Positions 1-64,000 of a stretch of 64,000 bases of DNA are shown here, piece by piece. Source of the DNA: Prorocentrum cordatum (taxonomy: Eukaryota; Sar; Dinophyceae; Prorocentrales; Prorocentraceae); assembly GCA_963575745.1 (NCBI GenBank), contig CAUYUJ010013891.1, positions 587,500 to 651,499 on the forward strand, written 5' to 3'. The notes under the pieces were generated by a model. That model made no database searches and was not told where the DNA came from. It saw only the letters and a list, made by a program, of their open reading frames with translations. A program made the translations under genes and the position numbers. Positions within the stretch are counted from its first letter, which is position 1. Each line of letters opens with the position of its first letter.

Positions 1-2
1 AC

Positions 3-929
3 AAGCGACGGCTCTCGGATTTCCAGACGAAGCAGAGTGTCGTAGACCTCAGCCTGCGCCCGGCGGAGCTGGACGCTCACGTGGTCTGCCACTTCGATCG
101 GCTCTTTCTCGAGGGCAAGGCGCCGTCGACAAGAGAGAAGCTCATTGCAGCGATACAGTACGTGGTACCTGTGAACAATGCCAAGGGTATGATGACCCTG
201 CCCAGAGCGACGCGGTCACTGCGGGGTTGGCGCAGCTTGGTGCCCAGGAGGGCCCGCCGACCCCTGCCGTGGGAGGTGCTGGCCGCGATCGCGGTGAACC
301 TGCTGCGCATGGAGGGGCTGGGCATGGCGCTGGCCTGGCTGCTAATGGTGGACGCCTACATGCGGCCGGGGGAGTGCCTGGACTTCAGAACCACCCAGGT
401 GCTCAGGGTGACGTCGCAGCGGCACATGGCGCTGGCGGCCATCCTGCTGCACCCCGTCGAGCACGGCCAGTCCAGCAAGGCGGGGGCGGTGCGCGAGAGC
501 CTCATCGTGAGTCGCCTCTGGCGGTCAGACATACTGAAAATGTACGTGGACGCCCGCCCCAGCACGGGGCCCTCGTGGGACTTCAGCCTGAAGCAGATGA
601 ACGCGAGCTTCATCGCCGTATGCGGCGTGGTTGGCATCAGCTACCTGAAGCCAGTCCTGTACATGGAGAGGCACTCTGGTGCCAGCCTGGATCGACTCCA
701 CAACCGCCTCGACCTCGCCGAGGTGCAACGTCGGGGAGGATGGAGGAGCATGGCGTCGGTCAGGAGGTACGAGAAGAGGGCCTTGGTGCAGGGCGTCTAC
801 AGCAAGCTGGACCAGCGCAGCAGTCTCATGTGCACCAGGTGCTCGCTCGAGCTCGAGGCAGCCATGCTAAGAGCTGGCCAGCAGCTCCGCGCACACCGAG
901 GCGTGCCGCCAGGAGAGGTTTCTTCGTGA
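3..929 (+). CDS. Tyrosine recombinase (mobile-element integrase), 5' end outside the window
   Basis: The frame is open from the first bases of the window, so the gene begins upstream; the first internal ATG is at 81. Counting from that ATG, the C-terminal catalytic half of a tyrosine recombinase is visible. The first catalytic Arg is in the M-R-P-G-E context (R95). The H-x-x-R box reads Y-M-E-R followed by H-S-G-A-S (R197), so the usual His is Tyr. A G-G-W box lies at 219-221 and the presumed nucleophile is Y230 in R-R-Y-E-K. The family cuts and rejoins DNA through a 3'-phosphotyrosine and serves DIRS/Crypton-type elements and others. The stop at 929 overlaps the start of a methyltransferase-like domain in another frame, so this is probably part of a larger element. 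The fold is well supported; the element class is not known. Confidence 0.75.
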   Translation, partial: KRRLSDFQTKQSVVDLSLRPAELDAHVVCHFDRLFLEGKAPSTREKLIAAIQYVVPVNNAKGMMTLPRATRSLRGWRSLVPRRARRPLPWEVLAAIAVNLLRMEGLGMALAWLLMVDAYMRPGECLDFRTTQVLRVTSQRHMALAAILLHPVEHGQSSKAGAVRESLIVSRLWRSDILKMYVDARPSTGPSWDFSLKQMNASFIAVCGVVGISYLKPVLYMERHSGASLDRLHNRLDLAEVQRRGGWRSMASVRRYEKRALVQGVYSKLDQRSSLMCTRCSLELEAAMLRAGQQLRAHRGVPPGEVSS

Positions 930-1703
930 TTGAGGTGTTCAGCGGGTGCGGCAGCTTCAGCCGAGCCGCTAAGCGCAGAGGGATCGATGCTTTCGCCTTC
1001 GATATCTTGCAGGGCCCACAGGGCGATGTCACGCGCGTCAGTGTGCAACGACGCATCCGAAAGTTGATTGCACATCCTCGTTGTCTCGGCCTGCTCTGCG
1101 CCCCCCCGTGTACCACGTGCAGTATTGCGAGAAGGCCGATGATCCGCTCCAAACAACGCATCCTTGGGCTGCCGGGTGTTGAGCCCCATGTTCGAAGACA
1201 GCTCGAGATGGGGACCCGCCTCGTGCAGCTGACTGCCCAGTTCTGCGCTTACGCTTCTCAGCGCAACGTACCGTGGGTCATCGAGAACCCGCGAACGTGC
1301 TTGATTTGGTCCACCCCTGAGTTTCAAGGCCTCAGTCGAGGCCTCGACGTCGAGAACATCGTGACTCACACATGTGGTTTCGGGGCCAGATGGAAAAAAA
1401 CCTACGACCCTGTGGTGCGCTGGACTGATAGGAATCGAGAACACGACTTTCAAGTGTGGTAGCTACGGAACTAGGCCCTGTGAGTACTCAAAGCAGCCCC
1501 ACATCGTGTTGACTGGTGGGGGCCCTCTCGGGGTCCGCTGGGCTAAGCGAGCGGCCGCCTATCCTTATCGCTTTGGGTCCTGCCTGGCCAGAATCTTCAT
1601 CGACAATGGGTTCGCTAGAGTACTTGGGGCCTCTTGCCGTTCCGGTATTTCGGTGGTGCCTTGGGCGAAAGCTAGACTGAATTGGAGCACCTCGAACCGC
1701 TAA
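906..1703 (+). pseudogene. C5-cytosine-methyltransferase-like domain, frameshifted
   Basis: In frame 2 the protein shows motif I (F-S-G-C-G, about 938-952), motif IV with the catalytic Cys (A-P-P-C, about 1100) and motif VI (E-N-P, about 1282), in the order of C5 DNA methyltransferases, which transfer a methyl group from SAM to cytosine. At the seven-A run 1394-1400 homology moves to frame 0: deleting one A gives W-K-K-P-T and continues to a C-terminal stretch with C-E-Y-S and P-H ending at 1703. So one extra base separates two good halves. It directly follows the tyrosine recombinase, whose frame ends at 929, and the two may belong to one polyprotein joined by another shift or by splicing. 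Methyltransferases inside dinoflagellate retroelements are known; activity here is doubtful. Confidence 0.65.
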
Positions 1704-1721
1704 CGAGTTTTGCGTCTTTGG

Positions 1722-1848
1722 GGTGGCATCAATGTTCTCAGGGCGCCGACGCGCCCCCGCTCTGTGCCCCTGGATCCGCGCCGCCTCGACGCACCAAGGA
1801 TTGCAACAGAAATCAGGTTCAGGAAAAAACTGGAATGGCATGACTGAT
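1722..1848 (-). repeat. Dispersed repeat, copy 1 (inverted to 6982-7110)
   Basis: The reverse complement of this segment matches 6982-7110 almost base for base, with scattered substitutions and a few small indels. Shared landmarks include a run reading CTGATTTCTGTTGCAATCC and GCGGCGCGGATCCAGGGGC. It contains no recognisable coding motif. Confidence 0.85.
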
Positions 1849-2139
1849 GGGTTTGCTTCAGCATGGGATTCAGGAAGTGAGTGAGGGTTTTCGCTTGCAG
1901 CTTTTCCTCTCACCGTCCAACAGCCCCACCGCCGCCCTTTGTTTTTTGGAATCCCAGCCCCCCTTGCAGGGAAACCGTTCAGTTTTGTGCTAGTGTTGCT
2001 GCATGTACATAAAACGGCGCACCGGGTCCGGGGGCCCGGGGACGGGACCTCGACCACAAATGCGGGCCCCGGGGGGCCCGGAGGCTCGTCGGACCGCCGG
2101 GCGCCGTCCAAGATCGTTCGCAGGCGGCTTCGGAACGCG

Positions 2140-3030
2140 CTCCGATGGCTCCAGATGCCTTCCAAGACGCCTGTCATGACACCAAGAAGGTCCCAGAAGC
2201 TTCCAAGACGCTCCGAGAGGCAGCCCAAGAGAGGCCCAAGAAGCAAAAATCGTGCCATTCCTATGGGAAAACGTATATTTTTCGCATGTTCGCCTCTTGG
2301 GCTTTCACCGCGTCCAAGACGGCCCAAGAGGCGCCCAAGACGGTCTACGAGGCCTCCGGGAGCGCTCCAAGGCTGCGCACGAGTGGCCCAGGGCGGCCCC
2401 AAGACGGCCGAAGAGAGCCCCAAGACGAGTTCGAGAGGGGTCCCAGACGGAGAAAACCAACCTCGAATTCCGAGCTTCCGGCCCAAGAGGCTCCAGGAGG
2501 CGCCAAAATGCCGCCAAGAGGCGCCAAAAAGGCTCCCAAAATCAGCCCAAGACGTTCCGAGAGGCACCCCAAGAGAGGTCCAAGAAACAAACATCGTGCC
2601 ATTCCTATGGGAAAACGTATATTTTCGCATGTTCGCATCTTGGGCTTTCACCGCGTCCAAGACGGCCCAAGAGGCCTCCAAGACGGCCTAGGAGGCCTCC
2701 GGGAGCGCTCCAAGGCTGCGCACGAGTGGCTCAGGACGGCCCCAAGACGGCCCAAGAGAACCCCAAGACGACTTCGAGAGGGGTCCCAGAAGGAGAAAGC
2801 CACTCTCGAATTCCGAGCTTCCGGCCCAACATATCCCAGGAGGCGCCAAAACGCCGCCCAGAGGCGCCAAAAGGCTTCCAAAATCAGCCCAAGACGTTCC
2901 GAGAGGCACCCCAAGAGAGGTCCAAGAAACAAAAATCGTGCCATTCCTATGGGAAAACGTATATTTTTCGCATGTTCGCATCTTGGGCTTTCACCGCGTC
3001 CAAGACGGCCCAAGAGGCCTCCAAGACCCT
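2140..3030 (+). repeat. Degenerate tandem repeat, about 343-bp unit
   Basis: The anchor CGTGCCATTCCTATGGGAAA occurs at about 2251, 2595 and 2937 (spacing 344 and 342), each time followed by ACGTATATTT, a TTCGC word and a GGGCTTTCACCGCGTCCAAGA block. Between anchors the sequence is built from CCAAGAGGC/CCAAGACGGC words. Long ORFs cross it on both strands only because the repeat lacks stops. No protein motif was seen. Confidence 0.85.
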
Positions 3031-3329
3031 GGGCCTGGAGAGGGACCCCCGCGGGTGGTCAGAGGGGTCTTTTTCGACTCCTGGGAGGGCTAAAAAACGA
3101 CGACCCTCACGAGGATCGGGGCCCCGACAGGGGGACCGAGTTTGGCCCCTCTGCTCTTGTTCGAAGCTAAAATCATTGATTTTACTACGGTTTTGGCCCC
3201 ATTTTGGCCTCCTGAGGGGGCCGCGCTTATCTTCCTTCATAGCAAAATCATTTATTTTACGAAGGTTTTGGCCTCATTTTGTCCTTCTCAAGGGGCAGCG
3301 TTCCTTTGCGCTTCTGAGGAGGTCGCAAG

Positions 3330-3590
3330 AGGCCCCAAGAAGGCCCCAAGAGGCCCCCCGGAGCCTCCCAAGAGGCCTCCAAGAGGCCCCCAAGAGGCCC
3401 CAAGATGGCCCCAAGAGGCCCCCAAGAGGCCCCCAAGAGGCCCCAAGAGGCCCCCAAGAGGCCCCCAAGAGGCCCCCAAGAGGCCCCAAGAGGCCCCAAG
3501 AGGCCCCCAAGAGGCCCCCAAGAGGCCCCCAAGAGGCCCCCAAGAGGCCCCAAGAGGCTCCAAGAGGCCCCCAAGAGGCCCCACGAGGAG
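3330..3590 (+). repeat. CCAAGAGGCCC minisatellite (10-12-bp unit)
   Basis: Uninterrupted head-to-tail copies of CCAAGAGGCC(C/CC), with unit length varying by one or two cytosines. The reverse-complement motif GGGGCCTCTTGG forms separate arrays at 7410-7690 and 44440-44980. Confidence 0.9.
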
Positions 3591-3985
3591 CCCGAACGAC
3601 TCACACCAGGACGAGGGGCCCGAACGACTCACACCACGAAGAGCCCGAACGACTCACACCACAAGGAGGGGCCCGAACGACTCACACCAGGACGAGGCGC
3701 CCGAACGACTCACACCACGAGGAGCCCGAACGACTCACACCACGACGCGGGCCCCGAACGACTCACACCACGAGGAGCCCGAACGAGTCACACCAGGAGG
3801 AGGGGCCCGAACGACTCACACCAGGATGAGGGGCCCGAACAACTCACACCACGAGAAGCCCGAACGACTCACACCAGGACGAAGAGCCCGAACGACTCAC
3901 ACCACGAAGAGCCCGAACGACTCACACCAGGAAGAAGGGCCCGAACGACTCACACCAGGACGAGAAACCCCAAACGACTCAAATC
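3590..3985 (+). repeat. CCCGAACGACTCACACCA minisatellite (24-30-bp unit)
   Basis: About fifteen copies of CCCGAACGACTCACACCA, each followed by a variable 6-12-bp linker such as GGACGAGGGG or CGAAGAG. It starts directly where the CCAAGAGG array ends, so the two form a compound block. Confidence 0.9.
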
Positions 3986-5037
3986 ACGAGGAGCGTTTTC
4001 TCTCCCTCCTCCTCCGCCTCGTCCTTCTCCCGCTCTCAATCCACAAAGAGGATGTACAAGGAGGCGGGAGGAAGGAGGGACAAGGGATATATGCGGGGCC
4101 AAGCGGACACACGCCTGAAAAACACGACTGTCGGCATGCTTCGCAAGAGCTGCTGCTGTGAGATGGGCTGGTGGGGATACGCGAAGCGTAAAGAATTAAA
4201 GATACTGGAAAAGGAAAGCACCAAATACCATCCCTCCCCCGAGAGAAAGGATGGATCAGGAGCCCGCCATGGAGCGGAATCAACATGAAGATCCGCCTTG
4301 TCTAGAGGATCGGCGTGCCGTCGTCTCCTACCCCCGCCCAATGAGCTGTGCATGGAACAATGGCGATGATGAGTAAGATTTTTCCCTCTTTTCAACCCCT
4401 GAATGACTCTGCTGATGACGGAGGCGGCGACAACAGCAGGCTCCCTCGACAGGAAACGCGTATGGGCACCTGACGGGGAGGGCTCGCCTCAGCGAGCTGA
4501 AAACTTCAAATGAACGGCCTTGCGATCAGAGAAGCGGCGCCAGGCGCCAATTGGCAGAGACGTTGCAACGTTTTCAGCCGGGCCGGGCCCGAAATGCCGC
4601 ACCAAGGGAATACACACTCGGGATACCGTTAATCCGAGTCTCCGCTCGCCAGGTCGCCATCTGAGGCCCGAGTTAGCGGTGCTAGATCATCCTCCCCACA
4701 GAGGTCATCAATCACAGCCTGGGTTCGAGTCCTGTTAATCAGAGAGGCGGCCAGACTGTCAACCCGCTCCTCTTCGGCAGGGTTTTAATATGAGCAGGCA
4801 GATCTGGCCTCGGGCACCCTGGCGAGCGCTGAGACCTCATCCAAATCAAAGGATGAATTAACTGAAACATTCGGCCGTTTGGGTGCTTTCCTCGACAGAC
4901 AATGGACCACGCCCATTTGCCGAAGCGCGAAGGAGGCGGGGTGCACTTACTGTTAAGGGAAGCCACGCGGCCGCGTGAGCAGCATGGCAGGCACGCAGAG
5001 TAAAAAATGAAAGTGGCGCCGTCGCTGCACGGCAAAA
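3986..5037. other. Stretch with no gene recognised
   Basis: Mixed-composition DNA; short ORFs on both strands lack recognisable motifs. A GGTTCGAGTCC word at about 4724-4734 resembles a tRNA B box, but no foldable tRNA surrounds it. The minus-strand part next to 5038 may be the 3' untranslated part of the LINE fragment at 5038-6567. Confidence 0.5.
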
Positions 5038-6567
5038 TCAAACACTTATGGTCGTTGCCGGCGCATTACTGAAATCATTGTGTACCTGGCCAGTGCATCT
5101 GCCAGGAGGGGGCTTTGAAGGCCAGCACTTCCTGCTGATGTTCCAACAGGTCGAGCAGCGCCAGATATTACCCATGCGCGCCCAAACGCGGGGGACAACT
5201 GAAGGCTCCACTTTAAGAAGTTTGGGAGGGGGGTGTAGGCGACGGCCCCAAATTCCCGGAGAAAGCTCCACAGCGGCAGCAATTTCAAAATGAGCAGGCA
5301 AAACGCACGACCAGAGTTCAGTTCCAGCTTGATGTCGTCAACAACTGATGACTCAGGCCGAGGGTGGTGAGCGATAGCAAACTTAGCAGCCTGATCGGCG
5401 GCACCGTTGCCCTCTCGATCAAACCGCACATGGTCGGAAATGTGTGGCTCGTCAACACTCTGGTTCGCGCGAACGTGCGTGACCGACTGCGCATGCACAG
5501 GAGACGGGTGCGCACGCGCCTGCAGGGGGTGACCAGCATACGTGCGTTTCTCTGATCACTGGAGCGTGACAGGCAGGGCATTGGAATATACTGCACCCTT
5601 GCAATATGAAACTATCGTGCTGGGTCCAGTCATGAGCTGGATGGCCACAAGATTGGCGCAAGATTCGCCAGACTGGGGGGTCTGAGGAAAATGGGCCCAC
5701 ACGAGCCCCATGACACGGCACGCCAGGACCCCGCCCACGTAGAGAATGACGCTCCACGAAGCACGATTCATCTCACGAGCCAGCAGCCTACTACAGGAAC
5801 CGTCCACAAACAGCTGGCCTACAAATTTCCAAGGGTGGGGTGGGGGGGATCGACATACCACGTGTAGTCCCAGGTCCACTCGTCCATGTGCGCAGGGGGC
5901 GGGATGCGATCTTCTGGGTGAGGGGGGGCCCCATGGATGAGCAGGAAGAGCTTGTCTGAACCTGGTGACGCGAACGCAACGGCACCGTCCACAAGTTTGT
6001 CGGGCACGAGCTCTCGACGCTGCTCATCGCAATCTGGGCAGATCCATAGTCTTTGGAAAACCGTGTCCGAGGGGCCCCCGCACTCTTCGCAAGCCTCGGG
6101 AAAATCATATCCTTACTCCTCGCAGAACTCCTCGCCCAAATCGCCTCCCAAGCAGAAGCACGGAGCGACCCCTTCCCCAAAGGTGTGAACTTCTTTGAAG
6201 CCAGCGCCGCGCTGACCACATCATAGGACAGCCTATGCTTGAAGTGGTGCTTACAGCCGATGTCCCTTTCCAGGCAGCGGAGGACCGAGTGCACGAGGCG
6301 CGTCCTAAGGAGGGCTAGGGAGGTGAAGAGAAGCTCGTGAGTATTCCCTAAGTCGTCCTGCAGGGAACAGAAAGAGGGCATCTCCCAACCTAGCCTGGAC
6401 AGGGCCATCAGCACCGCAGCTATTGGGCCAGCCACGGCTCGCCACGAGGAAACTCCTTTGGCCTTGACGGCCGCCCAAAGCCTGCGCAGCTTGGGCAAAG
6501 ACAGAGCCGCCTCGTGCAGTCTAGCATTCGCGGCCCAGACCTCGCGATGCCAACGACACACACACAC
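5038..6567 (-). pseudogene. 3' fragment of a non-LTR retrotransposon (zinc knuckle, RNase H, C-terminal finger)
   Basis: Read on the minus strand from 6567 down, consecutive pieces of one protein appear in shifting frames. First comes a stretch with S-W-R-A-V-A-G-P-I typical of the region after the reverse transcriptase. Next, about 6100-6020 in another frame, is C-G-G-P-S-D...I-C-P-D-C (zinc knuckle). Then an RNase H domain with F-V-D-G-S (about 5820), a G-E acidic position (about 5665) and, by 5415, G-N-G-A-A-D-Q-A-A. Last, near 5190-5100, is a W-R-C-S-T-C...R-C-T-G finger. The third acidic position reads S-Y-C where the family has S-D-C. At least three frameshifts are needed, so this is dead. 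RNase H in such elements degrades the RNA strand during reverse transcription. The 5' half (endonuclease, RT) is absent. Confidence 0.65.
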
Positions 6568-6981
6568 ACAAGCAACTTGAGTGAGCCACGTCCTTCTCCA
6601 GGAGAAGCACCACCCGAAGAGAGCGCTGCGCAGCAGAAGGTTTCAAAACTTTGGCGAACGATCTCCTGAGGTCCAGCAACTCCTAGGGAGAGACCCCGTA
6701 GCACTCGCAGGCGTAGTTTGCGACGGGGAGGGGCCAGCGATCCAGAGCCTGCGGGCCCTGCGTCCAATGGCGCTCGCCAATTTTGAAACACGAAGAGCTC
6801 GAGCGCGACCAGCAAGCTGTCTGGCCTTAGCCCTGGAGCCTCGACCCCGAACCCGCAAAGCCTGACCCACGGCGTCATCAATGCCGAGGTTGGGGGAGGA
6901 GGAGACAACCAGCACCAGCAGCGGCAGCAGGAGCGGGGAGCGGAAGGAGAGCACGAGGAGCAGCAGGAGCAGGAGCAGCAG

Positions 6982-7110
6982 AATCAGTCATGCCATTCCA
7001 ACATTTCTTGAACCTGATTTCTGTTGCAATCCTTGGTGCGTCGAGGCGGCGCGGATCCAGGGGCGCACCAGAGCGGGGGCGCGTCGGCGCCCTGAAAACA
7101 TTGATACCAC
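6982..7110 (+). repeat. Dispersed repeat, copy 2 (inverted to 1722-1848)
   Basis: Matches the reverse complement of 1722-1848 over its full length, with slightly different ends and a 4-bp insertion after CCAGGGGC. The two copies flank 5.1 kb that includes the minisatellites and the LINE fragment. Confidence 0.85.
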
Positions 7111-7166
7111 CCGTGTGGTGCCAGGGCGAGGTGAGCAGGACAATCCGCGTTAGCGGTTATATAAGA

Positions 7167-7206
7167 CTAGAACAACGCGCGCGCTTCGCGCGCGCTTAGG
7201 TTCTAG
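7167..7206. repeat. 40-bp imperfect palindrome with CG core
   Basis: CTAGAAC at 7167-7173 pairs with GTTCTAG at 7200-7206; inside lie two (CG)4C blocks around a TT centre. The stem could form a cruciform or hairpin, and the alternating CG tract could favour Z-DNA. TATATAAGA lies just upstream (about 7158). No function is shown. Confidence 0.7.
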
Positions 7207-7409
7207 CTAGGAGGCGAGCTTGAGTCAACGAAAGTCGCAGGGAAGGGGGCAGGGGGAAGAAGGCCAGAGAGCGCTGAAGGATACAAATACTGGAACCCTC
7301 TTGTGATTTTGTGGGGGGCCTCGTCCGGCCGCTCGCTGGGAGTTTGACGTAGCTTCTCGGGAGCCTCTGAACCTGTCGGGGGCCTCCTGGAAGCAGGTTC
7401 GAAGCATTT

Positions 7410-7690
7410 TGGGGGCCGATTTGGGGCTTCTCGGGGCCTCCTTTGGGCCTCTTGGGGGTCTCCTGGGGCCTCTTGAGGGGCCTCCTTGGGGCCTCCTGGC
7501 GGCCTCTTGGGGCGGAAGGCTCGAGCTTGCGGTTCGTGGTCCCCCTCTGGGCCCCCTCTTGGGCCCGTCTTGGGGCCCTCTTGGGCCATCTTGGGCGCCT
7601 CTTGGGCCGTCTTGGGGCCCTCTTGGGCTGTCCTGGGGCCCTCTTGGAAGCTTCTTGGGCCGTCTTGGGGCGGGGAGGGGGTAGGGGGAG
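7410..7690 (-). repeat. GGGGCCTCTTGG minisatellite (reverse orientation of 3330-3590)
   Basis: Irregular copies of TTGGGGCCTCTTGGG and TTGGGCCGTCTTGG. The motif is the reverse complement of the CCAAGAGGCC unit at 3330-3590, and the CCGTCTTGG variant matches the CCAAGACGG words of 2140-3030. Apparent ORFs rich in G-L-L-G-A-S-W are translations of the repeat. Confidence 0.8.
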
Positions 7691-8904
7691 GGGTAAACCC
7701 CTCCCCGAAGGGGAAGAAGGGGGGTTGAGGACAGAGCGGGCTCTCTAAACCACTCACGCCCAAAGGGCTGGTGGGATTTTGCAAGCTCCTGCCTACTGTG
7801 CAGAAGCTCTCAGCCTTGATCGATGTACCGCAAACGACGGGCAGTATCCTGGAGCTACCATTTGGAGGCCCAGATATCCGAAGACACCTGGGCCGGCGGA
7901 CAGAGGGATTCAACGCCTTGGGAAGGGATCGTTGGGAGTGGTTGGATGTCGGATGTGGTACGAGTGCACCCAATTTGTCTCCTTCCTCTTCTCCCTCCCT
8001 CCTCTTTTCCCTTCTCTCCCTTCTTCTGCTTCTCCTCCCCCCCATCCTTTCCGTCTCCCTCTCTCGGCTGGCTTCGCACCTCCCTACCACCATTCTGCCC
8101 CCTTCAGTTCCGATTTTGCGGGATACTCTTCCGCCATCCTTTCACACTCCGCTACCAATTTGCTCTACGCTGTCGAATCCGTTTTTTTCCCCCAGGATGC
8201 GCCAGTGCGCAACCGTTCGTTCGCGATGCCAGCCTTTCCTCAACCGTAGGGACGTTGATGGCGCTGGTGCTGCGATTAGGACGCGCGCGGCTCAGAAAAG
8301 CCCTCTTCAACCTTGATGCTGTCTTCTGCCCGCCCATCCTCATCTGCGGTCGTCGTCGTCCTCCATTCTCGTCCTCCGCAGTCACCTCCAGCTTCCCTCC
8401 CCTCTTTCTCTCCCCCCCGCCTTCTTCGCAATACGACATCATGGCCCGGGCGCCACTCGTACCGTGTTGGCAACGCCGCAGTTGGGGCGCTCAGCCGAGC
8501 GACGTCGACGGTCCAGTCCTCACCAGCCAGTACTTTTTGCCCGTTTGCCACGCCCTGCCCAGCCTGAGGACAGTGCTCAGACGCCTGATCGCATCAGCAT
8601 CGGCCTGGCCACGCGAGTCTTCAAGGCTTGCAGCGACCGCAGCGAAGCCGACGCAACCACCCCCCACGAGCTGACACCTACACACCCCTACCCATACGTC
8701 CATTCGAATTCATGGGGTGGAATTCTTGGGCGGGGGTACGGTTGCGGGTTGTCGGATGGAGGTCCCCGCTCGAGCGGGAACCCCCGTCGGGGTCCGACAA
8801 GTCGCACCCATACCCATGGCGCGTTCATCGCCTTGCCCTTCCCCATTCCACCTCCCTAGAGGTTTGAATGTGTGTTGTTCGTTGATCAACCCCGCCAGAT
8901 CCGC
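7691..8904. other. No gene recognised; pyrimidine-rich stretches
   Basis: Contains CT-rich runs (7975-8060 and 8375-8430) and ordinary GC-rich DNA. ORFs cross it on both strands, but none shows a domain or family signature. Confidence 0.5.
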
Positions 8905-8908
8905 CCAA

Positions 8909-9090
8909 CGCCGGCGAGGCCAAGGGCGGCCAAACCGCGCCGACGGGCATCCCCTGCCCCTGAGACGGCGGCCCGGCCGCGCAAGCGGGCGCTGCGCGCA
9001 GAGGAGCGCTGGTGCCCGCGAGCGCGCGCGAGGCCCATAGCGAATCCGACGCTGGCGAGGCCAAGGGCGACCGAGCCGCGCCGACGGGTC
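8909..9090 (+). repeat. Direct repeat pair, about 42 bp, 139 bp apart
   Basis: GGCGAGGCCAAGGGCG followed by GCGCCGACGGG occurs at 8909-8950 and again at 9048-9090, with a few substitutions. Confidence 0.7.
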
Positions 9091-9606
9091 CGCTGACGTG
9101 GAACTTAACTACCTGCCTCCCTATCCCTGCGATTGGCATCGCCTGATCTCCGTGCCGACCTCGAGGGCGTAGCCCTAAGGTGGTCCCCACCTTTGGGCTT
9201 GTCAACCTCAGTGGTAGAGGCAAGTCCGAGGCTGGTAATGAGCGGCGACCCGTCCGCAGTGAGCAGGCGCCGCGCGCAGAGGTCGGCCACGCGCAGAGGG
9301 GGTAGGGGGAGAGGGGAATGCTTCTTAGAAGCACCCCTGCTTCTTAGAGGGCGCGGGCCTTATCTGTGGATGTAAGGCCGGTGCTTTGTAAGAAGGCAGC
9401 CTCTTTCTAAGAAATTTCCCCCCCCCTTTCCTCTCGTGCGCGCCGCCGAGAGCGCGCAGGCGCCCGGCGAGAGCGCGCGCGCGGCAGCCCTGGGCTTGGC
9501 GCGCGTGCGCCCGCCAGAGGCTCGGCGCGTCGGCCTGCGGCCTCTGGGCCTCAGAGAGCCGCCCCCCCCCCTTTTTTCCCTGGCGGGGTGGGTGGGGGGG
9601 CCTCGG

Positions 9607-9850
9607 AGGATGCTAAGTCCGTGCGGGGGAGGGCCGGCCGCACGGAGGGCTCGGCCTCCGTCGGGGCTTGCGTACTCCGTCTGGACTTGGTCTCTCCTGG
9701 TGGGATGCTAAGTCCGCACGGAGTGCCCGGCCTCCGTCCGGGCTTACCTCGTCTGGACTTAGCCTCTCTTGGTAGGATGCTAAGCCCGTGCGGCGCGGTC
9801 TGCTCGGCCCCTGACCAGGCTTACCCCATCTTGACTTGGCCTCTCGTGAG
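9607..9850 (+). repeat. Tandem repeat, three copies of 71-97 bp
   Basis: Each copy starts GGATGCTAAG(T/C)CCG at about 9607, 9705 and 9776, then runs through a CGGCC...GGGCTTAC block to a TGGACTTGG/AGCCTCTC block. Unit length shortens by deletions. Confidence 0.75.
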
Positions 9851-11064
9851 CGTCTGCGCGAGGGCGCGAGGCGCCGCACGCATCACGCGCTCGGCACGGA
9901 TTGCGATTCTGAACCCGTGGGGTCGGTGTGTGCAGGACGCAGCCAGCAGCCAGCGTGATTGACGGCTGGAGACTTGGTCATGGAGCGAAAAGGCAAGCTT
10001 GCCAAGTGGACCCGTGATGATGCTACCCCCATGTCACGCGCTCGGCACGGGCGGCGAAGCATGGGGGAGGCCGGCTGCAGGGCCGCGGTCCTCGTGTGCC
10101 TCGGCCAGGCGCGCGCGCAGGGGTCCTCATGGGATTGTTGTATGTCCTCGAAAGGGTTTCTTTAGAGTGGATTCGCTTGCGCTAGCGTCTGGTAATCGAC
10201 GAGAGTTCGCCGATTTGGCGTCGATCAGCGTCGATTCAGCGCCGTTTTGCGTCGATTCGCGTCGGTCAGTGTTGGCAGCGTCGATGAGCGTCGATCAGCG
10301 TCAGTTAGCGCCGATGCTCGCAAGGGCCAGCAAGACGACACGGGGGAGGGTTTCACGAGTGGTCGCAGAGGCTAGGGGGGCGGGGTGCTGCGCGAGAGCG
10401 CAGGGCGCTGGACGTACCACGCGCTCGGCACGGGTGGGCGGGGATTGTGGGGAGGCGGGCCTTGGGCCGCGGACCTCGCGCGCCTCGGCCGGAAGGCGAG
10501 TGTTCGCGCGCGCGCCTGCCGCGGCCGCGGGCGCACGCCCAGACCTTGCGCACCCTCGCTCCTTCCCAGCAGGGCATTTTCTTTTTCCCTGTCGACATAA
10601 CGGGTGATTGGGGGGGAGAGGATCGGCGGCGTGCGAGGGCGGGAAGTGAGAAGGAGAGGGCCTCTCAGAAGGCGGCGGGACTTATCAGAAGGCCTCTGGC
10701 CTTCTTAGACGTTTTTTGTGTCTTCGGGGGAGGCTTCGAAAATCTTGCAGAAGGCCAGGGGACTTCCGAGCCCTCTAAAAAGGCCCGCCCCTTCTCATTC
10801 CCCTTTGGGCTCGTCGCCGACAGGGGGAGGGGGGGAGGGGTCGGTCACGTCGCGATTCGCGCTGGCGCCGCCTGGGAGCGCATAGGAATGGCTAATTCCA
10901 CCAGCACGGCGTCGGCGGGCACGAATCGTGCCGTGACTAGGGGAGGGGAGGGTAGGGGGGTGCGGGGCTCGTCACGGGCGTTATCCCGAATAAAAAAACA
11001 TGTTCTGATGGGAGAGCCCGACTTGGGCGGGGCCAGGACAGGGATAAGTCGTTTCGGGGCGTTG
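9851..11064. other. No gene recognised; short GCGTCGATCAGCGTCGAT repeat inside
   Basis: Between 10200 and 10320 the words GCGTCGAT and CAGCGTCG recur with one- to three-base variation. GC-rich segments with CGCGCGC runs lie at 10380-10560. ORFs across the region are low-complexity and carry no family motif. Confidence 0.5.
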
Positions 11065-11160
11065 TGGAGCACTCTCGTAGTGTTCCAGGGCGCTCTGGAA
11101 CGGCCTCGGCGCCCGATGCGTCCTCCAGAGCCGCCGGCCCTGTCCGATTTTGTCCTTGCC
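11065..11160 (+). repeat. Dispersed repeat family A, copy 1
   Basis: Core GCGCTCTGGAACGGCC, then TCGGCGCCCGATGCGTCC and CCAGAGCCGCC. The same core occurs at 38850-38980, 39940-40055 and 53448-53540, all on the plus strand. Confidence 0.75.
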
Positions 11161-11504
11161 CTGGCTTCGTATTGCCGAGTGGCGTTTTTCAGTCGAAGGC
11201 ATGCAAAGACCCGTTTGGCGCGCGCAACCAGCAGCGCATTGAGCGCTTTTCCACATCATGTATGCCCACCGAGCGCCCCCATGCAAGTTCACACTCCCTA
11301 TCCCATCCTCCTGGCTCCCTTCCACTCTCCCACGCGAGCCCTTCACGCCTGATCTGCGCGCACGGCGCGTCATCTCCTGAGCGTGGTCCCAGCGATCGGC
11401 AGCCCCTTTAGCCTGTGCTCGCAGGTTCGGCGCGGAAGCAGCATCGAATCTCATTCGGAGCGCGCTCGTGCCAGGCCAGCCGTGCATGACAATATCTTTG
11501 TGAG

Positions 11505-11587
11505 TGTACTGATGACGATGAGGAGGATGCGGATGAGGATGAGGATGAGGAAGTTGATCAGGATAATGATGCTGCTGCTGCTGCTAC

Positions 11588-11619
<32 letters not shown>

Positions 11620-12235
11620 CTGTTGAGGGTGATGATGATGAGGATGATGATGCTGATGAGGACGATGATATTGATGACGATGTTGCGGGTGATGGTTATG
11701 GGTGAGTAATATTTAGATTATGTAAAGGATGATGCTGAGGATGAGTTGTTGATGACAGTTATGACCTTGACGATGCAGTGGAGATGCTGAGCGTGATTAT
11801 ACTGCTGATGATTTGAATCGGGCCGGTGATGATCCTGATTATGATGATGCCTATGATAATGATGTTGCTGCTGATGATGATGGTGGTGGTGATTGTGATG
11901 ATGATTATGTTGATGGTGATGCTGCTGCTGCTAATGAGGATGCTGATGCGGATAAGGCTGATGATGATGATCATCATCATCATGATGATGCTGATGCTGA
12001 TGATGACGATGACGATGACGATGATGATGTAGATGATGTAGATAATGCTGCTGCTGATGATGATGATGACGCTGTTATTGTTGTTGATGATGACGGTGAG
12101 GATGACGAAGAGGAGGTGGAAGAGGAGGAGAGGGAGGATTATGATGATAGCTATGCCGATATGGCGATATGGCGATATAGCGATGCTGATGGTGATGCTG
12201 ACGATGTGAATGAGGATGGTGATGTTTTGATGCTG
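11505..12235 (+). repeat. Degenerate GAT trinucleotide array 1
   Basis: About 730 bp of GAT/ATG/TGA words with frequent GCT, GAC and GGT variants. The derived acidic or Met-rich reading frames are a consequence of the repeat. Confidence 0.9.
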
Positions 12236-12839
12236 TCGAACTCCCATTTCTTAATCATCATTATCATTGCCCCCATGTCCGGTACGCATTGTTATTCGAT
12301 TTACGTGCTCGCCTCGACGCTCTGACCCTGATTTTGCCAGGGGAAGTCTTTGGGCCCACATAGGGCCCGGGCCCCTGGGCCCCGGGCTGCAATAGCAACG
12401 GCTCCCGCTTCCGATGTCCTCACAATCTATTCAGGGATCACGCCCTCGCCTTTCAGCTATCATGTTTTCGCGTGAGAGTTCTGTACAACTTACGCAGGGA
12501 GCGTCCTCTCGCCACTCAGGAATTGGCAAGTGCTAGGGCATTCTCACAATTTACCCAGGACTCGCGTTCCCGCCCGAGAATCCTTACGATCTGCGCGGGA
12601 ATCGCGCTTGCATGTCCCGCCAGGCCAGCCCGCCTGGTCCGTCCGTTAGGGTCCGCCCGCCCGACCCTCCACTTAGGGTCCGCCCGCCGGCCCCTCCAGT
12701 CAAGTACGCCCGTGAGCTTGCCTGGACACCCGCCCGCCCGTTTTGATGTCCCGCCCGACTGGCCTGCCAGTTCTGGCGTCCGACCCGCCCGCTTTAATGC
12801 CACGCCCGCCCGACCTGCCCTTTCAGGTCCGCCCAGGAT
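12236..12839. other. Spacer between GAT arrays; CCCGCCCG-rich second half
   Basis: 12600-12830 contains repeated words such as GTCCGCCCGCC and CGCCCGCCC. The first half has no repeat or gene that I can recognise. Confidence 0.5.
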
Positions 12840-13755
12840 GATACTGATAACGACCACGACGAGGAGGAGGAGGAAGACGGGGATGATGATTACGATGATG
12901 CTTGTGACGGTGGTGAGGAGGAGGATGAATACGATGACGACGATGGTGTTGATGGCGATGATGACAATACTGATGCTGTTGATGATGATGATGATGATGA
13001 TGATGACGAATATGCTGATGATGACGATGATGTTGGTGATGATGATGATGCTGATGATGATTATGATGATGATCATCATGACAATGATGATGATGCTCAC
13101 GATGCTGATGATGATGATGGGTGATGCAAGGTTGCATCGTGGATTGTGGGTGGTGCATGGCGGTTGATGATGGATTAAATGATGATGATGATGATGATGA
13201 TGATGATGCCGATGGTCATGTTGGTGGTAATGGCGATACTGACGACGACGGTCAAGGTGGCGATGGTGACGATGGTGATAGCGACGACGACGATGATGAT
13301 GATGATGGATGCTGATGATGATAATGTTGATGATGCTGATGCTGATGGCGATGTTGCTGATGATGATGCTGCAGATGATGATGATGATGATGATGATGCC
13401 GTTGATGATGATGATGATGATGCTGATGCTGATGATGCTGGTGATGATGCTGATGATGCTGATGATGATGTAGGTGATGATGCTTCCGATGGTGATTGTG
13501 CTGGCGAGTCATGCTGAGCACTGTTGTTACTGATCATCATCATCATCAGCAGCAGCAGCAGTAGTGCTGCTGCTGATTATGATGCTGCTGATGATGATGA
13601 TGCAGGTGGTCGTGGTGGCGGTGGTGATGATGCTTATGATACTGATGATGCTGATGCTGATATTGCTGCTGATGCTGCTGATGATGATAATGATGTTGAT
13701 GATGATGATGGTGAATTTGGCAATGCTGATTATGATGTTGATGACAGTATCAAGC
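12840..13755 (+). repeat. Degenerate GAT trinucleotide array 2
   Basis: Same word set as 11505-12235, with runs of up to eight perfect GAT units (for example 13180-13207) and interspersed GCTGCT. It ends at a non-repetitive boundary near 13755. Confidence 0.9.
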
Positions 13756-13849
13756 AATACACGATCGCGCGCTTGTTAGTTCCCACCATTCGTGCCAACC
13801 TGTTCCTGATCTGGTGCTCTACCGTGGTAGTGCAGGTGCGTCCCCCCGC

Positions 13850-14690
13850 AACTTCTCCTTCTCACCCCTGCCCTCCTCCACCCTTCCCCCCCGCCTCCTC
13901 CTCCCTTAACCTTCCGCTTTCCCCCCTCCTACATCTTCGCCCTCCTCTTCCTCCTCCCGCATTATCGCCCTCCTCCCTCTTGTTCTCCTTGCCCCTATAT
14001 GGCCTTCTCCTCTTCGTTATCCTTCTTCCACTCTGCGTCTTCTCCGCTTCCCTCATTTCTGGGAACGGTTCTCCTTCTTCCCCTCCAACCTGTCCTCCTG
14101 CTGCTTCTCCTCCTCCTCCTCCTCTTCCTCCTCCTCTTCTTCCCGTCCATCCTCCTTCTCCGCCCTTCCCTTCCTGCTTGCCCTCCCGTGTCTTTGTCTC
14201 CGCCCTCCCTTCCCTCCGTCGCTTCCCCCCATCTCCGTTTCCTCCGCCATCTCCGCCCTTCCTTTTGTTCTCCTCCATCTCTACCTTGTTCTTTCCGTTT
14301 TCTCTTTCCCCTTCCGCCCTCCTCTTCCATCTACCCCTCATTCAGTGGGTAGATGATTAAGTACACCACACGCGCGATGATGCGAAGGACGCTGTGGAGG
14401 ACGAGTGGAAGGGGATGGGGGGGAGGACGCTGTGGAGGAGGGGGATGTGGGGGAGGAGAACGCGGGGTGGTGGAAGGCCAGGACGGCTCGGAGGAGGAGG
14501 AGGACATTGGAGGTGAAGGGAGGAGGACAGAGAGCAGGACCCATATCACCGACGTCATTCTTTGTCCCAACATCTTGTGTGTTGGGTCCTCTTTTTGGAA
14601 AACAGCGCCCCGCGTCCTCCTCTCCGCTCCTCCTCCTCCTCCCTCCTCCTCCTTCTCCTTCTCCTCCTCCTCCGTCCTGGCACATCGCCT
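13850..14690. repeat. Polypyrimidine tract followed by polypurine block
   Basis: 13850-14340 on the plus strand is nearly pure CT (CCTCCTCCT, CTTCC and similar). 14395-14545 is GA-rich, then CT-rich again at 14620-14690. Such mirror-like purine/pyrimidine tracts can form triplex DNA. No gene was seen. Confidence 0.75.
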
Positions 14691-14704
14691 GTGCCCTCCG
14701 CGTG

Positions 14705-15345
14705 TCTCTTTTTCGTGGCCCCATAGGGAGCTCGACCGAAGGCCACAGTGGCAGCGCCCCCGCATGGCACCACTGCGCCCAATTCGGCACACCCCTCACA
14801 CGTTTCGTGGCCCCACAGGGAGTTCCACTGAAGGCCCCAGTTGCAGCGCCCGCATTGCACCACCGCACCCGTTTTGGCACACCCCTCGCACGTTTCGTGG
14901 CCCAACAGGGAGCTCCACTTGAGGCGTTTTGGCACACCCCTCACCCATTTCGTGACCCCACAGGAAGCTCCACCGAAGGCCCCAGTGGCAGCGCCCGCGT
15001 GGCACCACCGCACCTGTTTCAACTCACCCCTCACACGTTTCGTGGCCTCATGGGGATCTCTACCGAGAGGCCCCAGTGGCAGCGCCCGGATAACACCACC
15101 GCACCCGTTTCGGCACACCCCTCGCACGTTTCGTAGGGATGTCCATCGAAGGCCTCAGTGGCAGCGCCCGCATGGAAACATCGCACCCGTTTCGGCACAC
15201 CCTTCACATGTTTCGTGGTCCCACAGGGATCTCTACCAAAGTCCCCAGTGGCAGCGCCCGCATGGCATCACCGCACCATGTCGGCCCACCCCTCACACGT
15301 TTCGTGGCCCACCAAAAGCTCCCTCGAAAGCAATCGGTACTCACA
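14705..15345 (+). repeat. About 90-bp tandem repeat, seven to eight units
   Basis: The word TTTCGTGG (with variants) starts units at 14711, 14803, 14893, 14948, 15038, 15129, 15211 and 15300; most spacings are 89-92 bp, with two shorter. Each unit runs through a GGGAGCTCCACCGAAGGCC-like block and a GTGGCAGCGCCCGCATGGCA-like block to CGGCACACCCCTCACACG. An isolated partial copy lies at 39268-39385. Confidence 0.9.
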
Positions 15346-15443
15346 ACGCGGTACTCACAACTGCATATGGTTGGGTCTTCCGCCAGGATACTTCATAATG
15401 TCGACCCCCAGAGGTCCCGACCTACTCCCCGGGGAAGGTTTCT

Positions 15444-15545
15444 CATCCCGAGTCGTGTTCTGACGGAGCCGGGGCCTGGAAAGGGCCCATGGAGACCGAA
15501 AACAGCGAAAAATTGTCCGTCAAGATTTTTTCACAACGCGAGGGG
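15444..15545 (-). repeat. Dispersed repeat family B, inverted copy
   Basis: Its reverse complement begins GTTTTCGG, then GGGCCCTTTCCAGGCC and GACTCGGG, and aligns with family B copies at 52333-52478, 55096-55250 and 56408-56540. Similarity is moderate. Confidence 0.55.
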
Positions 15546-15719
15546 TTCTGAGAGGGTGAGAAGGGTGAAGGGTCGGCGAGCAGCGAGCGAGCAGCGCCGA
15601 GCGAGCTGCGAGCGCGCGCCCGCTCGCGCAGGACGCGCGCGCCCGGCAGCGGAGGGAGCGCCGCGAGCAGCAGCACAAGTTAGCGGAGAAACAGAGGCCT
15701 TGCACGCCGCGTCGCCTTC

Positions 15720-15873
15720 TTTGCGGTCGTCCGTCGTCGTCGTCCGTCGTCGTCGTCGACGTCGTCGTCCGTCGTCGTCGTCGTCGTCGTCGTAGTCGGC
15801 GTCGGCGTCTGGCGTAGTCGTCGTAGTCGTCTTCTTCGTCGTCGTCCGTCGTCGTCGTCGTCGTCGTCGTCGT

Positions 15874-15914
<41 letters not shown>

Positions 15915-15946
15915 GTCGTCCCTCGTCCGTTGTTGTCGTCCGTCGT

Positions 15947-15980
<34 letters not shown>

Positions 15981-16670
15981 TTGTTGTCGTCGTCGTCTGT
16001 CGTCGTCGTCGTCGTCGATGTAGTAGTCGTCGAAATCGTCGTAGTCGTCCGTCGTCGTCGTCGTCCACGTCCGTTGTTGTCGTCCGTCGTCCGTCGTCGT
16101 CGTCGTCGTCGTCGTCCTGCGTGGTCGTGGTCGTCGTCGTCGTCGTCGTCGTCGTCCGTCGTCGTCCTGCGTGGTCGTCGTCGTCTGTCGTCGTCGTCGT
16201 CCGTCGTAGTCATCGTCAACGTCGTCGTCGTCGTCGTCGTCCGTCGTCGTCGTCCGTCGTCGTGGTCGTCATCAACGTCGTCGTCGTCCGTCATCGTCGT
16301 CCGTCGTCGTCGTAGTCGTCTTCGTCGTCGTAGTAGTCGTCGTCCTCGTTGTCATCGTCGTCCCTCGTCGTCGTCGTGGTCGTCGTCGTCGTCTTTGTCG
16401 TCGTCGTCGTCGTCGTCGTCTTCCGTCGTCATCGTCGTCCGTCGTCGTCGTCCGTCGTCGTCGTCGTCGTCGACGTCGTCGTCGTCGTCGTCGTCGTCGT
16501 CCGTAGTCGTCGTCCTCGTCCGTCGTCGTCGTCGTTGTCGTCGTAGGCGTCGTCGTCGTCATCGTCGTAGTCGTCGTCGTCGTCGTCCGTCATCGTCTTT
16601 GTCGTCGTCGTCGTCCGTCGTCGTCGTCGTCGTCGCAGTCGTCGTCGTCGTTGTCGTCGTCCGTCGTCCG

Positions 16671-16702
<32 letters not shown>

Positions 16703-17049
16703 GTCCGTCGTCGTCGTCGTCGACGTCGTCGTCCGTCGTCGTCGTCGTAGTCGTCGTCGGCGTCTGGCGTAGTCGCCGTAGTCGTCTTGTTCGTCGTCGT
16801 CGTCCGTCGTCGTCGTCGTCGTCCGTCGTCGTCGTCGTCGTCCGTCGTCGTCGTCGTCGTCGTCGTCGTCAATGTCGTCGTCGTCCCTCGTCCGTTGTTG
16901 TCGTCCGTCGTCCGTCGTCGTCGTCGTCGTCGTCGTTTCTTGTCGTCGTCGTTCGTTGTCGTCGATGTCGTCGATGTAGTAGTCGTCGAAATCGTCGTCG
17001 TCGTCCGTCGTCGTCGTCGTCGTCCACGTCCGTTGTTGTCGTCCGTCGT

Positions 17050-17090
<41 letters not shown>

Positions 17091-20000
17091 CGTCGTCGTC
17101 CTTGGTGGTCGAAGTAGTCGTCCGTCGTCGTCGTCGTCGTCGTCGCCCGTCGTCGTCATCGTCAACGTCGTCGTCGTCGTCGTCCGTCGTCGTCGTCGTC
17201 GTCCGTCGTCGTGGTCGTCATCAACGTCGTCGTCGTCCGTCATCGTCGTCCGTCGTCGTCGTCGTCGTCGTCGTAGTAGTCGTCGTCCTCGTTGTCGTCG
17301 TCGTCCCTTGTCGTCGTCGTCGTCTTTGTCGTCGTCGCCGTCGTCGTCGTCTTTGTCGTCGTCGTCGTCGTCGTCCGTCGTCATCGTCGTCCGTCGTCGT
17401 TTGTTGCCGGCCGTCGTCGTTGTCGTCGTCGTCGTCGTCCGTTGTCGTATTCGACGTCGTCGTCCGTCGTCGTCGTCGTCGTAGTCGTCGTCGGCGTCTG
17501 GCGCAGTCGTCGTAGTCGTCTTCTTCGTCGTCGTCGTCTGTCGTCGTCGTCGTCGTCGTCGTCCGTCGTCGTCGTCGTCGTCGTCGATGTCATCGTCGTC
17601 CCTCGTCCGTTGTTGTCGTCCGTCGTCCGTCGTCGTCGTCGTCGTTTGTTGTCGTCGTCGTCTGTCGCCGTCGTCGTCGATGTAGTAGTCGTCGAGATCG
17701 TCGTAGTCGTCCGTCGTCGTCGTCGTCCACGTCCGTTGTTGTCGTCCGTCGTCCGTCGTCGTCGTCGTCGTCGTCGTCCGTCGTCGTCCTTCGTGGTCGA
17801 AGTAGTCGTCCGTCGTCGTCGTCGTCGTCGTCGTCCGTCGTCGTCATCGTCAACGTCGTCGTCGTCGTCGTCGTCCGTCGTCGTGGTCGTCGTCAACGTC
17901 GTCGTCGTCCGTCAGCGTCGTCCGTGGTCGTCGTCGTCGTCTTCGTCGTCGTAGTAGTCGTCGTCCTCGTTGTCGTCGTCGTCCCTCGTCGTGTTCGTCG
18001 TCGTCGTAGTCGTCGTCGTCGTCGTCGTCGTCGTCCGTCGTCCTCGTCGTCCGTCGTCGTCGTCCGTCGTCATCGTCGTCGACGTCGACGTCGTCGCCGT
18101 CGTCCGTAGTCGTCGTCGTCGTCGTCGTCCGGCGTCGTCGTTGTCGTCGTAGGCGTCGTCGTCGTCGTCGTAGTCGTCGTTGTCGTCGTCGTCCGTCATC
18201 GTCGTTGTCGTCGTCGTCGTCCGTCGTCGTCGTCGTTGTCGTCGTCGTCGTCGTTTGTTGCCGGCCGTCGTCGTCGTCGTCGTCGTCCGTTGTCGTCGTC
18301 GTCGTCGTCATCGCCCGTCGTCGTCGTCGTCGTCGTCGTCGTCCGTCGTCCGTCGTCCGTCGCCGTCGTAGTCGTAGTCGTCGTTGTCGTCCTTCGTAGT
18401 CGTCGTCGTCATCGTCGTCCGTCGTCGTCGTCGTTGTCCGTCGTCGATGTCGTAGCCATCGTTGTCGTCGTCGTCGTAGTAGTCGTCCGTCGTCGTCGTC
18501 CACGTCCGTTGTCGTCGTCCGTCGTCCGTCGTCGTCGTCGTCGTCGTTGTCGTCGTTGGCGTCCTTCGTTGTCGTCGTCGTCGTCCGTCGTCTCCGTCGT
18601 CGTCGTCGTCGTCGTCGACGTCCGTCATCGTCGTCGCCGTCGTAGTCGTCGTCGGCGCCCGTCGTCGTCGTCGCAGTCGTCGTCGTCACCTTCCGTCGTC
18701 GTCGTCCTCGTCGTCCGTCGTCGTCGTTGTTGTTGTTGTAGTCGTCGTCGTTGTCGTCCACGTCGTCGTCGTCGTCGTCGTCCGTCGTCGTCGTCGTCGT
18801 CGTCGTCCTCTGTTGTCGTCGTCGTCGTCCGTGATCGTCGTCGTCGTCGTCGGCATCGTCCGTCGTCCGTCGTCCGCCGTCCGCCGTCCGTCGCTGTCGT
18901 CGTCTGTCGTCGTCGTCGTCCGTCGTCGTCGTCGTTGTCGTCGTCATCGTCGTCCGTCGTCGTCGTCGTCGTCGTCGTCCGTCGTCATCCGTGGTTGTCG
19001 TCGTCTTTGTCGTCGTTGACGTCATCGTCGTAGTCGTCCGTCGTCGTCGTCCTCGTCCCTTGTTGTCGTCCGTCGTCCGTCGTCGTCGTCGTCCGTCGCC
19101 GTCGTCGTCGTTGTCGTCCTTCGTTGTCGTCGTCGTCATCGTCGTCCTTCGTCGTTGTCGTCGTCGTCCGTCGTCGTCTTTCGAGGTCGAAGTAGTCGTC
19201 CGTCGTCGTCGTAATCGTCGTCCGTCGTCGTCGTCGTCGTGTTCGTCGTCGTCGTCGTCCGTCGTCGTGGTGGTCGTCGTCGTCGTCCGTCGTCGTCGTC
19301 CGTCGTCGTCGTCGTCGTCGTTGTAGTCGTCGTCGTAGTAGTCGTCGTCGTCGTTGTCGTCTTAGTAGTCGTCGTCGTCGTCGTCGTCATCTTCGTCCGT
19401 CGTCATCGTCGTCGTCGTCGTCCGTCGTCGTCGTCGTCGTCGTTGTCGTCGTCCGTCGTCGTCGTCATCCTTCCACGTCGTCGTCGTCGTCCGTCGTTGT
19501 CGTCGTCGTCGCCGTCCGTCGTCGTCGTAGTCGTCGTCGAAGTCGTCGTCGTTCGTCGTCGTCGTAGTCGTCGTCCTTCGTCGTCGTCGTCGTTGTCGTT
19601 GTGCGTCGTCGTCGTCGTCCTCTGTCGTCGTCGTCGTCGTCGACGTCGTCGTCGTCCGTCGTCGTCGTGCTCGTCGTCCGTCGTCGTCGTCGGCGTCCGG
19701 CGTCGTTGTCGTCGTCGTCGTTGTCGTCGTCGTCGTCGTCGTCCGTCATCGTCGTTGTCGTCGTCGTCGTCCGTCGTCGTCGTCGTCGTCGTAGTCATCG
19801 TCGTCGTTGTCGTCGTCGTCGTTTGTTGCCCGCCGTCGTCGTCGTCGTCGTCTTCGTCCGTTGTCGTCGTCGTCGTCATCTTCCGTCGTTGTCGTCGTCC
19901 GTCGTCCGTCGTCCGTCGCCGTCGTAGTCGTGATCGTCGTTGTCGTCCTTCGTCGTCGTCGTCATCGTCGTCCGCCGTCGTCGTCGTCGTCCGTCGTCGA

Positions 20001-22017
20001 CGTAGTAGCCATCGTCGTCGTCGTCGTAGTAGTCGTCCGTCGTCGTCGTCCTCGTCCGTTGTCGTCGTCCGTCGTCCGTCGTCGTCGTCGTCGTCGTCGT
20101 AGTAGTCGTCCTTCGTTGTCGTCGTCAGCATCGTCGTCCTTCGTCGTCGTCGTCGTCGTTCGTTGTCGTCGTAGTAGTCGTCCGTCGTCGTCGTCGTCGT
20201 CGTCGTCGTCCGTCGTCGTCGTCGTCCGTCGTCGTCGTCCGTTGTCGTCGTCGTCGTCGTAGTAGTCGTCTTCGTTGTAGTCGTCGTTGTTGTCGTCGTC
20301 GTCCGTCGTCGTCGTCGTAGTCGTCGTCGTCGTCATCGTCGTCTGTCGTCGTCGTCGTCGTCCGTCGTCGTCGTCCGTCGTCGTCGTCGTGGTCGTTGTC
20401 GTTGTCTGTCGTCCTCGTCCGTCGTCCGTCCACATCGTCGTCGTCGTCCTCAGTTGTCGTCGTCGTCCTTCGTCCGTCGTCGTCGTCGTCGTTGTCGTCC
20501 GTCGTCGTCGTCGTCGTAGTATTCGTCGTCGTCGTAGTATTCGTTGTCGTCCTCGTCGTCGTCGTTGTCGCTGTCCGTCGTCGTCGTCGTCGTTGTCGTC
20601 GTCGTCCTCCATCGTCATCATCGTCGTCGTCCGTCTCCAGTCCTCGTCGTCGTCGTCGTCGCCCGTCGTCGTCGTCGTCTGTCGTCGTCGTCGTCGTCGT
20701 TCGTTGTCGTCGTTGTCGTTATTATTGTCGTCGTCCGTCGTCGTCGTCGTCGTCGTTGTCCGTCGTCGTCGTCGTCGTCGTCGTCCGTTGTCGTCGTCGT
20801 CCGTCGTCGTCGTGTGTCGTCCGTCGTCGTGGTCGTCGTCGTCGTTGTTGTCGTCGCCCTTCGTCGTCGTCGTAGTCGTCATTGTCGTCCGTCGTCGTCG
20901 TTGTCGTCGTCGTCCGTCGTTGTCGTCCGTCGTCGTCGTCGTCGTTGTCGTCGTCGTCGTCATGGTCGATGTCATCGTCGTCGTCATCGTCGTCGTCGTT
21001 GTCGTCGTCGTCGGTGTCCGTCGTCGTCGTCGTCATCGCCGTCCGTCGTCGTCGTCGTCGGCGGCGTCGTCGTCCGTCGTCGTCGTCGTCGTCGTAGTCG
21101 TCATCCGTCGTCGTCGTCGTCGCCGTCGTCGTTCATCGTCGTCGTCGTCGTCGTTGTCCGTCGTGGTCGTAGTCGTCGTCGTCGTCGTAGTGTTCCTCGT
21201 CGTCGTCGTCGTCGTCCGTCGTCTTCGTCCGACGTTCGCCGTCCGTCGTCCGTTGTCGTCGTCGTCGCCGTTGTCCTCCGTCGTCGTCGTCGTTGTCGTC
21301 ATCGTCGTCGTCCTCGTCGTTTTTGTCCGTCGTCGTCGTCGTCGTCGTCCGTCGTCGTCGTCGTCGTCGTCGTCGTCACCGTCCGTCGTCGTCGTCTTTG
21401 TCCTCGTCGTCGTCGACGTCGGTTGTCGACGTCCGTTGTCGTCGTTGTCGTCGTCCGTCGCTGTCGTCGTCGTCGTCGTTTGTGTCGTCGTCGTCGTACT
21501 GGTCGTAGTGGTCGTCGTCGTCGCCTTCGTAGTCGTCGTCTTCGTCCATCGTCGTCCGTCTTCCGTCGTATGCGGTCGTCGTCGTCTTCGGCGTCCGTCG
21601 TCGTCATCATTGTCGTCGTCGTCGACATCATTGTCGAAGTCGTCTCAGTCGTTCGTCGTCCGTCGTCGTCGTCGTCCGTCGTCGTCCGTCTTCGTCCGTC
21701 GTCGTCGTCGTCGTCGTCCGTCGTCGTCGTCCTTTGTCGTCGTCGTCGTAGTAGTCGTACGTCGTCGTCGTCGTCGTTGTTGTCGTCGTCGTTCGTCGTC
21801 GTCGACGTCACCGTCGTCGTCGGTGCCCGTCGTCGCCGTCGTCGTCGTCGCCCGTCGTCGTCGTCGTAGTGGTCGTCCCCGCCGTCGTCGTAGTCGTCGT
21901 CCTCCATCGTCGTCGTCCTCCGTCGTCGTCCTCCGTCGTTGTCGTTGTCGTCGTCCGTCGTCGTCGTCGTCCGTCGTCGTCGTCGTCATCGTCGTCGTCG
22001 TCGTCCGTCGTCGTCGT

Positions 22018-22078
<61 letters not shown>

Positions 22079-22880
22079 ATCATCGTCGTCGTCGTCGTCG
22101 GCGTCGTCGTCGTCGTCGTCCGTCGTCGTTGTCACTGTCGTCGTAAACGTCGTAATCGTCGTTGTCGTCGTCGTCCGTCGTGGTCGTCGTCGTCGTCCGC
22201 CGTCGTCATCGTCGTCGCCACTATTCGTCGTCGCCGTCGTCGTCGTTGTCGACCCTTTTCGTCGTCGTCGTCATCGTCGTCCGTGGTCCGTCGTCGTCGT
22301 AGTCGTCATCCGTGGGTGTCGTCCGTCGTCGTCGTTGTCGTCGTCGTCGTCCGTCGTCTTTGTCGTCGTCGTCGTCGTTGTCGTCCGTCGTCGTCGTCCG
22401 TCGTCCGTCGTCGTCGTCCTTCGTCGTCGTCGTCGTCCGTCTTCGTCGTCGTCGTTGCCATCGTCGTCGGCGTCCCTCGTCGTCGTCATCGTCGTCGTCG
22501 TCGCCCGTCGCCCGTCATCGTCGGAGTCGTCGTCGTCGTCGTACCTCGTCGTCGTAGTCGTCGTCGTCGTCGTTCGTTGTCGTCATCGTCGTCGTCCGTC
22601 GTCGTCGCCGTCCTCCGTCGTCGTCGTCGTGGTTCGTCGTCGTCGTCGTCGGAGTCGTCGTCGTTCGTCGTCGTCGTCGTCGTCCGTTGTCATGGTCTTC
22701 GTCGCCGTCGTCCGTCGCCGTCGTCGTAGTGGTTGTCGTCGTCGTCGTCGTCGTCCGTCGTCGTCGCCGTCGTTGTCGTCGTCCTTCGTCGTCGGTCGTC
22801 GTCGTCCTCGCCAGTTGTCGTCGTAGTCATCGTCGTCGTCGTCGTTGTCGGCATCGTCGTCGTCGTGGTTGTCGGCCGCG
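15720..22880 (+). repeat. Giant GTC trinucleotide array (about 7.1 kb)
   Basis: Continuous GTC words on the plus strand, punctuated every 9-40 bp by CCGTCGT (a four-base step that resets phase) and by GTA, GTT, GCC or CAT variants. Longer variant blocks recur, for example CGTCCGTTGTTGTCGTCCGTCGTCC at about 15927, 16069, 16890, 17029, 17607 and 17730 (written here only as a composite of its words: CCGTTGTTGTCGTCC). Plus-strand frames read S/V/R and minus-strand frames D/T/R; none has protein-like composition. Because of the four-base steps no single frame runs the full length. Confidence 0.95.
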
Positions 22881-22959
22881 CGGCCGCGCCGCCGCGGCCG
22901 CGTTCGATTGTCGACCGATTCGAACGATTCCGGGCCCGACCGATTACGAGGCCACTGCA

Positions 22960-23751
22960 ATGGCGGAGTCACTTGAGAACAAGAAGGCTCGCATCCAGGC
23001 ATCGGCGCAGGATCTCGAGCCAGGGCAAATTCGACTCTTAATGGCATTTGGCGGCATGGTGGGCGACCAAGTCGAGCCGTTGAAGCAAGACGTCGACGAG
23101 CTCAAGCAGACCGTGAAGAAGGTAGAGACTAAGCAGGACGAGTTCGAAGTCCGCCTCAAGGCCGTCGAGAACAAGAGTTTTACGCTTTCGGCATCTTCGG
23201 TACAGGGTGCTATTGCAGCAGCGTCGGCCTCACAAGAGGGAAAGTTTGTTCCGACACGCAAGCGCCGCACAGTGTGCGTTGGAGGATTCGCGTACGAGGA
23301 GGGCAAGATCTTGTCGGACTGGGTGGAGGCGGAGCTCAAGCGCCGGGGCATGAAAGGGGTGGAGAAGGTCTTCCCGTGCGGGAGTTTGTCGGACCGGGTG
23401 GAGGTTTTGTTTCGCAAGTCTGATTTCATGTGGAAGTTTCTCGCGGCCATGAAGGGCACCAAGCTGTCGTGCGAGGCCCATGCCAAGAAACCGGATCACA
23501 AGCTGTGGCACGGGATCGACAAGTACGAGTTCGAGATCCAGCTCGGATATCGTCAACGTGCGGCGGCAGCAGTGTTGAGGGAGAAGCTCATCGCGAAAGG
23601 CGTGGACGCGGATATCGCGAAGATGGCGGTTAACGACAGGAACGACGATGGCAGCGTGGTCTTCGTACCCAGAGGTATCCCGGGAAGGGCTGGACATCGA
23701 CCGTGCAAGATTTCCGAGCAGGACCCGACCACGCACCACCTACGTGTTTGA
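22960..23751 (+). CDS. Retrotransposon ORF1: coiled coil plus RNA-binding-like domain
   Basis: The ATG at 22960 is the first in this frame after the GTC array; upstream codons only translate the repeat. The 263-residue product opens with a charged heptad-like helix (about residues 30-75, with repeated K/E/V pattern) predicted to oligomerise. A basic hinge (T-R-K-R-R) follows, then an RRM-like block starting T-V-C-V-G-G-F and including V-E-V-L-F-R-K (about 105-215). ORF1 proteins of LINEs coat the element RNA. It is uninterrupted although the downstream enzyme frames are broken. The RRM assignment is by pattern only. Confidence 0.65.
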   Translation: MAESLENKKARIQASAQDLEPGQIRLLMAFGGMVGDQVEPLKQDVDELKQTVKKVETKQDEFEVRLKAVENKSFTLSASSVQGAIAAASASQEGKFVPTRKRRTVCVGGFAYEEGKILSDWVEAELKRRGMKGVEKVFPCGSLSDRVEVLFRKSDFMWKFLAAMKGTKLSCEAHAKKPDHKLWHGIDKYEFEIQLGYRQRAAAAVLREKLIAKGVDADIAKMAVNDRNDDGSVVFVPRGIPGRAGHRPCKISEQDPTTHHLRV

Positions 23752-23874
23752 GCCGAGGCTCAGGGCATCCTGACAGGTTCTGGCGTCGACGTGGACCTGA
23801 ACGCGGAGCTGCCCGCCATCAGCGCGGCCGCCCGGCCGCGGGCAGATTGAGGAGACGGGGGAAGACCACCGCGG

Positions 23875-25459
23875 ATGCGGCGAGCCCAGGGGACAGTTCA
23901 TTCGGCGATTATTTCGTGGAATGTCCGGGGTGCGGCCGCCAGGCACCGACGGGATTTTTGTTTACGGGATCTGGGGTCGGATTATCCGTGGGTTGCGTTG
24001 CTTCTTCAAGAATTCATCTATGCGCGTAACTTTGAGAAGGCGGTCGTGCCCACGCACGTTGACGTTCGCATGGTTATCAGCAGCCTCTCCGATTCTGGCG
24101 CGACCAAGCTGGCGGCCATCGTGGTTCACGAACAGTTTGCAAATCGTGTGATCGGCGATCCCTTCATTGCACGCCGGACCGTTGCCATTTTGATGGATTG
24201 GCCTCAGTGGGGAATGCTGTGGCTGGTCACGGCGCACCTTGATTCGACAACAGATCGAACAGCACATGTAGAAACAACTGCGAGAACTCAGCGAGGCTAT
24301 CGACAAGGCGCCAAGTGAATCCATTGTTTTGATCGGAGTGGATGCCAAGTGCAATCTTGCGGATATGGACGACACGGGGCTCTTAGTGGGCGAGTTCGTC
24401 ATTGATGTTAGCTTCCCTCCTCCTCCTCCTCCTCGTGCTTCCGACCGTGCCAAATGGAAATCCATATTGCTATTTCACACTATGGCAGCACACGGTTTGG
24501 AATCTCTCAACACTTTCGAGCAGGGCGACCACGGCGTCATCACTTACTTTGGCGATGGGCGCCAGCATCAACGACAGTCCGATTATGTCCTGGGGTCAGC
24601 GGTGCGTTCGGCGATGTCTTGCTCGCCAGGGTCGTCGACAGCCGCTGTTTCAGACCGCGCCCCCATTGTGTGCGCGCTACGTTGCGCGTTGGAACCGTAA
24701 CCAGTGTGTTCTTGGAGGGGCGCGCCTAAACCTATCTGTTGGCGGCCTACGGGCATTCTTGAACACCGGATCTCTCTTTCAGAAGTTCTGGTGCGCAGTG
24801 CGCTCGAAGACCGACGCTTGTTTCCAACGTGGGGGCCGCGGGAAACCAAGGGATTGCTTTCTGACGGTAGTTTTTACTACCGCATTTCCAACGTTGCTCG
24901 ACGACGGAAGCTGGTGGGCCGCGGTGGATTCGCTTTTGCTCTTTTCTCGACCTCAGATCCAGCAGTTGGTGAAGCTCCCTTGGCAGAGCAACGCGGCCCA
25001 ATTTCGGTGGACGGGCGCGACCCCCTCTTTCTCGGAGCCACGCGGGTCACTCGTTCCACGGCGGAGTCGAGTGCAGGCGTCGCCGTGCGTCGTTGGCTAT
25101 TGTCGCAACTGGAGGCGGAGCCATCCGATCGAACAGTTCAGCCCGGAGAGGCCGCGCATACAGTTTTTGATTCGAAGTGCGTGGTGAGCATTCTCAACGG
25201 CGCCGCTCGAGCCTTGCACGGCGTGGTTCTCTGTGCAGCCCTTCGGGAAGCATGGCGACGATGCGCGATATCTTTTAGACTGGGCAGGCCGCAGCGGTGG
25301 AAAGGTCATGACCGAGATGTTGGGAGTGCGCGCGTGGGCCATCTGGCCAAGTTGGGGGCGCTACCCCATCGACGGCCCGTCCAAGGTGACTGCGTTCCCG
25401 TTTTTGTTTTACATCGGGCTTGGACGTTGGCACATGGATGGGGGACATGGCTAGGCTAG
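23875..25459 (+). pseudogene. EEP endonuclease followed by RNase H-like domain
   Basis: Frame 1 starts with I-I-S-W-N-V-R-G (about 23908) and L-L-Q-E-F (about 24001), the Asn and Glu of an exonuclease-endonuclease-phosphatase nickase. After a one-base shift at the AAA of 24272-24274, frame 2 continues with I-G-V-D-A-K-C (about 24331), S-D-Y and S-D-R-A-P-I (about 24650), the usual SDH box with His replaced by Arg. Farther on in frame 2 come S-D-G-S (about 24860), G-R-G-G-F-A-F, S-T-A-E-S (about 25060) and F-D-S-K (about 25170), spaced as RNase H acidic motifs; a possible last Asp (H-G-D-D-A-R-Y) is in frame 0 at about 25250. The order endonuclease, RNase H, then RT is unusual for LINEs. Confidence 0.55.
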
Positions 25460-25639
25460 AAGTGCCGTCGGAAGAGCAAGCATGGAGGACATTTCTACCA
25501 TGTTGTTTTCGTCGTTGCGACCACGACACCGCCGCTGCTCCCACGTCGTCGACCAGGCGATCCAGACGCAGGCTGCGTCAAGTGGACCCTCCAGCCCCTC
25601 CAGAGCATCCAGAGCCGGAGGTCTCAGAAGTCCACGAGG

Positions 25640-27840
25640 CGCCCCACCCCAGAGTTGACGATGCAGGACGTCCTCTACCCAGTTTCGGGGTTTTCGCGGA
25701 GACATGGGGCAAGGTCGCGAATCAACGGGGGCAGCCGAAGAAGACAGGCAAGCGTCATTATCTTGTTGCAGGCAACCTCGCACTTCTTTCACATGCATTG
25801 GGTGACTTACGTAGGGGATGCACGAATCCCACACCTACGGCACTTATATGGAGCAGCTCTTTGTCTGGCCAGGCGCGATATCGAGAGCGGGCGGCATTAT
25901 TTCATGCGCAGAGACGCCCTGCAGAGCGGGCGACCGTTACCGATGCGAAGACAGAAGAGCTGGCGAGGGACATTCCGGGACGAGAAGGGCAATCTCACAA
26001 TCAGCATCGATGACTTGCACCGGCTCGTTGAACGTTTCGATGAAGATTTGTGCCGTTCGCAAAGCAACGCTCCGCTGTCGAGTTTGATTTGCAAGGTTTG
26101 GGAGGTGGGCGAATTATCTACGTTGGCATCTTTCTCTTCATCGATGGTCCGGGGGGCCGTGTTCAAGCTGCACCGGGCCGCGCGCGCAGCGGCTACGACC
26201 TCGTTGTCGCGGAAATGTTACAGGCGGCCCCAGCAGAGGTATGCGACATATTGGTTGCCATGCTCACTCTTCGGTTTCGCAAGTCGCCGGCGACGGCTGC
26301 AGAAGATTGTTGGGGCGTGCACGAAGTGACCTTGCCGGCGAAAATTATCAACCCGACGACTCCGTCGAAGTGGAGACCGGCGGCAATTCTTTCCATTCCC
26401 CAGAAGTTGCGCACCACCTGGGTCGCATCAGCGGGAAGATTGCGGGACATACCTTTATGTGAAAACCAATTCGCGTTCAGGAAGAGCTACCAGCCAATGG
26501 AAGTCATGTTCGCGCTCCGGCAACTCATCGAGAAAGGCGTCGAGTTCCAGAATCCGTTGTTTTGTTTCGATGGCGACCTTTACAAAGCTTACGACACGGT
26601 GGATCATCAGGTGTGGTGCGACAGTTTCAGCAAGGCGCAGGTGCCGCGGCCCGTGGCGGAAGCATTGATCAGGGAAGCGAGACGAGGCAAAGCCACGTTC
26701 AAGCTGCCACAGACGCCTCCTACTCGACCTGTCTCCCAAACCCGCAGTGTGCCGCAGGGGGTCCCGGAGGCCCCCGCTTGCTTTAACATTTACTTTGGCT
26801 GCTCCTGGATCCAACCGTTTCTGGAGGTCTGCAAGAAGAAGGGGTGGGGATGCAGAGTACCCCGCGACGACTTACGCGAGCTGGACGCAGAGATCGAAAA
26901 ATACGGGGGGCCAAAACGGCAGAGATCGTCGCCGACTTGCGCTTCCGAGCTTTCCACGATTCCCATTTTGGTCAACGCGGAGAACTCGTGGATTTGTGCC
27001 GCAAGTAAAAAGCAATTCAAGCGCATGGTGGATACTTGGCACAGAATGGTGAAGGCGTGCCGGATGCGCGTGGAGCTCTCCGATTGTGCGTGGAGCAGCA
27101 CGGTGGATTGCAACGCGCCGCTCGAGTTTGAGGGCGTGTTTTCTAACTCGGGCACGCCGTGTTCACTGCAGTTTACGCCCAGGGAACAAGGATTCAAAGT
27201 GTTAGGTTGTCAAGTGACGTTCAACAACGACGCCGCGCAGGAAGTGTTGCGACGCATCAACGCGGCGTGGGCTCAATTTCACAAGCACCAATCTCTTTTG
27301 ACAACGATGCGGAGTTCCACCCGATTGAAGTTCGCTGCTGCACATCGTTTCATCGTGCCGGCACTATTATATTGCATTGGGAGCCTACATTTCACCCAGC
27401 GCCATCTGCAGCAGTTCAGAGCGGCAGAGATTTAGATCACGAGGAAGGTCTTGGGGTGCAGATTGGATTTCCCAGACAACGCGGGCGCGGACGCGGGAGA
27501 TTTCGCGGCAGCTTTCAATTCAAAGCTCAACATGTTGCGGAACAAGTGCAGATTCAGACGGCGGGGCGTTTTGGCTTTGGACCGGGTGTATTCTTGGGCC
27601 GGGCACGGGTCGAGGTGTGCGCATTGGGCACCAGAGAGGTTGGCATGCAGGTCTTTGGTGTTTCGGGACAGCCGGTACCTCCGAGTCCTTGAGAATCTCT
27701 ATGGCGGACAATTCCACGGAAGGAAGTTTAAAGTCTGGAGGTGCGCAGCAGTTCTCGAAGGTCTTAGGTCCCGACTGGCACTCGTTGTCCAAGAACCAGG
27801 AAGCATGGGATTCTTACCGATCAGTTTGGCTGAGTAAGCG
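25640..27840 (+). pseudogene. Reverse transcriptase and C-terminal domain of the first element
   Basis: A linker in frame 2 (D-E-K-G-N-L-T-I-S, about 25980) shifts to frame 1 in the GCGCGC run near 26180. Then come the RT fingers (S-G-Y-D-L-V-V-A-E-M-L), K-W-R-P-A-A-I-L, motif A F-D-G-D-L-Y-K-A-Y-D (about 26567-26600) and motif B Q-G-V-P-E-A (about 26757). Motif C, normally Y/F-A-D-D, reads N-A-E-N at 26973-26984, so both metal-binding Asp are lost. An in-frame TAG at 27433-27435 is followed in the same frame by the thumb/C-terminal part with Y-S-W-A-G-H (about 27590), ending near 27837. With two catalytic substitutions, a shift and a stop, it cannot encode active polymerase. Confidence 0.7.
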
Positions 27841-27961
27841 CCTGAGCGACATGAAGCAGTGACCGTTGCCGTAGTTTTCTCTTTCATCGTCTTTATTTCT
27901 TGCCCCCGCAGCCGGATGCCGCGCCCGCGTCGTGCAAGCGGAGTGCTGAACAGAGCAGAAC

Positions 27962-29099
27962 AGTCGTCATCGTCGTCCGTCGTCGTCGTTGTCGTCAGTG
28001 TCGAAGTCGCCGTTCGCCGTCGTAGTAGTCGTCGTCGTCGTCGTCCGTCGTCGTCGCCGTCGTTGTCGTCCGTTGGTGTCGTCGTCGTCGTCGTCAAAGT
28101 AATCGTTGTCGTCGTTGTCGTCGTCGTCGTCCTTCGTCGTCGTCGTCCGTCGTCGTCGTCGTAGTAGTCGTCGTTGTCGTCGTCGTCGTCGTCAGTCGTC
28201 GTCGTCGTCCGTCGTCTTAGCCGTCGTCCGTCGTCGTCCGTCGTCGTCGTCGTCGTCGTCCGTCGTCGTCGTCCGTCGTCGCCGTCGTCGTCGTCGTCGT
28301 CCGTCGCCCGTCGTTGTCCGTCGGCGTCCGTCGTCGTCGTCGTCGTCGTCGTCGAAGTCTTCGTCGTCCGTCCGTCGTCGTCCGTCGTCGTCGTCGTCCA
28401 CTGTCGCCGTCTTCGTCGTCGTCCGTCGCCGTCGTCGTAATAGTCTTTGTCGTCGTCCGTCGTCGTCCGTCGTTCGTCGTCGTCTTCCTCCGCCGTCGTC
28501 GTCGTCGTCGTCGTCGTCATCGTCCGTCGTCCGTCGTCGTCGTCCGTCGTCGTAATCGTCGTCGTCGTCCTCCGCCGTCGTCGTCGTCGTCGTCCGTCGT
28601 CGTCGTCGGCGTCGTCGTCGTCGTCGTCCGTCGTCGTCGTCGCCGTCGCCCGTCGTTGTCGTCGTCGTCATCGTCGTCGACATCGTCGTCGTCGTCGTCT
28701 TAGTCGTCGTCCGTCGTCGTCCGTCGTCCGTCCGTCTGTCGCGTCGTCCGTCCGTCCGCCCGTCCGTCCGCCCGTCCGTCCGCCCGTCTGTCCGTCCGTC
28801 AGTCCGTCAGTTCGTGTGTTCGTCCGTCCGTCCGTTGTCCGTCCGTCCGTCCGTAGTCCGTCCGTCCGTCCGTCCGTCGTCGTCGTCCGTCGTCGTCGCC
28901 GTCGTTGTCGTCAAAGTAGTCGTTGTCGTCGTTGTCGTCGTCGTCGTCCTTCGTCGTCGTCGTCCGTCTTCGTCGTCGTAGTAGTCGTCGTTGTCGTCGT
29001 CGTCTGTCGTCGTCGTCGTCGTCCGTCGTCGGGTCTTCGTAGTCGTCGTCCGTCGTCGTCCGTCGTCGCCGTCGTTGTCGTCGTCGTCGTCCGTCGCCC
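27962..29099 (+). repeat. GTC/GTCC higher-order repeat, left block
   Basis: GTC words with the same ordered markers found in 35284-38400: CAAAGTA, CGAAGTCTTCG, CCACTGTCGCCGTC, GTAATAGTCTTTG, CCTCCGCCG, GTCGACATCG, then a GTCC tetranucleotide run (28725-28880) and CAAAGTAGTCG again. It stops in mid-unit at 29099, where the LINE begins. Confidence 0.9.
29083..29099 (+). repeat. Target-site duplication, left copy (17 bp)
   Basis: GTCGTCGTCCGTCGCCC directly precedes the spliced leader at 29100 and is repeated at 35284-35300 directly after the 3' end of the element. The unduplicated word followed by GTCGTCG occurs at the same place in sister repeat units (36146, 36962, 37691). Confidence 0.85.
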
Positions 29100-29121
29100 T
29101 TTGTAGCCATTTTGGCTCAAG
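29100..29121 (+). other. Relict dinoflagellate spliced leader at the LINE 5' end
   Basis: GTAGCCATTTTGGCTCAAG (29103-29121) matches the last 19 bases of the known 22-nt dinoflagellate leader exactly; the first three bases are TTT where the leader has D-C-C. There is no donor GT after it, so it is a retroposed leader, not an SL RNA gene. The first base follows the duplicated target directly. Confidence 0.92.
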
Positions 29122-29335
29122 ATGATGTTCGCCCCGTGCGAGAGCACGGATACCCTTGATCCAGGGCTAGCGAGGGCCCAGTTGTCTCCCCGCCGCTCGT
29201 GCGCCCGCGCGAGTGAGCTTCATACCTTCGCCGCTCGATGGCTCCGCTTCCTGCCCCCCGTGGGGGTGGCGGCGGGGCTCTCAGTGGCACCTTCATGCGA
29301 CAGCCTTGGCGCGCAGTGTGGCCTTGGCGTGAACA

Positions 29336-30154
29336 GTGGCGTCGAAGCGGAGGCCAGCAACAGCAGCGAGGTCGCAAGGGCGGCCGTTGGCGGAGCTCTC
29401 CCTTCAGCAACTACTCGAAGCAGCAGCGGCCAAGACAGAGGGCAAGCAGAAGGAGAGGCTCGACGCGCTGCTGGCGGAAGCGGCCCCCACGCCAGCGGCG
29501 ACCACGCTACATGCCCCAGGCATTCGCGCCGCGCTCCGGGCTGCAGAGGGCCGAGTTCAGAAGGCCCAGGCGGCGCAGACAAAGGCCTTCCGACGGCGAG
29601 AACGTCTCCAAGATGAGCTACTGCAAGCAGAAGCTGACCTGGCCGCACGCAGCGCAGAGGTGGCCGCAGCAGAAGATGAAGTCAAAGCGGAACTTCAGCG
29701 ACATCCTCTCGGTGGCGCAGCAGCCGCCGATGCAGGCCGCGGCAAGGCCAACGTGCTTCCCATCGGCGCTCTCTTCGCGGACGAGGAGGTCGAAGTGGAC
29801 ATGGGCAACCTCTTCGAGCGCAGCGGCGACATCGGCGAGTCCGGCAAGAGAGAGATCGAGCAGCGCAAGCTCGCCTTCGTCAGCGCGGCGAAGGACGCGG
29901 CCCGCGCAGCCTTCGCGGCAGCGGCCGAGAAGCTCAGGCAGCAGCAGAAGGACCAGCAGGAGTTCATGGCGCGCCTCCAGAAGAAGAGGAAGGTCGAGGA
30001 CGAGGAGAGCGCGGGACAGAGCACAGCTGATGGCGCAGGGACTCCACCAGCGACGCCTGCAGCTGCCAGCGGAGGGTCAGCAGCCTCCTCCAGCGGCGCC
30101 CAGCGCGCAAGAGTTGGCAGACAGCGAGGTCGCAGAGAAGAGGGCCTTGGCTGA
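29336..30154 (+). CDS. LINE ORF1, coiled-coil protein
   Basis: The 272-residue product is Ala/Glu/Gln/Lys-rich. It has two long predicted helices (about 20-115, repeating A-x-x-A/E patterns with R-E-R-L-Q-D-E-L-L-Q-A-E, and about 155-220 with K-L-R-Q-Q-Q-K-D-Q-Q-E-F) separated by an acidic stretch E-E-V-E-V-D-M. A Ser/Ala-rich tail ends basic (R-Q-R-G-R-R). No zinc finger or RRM was found. ORF1 proteins usually package element RNA as trimers, and this one fits that role by position and coiled coil only. The start is the first ATG of the frame; other frames with earlier ATGs (29122, 29238) are also open but of low quality. ORF2 begins about 60 bp after its stop in another frame. Confidence 0.6.
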   Translation: MASKRRPATAARSQGRPLAELSLQQLLEAAAAKTEGKQKERLDALLAEAAPTPAATTLHAPGIRAALRAAEGRVQKAQAAQTKAFRRRERLQDELLQAEADLAARSAEVAAAEDEVKAELQRHPLGGAAAADAGRGKANVLPIGALFADEEVEVDMGNLFERSGDIGESGKREIEQRKLAFVSAAKDAARAAFAAAAEKLRQQQKDQQEFMARLQKKRKVEDEESAGQSTADGAGTPPATPAAASGGSAASSSGAQRARVGRQRGRREEGLG

Positions 30155-30212
30155 AGCAGCGGCTGCTACTCGTGAGCGCTCAAAGGTCGGCGGAGCCAAG
30201 CAGGGGCTTTAG

Positions 30213-33200
30213 CCATGGCATCTACACGCACAACTCTCGACTTGGGGGCCGAAGCTGAGGAAGCGCATCAGCAACAGCACGGGCGACATCTTCATCTTCC
30301 CTGAGACGCACGTCGGGGCGGACGGGATTAACGAGATCCTGGGCCACCTGGACGGCAAGGGCTGGAAGGCGATAGCGACGCCTTCTCGACGGAGCAACCG
30401 AGCGGGCCAGACAGGCGGCATCGGCATGGAGGCGAAGGCCCATCGTTCTGTGCAGTCGCTGCGGCATCTCGCGGCGAAGAAAGAGCTGGCGGTCGGGCTC
30501 CGTCTACTCGATGCCAATTGGTCTCCAGGGCCGATCGATTTTCAGGACATGGTGGCGATCGCGTGGCGGTGGAAGGGCCAATCGGTCCTCGTGGTCGGCA
30601 TCTACCTCACATCGTCGCTCGGAGTGAAGGGCGAGAACCAGATGAAGATGGCGAGGTTAGCAGCGCTGGCTCGTGGCCACGACGGGCCGCGGGTGGCGGT
30701 TGGCGACTGGAACGCGGAGCCGAGCGAGATCAAGCAGGCGGGCTGGCTCAGGGTGCTGGGCGGAGTGGTGCGCACGCCTGAGGACGTGCAGTGCACATGC
30801 ACACGAAGTGCTGCGAGGATGCTTGACTACGCGATATGTTCGGAGTCGTTCCAGTGCATGATCGCGAGAGTGGTCAGTGACCAGATGGACCCAGGCAATC
30901 ACTACGGGGTCAGAATCCACATTCGGGGAGAGACCGAGTCGGCGCTCCAGGGGATGTTCCCCCTCCCCAAGCCGCTGCCCGTACCTGACGTGCCGAGGAG
31001 GCAGGCCGACCCGAGCAGCAAGAGGAGCAGGCAGAAGGAGAAGGACCGCCAGCAGAGGGGCGTCAACGAGGGGATGGCGTGCGCGGAGGAGAACGCAGTC
31101 GAGGTCGAGAACTTCGCGGCCGTCCGCTGCTCGGACGTCCCTGCCGAGTGCACGAGGGTCGACCAGGAGATGGAGGACCTCTTCGGCGGCTACGAGTCCA
31201 GTGTGGAGGATGACGGGGTCAGCGACTACGGCGAGAAGAAGGTCGAGAAGGAGACCAAGCGGAGCGCAGACGAGGTGTTCGACGCCCCCGAGGCCCAGAG
31301 GGACGAGATCTGGCAGCTCAAGATCGGCCAGGCCTACGGGGGGGATCGTCGTGCCTGGCGTACGCCGCCAAGCTACATCGCGGACTCGGCGGCGTACCAG
31401 TTCGATCCCTTCGGCGCCAACGAACTGGGCGCGCAGTTCGGAGCGCGGGTGCGCGCGACGGAGCAGCACTACTTGGGCTTGCTGAGGATCGAGCCCACCG
31501 AGAGGCGCAAGTACGCTGGGAGGGGCGAGGCAGTGAGTTTCGCCACGAGAGTCAAGCGGATGAGCGATGACGTGGCCAGCGATGCCGACAGCTCCATCAC
31601 GTGGTGGGGGACCTTGGCTTCCTACTTGGTCGAGCTGCAGCGCTGCCATGGTCAGGGACGGCGTAGTCAGCACCTGCGGAACCGCATCCGAGAGATGAGC
31701 AGTTCCATGCCGAGTTGGGGGGTTGTCAAGATGACGGGCAAGCAGAAGAGGAAGTGGCGCACCACCCTGGCCGAGGCGCACAGCTTGAGCACCGCGCAGC
31801 TCCAGGCCCTCGGCGTGGCAGCACTCACCGCGGCCAGGAAGGGCAAGCGCGCGGGGGTGAACGAGGCGCTCATCGCGTACACCAACTGGGTGCAGGAGCA
31901 GGAGGCGGTGGGCAGTGGCAAGCTTCACCGGCGCACACGGGACAAGCCCAGGTGCGACAACGAGGTCAGGATCAGCGACTGGACGGCCTCCAAAATGGTC
32001 GAGTACATGGACGCCAAGGGCGCGCAGTGGAAGAAGAAGTGGACCAGCAGCTACGCTCGCGCCGTCGTGCTGGACAAGTTGGAGGCCGCCAGGGCAGCAG
32101 CCTTGGAGGAGGATTGGGCCCCCATCACCTTGGAGAGCCTCAACCGCGCGATCCACAGCATGGGCAAGAGCAAGGCGAAGGGCGTCGAGCAGCTGGGGGC
32201 CCTCGCCTACAAGTGGCTCCCTCCCAGCGCCAGGGTCGAGCTGTTCAACGTTCTCATCCAGGTCGAGCGCACGGGGACCTGGCCTTGGCAGCTCATGGTC
32301 ACGTTAGTCAGCTTGCTGCGCAAGGACGCGGGGGGCGACCGTGCCATCGGGCTGCTGTCGGAGGTGATGAAGATCTGGTCCAAGATCAGGAGTCAGTACA
32401 CGAACGAGTGGGTGTCGCACATGGCTGGGAAGTGGGTCGCCGCGATCGCGGGCAACAGCGCCCTGAAGGAGGCCCTCGTCCGCTCCTTCGCAGACGAGGT
32501 GCTGGAGTGAGCACCCATGAAGATCTACACGGTGACTGCGTTGTGGGACTTAGCGGAGTTCTACGACACCTTGGAGCCCTTCCTCATCCTGGAGGAAGGG
32601 CTCCGCCTCGGCCTCCCAGCGCGCACTTTGCACCTGGAGATGCTGAACCATCTGAGCACGAGGCTAGTACGAGAGCGGACGGCCTACGCAGAGCCGATCT
32701 CGCCCGACAGGTCCATCTGCGCGGGTGCCAGGCGTGGCATCGATTTCGGCAGGGTGGCGCTCTACGCCACGTTGGAGCAGGCCTGCGCGAAGTACCAGCA
32801 GGTGTACGTCCGCTCGTGGGTGGACGACGTCACCACCAGGATGGAGGGGTCCAGGCGCGAGGTGATCAAGCAGCTCACGGGCGCCGGAGTGGACTTCGCC
32901 GCAGGGGTCAGGAAGGCCAAGCTCACCCTTTCGAGCAAGTCCACCCTGATCGGCAACGACATGGACGTGGTCAAGGAGGTTGCGCTCAGGCTGAGGAGCC
33001 GCGACATCGTGGTCAAGGTGAAGGGCCAGGCGCCAGACCTGGGCATCGACAGGGGCCACAGCATCGGAGGAGGCAAAGGCAAACGCGCGAAGCGAGCCGC
33101 CCATGCCGACCGCCAGGTGGCCAAGGCGCTGAAGATGGCGAGAAGTGGTCGAAGAGCCAGGGGCGGCGCGAAGCAGGTCGTCCAGCGGGGAGCGCTGCCT

Positions 33201-35201
33201 CGAGCAGCCTATGCATGCAAGGTTTTCGGCATGGCTCCCAGCACGGTTACCAAGTGGAGGAGGAGGCTGGCCTCGCTGGTAGCCCCGCGCCTTCGAGGCC
33301 GCTGCCTCACAACGCTGCTGCAGCTGGAGATCGGCGTGGGCGATCCTGCGTTCGGCGCGGTCTTCACGCTTCTCGACTCGTGGATGCACATCGTCAGCGA
33401 CCCGCAGAGGAGGAAGAAGGTATGCATCGCATGGCCTCGCATCGTCTCGGCCATGGGGAAGAAGAAGCCGCAGCACAGGTGGCGAGGAGTTACGGGCATC
33501 ACGCGCGCCATGGTGGTCACGCTGCTGGACCTGGAGTGGCAGCCCCTGGGGCAATGGCACTGGGTCTCGAAGGAGGGCGAGGTTTTCGGCGGCGACGACG
33601 AGAACGCGCTGGACGACGACGTGGACCTCAGCGACCTGAAGGCGGCGATCAAGAGCACGATCGAGGTTAAGCAGTGGGCGAGGGCCGCGCAGCATTTTGC
33701 AGGCGGCGGCCTGGAGGGAGGAGCTGACCTCCGCTCTGCGAAGATGAAGATCGGCAAGCTTCGCACGAAGGGCCAGTGCGACAAGGTGGGCGCGTTCCTC
33801 GCGATCATGACTGGGCGAATTTGGCCGAGGCAGCGCGTGGCGGACCTCGGCATCGAGATCGAGGACGTCATGTGCCCTAGGTGCGGCGAGGAGCCAGAGA
33901 CGCGGAAGCACCTCATGTGGGAGTGCAGGTGCAACGAGACCATCGAGGGCATCGAGACGTCGCAGCACATCGCGGCGAGAGCGGCCACTGAGGTCGAGAA
34001 CCAGCCGTGCCTGTGGCTGCGAGGCCTGCTACCAGCGAGCTGGGCGGCGGTCAGCGGCCCGCCCGAGCCTGGGACAGAGTTGACCGAGAGCTTCGGTGAC
34101 TTGCAGGTCCTGTCTAGCGACGTGGTGAGCATGACGGACGGTTGGCTCATCGCGGCTGGTGATGCGTCAGGCGGCGAGTACACGATGGACCCAAGGCTGA
34201 GGAGGGTGTCTTGGGGCTGGGTGGTCTTCAACAGTGTGGACCCAACAGAGGCGAAGGTGGTCGCAGGCGGCCGTGGCGCTCTTGCGGGTTGGAGGCAGAG
34301 CGTCAACCGCGGGGAGCTCATGGCGCTGAAGGACGTGATCACCGCAACTGGAGGGTACTACGACAAGATCAGGTACACCGCCGACTCGTCGTACGTTGTC
34401 AGGGGCATGGACAAGCTTCGAGGAGGGAGGATGCCCAAGACGCACGTCGACCTGTGGAAGGAGGTCAAGCAGGGCCTAATCGGCAAGCAGGTCGAGATCA
34501 TCAAGGTGGAGAGCCACATGTCGTCCCAGGAGGCGCTGGACGCAGAGGCCAACCCGATCGACTGGCTCGGGAACGTCTTGGCGGACGACTTCGTGGACGG
34601 CATCGCGGAGTCGGTGCAGGTGCCGCGCGCGCAGGCGCGGTGTGTGGGCTTCGCGGGGGGCGTCGCAGGGCTCGTCAGGGACCGTGCCTACCTGGCGCCC
34701 ATGGCCTCCATCGAGGCGGAGCCGTCGCAGGTCCCGGGCTTGAAGGTCAGGCAGGAGGCCCACGTCAAGGCGCGTAGGCGCGCGGCGCTGCTGGAGGGCA
34801 CCAAGCACAACATCTCCCACGACGTGAGTGGCAAGCACTACAGGTGCCTGAGGTGCGGGTCCCGCGCACTGATGTCCTCAGCGGACGCATGGCTGGCAGG
34901 CGAGTGCATCGCCGTGCAGAAGGCGGACGCCGTCCACGGTTCGCTGAGGAGCAGGCCGAGGATCGCGAACCAGGAGGCCCACGAGAGCCACTTCGTGCTG
35001 TACGTGGAGGAGCTCGGCCTGCACTACTGCAAGAAGTGCGGCTGCGTCGCGATAGAGAGCATGAGGAAGCTCGCGCAGGTCTGCGAGGAGACCCCAGGCC
35101 AGATGGGGAAGCATAACCTCTCGAGGATCGCGAAGGGCCTGCAGCCAGGCACCAGCGCGATGGCGCTGGAGTACAACAAGAAGAAGAGCGGAGGGAGCTG
35201 A
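30213..35201 (+). pseudogene. LINE ORF2: endonuclease, reverse transcriptase, RNase H, one in-frame TGA
   Basis: One frame is open from 30213 to 35201 except for TGA at 32508-32510. The EEP endonuclease shows P-E-T-H (about 30300), G-D-W-N-A (about 30705), L-D-Y-A (about 30828) and N-H-Y-G (about 30900). RT fingers (K-S-K-A-K-G, about 32170) precede the stop. After it come motif A D-L-A-E-F-Y-D (about 32550) and motif C W-V-D-D-V (about 32820), a YADD variant that keeps both Asp. Numbering from the ATG at 32517: zinc knuckle C453-C456-H465-C470; RNase H acidic residues D549, E600, D623 and D690/691; CxxC pairs 777/780 and 838/841. The first ATG is at 30426, but homology starts upstream, so initiation is unclear. 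The stop could come from CGA by one C-to-T change. Confidence 0.8.
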
Positions 35202-35283
35202 GCACGCGCCGTTTGCGCGTGGCGCAGCCCTTTGCACTGCCCGCAGACTGCGGGAGAGGCGGCGCAGCCCCCTCGGCACAAAA
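35202..35283 (+). other. LINE 3' UTR with two short hairpins
   Basis: CACGCGC (35203-35209) pairs with GCGCGTG (35215-35221), and CCCGCA (35240-35245) with TGCGGG (35249-35254). The element ends CACAAAA, a very short A-rich tail. Such 3' stems are recognised by the RT in some LINEs; here that is inference. Confidence 0.6.
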
Positions 35284-35500
35284 GTCGTCGTCCGTCGCCC
35301 GTCGTCGTCCGTCGTCGTCCGTCGTCGTCGTCGTCGTCCTCGTAATCGTCCAAGTCGTCGTCGTCCGTCCGTCGTCGTCGTCGTCTTCCACTGTCGTCGT
35401 CTTCGTCGTCGTCCGTCGCCGTCTTCGTAATAGTCTTTGTCGCCGTCCGTCGTTCGTCGTCGTCGTCCTCCTCCGCCGCCGTCGTCGTCGTCGTCGTCGC

Positions 35501-35533
<33 letters not shown>

Positions 35534-35600
35534 ACCGTCGTCATCGTCCGTCGTCCGTCGTCGTCGTCCGTCGTCGTCGTCCACTGTCGTCGTCGTCCTC

Positions 35601-35635
<35 letters not shown>

Positions 35636-36117
35636 TCAGTCGTCGTTGTGGCGTCGTCGTCGTTTAGTCCGCCGTCGTCGTCGCCGTCGCCCGTCGTTGT
35701 CGTCGGTGTCATCGTCGTCGACATCGTCGTCGTCGTCCTAGTCGTCCGTCGTCGTTTGTCGTCCGTCGTCCGTCGTCCGTCGCCATCGTCGTCGTCATCG
35801 TCGTCGCGTCGTCCGTCCGTCTGTCGCGTCGTCCGTCCGTCCGTCCGCCCGTCCGTCCGTCCGTCCGTCAGTCCGTCCGGTCGTCTGTTCGTCCGTCGTC
35901 CGTCCGTCCGTCGTCCGTCCGTCCGTAGTCCGTCCGTCCGTCGTCGTCGTCCGTCGTCGTCGTCGTCAAAGTAGTCGTTGTCGTCGTTGTCGTCGTCGTC
36001 CGTCGTCGTCGTCGTCCGTTTTCGTCGTCGTAGAAGTCGTCGTCGTCGTCGTCGTCAGTCGTCGTCGTCGTCCGTCGTCGCGTCTTCGTAGTCGTTGTCC
36101 GTCGTCGTCGTTGTCGT

Positions 36118-36149
<32 letters not shown>

Positions 36150-36434
36150 TCGTCCGTCGCCCGTCGTCGTCCGTCGTCGCCGTCATCGTCGTCATCGTCG
36201 AAGTCTTCGTCGTCCGTCCGTCGTCGTCGTCGTCGTCGTCGTCGTCTTCGTCGTCGTCCGTTGCCGTCGTCGTAACGGTCTTTGTCGTCGTCCGTCGTCG
36301 TCCGTCGTACGTCGTCGTCGTCGTAATCCTCCGCCGTCGTCGTCGTCGCCGTCGTCGTCGTCATCGTCCGTCGTCCGTCGTCCTCGTCCGTCGTCGTAAT
36401 CGTCGTCGTCGTCCTCCGCCGTCGTCGTCGTCGT

Positions 36435-36469
<35 letters not shown>

Positions 36470-37890
36470 CGTCGTCGTCGTCGCCGTCGCCCGTCGTTGT
36501 CGTCGTCGTCGTCGTCGACGTCGTCGTCGTCGTCCTAGTCGTCGTTCGTCGTCGTCCGTCGTCGTCGTCGTCGTCATCGTCATCGTCGTCGTCTCGTCCG
36601 TCCGTCTGTCGGGTCGTCCGTCCGTCCGTCCGCCTGTCCGTCCGTCCGTCCGCCCGTCGGTCCGTCCGAGTCCGTCCGTTCGTCTGTTCGTCCGTCGTCC
36701 GTCCGTCCGTCGTCCGTCCGTCCGTCCGTAGTCCGTCCGTCCGTCCGTCGTCGTCGCCCGTCGTCGTCGTCGTCAAAGTAGTCGTTGTCGTCGTTGTCGT
36801 CGTCGTCGTCCTTCGTCGTCGTCGTCGTCTCCGTCGTTGTAGTAGTCGTCGTTGTCGTCGTCGTCGTCAGTCGTCGTCGTCCGTCGTCGCGTCTTCGTAG
36901 TCGTCGTCCGTCGTCGTCGTCGTCGTCGTTGTCGTCGTCGTCCGTCGTCGCCGTCGTCGTCGTCGTCGTCCGTCGCCCGTCGTCGTCCGTCGTCGTCGTT
37001 GGCGTCGTCATCGTCGAAGTCTTCGTCGTCCGTCCGCCGTCGTCGTCGTCGTCCACTGTCGCCGTCTTTGTCGTCGTCCGTCGCCGTCGTCGTAATAGTC
37101 TTTGTCGTCGTCCGTCGTCGTCCGTCGATCGTCGTCGTCCTCCTCCGCCGTCGTCGTCGTCGTCGTCGTCGTCGTCGGCGTCGTCGTCGTCGTCGTCCGC
37201 CGTCGTCGTCGCCCCCGTCGTTGTCGTCGTCGCCATCGTCGTCGACATCGTCGTCGTCGTCCTAGTCGTCGTCCGTCGTCGTCCGTCGTCCTTCGTCCGT
37301 CGTCCGTCGTCGTTGTCGCCGTCGTCGTCATCGTTGTCGCGTCGTCCGTCCGTCTGTCGCGTCGTCCGTCCGTCCGCCCGTCCGTCCGTCCGTCCGCCCG
37401 TCCGTCCGTCAGTCCGTCCGTTCGTCTGTTCGTTCGTCGTCCGTCCGTCGTCCGTCCGTCCGTCCGTAGTCCGTCCGTCCGTCGTCGTCGTCCGTCGTCG
37501 TCGTCGTCAAAGTAGTCGTTGTCGTCGTCGTCGTCGTCCTTCGTCGTCGTCGTCCGTCTTCGTCGTCGTAGTAGTCGTCGTTGTCGTCGTCGTCGTCATT
37601 CGTCGTCGTTGTCGTCCGTCGTCGCGTCTTCGTAGTCGTCGTCCGTCGTCGTCGTCGTTGTCGTCGTCGTCCGTCGTCGCCGTCGTCGTCGTCGTCGTCC
37701 GTCGCCCGTCGTCGACCGTCGTCCGTCCGTCGTCGTCGTCGTCGTCATCGTCGAAGTCTTCGTCGTCCGTCCGTCGTCGTCGTCGTCGTCGTCCACTGTC
37801 GTCGTCTTCGTCGTCGTCCGTCGCCGTCGTCGTAATAGTCTTTGTCGTCGTCCGTCGTCGTCCGTCGTCCGTCGTCGTCGTCCTCCTCCC

Positions 37891-37946
<56 letters not shown>

Positions 37947-38400
37947 CGGCGTCGTCGTCGGCGTCGTCGTCGTCGTCCGTCGTCGTCGCCGTCGCCCGTC
38001 GTTGTCGTCGTCATCGTCGTCGACATCGTCGTCGTCGTCCTTCGTCCTTCGTCCGTCGTCGTCCGTCGTCCGTCGTCTGTCGTCCGTCGCCCGTCGTCGT
38101 CGCGTCGTCCGTCCGTCTGTCGCGTCGTCCGTCCGTCCGCCCGCCCGTCCGTCCGTCCGTCCGTCCGCCCGTCCGTCCGTCTGTCAGTCCGTCCGTTCGT
38201 CCGTTCGTCCGTCGTCCGTCCGTCCGTCGTCCGTCCGTCCGTCCGCAGTCCGTCCGTCCGTCCGTGGTCCGTCCGTCCGTCCGTCAGTTCGTCGCGTTGT
38301 CCGTCCGTCCGTCGCGTCGTCCCTCCGTCCGTCCGTCCGTCCGTCCGTCGTCGTCGTCCGCGCGTCCGTCGTCCGTCCGTTTGTCACTCGTTGATCGTCT
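35284..38400 (+). repeat. GTC/GTCC higher-order repeat, right block (about four units of 740-840 bp)
   Basis: Begins with the right copy of the 17-bp target duplication (35284-35300). Unit markers recur in order: CGAAGTCTTCG at about 36199, 37015 and 37750; GTAATAGTCTTTG-like at about 35427, 36271, 37093 and 37832; GTCC tetranucleotide runs starting about 35813, 36598, 37345 and 38110; CAAAGTAGTCG at about 35968, 36774 and 37508. The last GTCC run is longer and ends with TTGTCACTCG near 38390. Translations are S/V/R or D/T/R strings and are not genes. Confidence 0.92.
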
Positions 38401-38849
38401 TCTTCGTCGTGGTCGTCATCGTCGATCGGCGGCAGGTCGTGGCCAGGCCGGCGCCCGCGGCACCTCTGCAGTCCCCCCGGTGGGCCCAGTGGCAAGGTAC
38501 GGCAGTTTCGTGCCGTCAGGAGAGGGGAAAGGCACCCATACTGTTACTTTTCCTTCGTTTTCTTTATCGTTGGGCCTCCTGGGAGGCCCTCGTCGCCACC
38601 GCTGGATTCGCATACACACTCTCTTGTCAGAACGCACCCAGGAGAGGTCTGGGTAGTATCGGTATCGTTTTTTTTTGTTTCTCAAGTTGGTCTCTGACGT
38701 TGCTGGGATCGTTCAACCTTGGACGGTCAACGATTTCCAGAACGTCCGACCATTTAACATCAACCGGTTCTGGTTCGCCAGCGGCGTTCAACATTGAACG
38801 GTGGCGGCGGAGTCGCCGCTGGTTGACGCGATGCGAACTTACCGTAGAT

Positions 38850-38980
38850 CGCTCCAGAGCGTCCTGGAGCGCTCTCAGGAGCGTTCTGGAGCGCTCTGAA
38901 ACGGCCGCGGCGCCCGATGCGTCTTCCAGAACCGCAGGATCTGAGAGCTCCTCGACGTGCCCCAGTCCGATGTCGTCCCG
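38850..38980 (+). repeat. Dispersed repeat family A, copy 2
   Basis: GGAGCGCTCTGAAACGGCC, then GCGGCGCCCGATGCGTC and CCAGAACCGCAGGATC, with CCCAGTCCGATGTCGTCCC downstream, which also resembles the copy at 39940. Confidence 0.75.
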
Positions 38981-39267
38981 TCTTTGGTCTCGTCGGCAGA
39001 ATCTTGTGGAGAGCGAAGGGTTTGCGCCGCTGCTCGGAGGAGGGCGAGTCGAGACAACGGGTTAGGTAGCCTTCGGGGGCCCCCTCGTCGCCCCGCGAGA
39101 CCCAGGCGTTGCAATTGTTTTGCGTTGTGCGATCTCGCCCGATGCTGGACTCCGGGGCAATGCGGCGGAAGGATGGGTTGGGTTCTGGTCGTGATGTTGT
39201 TCCAAAACACCCTGTGGTGTCGGGTCCTCCCTCTCTTCCCGTCCTTGCCTCTGCCCTCCGCACGACC

Positions 39268-39385
39268 ATGTCGGCACACCCCTCACACGTTTCGTGGCCC
39301 CATAGGGAGCTCCACCGAAGGCCTCAATGGCAGGGGCGGCACACCCCTCACACGTTCCGTGGCCCCATCGGGAGCTCCACCGAAG
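39268..39385 (+). repeat. Isolated copy of the 90-bp repeat of 14705-15345
   Basis: Two partial units: CGGCACACCCCTCACACG, then TTTCGTGGCCCCATAGGGAG and CACCGAAGGCC, repeated about 65 bp on. It lies 24 kb from the main array. Confidence 0.85.
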
Positions 39386-39939
39386 AAGAACTTCTGAACT
39401 GCAGTACTCACATTTGCATCTGCTTGTACCCTTCGCCAGGATCTCCTCAACTTCCTCCTCGATGTTGCAGTTTTTTTCCGCACTGTCGAATCAGAACTCA
39501 TGGCTACGGCTGGACGCAGCTCGGAAATCTGGTGCGTTTGAACCCCCGGAGGGGTCCAGGGACTGATTTTGAGCTGCTGTTGTCTTAACTCGCCCTGCTC
39601 TAAGCACAGTGGTCGTGGCCAGGCCAGCGCCAGGGCACCTCAGCAGTCCCTCTGGCAGATCTTTTCAGTGCCGCTGGTTTGGGAAGAGGGGGGCTCAGGC
39701 GGGCTCAGGACCAGGGTGGCTCGTCGTTGCGTTATATCCGACCCCGAATCAAGCCCGGGGCGATCGTGGCGGCCACAAGTCAGGGCAAGGATTCCAGCCC
39801 CCTCCCCCGCTCTGCAAGGTAGACGTGGCTCATAAGTAACCATACAGCGACAGAGAGATGACAACTTATGTCCAACATGGGCAGTCATGCGTTTTTTGGG
39901 TTAGGGGTAGATAATCACGCCACCAGATTTCTCCAGGGT

Positions 39940-40055
39940 GTTCTGCAGCGCTCTTGGTTCCGTAGCGCTCTGGAACGGCCGTGGCGCCCGATACATCCTC
40001 CAGAGCCGCCAGGTCCCAGAGATCCCCGATCTGTCCCAGTCCGATCTTGTCCCAG
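39940..40055 (+). repeat. Dispersed repeat family A, copy 3
   Basis: GCGCTCTGGAACGGCC, then GTGGCGCCCGATACATCC and CCAGAGCCGCCAGG, followed by CCCAGTCCGATCTTGTCCC. Confidence 0.75.
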
Positions 40056-40344
40056 AGCAGACCTTTTCAGGGCCGTCAGTGTCGCCGCTGTCGGCCTCCC
40101 CGGGCGTCTCCCGGGCCCCGAGGCCGTTAGCAGAACGGCTCCAGACGAGAAGGGCCTCAGGCGGGTCCCGGGCCGAGAGCCTTCGGGGTCCCGGACCCCT
40201 TCCCCCATGGCAGGCGGGATGGGAAGGGCGGCACTCGCACTTCTCCTGCCACCTCCAGCGACGAGGTCCACGAGGCCTCCCCGGGCTGGGGATAGGGGAT
40301 GCCTTGCATTGCACATGCAGCTCGCACTTGCTATTTGGAGTCTG

Positions 40345-40506
40345 GCCCACTTGCCCCACTCGCCCCACTTGCCCCACTTGACCCACATGACCCACTTGCC
40401 CCGCTTGCCTCACTTGCCCCACTTGGGCGAGTGGGGAGTGGGGCGAGTGCTTGGGCGAGCGGGGCGAGTGGGGCAAGTGGGGCGAGTGGGGCAAGCGGGA
40501 TTGAAG
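40345..40506. repeat. Inverted minisatellite: (CCCCACTTG)n facing (CAAGTGGGG)n
   Basis: The left half has about ten 9-bp words of the CCCCACTTG type; after TTGGGCGAG the right half has the complementary CGAGTGGGG/CAAGTGGGG words. The whole could fold into a hairpin with arms of about 75 bp. 52037-52217 is an inverted relative with similar flanks (AATCCCGCTTG). Confidence 0.85.
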
Positions 40507-41114
40507 AATCTACCCTTCTTCATGGCCAGATAATCGAGCACTGACAAGCTGCGTGGACCGCCTGCAGGAAATCAGCTTTCCCCCAGCCGCGCGGGGGCTG
40601 CCAACAACAAAAACATTGTTTTTTTTCATAGCCGCGGTCACCGGGACGACCGGCGCTTACGTTCGCAATTTCGCATTATCCTCCTCCCCTCCTTCCCCCA
40701 TCCCTTCTTCTCACTTCTCCCCTACCTCCCTCGTTCGCCTTGCTCCCTCCCCCGTCGATCCTGATCAACATTCCTTCCTACTCCTGGTTCCTCCCACTCC
40801 CTGCTTATCTTCACATGTCAGGCATGGCAGGCTTGGGGGCATGTGTATTGTTAGCCATCGGTGAGTCCGCACACATCTCCTGAACATTGTCGCACTTATT
40901 TGCTTCCATTGTGTTGCATGGCACGTTCTTCACATCTGTGACATTGTTGTCCTTCCCTACCCCGGGAGGAGAGGATCGAGGAGTTTCTAAAATCTACCCG
41001 GGGAGTGCCTGCAGCCGGCGGCCTTGGGGCTGCTGGCGGGGCGTCGTCGCCGTCCGCCTTTTCGGCGACGTCGTATTCTGTAGGGCTGTCGAGCCCACAT
41101 GCCTAATCCAGACA

Positions 41115-41295
41115 TCGACGCAAGCCGTGGGAACCTCCAACAGCTACACGGATGGCCGCATCGATAACGGATGGGCCGGCGCGCCCAAAATCTAACGGCA
41201 GGCAGCGACGCAAGCTGTGGGAACCTCCAACAGCTACACGGATGGCCGCATCGATAACGGATGGGCCGGCACGCCCAAACACGTTCTCTCACTTG
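41115..41295 (+). repeat. Tandem duplication, two copies of 90 bp
   Basis: CGACGCAAGC(C/T)GTGGGAACC starts copies at about 41117 and 41207. Both continue through CAACAGCTACACGGATGG to ATGGGCCGGC(G/A)CGCCCAAA with only a few differences, so the duplication is recent. Confidence 0.9.
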
Positions 41296-41457
41296 GGCCC
41301 CCCATATGTATAAGCCATCTCGGGTCGACGTGGCCTCCGATGTGTTATAATCCATCCTCTCTCGTTCCTCTCCCCATTTTCCGCCCTCCTCCCTCAGTAT
41401 CATGTGATTGGTCTCTCCCCCATTTTCCCTGTTCATCCCAATCCCGCATCTGCAGCA

Positions 41458-41471
41458 GGTTGTGGCTCAAG
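41458..41471 (+). other. Possible relict spliced leader upstream of the 401-aa ORF
   Basis: GGTTGTGGCTCAAG: the last 12 bases match the leader 3' end with one mismatch (TTGTGGCTCAAG against TTTTGGCTCAAG). The first ATG after it, at 41524, opens the long ORF. Alone it is weak; position makes it plausible. Confidence 0.4.
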
Positions 41472-41523
41472 CCTCTGGGCCATAGTTGGGGGCGCGGGTG
41501 GTCTGGGAGACCGCGTCGGAGGC

Positions 41524-42726
41524 ATGCCCATCACGTGGTGCCCCAATCCCAGCAGCTTGCGGCAGGTGGTGCTCCGCATCATGGCGTTCAGGCGCCACTT
41601 CGCTCAAGCGAACGCGGCTGGTGCCGACGTGCCGTACAGCGACATGTCGGTGAAGTATGCGGACCTTTTCACAACCATGAAGGTAGAGGTGCGGACGAAA
41701 ACTTTCGAGGCGACCACGACTGAAGTGGAGACCCGCACGGTGGAGGCAGGGCTCTTTACCATCCTCGAGGAGCTCAATATCAACTTGGAAGATGACGACT
41801 TCTGCACAAAGAAGCAAGCTGAGGTCTTTGCAATGTTCCATAAGGGCAACAAGAGCCACCTGACGATGCCGCTCACTCAGCAGATTGCTGCCGCGATGGT
41901 GTTTTTCGGGTCGCGACAGTTCTACCAGGCGATGCTGGATCAGTGGAAGACCGACTTGCCCGATGCGCGTTCTTTCAGCCGCGCAATAGAGTCCATCATC
42001 GACGGCGCGGCCCGGCCGCAGAAACTTTTCAGCCGCTCCTTCAACCCGAACCGCATCAGGTACAACCAGGTCAGGACGGCCAAAGACCCGCACCAATGCG
42101 CCAAGGATATTTTCCGGAAGTTTTGGCTTAAATTTGGTGGCGGGGGGTACCTCCGATTCAAGACGCCTGACAATTTCGTGAGGTCCAAGCGGAGCGTCTG
42201 CCAAGAGGTGGGCGGCAAATTCGGTCGATTCAGTGGCAAGAATTGGTGCCAGATTGTCCGCCGCCACCACTCGACGTTGACGTGCTTCCAACCCCAGCGG
42301 AACGCGAAGTTCAGGCATGCGGAGACAGGCCCTGGCTCGAGGTCTACGATCAACATGCTACAGGGCTGGAAGAAGACGCTTTTCCTGTACAGCCAGTCCC
42401 AGGATGTGGCTGGCATGTATTCGGGCTTAGTGGTGGACGAGATGAAGCGTTGGCGGGCGGTGATCCGCAAGGAGCGCGACCTGTACACGTCCGAGCTGCA
42501 CGCCCACCTCGACTACTTCGCATCTGAGAAGTTCGACGAGGTCTACTTTCAGTTCGTGCTCTGCGAGACGTCCAAGCTCATTGCGTGGCTGTTGACGTCC
42601 GACAAGCGTTATCGCCGGGACTACGTGCCCCCCGAGAACGCCGCCGACGAGGAGGAGGAGGAGGAGGAGGACCCGGAGGATTCCGAGCCCTTCGAGCCCC
42701 TGGCGGCTGCTCTGGGCGGAGCGTGA
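41524..42726 (+). CDS. Hypothetical protein, 400 aa, acidic C terminus
   Basis: ATG 41524 is the first after the leader-like sequence. The protein has balanced composition over its length and is probably truly coding. A mixed N-terminal part is followed by a basic central part rich in R/K/F (R-S-F-N-P-N-R-I-R-Y, K-F-G-R-F-S-G-K-N-W-C), then an amphipathic region and a tail of eight Glu/Asp-rich residues before the stop. I recognise no family. After the stop, out of frame, lies A-E-P-P-A-K-K-Q-K-K-G-G-W, which is the in-frame C terminus of the ORF ending at 51669. So this gene is probably the same family with a frameshift or altered 3' end. Codon-level GC fits its neighbours. Confidence 0.55.
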   Translation: MPITWCPNPSSLRQVVLRIMAFRRHFAQANAAGADVPYSDMSVKYADLFTTMKVEVRTKTFEATTTEVETRTVEAGLFTILEELNINLEDDDFCTKKQAEVFAMFHKGNKSHLTMPLTQQIAAAMVFFGSRQFYQAMLDQWKTDLPDARSFSRAIESIIDGAARPQKLFSRSFNPNRIRYNQVRTAKDPHQCAKDIFRKFWLKFGGGGYLRFKTPDNFVRSKRSVCQEVGGKFGRFSGKNWCQIVRRHHSTLTCFQPQRNAKFRHAETGPGSRSTINMLQGWKKTLFLYSQSQDVAGMYSGLVVDEMKRWRAVIRKERDLYTSELHAHLDYFASEKFDEVYFQFVLCETSKLIAWLLTSDKRYRRDYVPPENAADEEEEEEEDPEDSEPFEPLAAALGGA

Positions 42727-42761
42727 GGCCCGGGCCGGCCTCCGTAATTCGGTCTGCGCAG

Positions 42762-43050
42762 TCCTGCGCGCGGAGCCCCCGGCCAAGAAGCAGAAGAAGG
42801 GCGGCTGGCCCGTGATCCACTTCAAGAAGAGGGCGCGGGCCGCCATCCAGAACGATCCGCAGTGATGGCAGGCTGCCGCGGGCCGCGCAGTTGCCATGGG
42901 CACTGGAGCGAAGACAGCTAATTAGGTGCTGCGCGTCCGCGTGGGGCTTTAGAGCGAGCGCAACCAGCTGCCATGTGTTCGCTCGCGCGGAGTGCGCCCG
43001 ATCGCCTTCCCACGTGAGTTCCGAGCGACAGGGCCTCGCCAAAAAGCGCG
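42762..43050 (+). repeat. Shared 3' module, copy 1
   Basis: From CGCGGAGCCCCCGGCCAAGA through GATGGCAGGCTGCC to CGACAGGGCCTCGCCAAAAA this aligns with 51524-51853, with substitutions and small deletions. It covers the last codons and the 3' UTR of the 51-kb gene. Confidence 0.85.
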
Positions 43051-43064
43051 TGACAGGCTTCAGG

Positions 43065-43660
43065 AGTAATCCTGGGGAGAGGCCTCAGGGCCCTCGGGGT
43101 GGGGCTTCAGATCGTCGGCGAGAGGCGCCAGGGTTTTTGGGATGGGGGCCTCATGGCCTCAGCGGACCGCCGCCAGCCTCCCCGACCGACCTCCGCCCTG
43201 TTCCCCCCGACCTCCGCCCTGTTCCCCCCCCCTCTCCGCCCCCCCGCCTCCTCCCCCCCCCCTCAGCCTCTAATAGGGGGATTCGAATGAGCCCTCCTGC
43301 GACGGAGCTGCCGCGCCCTCGGCTGCGGCACCTCCAGGCAGTCCAAGGAGCTGATCCCCCCTGGTCGCGCTTCCATATCATATCCCGCAGAGCTTCTCCG
43401 TTTGTCTCACTCCCAGGCATTGCCGAGACAGCACATCGCCCCTATGCGTTCCTTACCTTACCTTACCTCCTCCTCCTCCTGATCTCCCCTCGCGCGCCCC
43501 CATCGTGCTCCTCGACGGGCTGTAGCCTTGGGAGAGCCCGCAGAATCTTGGGGAGAGGCCCCAGGGCCGTCGGGGGGGGCTTCAGATCCCTTGCGAGAGG
43601 CGCCAGGGTTTGCGGGGGGGGGCGCACAGGTTGCGAGGGGGGCACAGGCCTTTGCGGGCC
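43065..43660 (+). repeat. Two-copy repeat (about 120 bp, 465 bp apart)
   Basis: GGGGAGAGGCC(T/C)CAGGGCC, then GGGGCTTCAGATC and GCGAGAGGCGCCAGGGTTT, occurs at about 43075-43185 and 43540-43650. Each copy is followed by a GCCGCCGCCA word; after copy 2 this word is part of a hairpin. Confidence 0.75.
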
Positions 43661-43697
43661 GCCGCCAACAAAAATTAGATTTATCGTTTTTGGCGGC
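43661..43697. repeat. GCCGCC...GGCGGC hairpin, copy 1
   Basis: GCCGCCAACAAAAA pairs with TTTTTGGCGGC across a 12-base AT-rich loop, with one bulge. Similar structures lie at 49579, 50744 and 51886. Confidence 0.65.
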
Positions 43698-45130
43698 TCC
43701 GGCCCCCCTCCGTCATCCACCACCCCCGCCCCCCTTCCTCGGCCCTCTGCCCCCTCCTCCTCTTTCTCCTCCTCCGCCGGGAGGGGGCTCGACGCCCGCG
43801 GCGGCGGCGCGTGGCCCGTGTGGAGACGGGGAAATAAGATAATAGCTATGCCCGCGGGGAGTCGGGCGAGGTGCGCGCCAAAAAAACCCGCGCCGCCCGC
43901 GCCCCCGGGGGGGAAGGCGAACAGGGGGAGGCGGAGAAGGAGGAGGAGGAGGAGGAGGAGGAGGAGGAGGAGGAGGAGGAGGGGGAGGATGTGGAGGTGG
44001 AGGGAAAAGGGGCGGGGAAGGGGAAGGGGAGAGGGAGGAGTAAAATGGGGGAAGGAACGCGGGGAGGAGGAGGAGGAGGGCGACGACGACGACGACAGCG
44101 AGGAGGAAGAGGAGGGGGACAAAAAGGATGAGGAAAACGTGGAATATGAGAATGTGGAGGTGGAGGTGGAGAAGGAGGAGGGGGAGGAGGAGGGGGGGGG
44201 CAGCAGCAGGAGGAGTTGGATAACGAGGGGAGGAGGAGGAGGAGGAGGAGGAGGAGGAGGAGGAAGAGGAATTGGTCAGGATACCCTGGAGGGGCCTTGG
44301 GCCCCATGCCGAATGTCAGGGAACGTCATTACCCTCGTCGCTGTCGGCTCTGACGGCGAGGGATGAGCCAACACCCGAGCCAAACATGTGAAGATTCCTC
44401 TCGTTTCGCGGGTGCACGTCCGGACCACGTACAGTCCAGTCGTTTTGGGGGCTCCCAGGAGCCTCTTGGGGGCCTCTTGGAGGTTTCCTGGGGGCGACTC
44501 TTGGGGCCTCTTGTGAACTTCTTTGGGGCTTCTTGAAGGCGTCGGGGGCCGTATTCGGGCGCTATTGCGCCGTTTGGCCCCTTTCGGTGGCCGTCTTGGG
44601 GGCCTCTCGGGGCCGCCTTAGGGCTCTGTGGCTGGGCCCTTGCGTCGCACGCGCGTCCTGGCGGACTGCCGAGACGCTTCGCTGCAGTCCGGACGTGGAT
44701 TCATTGACTTATGACGCACCGCCGACCCCGTCGTCGGATGTTTTTTTGGGACCCTTTAGATGCTTACGTATGAATTTGGGGTACATCGGGGACCTCCTGA
44801 GGGCTTCCTTGAAGGCCTCCTGAAGCCTCTTGGAGACCATCTTGCGGTGGAGAGCTCCGCGAAGCAGCCCTGGCTCCCACTCTCGGGCCATCCTGCGGGA
44901 GATGGCCTGTGCAGCAATGAGCTTATCTCGGGGTCTCTTGAATCCTCTTGGGCTCATCTCGGGGTCCTAGGGGCCGTCTAGGGCGGGCCATGGGGGGCCG
45001 CTCGGGCCGTCCCGGACACTTTTAATTAAAACCAAACGGGGCGACAGCACGCATATCCCTTCAAGCGTGCACCCGAGCACGTAGGATCAACAAGGATGCA
45101 CGTCATGGCATCATCATCCAGAGTCCGTCC
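43698..45130. other. No gene recognised; GGA tracts and GGGGCCTCTTGG words
   Basis: 43920-43985 and 44220-44270 are nearly pure GGA repeats (the complement reads as poly-Leu/Pro). 44440-44980 repeats TTGGGGGCCTCTTGG in degenerate form, in the orientation of 7410-7690. The remainder has no visible structure. Confidence 0.6.
44440..44980 (-). repeat. Degenerate GGGGCCTCTTGG repeat, third array
   Basis: Words such as AGGAGCCTCTTGGGGGCCTC and CTTGGGGCCTCTTG recur with loss of order after 44600. Confidence 0.6.
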
Positions 45131-45148
45131 GCATCAATTTTGCTCAAG
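45131..45148 (+). other. Possible relict spliced leader upstream of the 45.4-48.3 kb gene
   Basis: GCATCAATTTTGCTCAAG matches the leader 3' part if one G of the GG pair is deleted (ATTTTG-CTCAAG). It lies 333 bp upstream of the first ORF of that island. Confidence 0.35.
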
Positions 45149-45463
45149 CCCCGGCAGTTCTTATGGGCGAGGGTTGCCCGTGAGAGCCGATGTATTCTCA
45201 GTCCTGGCAGTTCTTATGGGCGCGGGGGGTGCTGCGATTGCCATGGCGAGCTGTCACGGTTCAGTCTCCGCATGTGGCTTTAGCCATGGTCCGAGGAGAG
45301 CGCCCGTGGCATAGTCTTTCGTTCAAAGGGCACTTGCTTCCAGAAGGGCGGTGCGTCTGGCGAGGTTGCGTCTGGCCAGTCCGCTCTCGCAGCGGCCTGG
45401 CCAGATGCCCCAGAGGCCCCGCCGTATTCGCGCATCATTGGGCGGGCGCGCCTCGGGCGACGG

Positions 45464-48342
45464 GTGACCCGAGATGGTCAGCAATCTCCGTGGGCCCTTG
45501 CTGCGTCTGGCCCGGAGTGCCGCGTCGCTGAGGAAGCGATCGAATTCGACACGCCCGTGCTGAACGTTAACGGGGCTGGGCCGCTCTGGTACGTTCAGCA
45601 GGATGAAGTTCAGCAAGTTCTTACCCAGAAGGTTTCGGGCGGCGTTCCCAAGTCCTTCGCCCGCTTCCCCCTCGCCCATCAGGAGGTGGAGCCGAAGCCG
45701 AAGACAGCGTTTTCCAGTTTCCGCAAGTGGGTGGTGGAGCCACCGCGCAAGCGGCGCAGTGACATGGACTCGCGGAGAAAGCCGCGGGCTGCTGCTTGGA
45801 CGGCGGGCCGCAGGATGGACTGGGCATATCCTTCGATGGGCGCCCCTCCTCCCCAGAAGCGCCATCGCGCGGGGGCGGCGCAGCTCGAGGGCAGGGGCGC
45901 GCGGCTCGCGAGCGCGCCGGCTACGACGCCCCCCGCGCCGGTCGAGCAGGGCGCGCGGGCGATTCGGTCGAAGTCGTTGGCTGCCCGGTTTGCTGCGGGG
46001 CGCGGCGCGCAGCGACTTTTGCAGCTATTGGATATGCACCCGCTCAAGCAACCTGGGGGGCGTTTGGATTCAGCGCCGGATAAGGCCGCGGCGGGTTGTT
46101 CGCCAAGATGCGAGGCGATCTTGCGTGGATCGTGGGCACTTTCTCGCGTCGGGGCAAGAAGCTTGCAGACGTCGTCCCGTTGCGCTTTTTGACCAGGCGT
46201 CTTGGGCAGACGGTGTTCCTGGCCCGTTGCAACGATGTCAGCGCCGTTCGGCAGTCCGATTTGGGGGACTTCGGTGTGCATTTTTGCCCTCTGCCACGGC
46301 GCGCGAGCACATGCCGCCTTCTTTCTCAGAAGTTTATCCGGCGACCAGTCACGGGGGCATCCAGGACAGCCGGAGAAGTCCAGGCCGCGCAGACAGCCAG
46401 AGTTTTGGCCGAGGCTTGGGGCGGCACCATGAACACACTGGCAACTGACTTGACGGTGGCAGTCTCCCACGAGGTTCGGCAGGTTATCCCGGGGGACTTG
46501 CAGGAACACCTGGAAACCGCGCGGGGGCACGGCGAGGAGCGCGCGACCGTGCGTCGGCACAGCGGGGGGGCTTCGACGAGGTGCATTCTGGAGATGCCGT
46601 TGCCGGTCGTCGTGGGCTGCAGGAGCCACCGTTGCGTCGCGTGTCAGAGACAGGGTAACCTCTGACAGTTCCACGCGGTGACCGATGGAGATTGGCGCGC
46701 GCAGTTCCCGGGCATCCTCCTGCACCAGGCGCCGAAGGCAGGCCGCCATTGGATGTCCCGGCGTTTCCTCCTCTACCTCGTTCAGTCATCCATGGAGAAG
46801 CTGAATGTCCGGGAGGTGCGGCGGGCGCTAGCGGAATATTACAGCACCAATGCGTTGGCGCTGTGCGGCGGCGCTCGGGGCCTCCACTACATGAGCGCCG
46901 CTCCATCTTGCAAGGCTCTGAGATCGATATTGTGCTCGGCTTTGTGGGATTGCCTGCGGGCAATGGCGCGTTCGTGGAGGAAGCGCGTGCGCGTGTACTC
47001 TGGCTCTGCTTGGCGAGGGGGCAGGAACTACGACATTGCCACGCGAGTCGCTGTCTATGACCCCGATGCCAAGAGATTCCGAAGGCCTTTCAAAGTGTTG
47101 CTGGCGTGGTGCGGCGTGGATGGCGCGCTGCCGGACCACCCGCGGCCGTCGCGCGCGGAGGCCATCGAAGACATCCTGCGGGACCTGGACCCCAAGATCG
47201 ACGAATGCAGGGACGACCGGATCGAGGCCGGCCTCGGCATGGCCGACTGCCTCCCAGCATCTCATTCCACAGACAGTTACGGGCAGCGCCGCCTCAAGCT
47301 CAGGGCGTTCTACGCTGGCAAGGCCGCTGCCCTCGCCCCTTCGGTCGAGTCCGCCACCCCCAAGGGCGACGCGATCGGGGCTGCCCGCGTAGTCGCCGAG
47401 AGCCCCGCCGAGATCACCGGAGACCCGCTGCGCGACGTCCTCGGGACGAGGCGCTGCGTGTCCGCGCGCAGATGCGACGCCCGAGACTTCGTCCACGACT
47501 ACAAGGACGGCCTGATGCGGCTGAGCGCGGAACCTGCTGCGACGTGCACCGCGGTGCCAGACGTGATTGACGGCTCTGGGCTCGGCCTCCTCATCAGCGG
47601 TGTCCGCGACGACGTCGCTACCTTCGAGGCCCAGCTCGCCGCGGACGCCGCCGGCGCTCTTGCCCTGAGGGCCTTCATGGCGCAGCCCAACGTCGCGAAC
47701 TCCGCCGCGTGGAAGCTCCACTTCAAGGCGCGCCCGCCCCGCGGCGCGGTTGCGCGACTAGCGGGGAGGTCTTTGGCCACATTGCACCCGTCTTGCCGGT
47801 GCGCCGGTTACCGAACGCCATCGGCTTTCAAGAAGGAGATGAGGCGGGTGAGGCGTTGGTGCACGAAGCAGAAGAGGAGGGCTCGATGGGCGGTGGGCAT
47901 CCCCCGCGACCTCCGACAGGCCCAGCGCGCGCATGCGCGCGGCAGCGTCATGACGCCGAAGCTCAGGGCCCACTTCCGCCGACTCTTCAAGAAGGCCCGT
48001 TTGGAGGGCTTGTGGAAGTGGCAGGAGGCCGCGGCCGCGCTCCGGGCGGCCGGCGTGCCCGTGCAATCGGGAACCGTCTGCGTCGAAAGGTTCTGGGCCG
48101 CTCTGGGCGATATGTTGCCCAAAGGCGGCCGCAGGATTTCGATTCGATGGTTCGAGGTTCTGGCGATGATATGCTTCCTCCGTTACTGCGGCCGGCATTT
48201 TGCCGCAGGAAGCTTGCCGAAGTGGTGCCGGCGAGATTATTTGTTGGCCCAGCGACTAGACGGCTTCGCAGCTTGCGCGGCCGGGCTGCAGGACGCTGAC
48301 TCGGGCGAGCTTTCCGCCCTCTTCGACCCGTTCCAGCCGTAG
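45464..48342 (+). pseudogene. Large hypothetical (possibly transposon-derived) gene, interrupted
   Basis: A 242-aa frame (45464-46192, frame 2) overlaps a second frame (46096-48342, frame 1) that is open for 749 codons except for TGA at 46663-46665. On both sides of the TGA the sequence has protein-like composition (C-V-A-C-Q-R-Q-G-N-L, stop, Q-F-H-A-V-T-D-G-D-W). The downstream part (ATG 46678) has R-N-Y-D-I-A followed by L-L-A-W-C-G-V-D-G-A-L (about residues 120-155). Near the C terminus (about 465-510) it has V-E-R-F-W-A-A-L-G-D-M-L and W-F-E-V-L-A-M-I-C-F-L-R-Y. The end resembles C-terminal parts of transposase-like proteins, but I cannot name a family. The TGA could be CGA changed by one transition. 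The join from frame 2 to frame 1 needs a shift or an intron. Confidence 0.45.
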
Positions 48343-48805
48343 TGCTGGGCGCGTGCTGTGCGAGGGTGCGCCGTTGATCGTCTGTGAGAATTCGGAGGTT
48401 CGCGGGGTGGCGGTTGCAAAAGTATCATCAGTCTGCCAGGTGTTTCGAACTGACCCTTTCAACTGACCCTGTCAACGTGCCCCAGGATCTTGTCAACGGG
48501 CTCTCCCAGGATCTTGTCAACGGGCCCTGTCAAAGTGCCCCCCGGCGGCCTCCCGGAGACTCTTCCGGCCCTGATTCGGAGTCGCCCTGAGGCCGCCAGC
48601 GCGCCCCTACTCACATTCGGGGGCGGCGCCGCGTCGGGGGCGCCCCGCGGGACATCGGGGCAGCCCCGCTTACATCAGTTTGAAATCTGTCGTTGCAGAG
48701 ACCCATCAAGGCGCGATCATCGCGGGCCGCCCTCGGCCGTCGGATTCTTGGAAACGCGGCGTCTGGCCCACTTGTGATTCCCCGCTGTTGCCGCGACGGT
48801 CGCCC
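48343..48805. other. No gene recognised; short CAGGATCTTGTCAACGGG repeat
   Basis: Around 48450-48540 the words CTGTCAACGTGCC and CAGGATCTTGTCAACGGG repeat two to three times. The rest is featureless. Confidence 0.5.
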
Positions 48806-48824
48806 GCGTCCGTTTTGGCTCAAG
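48806..48824 (+). other. Probable relict spliced leader upstream of the RING gene
   Basis: GCGTCCGTTTTGGCTCAAG has the last 12 leader bases (TTTTGGCTCAAG) intact and 15 of 19 overall. The RING-finger ATG lies 78 bp downstream. Confidence 0.55.
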
Positions 48825-48901
48825 ACTCGACTGCCGCGTGCCCTGGCCCGCGCCCGCCCCGCGCCCCCGCGCCGGGCTGCCCCCTGGCGCCCGTCGGCGC
48901 C

Positions 48902-49757
48902 ATGCCTAGCAACGACGGCAGCGACGATAACGCATGCCCCACCTGCTGGGGGGACTTCAGCGAGGCGCCATGCGCCGCTCTCCTCTGCGGCCACGCGTAC
49001 CACCAGGACTGCCTGCAGATGGCCATGAACGCCAAAGGGGGTGTCAGACGTGCTTGAGTTCCCGTGCCCGAAGTGCCGCCAGGTGGGCCGCGACGTCGAG
49101 CTGCGCACGTCTCTGGCGGGGCCAGTTGGGAGCGGCCCCCCGCCGAGCGCACCCCTCACGCCGGTGGCAGCGGGGCCGAGCGAGGGCGCCCCCCCACCAG
49201 GCGCGCCTCTCTCGCCAGAGCCCTCGCCGGGCGTTTCAGGGGCGGCGGCTGCGGGGAACTCCCTGTCGCATGCCCCCAGCCAAAGCCCTGGCGCGGCGCC
49301 CGCCCCGGCAGCGCCGGCTGCGTCGGCTGCGGCGATGAGCCCTGCTCACGGCGCGCAGGTGTCACAGACTCAGGCGTCGCCGGTGCCCCTGACGGCTAAC
49401 GGGAGCCCAGTGCAGCATTTGCAGGACGACGATTGGGGCCTCTCCTTCAAGGGCTGCGCCAAGGCGGCTGGCTCCGCCGCGGTGCGCGACCCGATGGATG
49501 ACCTCGCGGCCGAGCTCGGCAAGGTGCGACCCTTCAAGTTGGGGCCGCAGGGTCCGCTGCCCCCCCCACCCGACCGACGACTGCCACCTACAGAAAATAA
49601 AACTTTTGTTTGTGGCGGCTTCGGCGCGGGCGCGGGGGGCGCCCCGCCCTTGCGATCTTGGCTTTTGGCGCGATCCGCAGGTGACCACCGAGCGCCATCT
49701 CAAGTCCATCCTGTGCCCGGCGGACTTGTTCAAGGGCTCGTGCTACGACCTCACTAA
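48902..49757 (+). pseudogene. RING-finger protein with Pro/Ala-rich tail, frameshifted
   Basis: ATG 48902 opens with C-P-T-C (about residue 12), then C-G-H-A-Y-H-Q-D-C, giving six of eight zinc ligands in RING spacing. The frame ends at 49057, but the last pair, C-P-K-C, is in frame 0 (about 49068). The switch falls at the GGGGG of about 49036-49040, where one base restores a complete RING domain. Frame 0 then runs through a Pro/Ala/Gly/Ser-rich stretch and D-D-W-G-L-S-F-K-G-C-A-K to 49757. RING domains bind E2 enzymes as ubiquitin ligases. The relict leader upstream suggests a retroposed mRNA. The downstream frames (49625-51669) may be the rest of the same protein. Confidence 0.6.
49579..49618. 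repeat. Hairpin of the GCCGCC type, copy 2 (diverged)
   Basis: CTGCCACC...GTGGCGG around an AT-rich centre with AAAATAAAAC and TTTTGTTT. It falls where the reading frame changes from frame 0 to frame 1. Confidence 0.4.
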
Positions 49758-50589
49758 CGCCAAGGCGGTCTACGAGTCGGTGAAGTTCCTCTTGCGCACC
49801 ATCCACTCCGGCCAGGAGACGCACTTGGAGATTTGCAACGACCTCGGCTTTTCCCTGAGGTGCCTCACTACGGAGCCGCACAGGAAAGCCATCCATGCCT
49901 GCGCGCTGCGCAACGGCTGGCCGCAGGAGGGTCTTCTCCAGGGGATCGCGGCCACGACGGGCTGGCTGGAGAACGTCAAGACCCGCCTCGCTCTCTCCGA
50001 GGGCGACGTTCACCATCGGAGCCCGAACGTCCCTGGATTCATGGGCGGGCCGCCCTCGACCCGCAAGAGCAGCCTGCACGAGTTCGTGACCAAGTGGCGC
50101 GTGGACAGCCCGGACATCGAGCAGGACCTGCGGGAGGGCCGGCACACCGCGGGCGATGGCACAGTCAAAGGCCACAGGAGCGCCATTTTGAACACTGGCC
50201 GGTCTGGCGCTACTTCGGCCGAGGCGAGCTCCGTGCACGAGTGCCCCCAGTCGGAGAATACGAAGGGGATCAACTACATCAGCAGGGTGACCATGCTGAA
50301 GTTCGTCAACTGCGAGCGGGACACGAGCGTCACAGCCCAGGGCAGCATGTCTCTCGACTACTACTCGTACTTCCATTGGGTGTTGGGGCAGATCGGGCCA
50401 TGCGAATACATACTGAGGCCCAACGATACCGGCTTCGCAAAGCGCTTCAGCATGCTCTTCGTCCTCAGCGCCGAGAACGACGCGTCGCAGATCTGCGCCT
50501 CCTCCCAGGAATTCAGGGGCGTCCTGGGAGAAACCTTGCAGCCTCCAGTGAGGGTTCGAAGTTCCAGGAAGGGCCTCGGTGCCGCCTAG
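49625..50589 (+). CDS. Hypothetical protein segment, continuation of the RING gene
   Basis: Frame 1 is open from upstream of 49498, but the protein-like part starts after the hairpin (D-P-Q-V-T-T-E-R-H-L-K-S-I-L-C-P-A-D-L-F-K, written in shorter words: T-T-E-R-H-L-K and C-P-A-D-L-F). It continues with balanced composition to about 50535 (E-F-R-G-V-L-G-E-T-L), then a short unlike tail to the stop at 50589. I see no catalytic motif or known domain. The unlike tail begins where a GC-rich segment ending in a hairpin (50540-50790) interrupts the frame; the same frame resumes after it. That suggests insertion or an intron rather than two genes. Confidence 0.5.
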
Positions 50590-50730
50590 TTCTAGGAAGG
50601 GCCCGGGAGTAGCCTCCAAACCAATGGCAGAGACCCCGGCGCCCCCGGGGTCTGCCCGGGGCCTCCTGGGTCGCCTCCATCGCTCAGAGTTCCTCGGGAT
50701 GGGGGGCAGGGGGGGAAGCTTTGTGGGCCT

Positions 50731-51669
50731 GTGACCGCTGCGGGCCGCCGCCAGCAAGAAACATGTTTTTTGTTCTTGGGGGCGCCCAGTGTCGGCCTCG
50801 GCGCGCCCCCCCAGGAGTTCTTGCGCAAGCACTGCGGGTGGATGGGCCGCTTCGCGGAGCCGCGCGAGGAGCGCCATTGGCCCGATGGCTTCGCGAGCAG
50901 CATGCTGTCCGCCGCGACGCAGGCCACGGAGGATTTCCTCGCGGAGACCCCAGACGTGGACAAGAACTGGGCGCAGAAACTTCTCTTCAGCGACGCGGAC
51001 ATCAGTCGCTACGCCAACGTGGCCATGCGGTCGGCGCAGTTCTGCGGTTCCCTGACTTCGATTCCAGGAGGGGCCGACCAGCCCGCCCGGCGCTGCTACA
51101 ATGTCCACGAGATGGCCGTGGCGCTCCACAACTGGACGCGCCAGATCCACGCCCACCACGGCTTCTACATCTCTCGGGCGACAATGGCGCCGGCGGATCC
51201 ACCACGCCAGAACCGCATCCACCACCCGCCCTCCGACGCAGCCGGCGGCCCGCCGTCGTCTTCCGAGGGCTCTGGGATGACGATTCGGCAGTTCGAGGCG
51301 TCCTTGACGAAGGAGGAGTGGTTGAAGCGCGCCGCGCTGAAGCGGCCCGGGTGCGGGGTGGAGTCGACCGACAAGCTGCGCACTGCCATGAAGGCGGGGA
51401 TGAAGAACAAGGAGATCACCAGGGCGTCGCAAGCCTTGGAGAACGCCGTCATTGCTTTGCGCGACGCCAACCTCGTTACCTTCGTGGAGCAGAGCGGCGA
51501 CCCCTTGGTGAGCGAGGGCGGCGCGGAGCCCCCGGCCAAGAAGCAGAAGAAGGGCGGCTGGCTCGTGATCCACTTCAAGAAGATGACGTGGGCCGCCATC
51601 CAGAACAATCCGCAGTCGAGGGAGGCGGCGGAGCAGCTGCGCCTGAGCGCGGACAACTTCGACGCGTGA
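50731..51669 (+). CDS. Hypothetical protein C-terminal part with basic K-K-Q-K-K motif
   Basis: The ORF starts at 50731 inside the hairpin segment; the protein-like part begins near 50800 (P-P-Q-E-F-L-R-K-H-C-G-W-M). It is 312 aa with mixed helices, a Pro/Ser-rich stretch (about 150-180) and a C terminus P-A-K-K-Q-K-K-G-G-W...H-F-K-K followed by A-A-I-Q-N-N-P-Q. The basic run could be a nuclear localisation signal. It is in the same frame as 49625-50589, so both are probably one protein split by 50540-50790. The C-terminal codons and 3' UTR are shared with 42762-43050. No family was recognised. Confidence 0.5.
   Translation: MTAAGRRQQETCFLFLGAPSVGLGAPPQEFLRKHCGWMGRFAEPREERHWPDGFASSMLSAATQATEDFLAETPDVDKNWAQKLLFSDADISRYANVAMRSAQFCGSLTSIPGGADQPARRCYNVHEMAVALHNWTRQIHAHHGFYISRATMAPADPPRQNRIHHPPSDAAGGPPSSSEGSGMTIRQFEASLTKEEWLKRAALKRPGCGVESTDKLRTAMKAGMKNKEITRASQALENAVIALRDANLVTFVEQSGDPLVSEGGAEPPAKKQKKGGWLVIHFKKMTWAAIQNNPQSREAAEQLRLSADNFDA
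50744..50784. repeat. GCCGCC hairpin, copy 3
   Basis: GCCGCCAGCAAGAA faces TTCTTGGGGGC across ACATGTTTTTTG. It sits at the end of the GC-rich segment that separates the two frame-1 coding parts. Confidence 0.6.
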
Positions 51670-51853
51670 TGGCAGGCTGCCACGGGCCTCGCAGCTGCCA
51701 CGGGCACTGGAGCGATGACAGGTAGGTGCTGCACGTCCGCGTTGGGCTTTAGAGCGAGCCTGCGCCTCGTGCGTGTTCGCTCGCGCGGAGCGCGCCTTTT
51801 CGTCCTCCCACTTGAGTTCCGAGCGACAGGGCCTCGCCAAAAAGCGCGCGCAA
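51524..51853 (+). repeat. Shared 3' module, copy 2
   Basis: In-frame here for A-E-P-P-A-K-K-Q-K-K-G-G-W, then the stop at 51669 and UTR words GCTGCCACGGGC, TAGGTGCTGC and GGGCTTTAGAGCGAGC, ending CGCCAAAAAGCGCG. Aligns with 42762-43050 on the same strand. Confidence 0.85.
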
Positions 51854-51885
51854 TATGGCGGATGAGACGCGCCGTTTGCCCAGGA

Positions 51886-51927
51886 GACCGCCGATTACAA
51901 TATTTCAGTTTTTTGTTCTTGGCGGTC
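51886..51927. repeat. GCCGCC-type hairpin, copy 4
   Basis: ACCGCCGATTACAA faces TTCTTGGCGGT across a T-rich loop, about 35 bp after the end of the shared 3' module. Confidence 0.55.
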
Positions 51928-52036
51928 CCTGCGCGGCGAGCCGGCCCGCCGGGGAGAGAAAACTGATTGCTCGCAGACGGCGGCTCTGGCTTGCCAAAGC
52001 TCGACCAAGCGGTCGCGGAGAGAGAGCTTTATTCTC

Positions 52037-52217
52037 AATCCCGCTTGTCCCACTTGCCTCACTTGCCCCACTTGCCTCGTCCGCATGAGCGTGGGACGGT
52101 TGAGCGAGTGGGTCGAGTGGGGCAGGGTGGGCAAGTGGGGCAAGTGGGGCAAGGGGGGCAAGCGGGGCAAGAGGGTACGCGCGCAGCAAGTAGGGCAAGT
52201 GGGCAAGTGGGTTGAAT
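52037..52217. repeat. Inverted minisatellite, second copy
   Basis: A short left arm of CCCACTTGCC words and a long right arm of GGGGCAAGTGGGGCAAG words; AATCCCGCTTG at the left end is the complement of the right end of 40345-40506. The element is inverted relative to that copy. Confidence 0.8.
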
Positions 52218-52332
52218 GCAAATAACGATGCGATCTGCGCCTGCACTGATGCCTTGAGCGAGAGGGGGGGACCACACCACCAGGGGGGATCCGTTTCCCT
52301 CATCCGATGTCCGACGCTATTGGAGCGAGCGG

Positions 52333-52478
52333 TTTTTGGCCGTTTTCGGCCACTCCAGGACCTCGCCAGGCCTCGCTCGAGAGCGTCAAAAAACCATTCA
52401 GGACGAAAAATCAGCCCCAGTGAAGTGGTCCAGACCTCCGGGGCCCGCGCATCGAAGAAATTGGAGCAGCCGGTTGTC
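52333..52478 (+). repeat. Dispersed repeat family B, copy 2
   Basis: GTTTTCGGCC, then CCTCGCCAGGCCTCG and GAAGTGGTCCAGACCTCCGG, ending GGAGCAGCCGG. It aligns best with 55096-55250. Confidence 0.75.
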
Positions 52479-53447
52479 TGGGATGGCAGGCGGGATGGAA
52501 ATGGTGGCTCTCATGCTTCCTTTGCTGCTCAGGCCCCGCCACCTCCCCCATCACGTTTCGCGTGGGGCCGCCCCCCCGTCCTCCTGCTTCTGCTGCTATT
52601 CTTCTCGTGCTCGTCCTTCATCCTTCTGCTCATCCGATTCCTTCCTGCTCCTATTCCTCCTTCCTCCCTTTGAGATCCCCAGACGACATCACAACTCTTC
52701 GGAGTCCCTTTTCCTTCCTCGCACGCTGTGTGATCACATGCAGTGGTCTTGATGTCTGACAGAGTTGACTCCGAATGGACGGGGTGCAGCAGCTTAATGC
52801 AGAAGAACAGATCGGGTTGTATAGAGTCGCGTAATGTCCGGATTGAACCGCGCAGGCATGTGCCCGCCTCCCCTCCCCGTAAATTGCGCTTTCCCTTCCC
52901 CTTCGGCGGCTCAAGGAGAAGGCCCTGAGGGATGGGACCCCAAGGGCAGGAATGGGATCCCAAGCCGAGCCGTCACGGTTTTCGGAGGGCGCCAAATGCA
53001 CCTGCAATTGTCCTGGCCAGGCGCACCATCGGTGTATGAGCCCTTTCGGCTTTGCGAGGGAGGCACATACGCCGATCCCTGGCCTAGCGTCGCGCTGGTC
53101 AGGATCGGTGTAGGTGTATAGCTCACGCCCTCCGATGTTTGTGGCCACTCGTCCTCAGTGCCCCACTGCGCCTCCACCTCCACCTCCCCCTCCTCCTGCC
53201 GTTGCACAGTTGCCCCCGTGGTTTTCGGGTCATGACTCGGCTCTCCGGCGGCCGTTCAGGACGATATACTGGCACCCCCAGAACGCCCTTGGCGAGGCGC
53301 GGCCGCTGGAGAGCATCCCAAGGCTGGAGAACCGCCGAGAGCCAACGAAAACGTCTGAAACTTGGAATGTCGAGCTGACGCTCGCCGCCGTGGCCTCCCC
53401 CCCTCGCCTCCTCTCGGGCGGGGCTGGGACGAGGATGAATCCGTCCC
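52479..53447. other. No gene recognised
   Basis: Includes a pyrimidine-rich run (52570-52680) and a CCTCCACCTCC stretch (53168-53200). ORFs lack motifs. Confidence 0.5.
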
Positions 53448-53540
53448 AGGGCGTTCCGGAACGCCCTCGGAGCGGTCCAGAACGCTCTGAGAAGGCCGCG
53501 GTGCCCGAGACATGCCTCGGAGCCGCTGGATCTCAGAAAT
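53448..53540 (+). repeat. Dispersed repeat family A, copy 4
   Basis: AACGCTCTGAGAAGGCCGCG, then GTGCCCGAGACATGCCTCGG and AGCCGCTGGATCTCAG; the most diverged of the four copies. Confidence 0.65.
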
Positions 53541-55095
53541 TCTCGATTTATCCTCACACAACAGTCGACCCGCATAGTAAGGGTTAGCGACTTCCCAAGG
53601 GCATACCCTTGCATCTTTCCCGTTCGGCCCATCCTTGGCCGCTCTCACTGGCCGCGCCCCGCTCGCAGAGTGTCGTCATGGCCTTTCGAGGCCCTCGCAT
53701 CCTCATCGCGCGTCCTGCTTGCTTGTACGGGTGGACTGTACTTGATCCTCGTCCCGGGCTTCGTCCCGTCCTCCCCTCCCGCGCCTCGGTGCTGGTCTCC
53801 GGGGCGGGCCCTCGTGGCCTGCCGCGGCGTGCTGGCCGCCCCTCGTCGGCGCCCGCCGGCGCCCCAGGGGCCTGCAGCAGCAGCGAGCCGCGGCCTCGCA
53901 GGGTGTGCGCCTGGAGCGCCAGGCGCGCGCGGGCGGCCCGCGCGGGTCAGGGGCAGCGTCGGGGAGGGGGGGGGGGCGGGGCTCGTGGTTCGAGGCTCGA
54001 GGTTTTCGGGCATTCGATCAGAGTCTCGGCTGTTCGCCAGCCTCGGGGTGCCTCTCCCGAGCTGCGCCTCGCCTCGCCGTCCCGAACGGCCGCCGGAGAG
54101 ACAAGTTAGGACCCGAGAAACAGGCAGAGGGCAACCACAGGGGGGACAGGCTCAAGGGAGGATGCGTCGACCCCCAATCGCTCATTTGTCGCCGATGTGG
54201 GCCCGATAGCCCACCCCGCCCAGAAGCGTGCGGATTCGCCATCGGAGGCCTGTCGCCAGTCTATCGGCGATGCAGCGCCGATTCCAGGTCGATGTTGGAC
54301 CCTCCTTACCGTTCCCCCTCTGGCCCGCGAGGGCCCTCGGAGTTTGCCTGGGGACTTTCGCGCATGATCCTTTTGTGTGATCTCCGAGCGTTTCTGGTGA
54401 TCGTCAGGGGTGTCCGTGTCACTTCCGACGACTTCTTCTTCTTCTGCCGTGGCGTGAGGATTTCTCGGAGTCTTCCATATGCCGATGATTGCCTGATGAA
54501 CTTCTGCATCATCACAGAATTTTGAGGATTTGCCGCGTGCGGGAGTAGGAGATACGACATATGAGGTAGGATATAGGAGGTAGGGCATAGGGGATATGAC
54601 ATTTGAGAGCGGAGATCTGAGCTGTGGTATTGGAGATAGGAGATCGCAGAGGGGGGATATGATATAGGAGGTACGTAGCAGATCGGACATATGATATCGG
54701 ATACCGGATATCGGATGAGGGGATCGGACATTTGTAGTAGGAGACAGAAGACAGGAGGAGATAAAGGGGCAGCAGGTAGGGGAAGGAGGAGGAGGAGGAG
54801 GAGGAGCAGGAGCAGGAGGAGGACGAGGAGCAGGAGCAGGAGCAGGAGCAGGGGCAAGTGCGCCAAGCCCATCCAGTCGCCAGAGCGGCGCCCGCCGCAG
54901 GCCGTGGGCCGCGGGCCCGCGCGGGGCGCGCGCGGGCTTCGGCCCCCCTCCGCGCACGGCGATGCGGGGCAGCCCTCGCCCGCGCGCCCGCGCGCCCTCA
55001 GCCCGCAGCCCCAGGGGGGGGTCGGCGCGGCGCCGCTCCGCGGAGGAGGACCGCCCTCGGGACCCAGAGCTCGGACGCTCCAACAAACATATTTA
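53541..55095. other. No gene recognised; purine-rich minisatellites at 54545-54860
   Basis: 54545-54730 repeats words such as GATATAGGAGGTA and GGGATATGACAT. 54785-54860 is GGAGGA/GCAGGA triplets. 53540-54540 is GC-rich with no repeat or coding signature that I can name. Confidence 0.55.
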
Positions 55096-55250
55096 GAGCG
55101 GCGGTTTGGGGGGGCGTTTTCGGCCTCCCGGGCCCTCGCCAGGCCTCGGGGCCGTCCAGGAACGATTCGGGGCGCAGAACTGGCCCTGGGGAGAAGTGGT
55201 CCAGACCTCTGGGGCCCACGCATAGAACACATCGGAGCAGCCGGATATCT
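55096..55250 (+). repeat. Dispersed repeat family B, copy 3
   Basis: GTTTTCGGCCTCCCGGGCCC, TCGCCAGGCCTCGGGG, GAAGTGGTCCAGACCTCTGG and ATCGGAGCAGCCGG. Confidence 0.75.
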
Positions 55251-56204
55251 GCCTGGAGGATGAGGAGGAGGAGGGGGAGGAGGAGAATGTGGGGGAGCAG
55301 GAAGGTGATCTATTGTTAAAATTTCGCGTAACCTCAGCAGCCATGCGCAAACGATAGGTGATCTATCCTAGCCTCTCGTGCAAACTCACCACGTCATCCA
55401 GAGACGATGACGCTGCGTCCTTTTCCGACTTGAAGGCTCCCGGCAGCCCGACCCAGGGGGTGGAGGAGGTGAGGAGGAGGAGGATGAGGAGGAGAAAGTG
55501 GACGAGGAGGGTGATATCGTAGCCCATTGAGAAACAACGTCGCAGCCTCATCGGAGGGGCGCTTAGAGATCCTAAGTCATCAGGGTGTTCTACTTTGGGT
55601 TTGCTCGGCCGGTTTTTCGTTGGTTGACAGGCTGGATGGGTTCCGAAGTGGCCTCGTCGGCGTATTCTCGCTCAGCAGACTTCCTGTTTTTTTTTGTTCC
55701 TGGTGCGCGTTCGATGATTTCCTCGTTCCACGAAGGAACTGTCCTGGTTCGCCTTTGGACCCCCAACCATTTCTTGGTTCGTGAGGAATCACATCTTCGT
55801 TCGCCTCTAGAATTTTCCTGGATCGCCTCGAGAAATTTCACTGTTCGCCTGTCGACCCTCCCCTCCCCCCGTCCCCCCTTCCCCTCATGTTTTTGTCCCC
55901 CCCGTAACGTCGGCCCTCCAACAAAAATCAGGACCCATTTCCCAGGACCAGCTTTTAATCCTAACTTTTTGAGAAGGTCCCGAGGCCCAGTACGGGCTCC
56001 CAGAGCTCGAAAGTTAGCGAAAAGCCGCTCGTCGTGATTTTGTTCATGACTCGAGGGGGTCTGGGCTCCATCCCGTCCTTCGCTCCGCCCTGCCCCAAGG
56101 AGGACGCGCGAGAGCTGCTCGAGGGGATCCTGGATGGCTTCCGCGCCGTCGGCGCCCCGGGCCGCGCGGTCGCGGGCGGGCCCAAGGCTGGCCGGGCGCC
56201 AGCT
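55251..56204. other. No gene recognised; GGAGGA tracts and TTTTTTTTGTTC word
   Basis: Short GGAGGA tracts at 55257-55290 and 55455-55515. The remainder contains ORFs of ordinary composition on both strands but no motif. Confidence 0.5.
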
Positions 56205-56335
56205 GCATGTACGCTTGCGACGACGACGCCGACGACGCCGACGCCGACGACGCCGACGACGACGACGCCGACGACGCCGACGACGACGACGACGACGCCG
56301 ACGACGCCGAGGACGCCGACGAGGCTGGCAGGGCG
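56205..56335 (+). repeat. GAC/GCC triplet array
   Basis: About 130 bp of CGACGACGACGCCGACGACG words, flanked on both sides by related CTGGCNGGGCGCCAGCTGC sequences (56190 and 56325). The flanks may be a short direct repeat. Confidence 0.85.
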
Positions 56336-56407
56336 CCAGCTGCGTGCACGCCTTCGCCGAGCCCGGCGGGGCCCATCGTCCCAGACCCCCCCGCGGCGGC
56401 CAAGAGG

Positions 56408-56540
56408 CCCAGTTTTCGGCCTTTGGGGGCCCTCGCCGGGCCCTGGGCCCGTCAAGCAACGAGTCAGGATGAAAAATCGCTCCGAAAAAATCAGGACATC
56501 GGATCTCTGGGCGGCCAAGAGTCGAAGAACAAAAAACGGC
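56408..56540 (+). repeat. Dispersed repeat family B, copy 4
   Basis: GTTTTCGGCCTTTGGGGGCC, CTCGCCGGGCCC and CAGGATGAAAAATCGCTCCG, then GGATCTCTGGGCGGCC. Diverged. Confidence 0.6.
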
Positions 56541-57237
56541 CTGAACATGAAGTCTCGACAGTCCCCGTGGATTTATTGGATCTGCGCCTGGGTCCCCGTG
56601 GCGTCGCCTCCGGCGCCGCCCTCTGGTGTAGATCCGCGTCGACAGTCAAACGTTTATGTTTATGCAGTTTTTCCCCAATCAGTGATTGCACTGAAGGGGT
56701 CCTAGCGGAATTTGAAAGATTTGGCGACAGTTTCCCGCCGATTTTAGTGGCCGGCTGGGTTCCTGGTTCCAGGTTCCAGGTTCTTGGTTATCGGTTCCGG
56801 GCCGATTTCGGTGGGTTCCCGGTTCCCGGGTTCCCGGGTTCTTGGTCGATTTCCTTATCGATCTCTTGATCGGTCCCATTTCAAACCATCCATTGATTTA
56901 TTTTTCCCCACATGCATAGTGGGGTTATGGTTTTCTTTCCCTGCCGCGTCGCACCCGCGTTTCTCCTCTTCCTCCTCACCCCTCCTTCCCTCTTCCCTCC
57001 ACACATCCAGGGGCTGGTGTGATGATTCCCTCTCTCTTTTTCTGGTTCCCCACATCAGCACAAGCAGACACATGAGCACACAGCAGACACACATCCACAG
57101 TCGACATCACAGTCATCACATACATCCACCATACACGCAGCACACAGACACACAGCACACAAACAGCACCCGTACACAATACCAGCACAAACAGACACAG
57201 CACGCACACGCAGCAAACAGGCAAACAGCACACAGAC

Positions 57238-58960
57238 GTGCAGGGGGTGGTCTCTCACCGCGGTTCTCTATCCGTCTCAGGGTCGCGGGGCGTGGCAGGC
57301 GTGGCACTTTCTCGACGCCAGAGAGGGTGCGCAGGGGGTGGTCTCTCACTGGTCTCTCTATCCGTCTCAGGGTCGCGGGGCGTGGCAGGCGTGGCACTTT
57401 CTCGACACCAGAGAGGGTGCGCAGGGGGTGGTCTCTCACTGGTCTCTCTATCCGTCTCAGGGTCGCGGGGCGTGGCAGGCGTGGCACTTTCTCGACACCA
57501 GAGAGGGTGCGCAGGGGGTGGTCTCTCACTGGTCTCTCTATCCGTCTCAGGGTCGCGGGGCGTGGCAGGCGTGGCACTTTCTCGACACCAGAGAGGGTGC
57601 GCAGGGGGTGGTCTCTCACTGGTCTCTCTATCCGTCTCAGGGTCGCGGGGCGTGGCAGGCGTGGCACTTTCTCGACACCAGAGAGGGTGCGCAGGGGGTG
57701 GTCTCTCACTGGTCTCTCTATCCGTCTCAGGGTCGCGGGGCGTGGCAGGCGTGGCACTTCTCGACACCAGAGAGGGTGCGCAGGGGTGGCTCTCACTGGT
57801 CTCTCTATCCGTCTCAGGGTCGCGGGGCGTGGCAGGCGTGGCACTTTCTCGACACCAGAGAGGGTGCGCAGGGGGTGGTCTCTCACTGGTCTCTCTATCC
57901 GTCTCAGGGTCGCGGGGCGTGGCAGGCGTGGCACTTTCTCGACACCAGAGAGGGTGCGCAGGGGGTGGTCTCTCACTGGTCTCTCTATCCGTCTCAGGGT
58001 CGCGGGGCGTGGCAGGCGTGGCACTTTCTCGACACCAGAGAGGGTGCGCAGGGTGTGGTCTCTCACTGGTCTCTCTATCCGTCTCAGGGTCGCGGGGCGT
58101 GGCAGGCGTGGCACTTTCTCGACACCAGAGAGGGTGCGCAGGGGGTGGTCTCTCACTGGTCTCTCTATCTGTCTCAGGGTCGCGGGGCGTGGCAGGCGTG
58201 GCACTTTCTCGACACCAGAGAGGGTGCGCAGAGGGTCGTTTCTCACTGGTCTCTCTATCCGTCTCAGGGTCGCGGGGCGTGGCAGGCGTGGCACTTTCTC
58301 GACAGGGGGTGCGCAGTGGGTGGTCTCTCACTGGTCTCTCTATCTGTCTCAGGGTCGCGGGGCGTGGCAGGCGGGTGGCACTTTCCTCGACCCAGAAAGA
58401 GGTGCGCCAGGGGTTATTCTCTCACTGGTCCTCTATCCGTCTGCAGTGTCGCGGGCGTGCAGGTCGTGGCACCTTCTCGACACCAGAGAGGGTGCCCAGG
58501 GATGGTCCTCGTCACTCCTGGTCCTATCCGCTCAGGACATCGCGGGGCGTGGCAGGCGTGGCACTTTCTCGAACACCAGAGAGGGTGCGCAGGGGGTGGT
58601 CTCTCACTGGTCCCTCTATCTGTCTCAGGGTCGCGGGGCGTGGCAGGCGTGGCACTTTCTCGACACCATAGAGGGTGCGCAGGGGGTCGTTTCTCATTGG
58701 CCTCTCTATCCGTCTCAGGGTCGCGGGGCGTGGCAGGCGTGGCACTTTCTCGACACCAGAGGGGGTGCGCAGGGGGTGGTCTCTCACTGGTCTCTCTATC
58801 TGTCCCAGGGTCGCGGGGCGTGGCAGGCGTGGCATGTTCTCCACTCCACAGGGGGTGCGCAGGGTGTGGTCGGTCACCGCGGATTCTATCCGTCCCAGGG
58901 TCGCGGGGCGTGGCAGGCGTGGCATTTTCTCCGCGCCACGGGGGGTGCGTAGGGGGCAGG
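57238..58960 (+). repeat. 90-bp satellite, array 1 (about 19 units)
   Basis: GTGGCACTTTCTCGACACCA recurs exactly every 90 bp from 57301 to about 57661; an indel cluster follows at 57760, and strong degeneration at 58310-58560. The unit also holds GGTCTCTCACTGGTCTCTC and CAGGGTCGCGGGGCGTGG. Because 90 is a multiple of three and the unit lacks stops, all three plus frames and two minus frames stay open. The 30-residue protein repeats (for example Y-P-S-Q-G-R-G-A-W-Q-A-W-H-F) are probably not expressed. Confidence 0.93.
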
Positions 58961-59101
58961 TACCGCGGGTGCATTCCATCAGTTGTACTTGCATGGGTGT
59001 GCGCAGTATCCAGGTCTGTAAGTACTCTGGCTCAAGCCAGCTCGGAGCGCCAGGGTACCTAATCGAAGGCCGCAGTTGGTTGTTGCGCAGGCGCGCTAGC
59101 C

Positions 59102-59182
59102 ATGCCGCCTAAAATTGCCATGGGCGAGCTGCCGCCTCCGTGCTCGTCGCTGAAGAAAGACATGATTCAGAATGGCGGCGGG
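59102..59182 (+). CDS. Candidate first exon, copy 1
   Basis: ATG at 59102 reads M-P-P-K-I-A-M-G-E-L-P-P-P-C-S and continues to a GTAAGC donor-like word at about 59183. TTGTTGCGCAG, an acceptor-like word, lies just upstream (about 59083-59093) as if for leader addition. The same arrangement is kept in the second duplicate (61567). No downstream exon or family was recognised; the evidence is conservation between two recent duplicates only. Confidence 0.3.
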
Positions 59183-59704
59183 GTAAGCTTGGCAGGCTTA
59201 CGCTGCTGCTCTGAAGCGGCGGTGGTCCCCGCATTTCACGCGTACCGCCGCCAGCTGAAAAATTGGTGGCCCAATACCTTGCACGTCCAGGGCACAGCGG
59301 TATCGGCGGGGCAACGGCCACCAACATCATTCTCACATGCTTCACTTCAGCTCTCATCACTCCAGCCATAATATAAGTATGTGGGGTTCCTCGGTAGCGT
59401 AATTTCCCTGCCGCGTCGCACCCGCGTTTCTCCTCTTCCTCCTTGCCCCTCCTTCCCTCTTCCCTCCACACATCCAGGGGCTGGTGTGATGATTCCCTCT
59501 CTCTTTTTCTGGTTCCCCACAGCAACGCAAGCAGACGCATGAGCACGCAGCAGACGCACATCCACAGTCGACATCACAGTCATCACATACATCCACCATA
59601 CACGCAGCACACAGACACACAGCACACACACATCACCCGTACACACTACCAGCACAAACAGACACAGCACGCACGCGCAGCAAACAGGCAAACAGCACAC
59701 AGAC

Positions 59705-61425
59705 GTGCAGGGGGTGGTCTCTCACCGCGGTTCTCTATCCGTCTCAGGGCCGCGGGGCGTGGCAGGCGTGGCACTTTCTCGACACCAGAGAGGGTGCGCA
59801 GGGGGTGGTCTCTCACTGGTCTCCCTATCCGTCTCAGGGTCGCGGGGCGTGGCAGGCGTGGCACTTTCTCGACGCCAGAGAGGGTTCGCAAGGGGTGGTC
59901 TCTCATTTGTCTCTCTATCCGTCTCAGGGTCGCGGGGCGTGGCAGGCGTGGCACTTTCTCGCCACCAGAGAGGGTGCGCTGGGGGTGGTCTCTCACTGGT
60001 CTCTCTATCCGTCTCAGGGTCGCGGGGCGTGGCAGGCGTGGCACTTTCTCGACGCCAGAGAGGGTGCGCAGGGGGTGGTCTCTCACTGGTCTCTCTATCC
60101 GTCTCAGGGTCGCGGGGCGCGGCAGGCGCGGCACTTTCTCGACACCAGAGAGGGTGCGCAGGGGGGGGGGGTGGTCCTCTCACCTGGTCTCATCTATCCG
60201 TCTCAGGTCGCGGGGCGTGGCAAGGCGTGGCACTTTCTCGACGCCAAGAGGGGGTGCGCAGGGGGTGGTCTCTCACTGCGGTTCTCTATCCGTCTCAGGG
60301 TCGCGGGGCGTGGCAGGCGTGGCACTTTCTCGACGCCAGAGAGGGTGCGCAGGGGGTGGTTTCTCACTGGTCTCTCTATATCCGTCTCAGGGTCGCGGGG
60401 CGTGGCAGGCGTGGCACTTTCTCGACACCAGAGAGGGTGCTGCGCAGGGGGTGGTCTCTCACTGGTCTCTCTATATCCGTCTCAGGGTCGCGGGGCGTGG
60501 CAGGCGTGGCACTTTCTCGCCACCAGAGAGGGTGCGCTGGGGGTGGTGTCTCACTGGTCTCTCTATCCGTTTCAGGGTCGCGGGGCGTGGCAGGCGTGGC
60601 ACTTTCTCGACACCAGAGAGGGTGCGCAGGGGGTGGTCTCTCACTGGTCTCTCTATCCGTCTCAGGGTCGCGGTGCGTGGCAGGCGTGGCACTTTCTCGA
60701 CGCCAGAGAGGGTGCGCTGGGGGTGGTCCCTCACTGGTCTCTCTATCCGTCTCAGGGTCGCGGGGCGTGGCAGGCGTGGCAACTTTCTCGACGCCCGAGA
60801 GGGGTGCGCAAAGGGGGTGGTCTCTCACTGGTCTCATCGATCTGTCTCAGGGTCGCGGCGTTGCAGCGTGGCACTTCTCGACGCCAGAGAGGGTGCGCAG
60901 AAGGGGGCTGCTGCGACAGCAAACCGGGTAGAGAGAAAGGAGCATTCCGATAAACGAAGCACAAAGGGTCGTTTCTCATTGGTATCTCTATCCGTCTTCA
61001 GGGACCGCGGCGGGGCGTGGCAGCGTGGCACTTTCTCGACACCAGAGAGGGTGCGCAGGGGTGGTCTCTCACTGGTCTCTCTATATGTCTCAGGGTCGCG
61101 GGGCGTGGCAGGCGTGGCACTTTCTCGACACCAAAGAGGGTGCGCAGAGGGTCGTTTCTCATTGGTCTCTCTATCCGTCTCAGGGTCGCGGGGCGTGGCA
61201 GGCGTGGCATTTTCTCGACACCAGAGAGGGTGCGCAGGGGGTGGTCTCTCACTGGTCTCTCTATCTGTCCCAGGGTCGCGGGGCGTGGCAGGCGTGGCGT
61301 GTTCTCCACTCCGCAGGGGGTGCGCAGGGGGTGGTCCGTCACCGCGGATTCTATCCGTCCCAGGGTCGCGGGGCGTGGCAGGCGTGGCATTTTCTCCGCG
61401 CCACGGGGGTTGCGTAGGGGGCAGG
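59705..61425 (+). repeat. 90-bp satellite, array 2 (about 19 units)
   Basis: Same unit as array 1, with more variants (ACGCCAG for ACACCAG, GCCACC, GGTGCGCTGGGGG) and a foreign insert of about 55 bp at 60905-60965. Degenerate stretches lie at 60160-60250 and 60780-61040. Confidence 0.93.
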
Positions 61426-61566
61426 TATCGCGGGTGCATTCCATCAGTTGCACTTGCATGGGTTTGCGCAGTATCCAGATCTGTAAGTACTCTGGCTCAA
61501 GCCAGCTCGAAGCGCCAGGGTACCTAATCGAAGGCCGCAGTTGGTTGTTGCGCAGGCGCGCTAGCC

Positions 61567-61648
61567 ATGCCGCCTAAAATTGCCATGGGCGAGCTGCCGC
61601 CTCCGTGCTCGTCGCTGAAGAAAGACATGATTCAGAATGGCGGCGAGG
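61567..61648 (+). CDS. Candidate first exon, copy 2
   Basis: Identical in arrangement to 59102-59182: ATG 61567, the same first 26 or so residues, then GTAAGC at about 61649. One base differs before the donor (GAGGTAAGC against GGGGTAAGC), which improves the donor here. Confidence 0.3.
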
Positions 61649-61865
61649 TAAGCTTGGCAGGCTTACGCTGCTGCTCTGAAGCGACGGTGGTCCCCGCATT
61701 TCACGCGTGCCGCCGCCAGCTGAAGCCCAATACCTTGCACGTCCAGGGCACAGCGGTATCGGCGGGGCAACGGCCACCAACATCATTCTCACATGCTTCA
61801 CTTCAGCTCTCATCACTCCAGCCATAATATAAGTATGTGGGGTTCCTCGGTAGCGTAATTATGCT

Positions 61866-62236
61866 TATGCCACTTTTTGTTCCCCTATAGTGGGCGCAAT
61901 GAACTGTGCAGTTGGAGCAGGCCGCTGGGTCTGCACGCCGCTGGGGTGGGCAGCGCGCAGCCAGTGGGCGGCCTGCGGACGGGCGCGGGGCAGGGGGAGC
62001 AGAGAGGAAGCCACGCTGTCCGTGGTGGCAGGCGCGCGGCAGCAGGATCCGCCAGGTGGCTCAGGAGTGGATGACGTCAGCTGGGGTCGGCCTGGGAACG
62101 ACAGGTCCCTTGGCACGTCCCCTGGCGGTTGGCTGGGGGGGTCAGGCGCAGGCGGTGTCTCGGGGTTCGGGTCGGAGGCTGCAGGGTCGTGACATCAAGC
62201 GGGGTGAGCGCGCCCAGGTGGCGACAAAGGTGTGCG
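61866..62236. other. Unique DNA after the duplication, no gene recognised
   Basis: GC-rich, not repeated elsewhere in the window as far as I can see. Confidence 0.5.
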
Positions 62237-62761
62237 TCAGAGGTATGGGTCGGTGGCGTTGGGAAGGCGCTGCCTGGACTGGTCGTTGTTGGGCCAGGAG
62301 GGGTCAGCACGTCTTTTGCCTTTTCCCGCGGGGTCCTCGCCCTTTCCTTTGCCCTTACCCTTGCTCCACTGCTGCTGCTCGTTGCGTCGCAGCTTCTTCT
62401 GCCAGGCGGCGCGCCAGTCGACGTAGAGGCCCCGCGTGCTGCAGACACGGTGGATGTCAAAGTTCTCGCCCCGCAGCTGGAGCAGTATCTCTTCGCAGAA
62501 GGCGTCCTTCCCTGGAGTGTCGAAGGTGCCTCGGCCAGGCCGACCGTCCCCGACGTCGCAGAGAGCGTTCGGGCCTTCTGCGAACGTGGCTCCGCATTCC
62601 TTGTGCAGCCTGTTCACGACCCCTGTCCACGCTTCCTGTCCGTTGGTGGTCCCAGTCGCGGTGCCAGCGGATGCTCCGGCGAGCCTTGATGTAGAGACAG
62701 TCGTTGGGGTCGTGGTGGCGCGTGTACTCCAGATTTCGTAATACAGGGAGGGGGGTTTCAT
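62237..62761 (-). CDS. Hypothetical ORF, 174 aa, doubtful
   Basis: The middle of the product has protein-like composition (C-D-V-G-D-G-R-P-G, C-E-E-I-L-L-Q-L-R-G, Y-V-D-W-R-A-A-W-Q-K-K) and its end is Lys/Gly-rich. Homology-like composition continues upstream in another minus frame (about 62700-62660, H-D-P-N-D-C-L-Y-I-K). So it could be the end of a decayed mobile-element protein. I recognise no domain. Confidence 0.3.
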   Translation of the reverse strand: MKPPSLYYEIWSTRATTTPTTVSTSRLAGASAGTATGTTNGQEAWTGVVNRLHKECGATFAEGPNALCDVGDGRPGRGTFDTPGKDAFCEEILLQLRGENFDIHRVCSTRGLYVDWRAAWQKKLRRNEQQQWSKGKGKGKGEDPAGKGKRRADPSWPNNDQSRQRLPNATDPYL

Positions 62762-63221
62762 TTCGGGGGGGGGTCTCTTCCACGCTATCTTGGAGGGCCT
62801 TGGAGGTCTGGGGACGATGTTTTGGAGGGTTCTCCCACGGGGGAGGTCTGAAATGGCTTGTCTTGGAGGGTCCAGACCCCCTCCCTTTTATTACGGGCGG
62901 TTCGCAGTTTCCTGTACCCGGCGTCGGTGAGCGGGGTCCTGTCTCTCGGGCGCGGTGCCAGGGCGGGACGGTCTGGGCGCGCGCGCGTCGCCTGGGGAGG
63001 CTCCCCTGTCGCGGTGGCCAGTCGCTGGGCTCGTGTGCGCCGCCTTGGCCTTCTGCTGGCGGGCGTGTTCTCGCTCTGCCGTCCCGGGAGTCCTGCGCGC
63101 GCGTCCTCCGTGGGGGCCGTCCGCTCTGCCCCTCTCCGCCGCCAGGTCGGTGCCGGTGCCGGGATGGCGCGAGCTGGCGTGTGGGGCCTGCAGCAGAGCT
63201 GCTGGCCTGAGTGCCACCGAA
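62762..63221. other. No gene recognised
   Basis: GC-rich, with open frames on both strands that lack motifs. Confidence 0.5.
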
Positions 63222-63437
63222 TGTTAGACCTGTGGCAAATCCCTCGTGTTTTTGGACCCTGACCCCGCCGATCTGCGTGAGAGGTGTCAGCATATTTTAG
63301 AACTGTGGCAAATCCCTAGTGTTTTTGGATCCTGACCCCGCCGATCTGCGTGAGGGGTGCTACCCAATTTCAGACATGTGGTAAATCCCCTGTGTTTTTG
63401 GACCCTGACCCCGTCGATCTGCGTGAGGGGTTAAATT
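63222..63437 (+). repeat. 73-bp tandem repeat, three copies
   Basis: TGTGG(C/T)AAATCCC at 63231, 63304 and 63377, each followed by GTGTTTTTGGA(C/T)CCTGACC and GATCTGCGTGAG. The third copy ends at an abrupt change to AT-richer DNA. Confidence 0.9.
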
Positions 63438-64000
63438 TTTACCCACCTCAGCAATTCAGAGCACGCGCTCAGGGCGTTGTAGAAATGTGCGTTTTGGGCC
63501 TCCCCCCCGCGCTCGGTCCATCGACAAGGAACAGGAAGCAGCAAGAAACATAACTGTAACAAGGAACAGTCAGCAGCAAAAAGCAGAACTGTAACAGTGG
63601 AAACTGGAAGCTGCAACTGGTACAGGAAACTGCGAACCTTAGGCCTACAGTCTGGTGGCCCCACAAGGGGGCTGGCGGATTATTTTAAGACTATTCTGTC
63701 TTCGTGTTCTTACTATTGTTTTTAATCGTATTATCATTCGCACTGTAGTATTCAGATTAAGCGTGATTATTGATAGTGATATTGTTGGTGTGTTCTAGTA
63801 GTATCCTCCTTGCTTCCTCCACCTCCCCTTTTTCTTGGCGGTCGCCACGGCTAGAGGCGGCTCGAACCTCGGGTCAGGATGGTGCTCAGTAGAGGTTCAG
63901 GGACCAGCTCTTGCTGGGGGCGCGACGCAGAGAGAGGGAGGGCAGCGAGTGTAGGCAGCGAGTGTAGGCCAGGGAGGCCAGGGGTGGGGAGTGGGGGTTG
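63438..64000. other. AT-richer terminal segment, no gene recognised
   Basis: 63530-63620 has loosely repeated GGAACAG/GCAGCAA/AACTGTAAC words. 63690-63800 is the most AT-rich stretch of the window. The last 90 bp are purine-rich. Confidence 0.5.

Follow-up and report, generated by a model that had tools for sequence, protein, structure and literature searches.

Where does a LINE get its 5' end when its first nucleotides are those of the host's spliced leader (SL)? In the usual picture a LINE carries its own promoter at its 5' end, since every copy has to be transcribed anew. We analysed a 64-kb stretch of Prorocentrum cordatum DNA (the window) in which a decayed LINE (29100-35283; all stranded features are on the + strand) lies in a GTC array, its target, that continues on both sides (left flank 27963-29096; right flank 35284-38129, with uninterrupted repeat units).

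The insertion and its target site

The element is bordered by identical 17-bp target-site duplications, GTCGTCGTCCGTCGCCC at 29083-29099 and again at 35284-35300, as the sequence-only reading had proposed. Taken alone, this duplication is only moderately surprising, since two random abutting array ends share at least 17 bp in 0.9% of pairs; the 17-mer occurs six times in the window. Four other uninterrupted array units carry it once each, at the same place, and are 83.6-94.1% identical to the left and 85.1-90.6% identical to the right flank of the element. When joined with a single 17-mer, the flanks align straight through units 35643-36591, 36441-37508 and 37169-38181, which constitute a paralogous empty site. 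Independently of the duplication, the 5' boundary is given by the array as well, and this boundary is SL nt 1.

A 17-bp duplication was present in five of the eight copies examined (window copy, L043, L044, L045 and L046). Its edge abuts SL nt 1 exactly in three of them (window copy, L044, L046), while L043 has a T in common with the SL and L045 is offset by 2 bases. Pyrimidine-rich sense-strand surroundings are common in the family, with a pyrimidine fraction of at least 0.7 in the 60 nt upstream of the SL in 51/65 copies and below 0.5 in none (0/65). No SL was seen in LINE 2, which lies in the same array, and relatives of its 5' end were limited to itself and two 62-bp matches.

Organization and coding capacity of the element

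The SL (29100-29121) is directly followed by a 5' module (29122-29166) consisting of the start codon, hairpin 1 (29134-29138 with 29145-29149, recognized by eye), the motif GGATACC and hairpin 2 (29153-29156 with 29163-29166, supported by covariation); an Rfam search of 29000-29500 gave no match. The frame of the ORF1 region (29122-30154) is broken in the window copy: the ATG frame is open for 164 codons, and a coiled-coil-like ORF (29333-30154) lies in another frame. A segment is missing between 29379 and 29380, where all eight other close copies have approximately 220-230 bp extra. ORF2 is split into a first part (30213-32510), with a putative endonuclease and the presumed start of the reverse transcriptase (RT), and a second part (32511-35201), with the RT motifs followed by candidate zf-RVT and RNase H regions. 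The first part ends at an in-frame TGA, beyond which the reading frame continues in relatives P0001, P0004 and P0005. The 3' UTR (35202-35283) ends in CTCGGCACAAAA, and the same 3' end is reached by seven of the eight other close copies, although the tail deviates slightly in two of the seven; the eighth, L047, ends earlier. The predicted fold of the 3' UTR was no better than those of shuffled sequences (z -0.39).

ORF2 contains, in order, PETH (30300), GDWN (30702), LDYAICS (30822) and NHY (30897), which we take to be motifs of an APE-type endonuclease, and by eye the motifs A (32538-32573), B (32718-32750) and C (WVDD, 32817-32831), presumably those of an RT. Pfam matches remained below the cut-off for Exo_endo_phos in the first part (E 0.0068) and just under it for RNase_H (1.1e-4) and zf-RVT (1.9e-4) in the second; RVT gave no match in the window element, and the RT is identified by motifs only. 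Two protein searches with ORF2, in which the best 8000 word-sharing candidates were scored, recovered six P. cordatum proteins in total. Nothing was found with ORF1 residues 90-200, PDB sequence searches yielded one chance-level match (E 0.53) or none, an ORF2 profile did not match the RT of LINE 2, and a scan of viral contigs revealed no relative. The target-site duplication, the short A-rich 3' end and the dispersed copies mark the element as a member of a non-LTR retrotransposon (LINE) family, which by its motifs would encode its own endonuclease and RT-like ORF.

Spliced leaders at the 5' end across the genome

The window SL, TTTGTAGCCATTTTGGCTCAAG, matches the 22-nt dinoflagellate leader at 20/22 positions, and its last 19 nt are exact, as previously claimed. 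A 21-nt SL with up to three mismatches occurs once in the 64 kb and in none of 100 shuffles. In SL-RNA genes the SL is followed by GT, the splice donor; here ATG follows, and the insert thus has the SL at its 5' edge with no SL-RNA donor after it, as in an SL-tagged retrocopy. According to the relevant passage of PMC7245778, the first base of the published leader is D (T, A or G), so the first T of the window copy agrees with it, and the differences are confined to nt 2-3 (CC to TT). Of the three leader bases that the sequence-only reading regarded as replaced by TTT, only the last two are therefore altered.

We surveyed the host genome (4.13 Gb) with a 22-nt pattern that was taken from close to the start of ORF1 and contains no SL letters. 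It gave 67 matches (reversed-pattern control 0), and in 65 of these, the window copy included, ORF1 begins with the SL; L102 lacks it at that place and L083 retains only its last 15 nt. Leaderless copies with conserved sequence upstream were not seen among the 67, and flanks mostly differ between copies, the exceptions being one pair with identical flanks and TCC repeats that resemble each other. The many leader-started copies in different surroundings that had been anticipated do exist. With the SL at the start of nearly every copy checked, the element appears to have been copied from its own trans-spliced message, which lends support to the earlier proposal of an mRNA trans-spliced and copied to its cap; that trans-splicing would occur afresh in each round goes a step further. 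ATG follows the SL immediately in 62/65 copies and nt 1 is T in 59/65. Copying errors at methylated cap-proximal bases do not hold up as a family trait, given that nt 2 is altered in 3/65 copies and nt 3 in 1/65. The TT at nt 2-3 is private to the window copy and could equally be due to a later C-to-T mutation.

Across the 65 copies, mismatches per site amount to 3.5% in the SL compared with the canonical leader and to 20.9% in the neighbouring downstream DNA. Fourteen SL changes are common to several copies, and in only two of these are nearest neighbours found among the carriers; in eight the distance between carriers equals or exceeds that typical of all copies (0.307 or more), and in six it is below average (0.133-0.305). 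The number of SL mismatches rises with nearest-neighbour distance (rho 0.58). Copies that hardly differ (downstream distance up to 0.008) are flanked by different sequences; among these, L075 and L084 carry private SL changes. SL changes are thus mostly independent of copy relatedness.

Related modules are spread through the genome. An SL core followed by the conserved hairpin motif has 2,203 matches in the genome (reversed-pattern control 0). In 24 sequences hairpin 2 is paired in 95.8% of 96 cells with 17 two-sided cells, a covariation score reached by 0/500 shuffles. Among the matches listed, modules that are otherwise similar differ, by eye, in the bases that separate the SL from hairpin 1, and at least three loci carry tandem SLs, which are the mark of repeated trans-splicing. 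Another LINE family (L153, endonuclease domain 4e-8) has such a tandem, consisting of an SL and the 15-nt relict SL. No tandem was found in the family of the window element (0/65 copies), against 2,426 exact tandem junctions and 14,996 exact SL 19-mers genome-wide; if that ratio held for each copy, P would be ~1e-5.

A proposed life cycle and its alternatives

From the SL on nearly all copies examined, the 17-bp duplications, the target context and the discord between SL changes and relatedness, we infer, with a probability of roughly two in three, that the element's own trans-spliced mRNA serves as template for retrotransposition and that the SL is renewed in each round and not inherited. The 22-nt leader would be spliced onto element RNA at an acceptor AG where ORF1 begins, and this SL-bearing RNA would then be translated. 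Target-primed reverse transcription would run from the CGGCACAAAA 3' end to leader nt 1, and insertion, mostly within pyrimidine-rich trinucleotide arrays, would yield the 17-bp duplications. The next acceptor might be formed by the upstream pyrimidine tract together with the terminal AG of the old leader. Read-through together with use of the GTAG acceptor would lead to tandems, so the family either relies on the terminal CAAG acceptor alone or has a hard-wired SL.

Some observations run against renewal. If source copies were under purifying selection, SL changes would be decoupled from relatedness as well, and six of the fourteen shared changes are carried by copies nearer to each other than average; further points are the lack of tandems, the leaderless LINE 2 in the same array and an RT known only from motifs.

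The SL might have been captured once by trans-splicing and now be hard-wired and under selection as the 5' end, be it as an initiator, a promoter or a signal for translation, with transcription from SL nt 1 and no trans-splicing per round. A single SL at a fixed place and the scarcity of tandems fit this explanation, as does the TTT(G) motif of the SL, proposed as a promoter in PMC6050394 (section 7). However, SL changes are mostly at odds with relatedness, related modules do carry tandem SLs, and the bases up to hairpin 1 vary, and we consider a hard-wired leader rather unlikely, if worth keeping in mind. It is clearly improbable that the machinery of another element mobilised the LINE mRNA like any SL-tagged message of the cell, with an SL that is incidental and of no role for the element. 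Relicts are common in this genome, and 24/48 of those sampled also lie in pyrimidine-rich flanks, but the near-universal SL on 5'-complete copies examined, the nearly constant 3' end, the 17-bp length of five of eight duplications and an endonuclease and RT-like ORF encoded by the family itself argue otherwise.

SLACS, CZAR and NeSL are LINEs that insert into SL genes. An SL at the 5' edge recalls them, yet in those elements the SL belongs to the target, whereas in the window family it lies inside the element; as flanks and duplications are sequence other than SL genes and no intron donor follows the window SL, we rejected SL-gene targeting as practically negligible. A match by chance, or an artefact of assembly within an array of simple repeats, to which the chance sharing of 17 bp between array ends might point, is scarcely credible and was likewise rejected on the 67-copy survey and the 2,203 SL-module matches (controls 0 each).

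Returning to renewal by trans-splicing, a broader version is tentative and falls somewhat short of even odds: a LINE superfamily may have ceded its 5' end to host trans-splicing. Its endonuclease would place it downstream of pyrimidine-rich arrays that act as acceptor tract, and the terminal AG of the leader would be the acceptor, allowing exact leader replacement per round, with the covarying hairpin module after the leader at more than 2,000 places. The same machinery may make dinoflagellate SL-tagged retrogenes.

Relation to known systems

Slamovits and Keeling reportedly described SL-tagged retrogenes of dinoflagellates as mRNA recycling. According to passages of PMC3229502 and to PMC6050394 (abstract and section 7), such reinserted cDNAs have an SL relict at the 5' end, and re-spliced ones carry tandem truncated relicts. 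The window family shares the relict and differs from what these texts describe in its autonomous LINE cargo, in an SL on nearly every 5'-complete copy examined and in the absence of tandems (0/65). For flatworms, excerpts report six SL-bearing retrotransposons that are possible assembly chimeras (PMC5832876) and 597 discarded loci with partial leaders (PMC12582326), and the authors suggest that retrotransposon transcripts may have gained an SL and then integrated; these excerpts contain neither duplications nor copy tables, whereas both are given for the window family. The L1Tc/ingi elements of trypanosomatids are likewise LINEs with a conserved short 5' module in a trans-splicing host, but their Pr77 promoter/ribozyme module leads to unspliced transcripts, according to the sections consulted of PMC8190864. 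SymbioLINE-Dnmt and other Symbiodinium LINEs are also dinoflagellate elements with two ORFs; as far as the consulted part of PMC5890265 goes, ORF1 of SymbioLINE-Dnmt carries a DNA methyltransferase, and the text does not use the term spliced leader. Our literature searches turned up no SL-bearing dinoflagellate LINE.

If true, a host SL as 5' end would be a different solution from an own 5' promoter, and an SL-started LINE family would be a genomic record of trans-splicing and retrotransposition. One review considers it more likely that the reverse transcriptase behind the many SL-tagged retrogenes of dinoflagellates came from LTR elements (PMC6050394, section 7); the element family described here is a concrete candidate for this enzyme.

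Family copies and coding capacity

The LINE at 29100-35283 begins with TTTGTAGCCATTTTGGCTCAAG and ends with CTCGGCACAAAA between identical 17-mers, and re-reading the window bore out the letters given for these edges by the sequence-only reading. Its spliced leader (SL) fits the published dinoflagellate leader, reported as DCCGTAGCCATTTTGGCTCAAG with D being T, A or G (PMC7245778), at 20 of 22 positions. When the 679 bases that directly follow the SL were used as a DNA query, the host genome returned 43 matches. Besides the window, we examined 32 loci. The match covered the 5' end in 24 of them, and in all 24 a SL was recognisable by eye at the ORF1 start, some much decayed. Scanning the other eight revealed a perfect SL in five (four share the same bases after the SL and are possibly one duplicated locus), a SL with three mismatches in one, a damaged candidate with six mismatches at L032, and none at L027. 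To avoid bias, a 22-nt pattern inside ORF1 free of SL letters was also used; it occurred at 67 places (reversed control: 0), all of which were read (54 newly fetched, 12 from earlier fetches, and the window). Tabulating 5' ends in this way, as had been proposed from the sequence alone, gave a SL with at most 3 mismatches of 21 in 65 of the 67 (perfect in 35), directly followed by ATG in 62 of these 65; L083 retains only the last 15 nt and L102 has no SL at its 5' end. L061 and L069 share 90 nt of identical flank and are probably one insertion counted twice. Ungapped flank identity is 85% or more in 21 further pairs, all of them involving TCC repeats, in which flanks are expected to look alike. 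At different places in the genome, many copies (L066, L077, L086, L088, and L110 among them) have no or hardly any differences downstream (distance 0-0.008), the mark of a recent burst.

ORF2 of the window copy contains, in LINE order, motifs that we take to denote an APE-type endonuclease and reverse transcriptase (RT motifs A to C), a zinc motif, and RNase H. All relevant Pfam scores fall below cut-off, with no score at all for the RT, which is identified by its motifs and by domain order. The relatives found were Prorocentrum cordatum proteins. The window copy looks dead, as about 220-230 bp present in all other eight close copies are missing, the ORF1 frame is broken, and an in-frame stop interrupts ORF2.

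The TTT opening the window SL had been tentatively ascribed to copying error at methylated cap-proximal bases, which does not hold as a recurring feature: nt 2 is altered in 3/65 copies and nt 3 in 1/65. Such an error in the window copy alone is possible, as is mutation of genomic CG after insertion; methylation of SL cytosines at nt 2 and 8 is suggested in PMC7245778.

Insertion sites

The window insert is flanked by a degenerate GTC array, and a 17-bp match alone is therefore not rare (0.9% of random abutting array pairs). Longer repeat units exist within the array, and four uninterrupted units each contain the 17-mer once, with left-flank-like sequence on its left and right-flank-like sequence on its right; thus, the array supplies an empty site. 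SL nt 1 is the first non-array base at the 5' edge. Duplications were examined in eight copies, i.e. the window and seven others (another fetched copy, L047, without a 3' end, was left out), and five had 17 bp (window, L043, L044, L045, L046). The duplication abuts SL nt 1 (T) exactly in the window, L044, and L046, shares one T with it in L043, and is separated from the SL by two extra bases in L045. L041 has an 11-bp duplication and a decayed SL, and L040 and L042, located in perfect repeats, are uninformative. LINE 2, a second LINE in the same array (22875-27962; RVT_1 3.4e-8), lacks a SL at the 5' edge, and we found no duplication abutting it.

Upstream flanks of the 65 copies are mostly TCC or GTC repeats, and pyrimidines make up at least 70% of the 60 nt before the SL in 51 copies and less than 50% in none (52-68% beyond the 3' duplication in eight copies). 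Of 48 general SL places, sampled from 100 listed among exact SL 19-mer matches, 24 were similarly pyrimidine-rich and 11 lay in purine-rich flanks. In the next round, the array might serve as the acceptor tract. The purine-rich flanks are mostly GGA; three such loci (L119, L140, L142) share similar sequence after the SL (TAAACG...GATTAG) and possibly represent another SL-started repeat family with opposite target orientation.

A wider SL-started group

The 60 nt after the SL were aligned for 24 SL-started sequences from the window family and others, picked by us as diverse (L003, L068, L072, and L078 were left out of 28 considered; L003 lacks the motif). The alignment brings out GGAYACC and a hairpin; its loop is of TRRTCC type and its stem covaries (CCCT/AGGG, CCGC/GCGG, CCTC/GAGG), with 95.8% of 96 cells paired, 17 of them two-sided, against 15.6-58.3% paired in slid controls. 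Of five measures, one, counting further pair types, did not exceed shuffles (418/500). A pattern that places GGANACCNYTNGTCC 18-44 nt after the SL core and leaves out hairpin 1 gave 2,203 matches (tandem loci can count twice; reversed control: 0). Exact GGATACCGCTAGTCCGCGG, without SL letters, occurred at 2,272 places. Compared by eye, 79 of the first 100 listed were also in the SL-core listing, and 20 of the remaining 21 were fetched: 17 had a SL (at most 3 mismatches) and three had damaged remnants by eye. LINE membership was checked on ten ORFs from five such loci and L008; an endonuclease match was clear at L153 and weak at L158, with none in the remaining ORFs.

Renewed or hard-wired leader

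In the favoured reading, the element's own trans-spliced mRNA would be the retrotransposition template, renewing the SL each round; in the main rival, the SL would be hard-wired and kept perfect in source copies by selection. SL sites in the 65 copies depart from canonical at a rate of 3.5%, against a divergence in neighbouring columns of 20.9% from the majority at each column and 30.7% between pairs of copies. There are 24 distinct SL changes. At least two copies share 14 of them; only 2 of these 14 have any nearest-neighbour carriers, and carriers are at least as distant as copies in general for eight and closer (0.133-0.305) for six. SL mismatches increase with nearest-relative distance (rho 0.58, p 4e-7, only a guide given that copies are related). 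Fresh SLs decaying after insertion would give this pattern, but selection on source copies would look similar, which is why a hard-wired SL stays the main rival.

According to PMC3229502, retrocopies often carry a tandem of SL and 15-nt relict, the new leader joining at GTAG. The host genome has 2,426 exact tandem SL junctions versus 14,996 exact SL 19-mers, some loci being counted more than once. A script found tandem SLs in 6 of the 48 sampled places, and four more (L009, L125, L145, L149) had a decayed-tandem look by eye. The window family has none in 65 copies (Fisher p 0.005 versus 6/48), which counts against renewal by the usual GTAG route; if trans-splicing does recur in this family, it must therefore use the AG closing the old leader, which would then act as acceptor. 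In favour of recurring trans-splicing are the tandem SLs at L153, a member of another LINE family (endonuclease domain 4e-8) with SL and relict SL, at L168 (by eye), and at three loci among the listed SL-core/hairpin matches. Some loci show three or four head-to-tail relicts in 15-bp steps (e.g. C558:437136-437188), a record of repeated recycling.

SL retrogenes are already known, and published accounts describe dinoflagellate viral inserts with SL and LINEs nearby (PMC10235124) and suggest that flatworm retrotransposon RNAs received SL (PMC5832876; PMC12582326). Within the open-licence literature searched, we found no description of SL-starting dinoflagellate LINEs. Trypanosomatid L1Tc-type LINEs, by contrast, are reported to have an internal promoter from which they make unspliced RNAs (PMC8190864).

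The AT-rich viral contig IMGVR_UViG_3300045993_001077 (IMG/VR) has two exact dinoflagellate SLs on the minus strand (2746-2764 and 2893-2911), one of them shortly before a 254-aa ORF of higher GC content; this has the look of a trans-spliced mRNA captured from an alga. In the window, a truncated SL relict, CCGTTTTGGCTCAAG (48803-48824), precedes a RING-finger ORF, likely a retrogene, by ~80 bp, and a 90-bp tandem repeat forms long arrays at 57240-61396.
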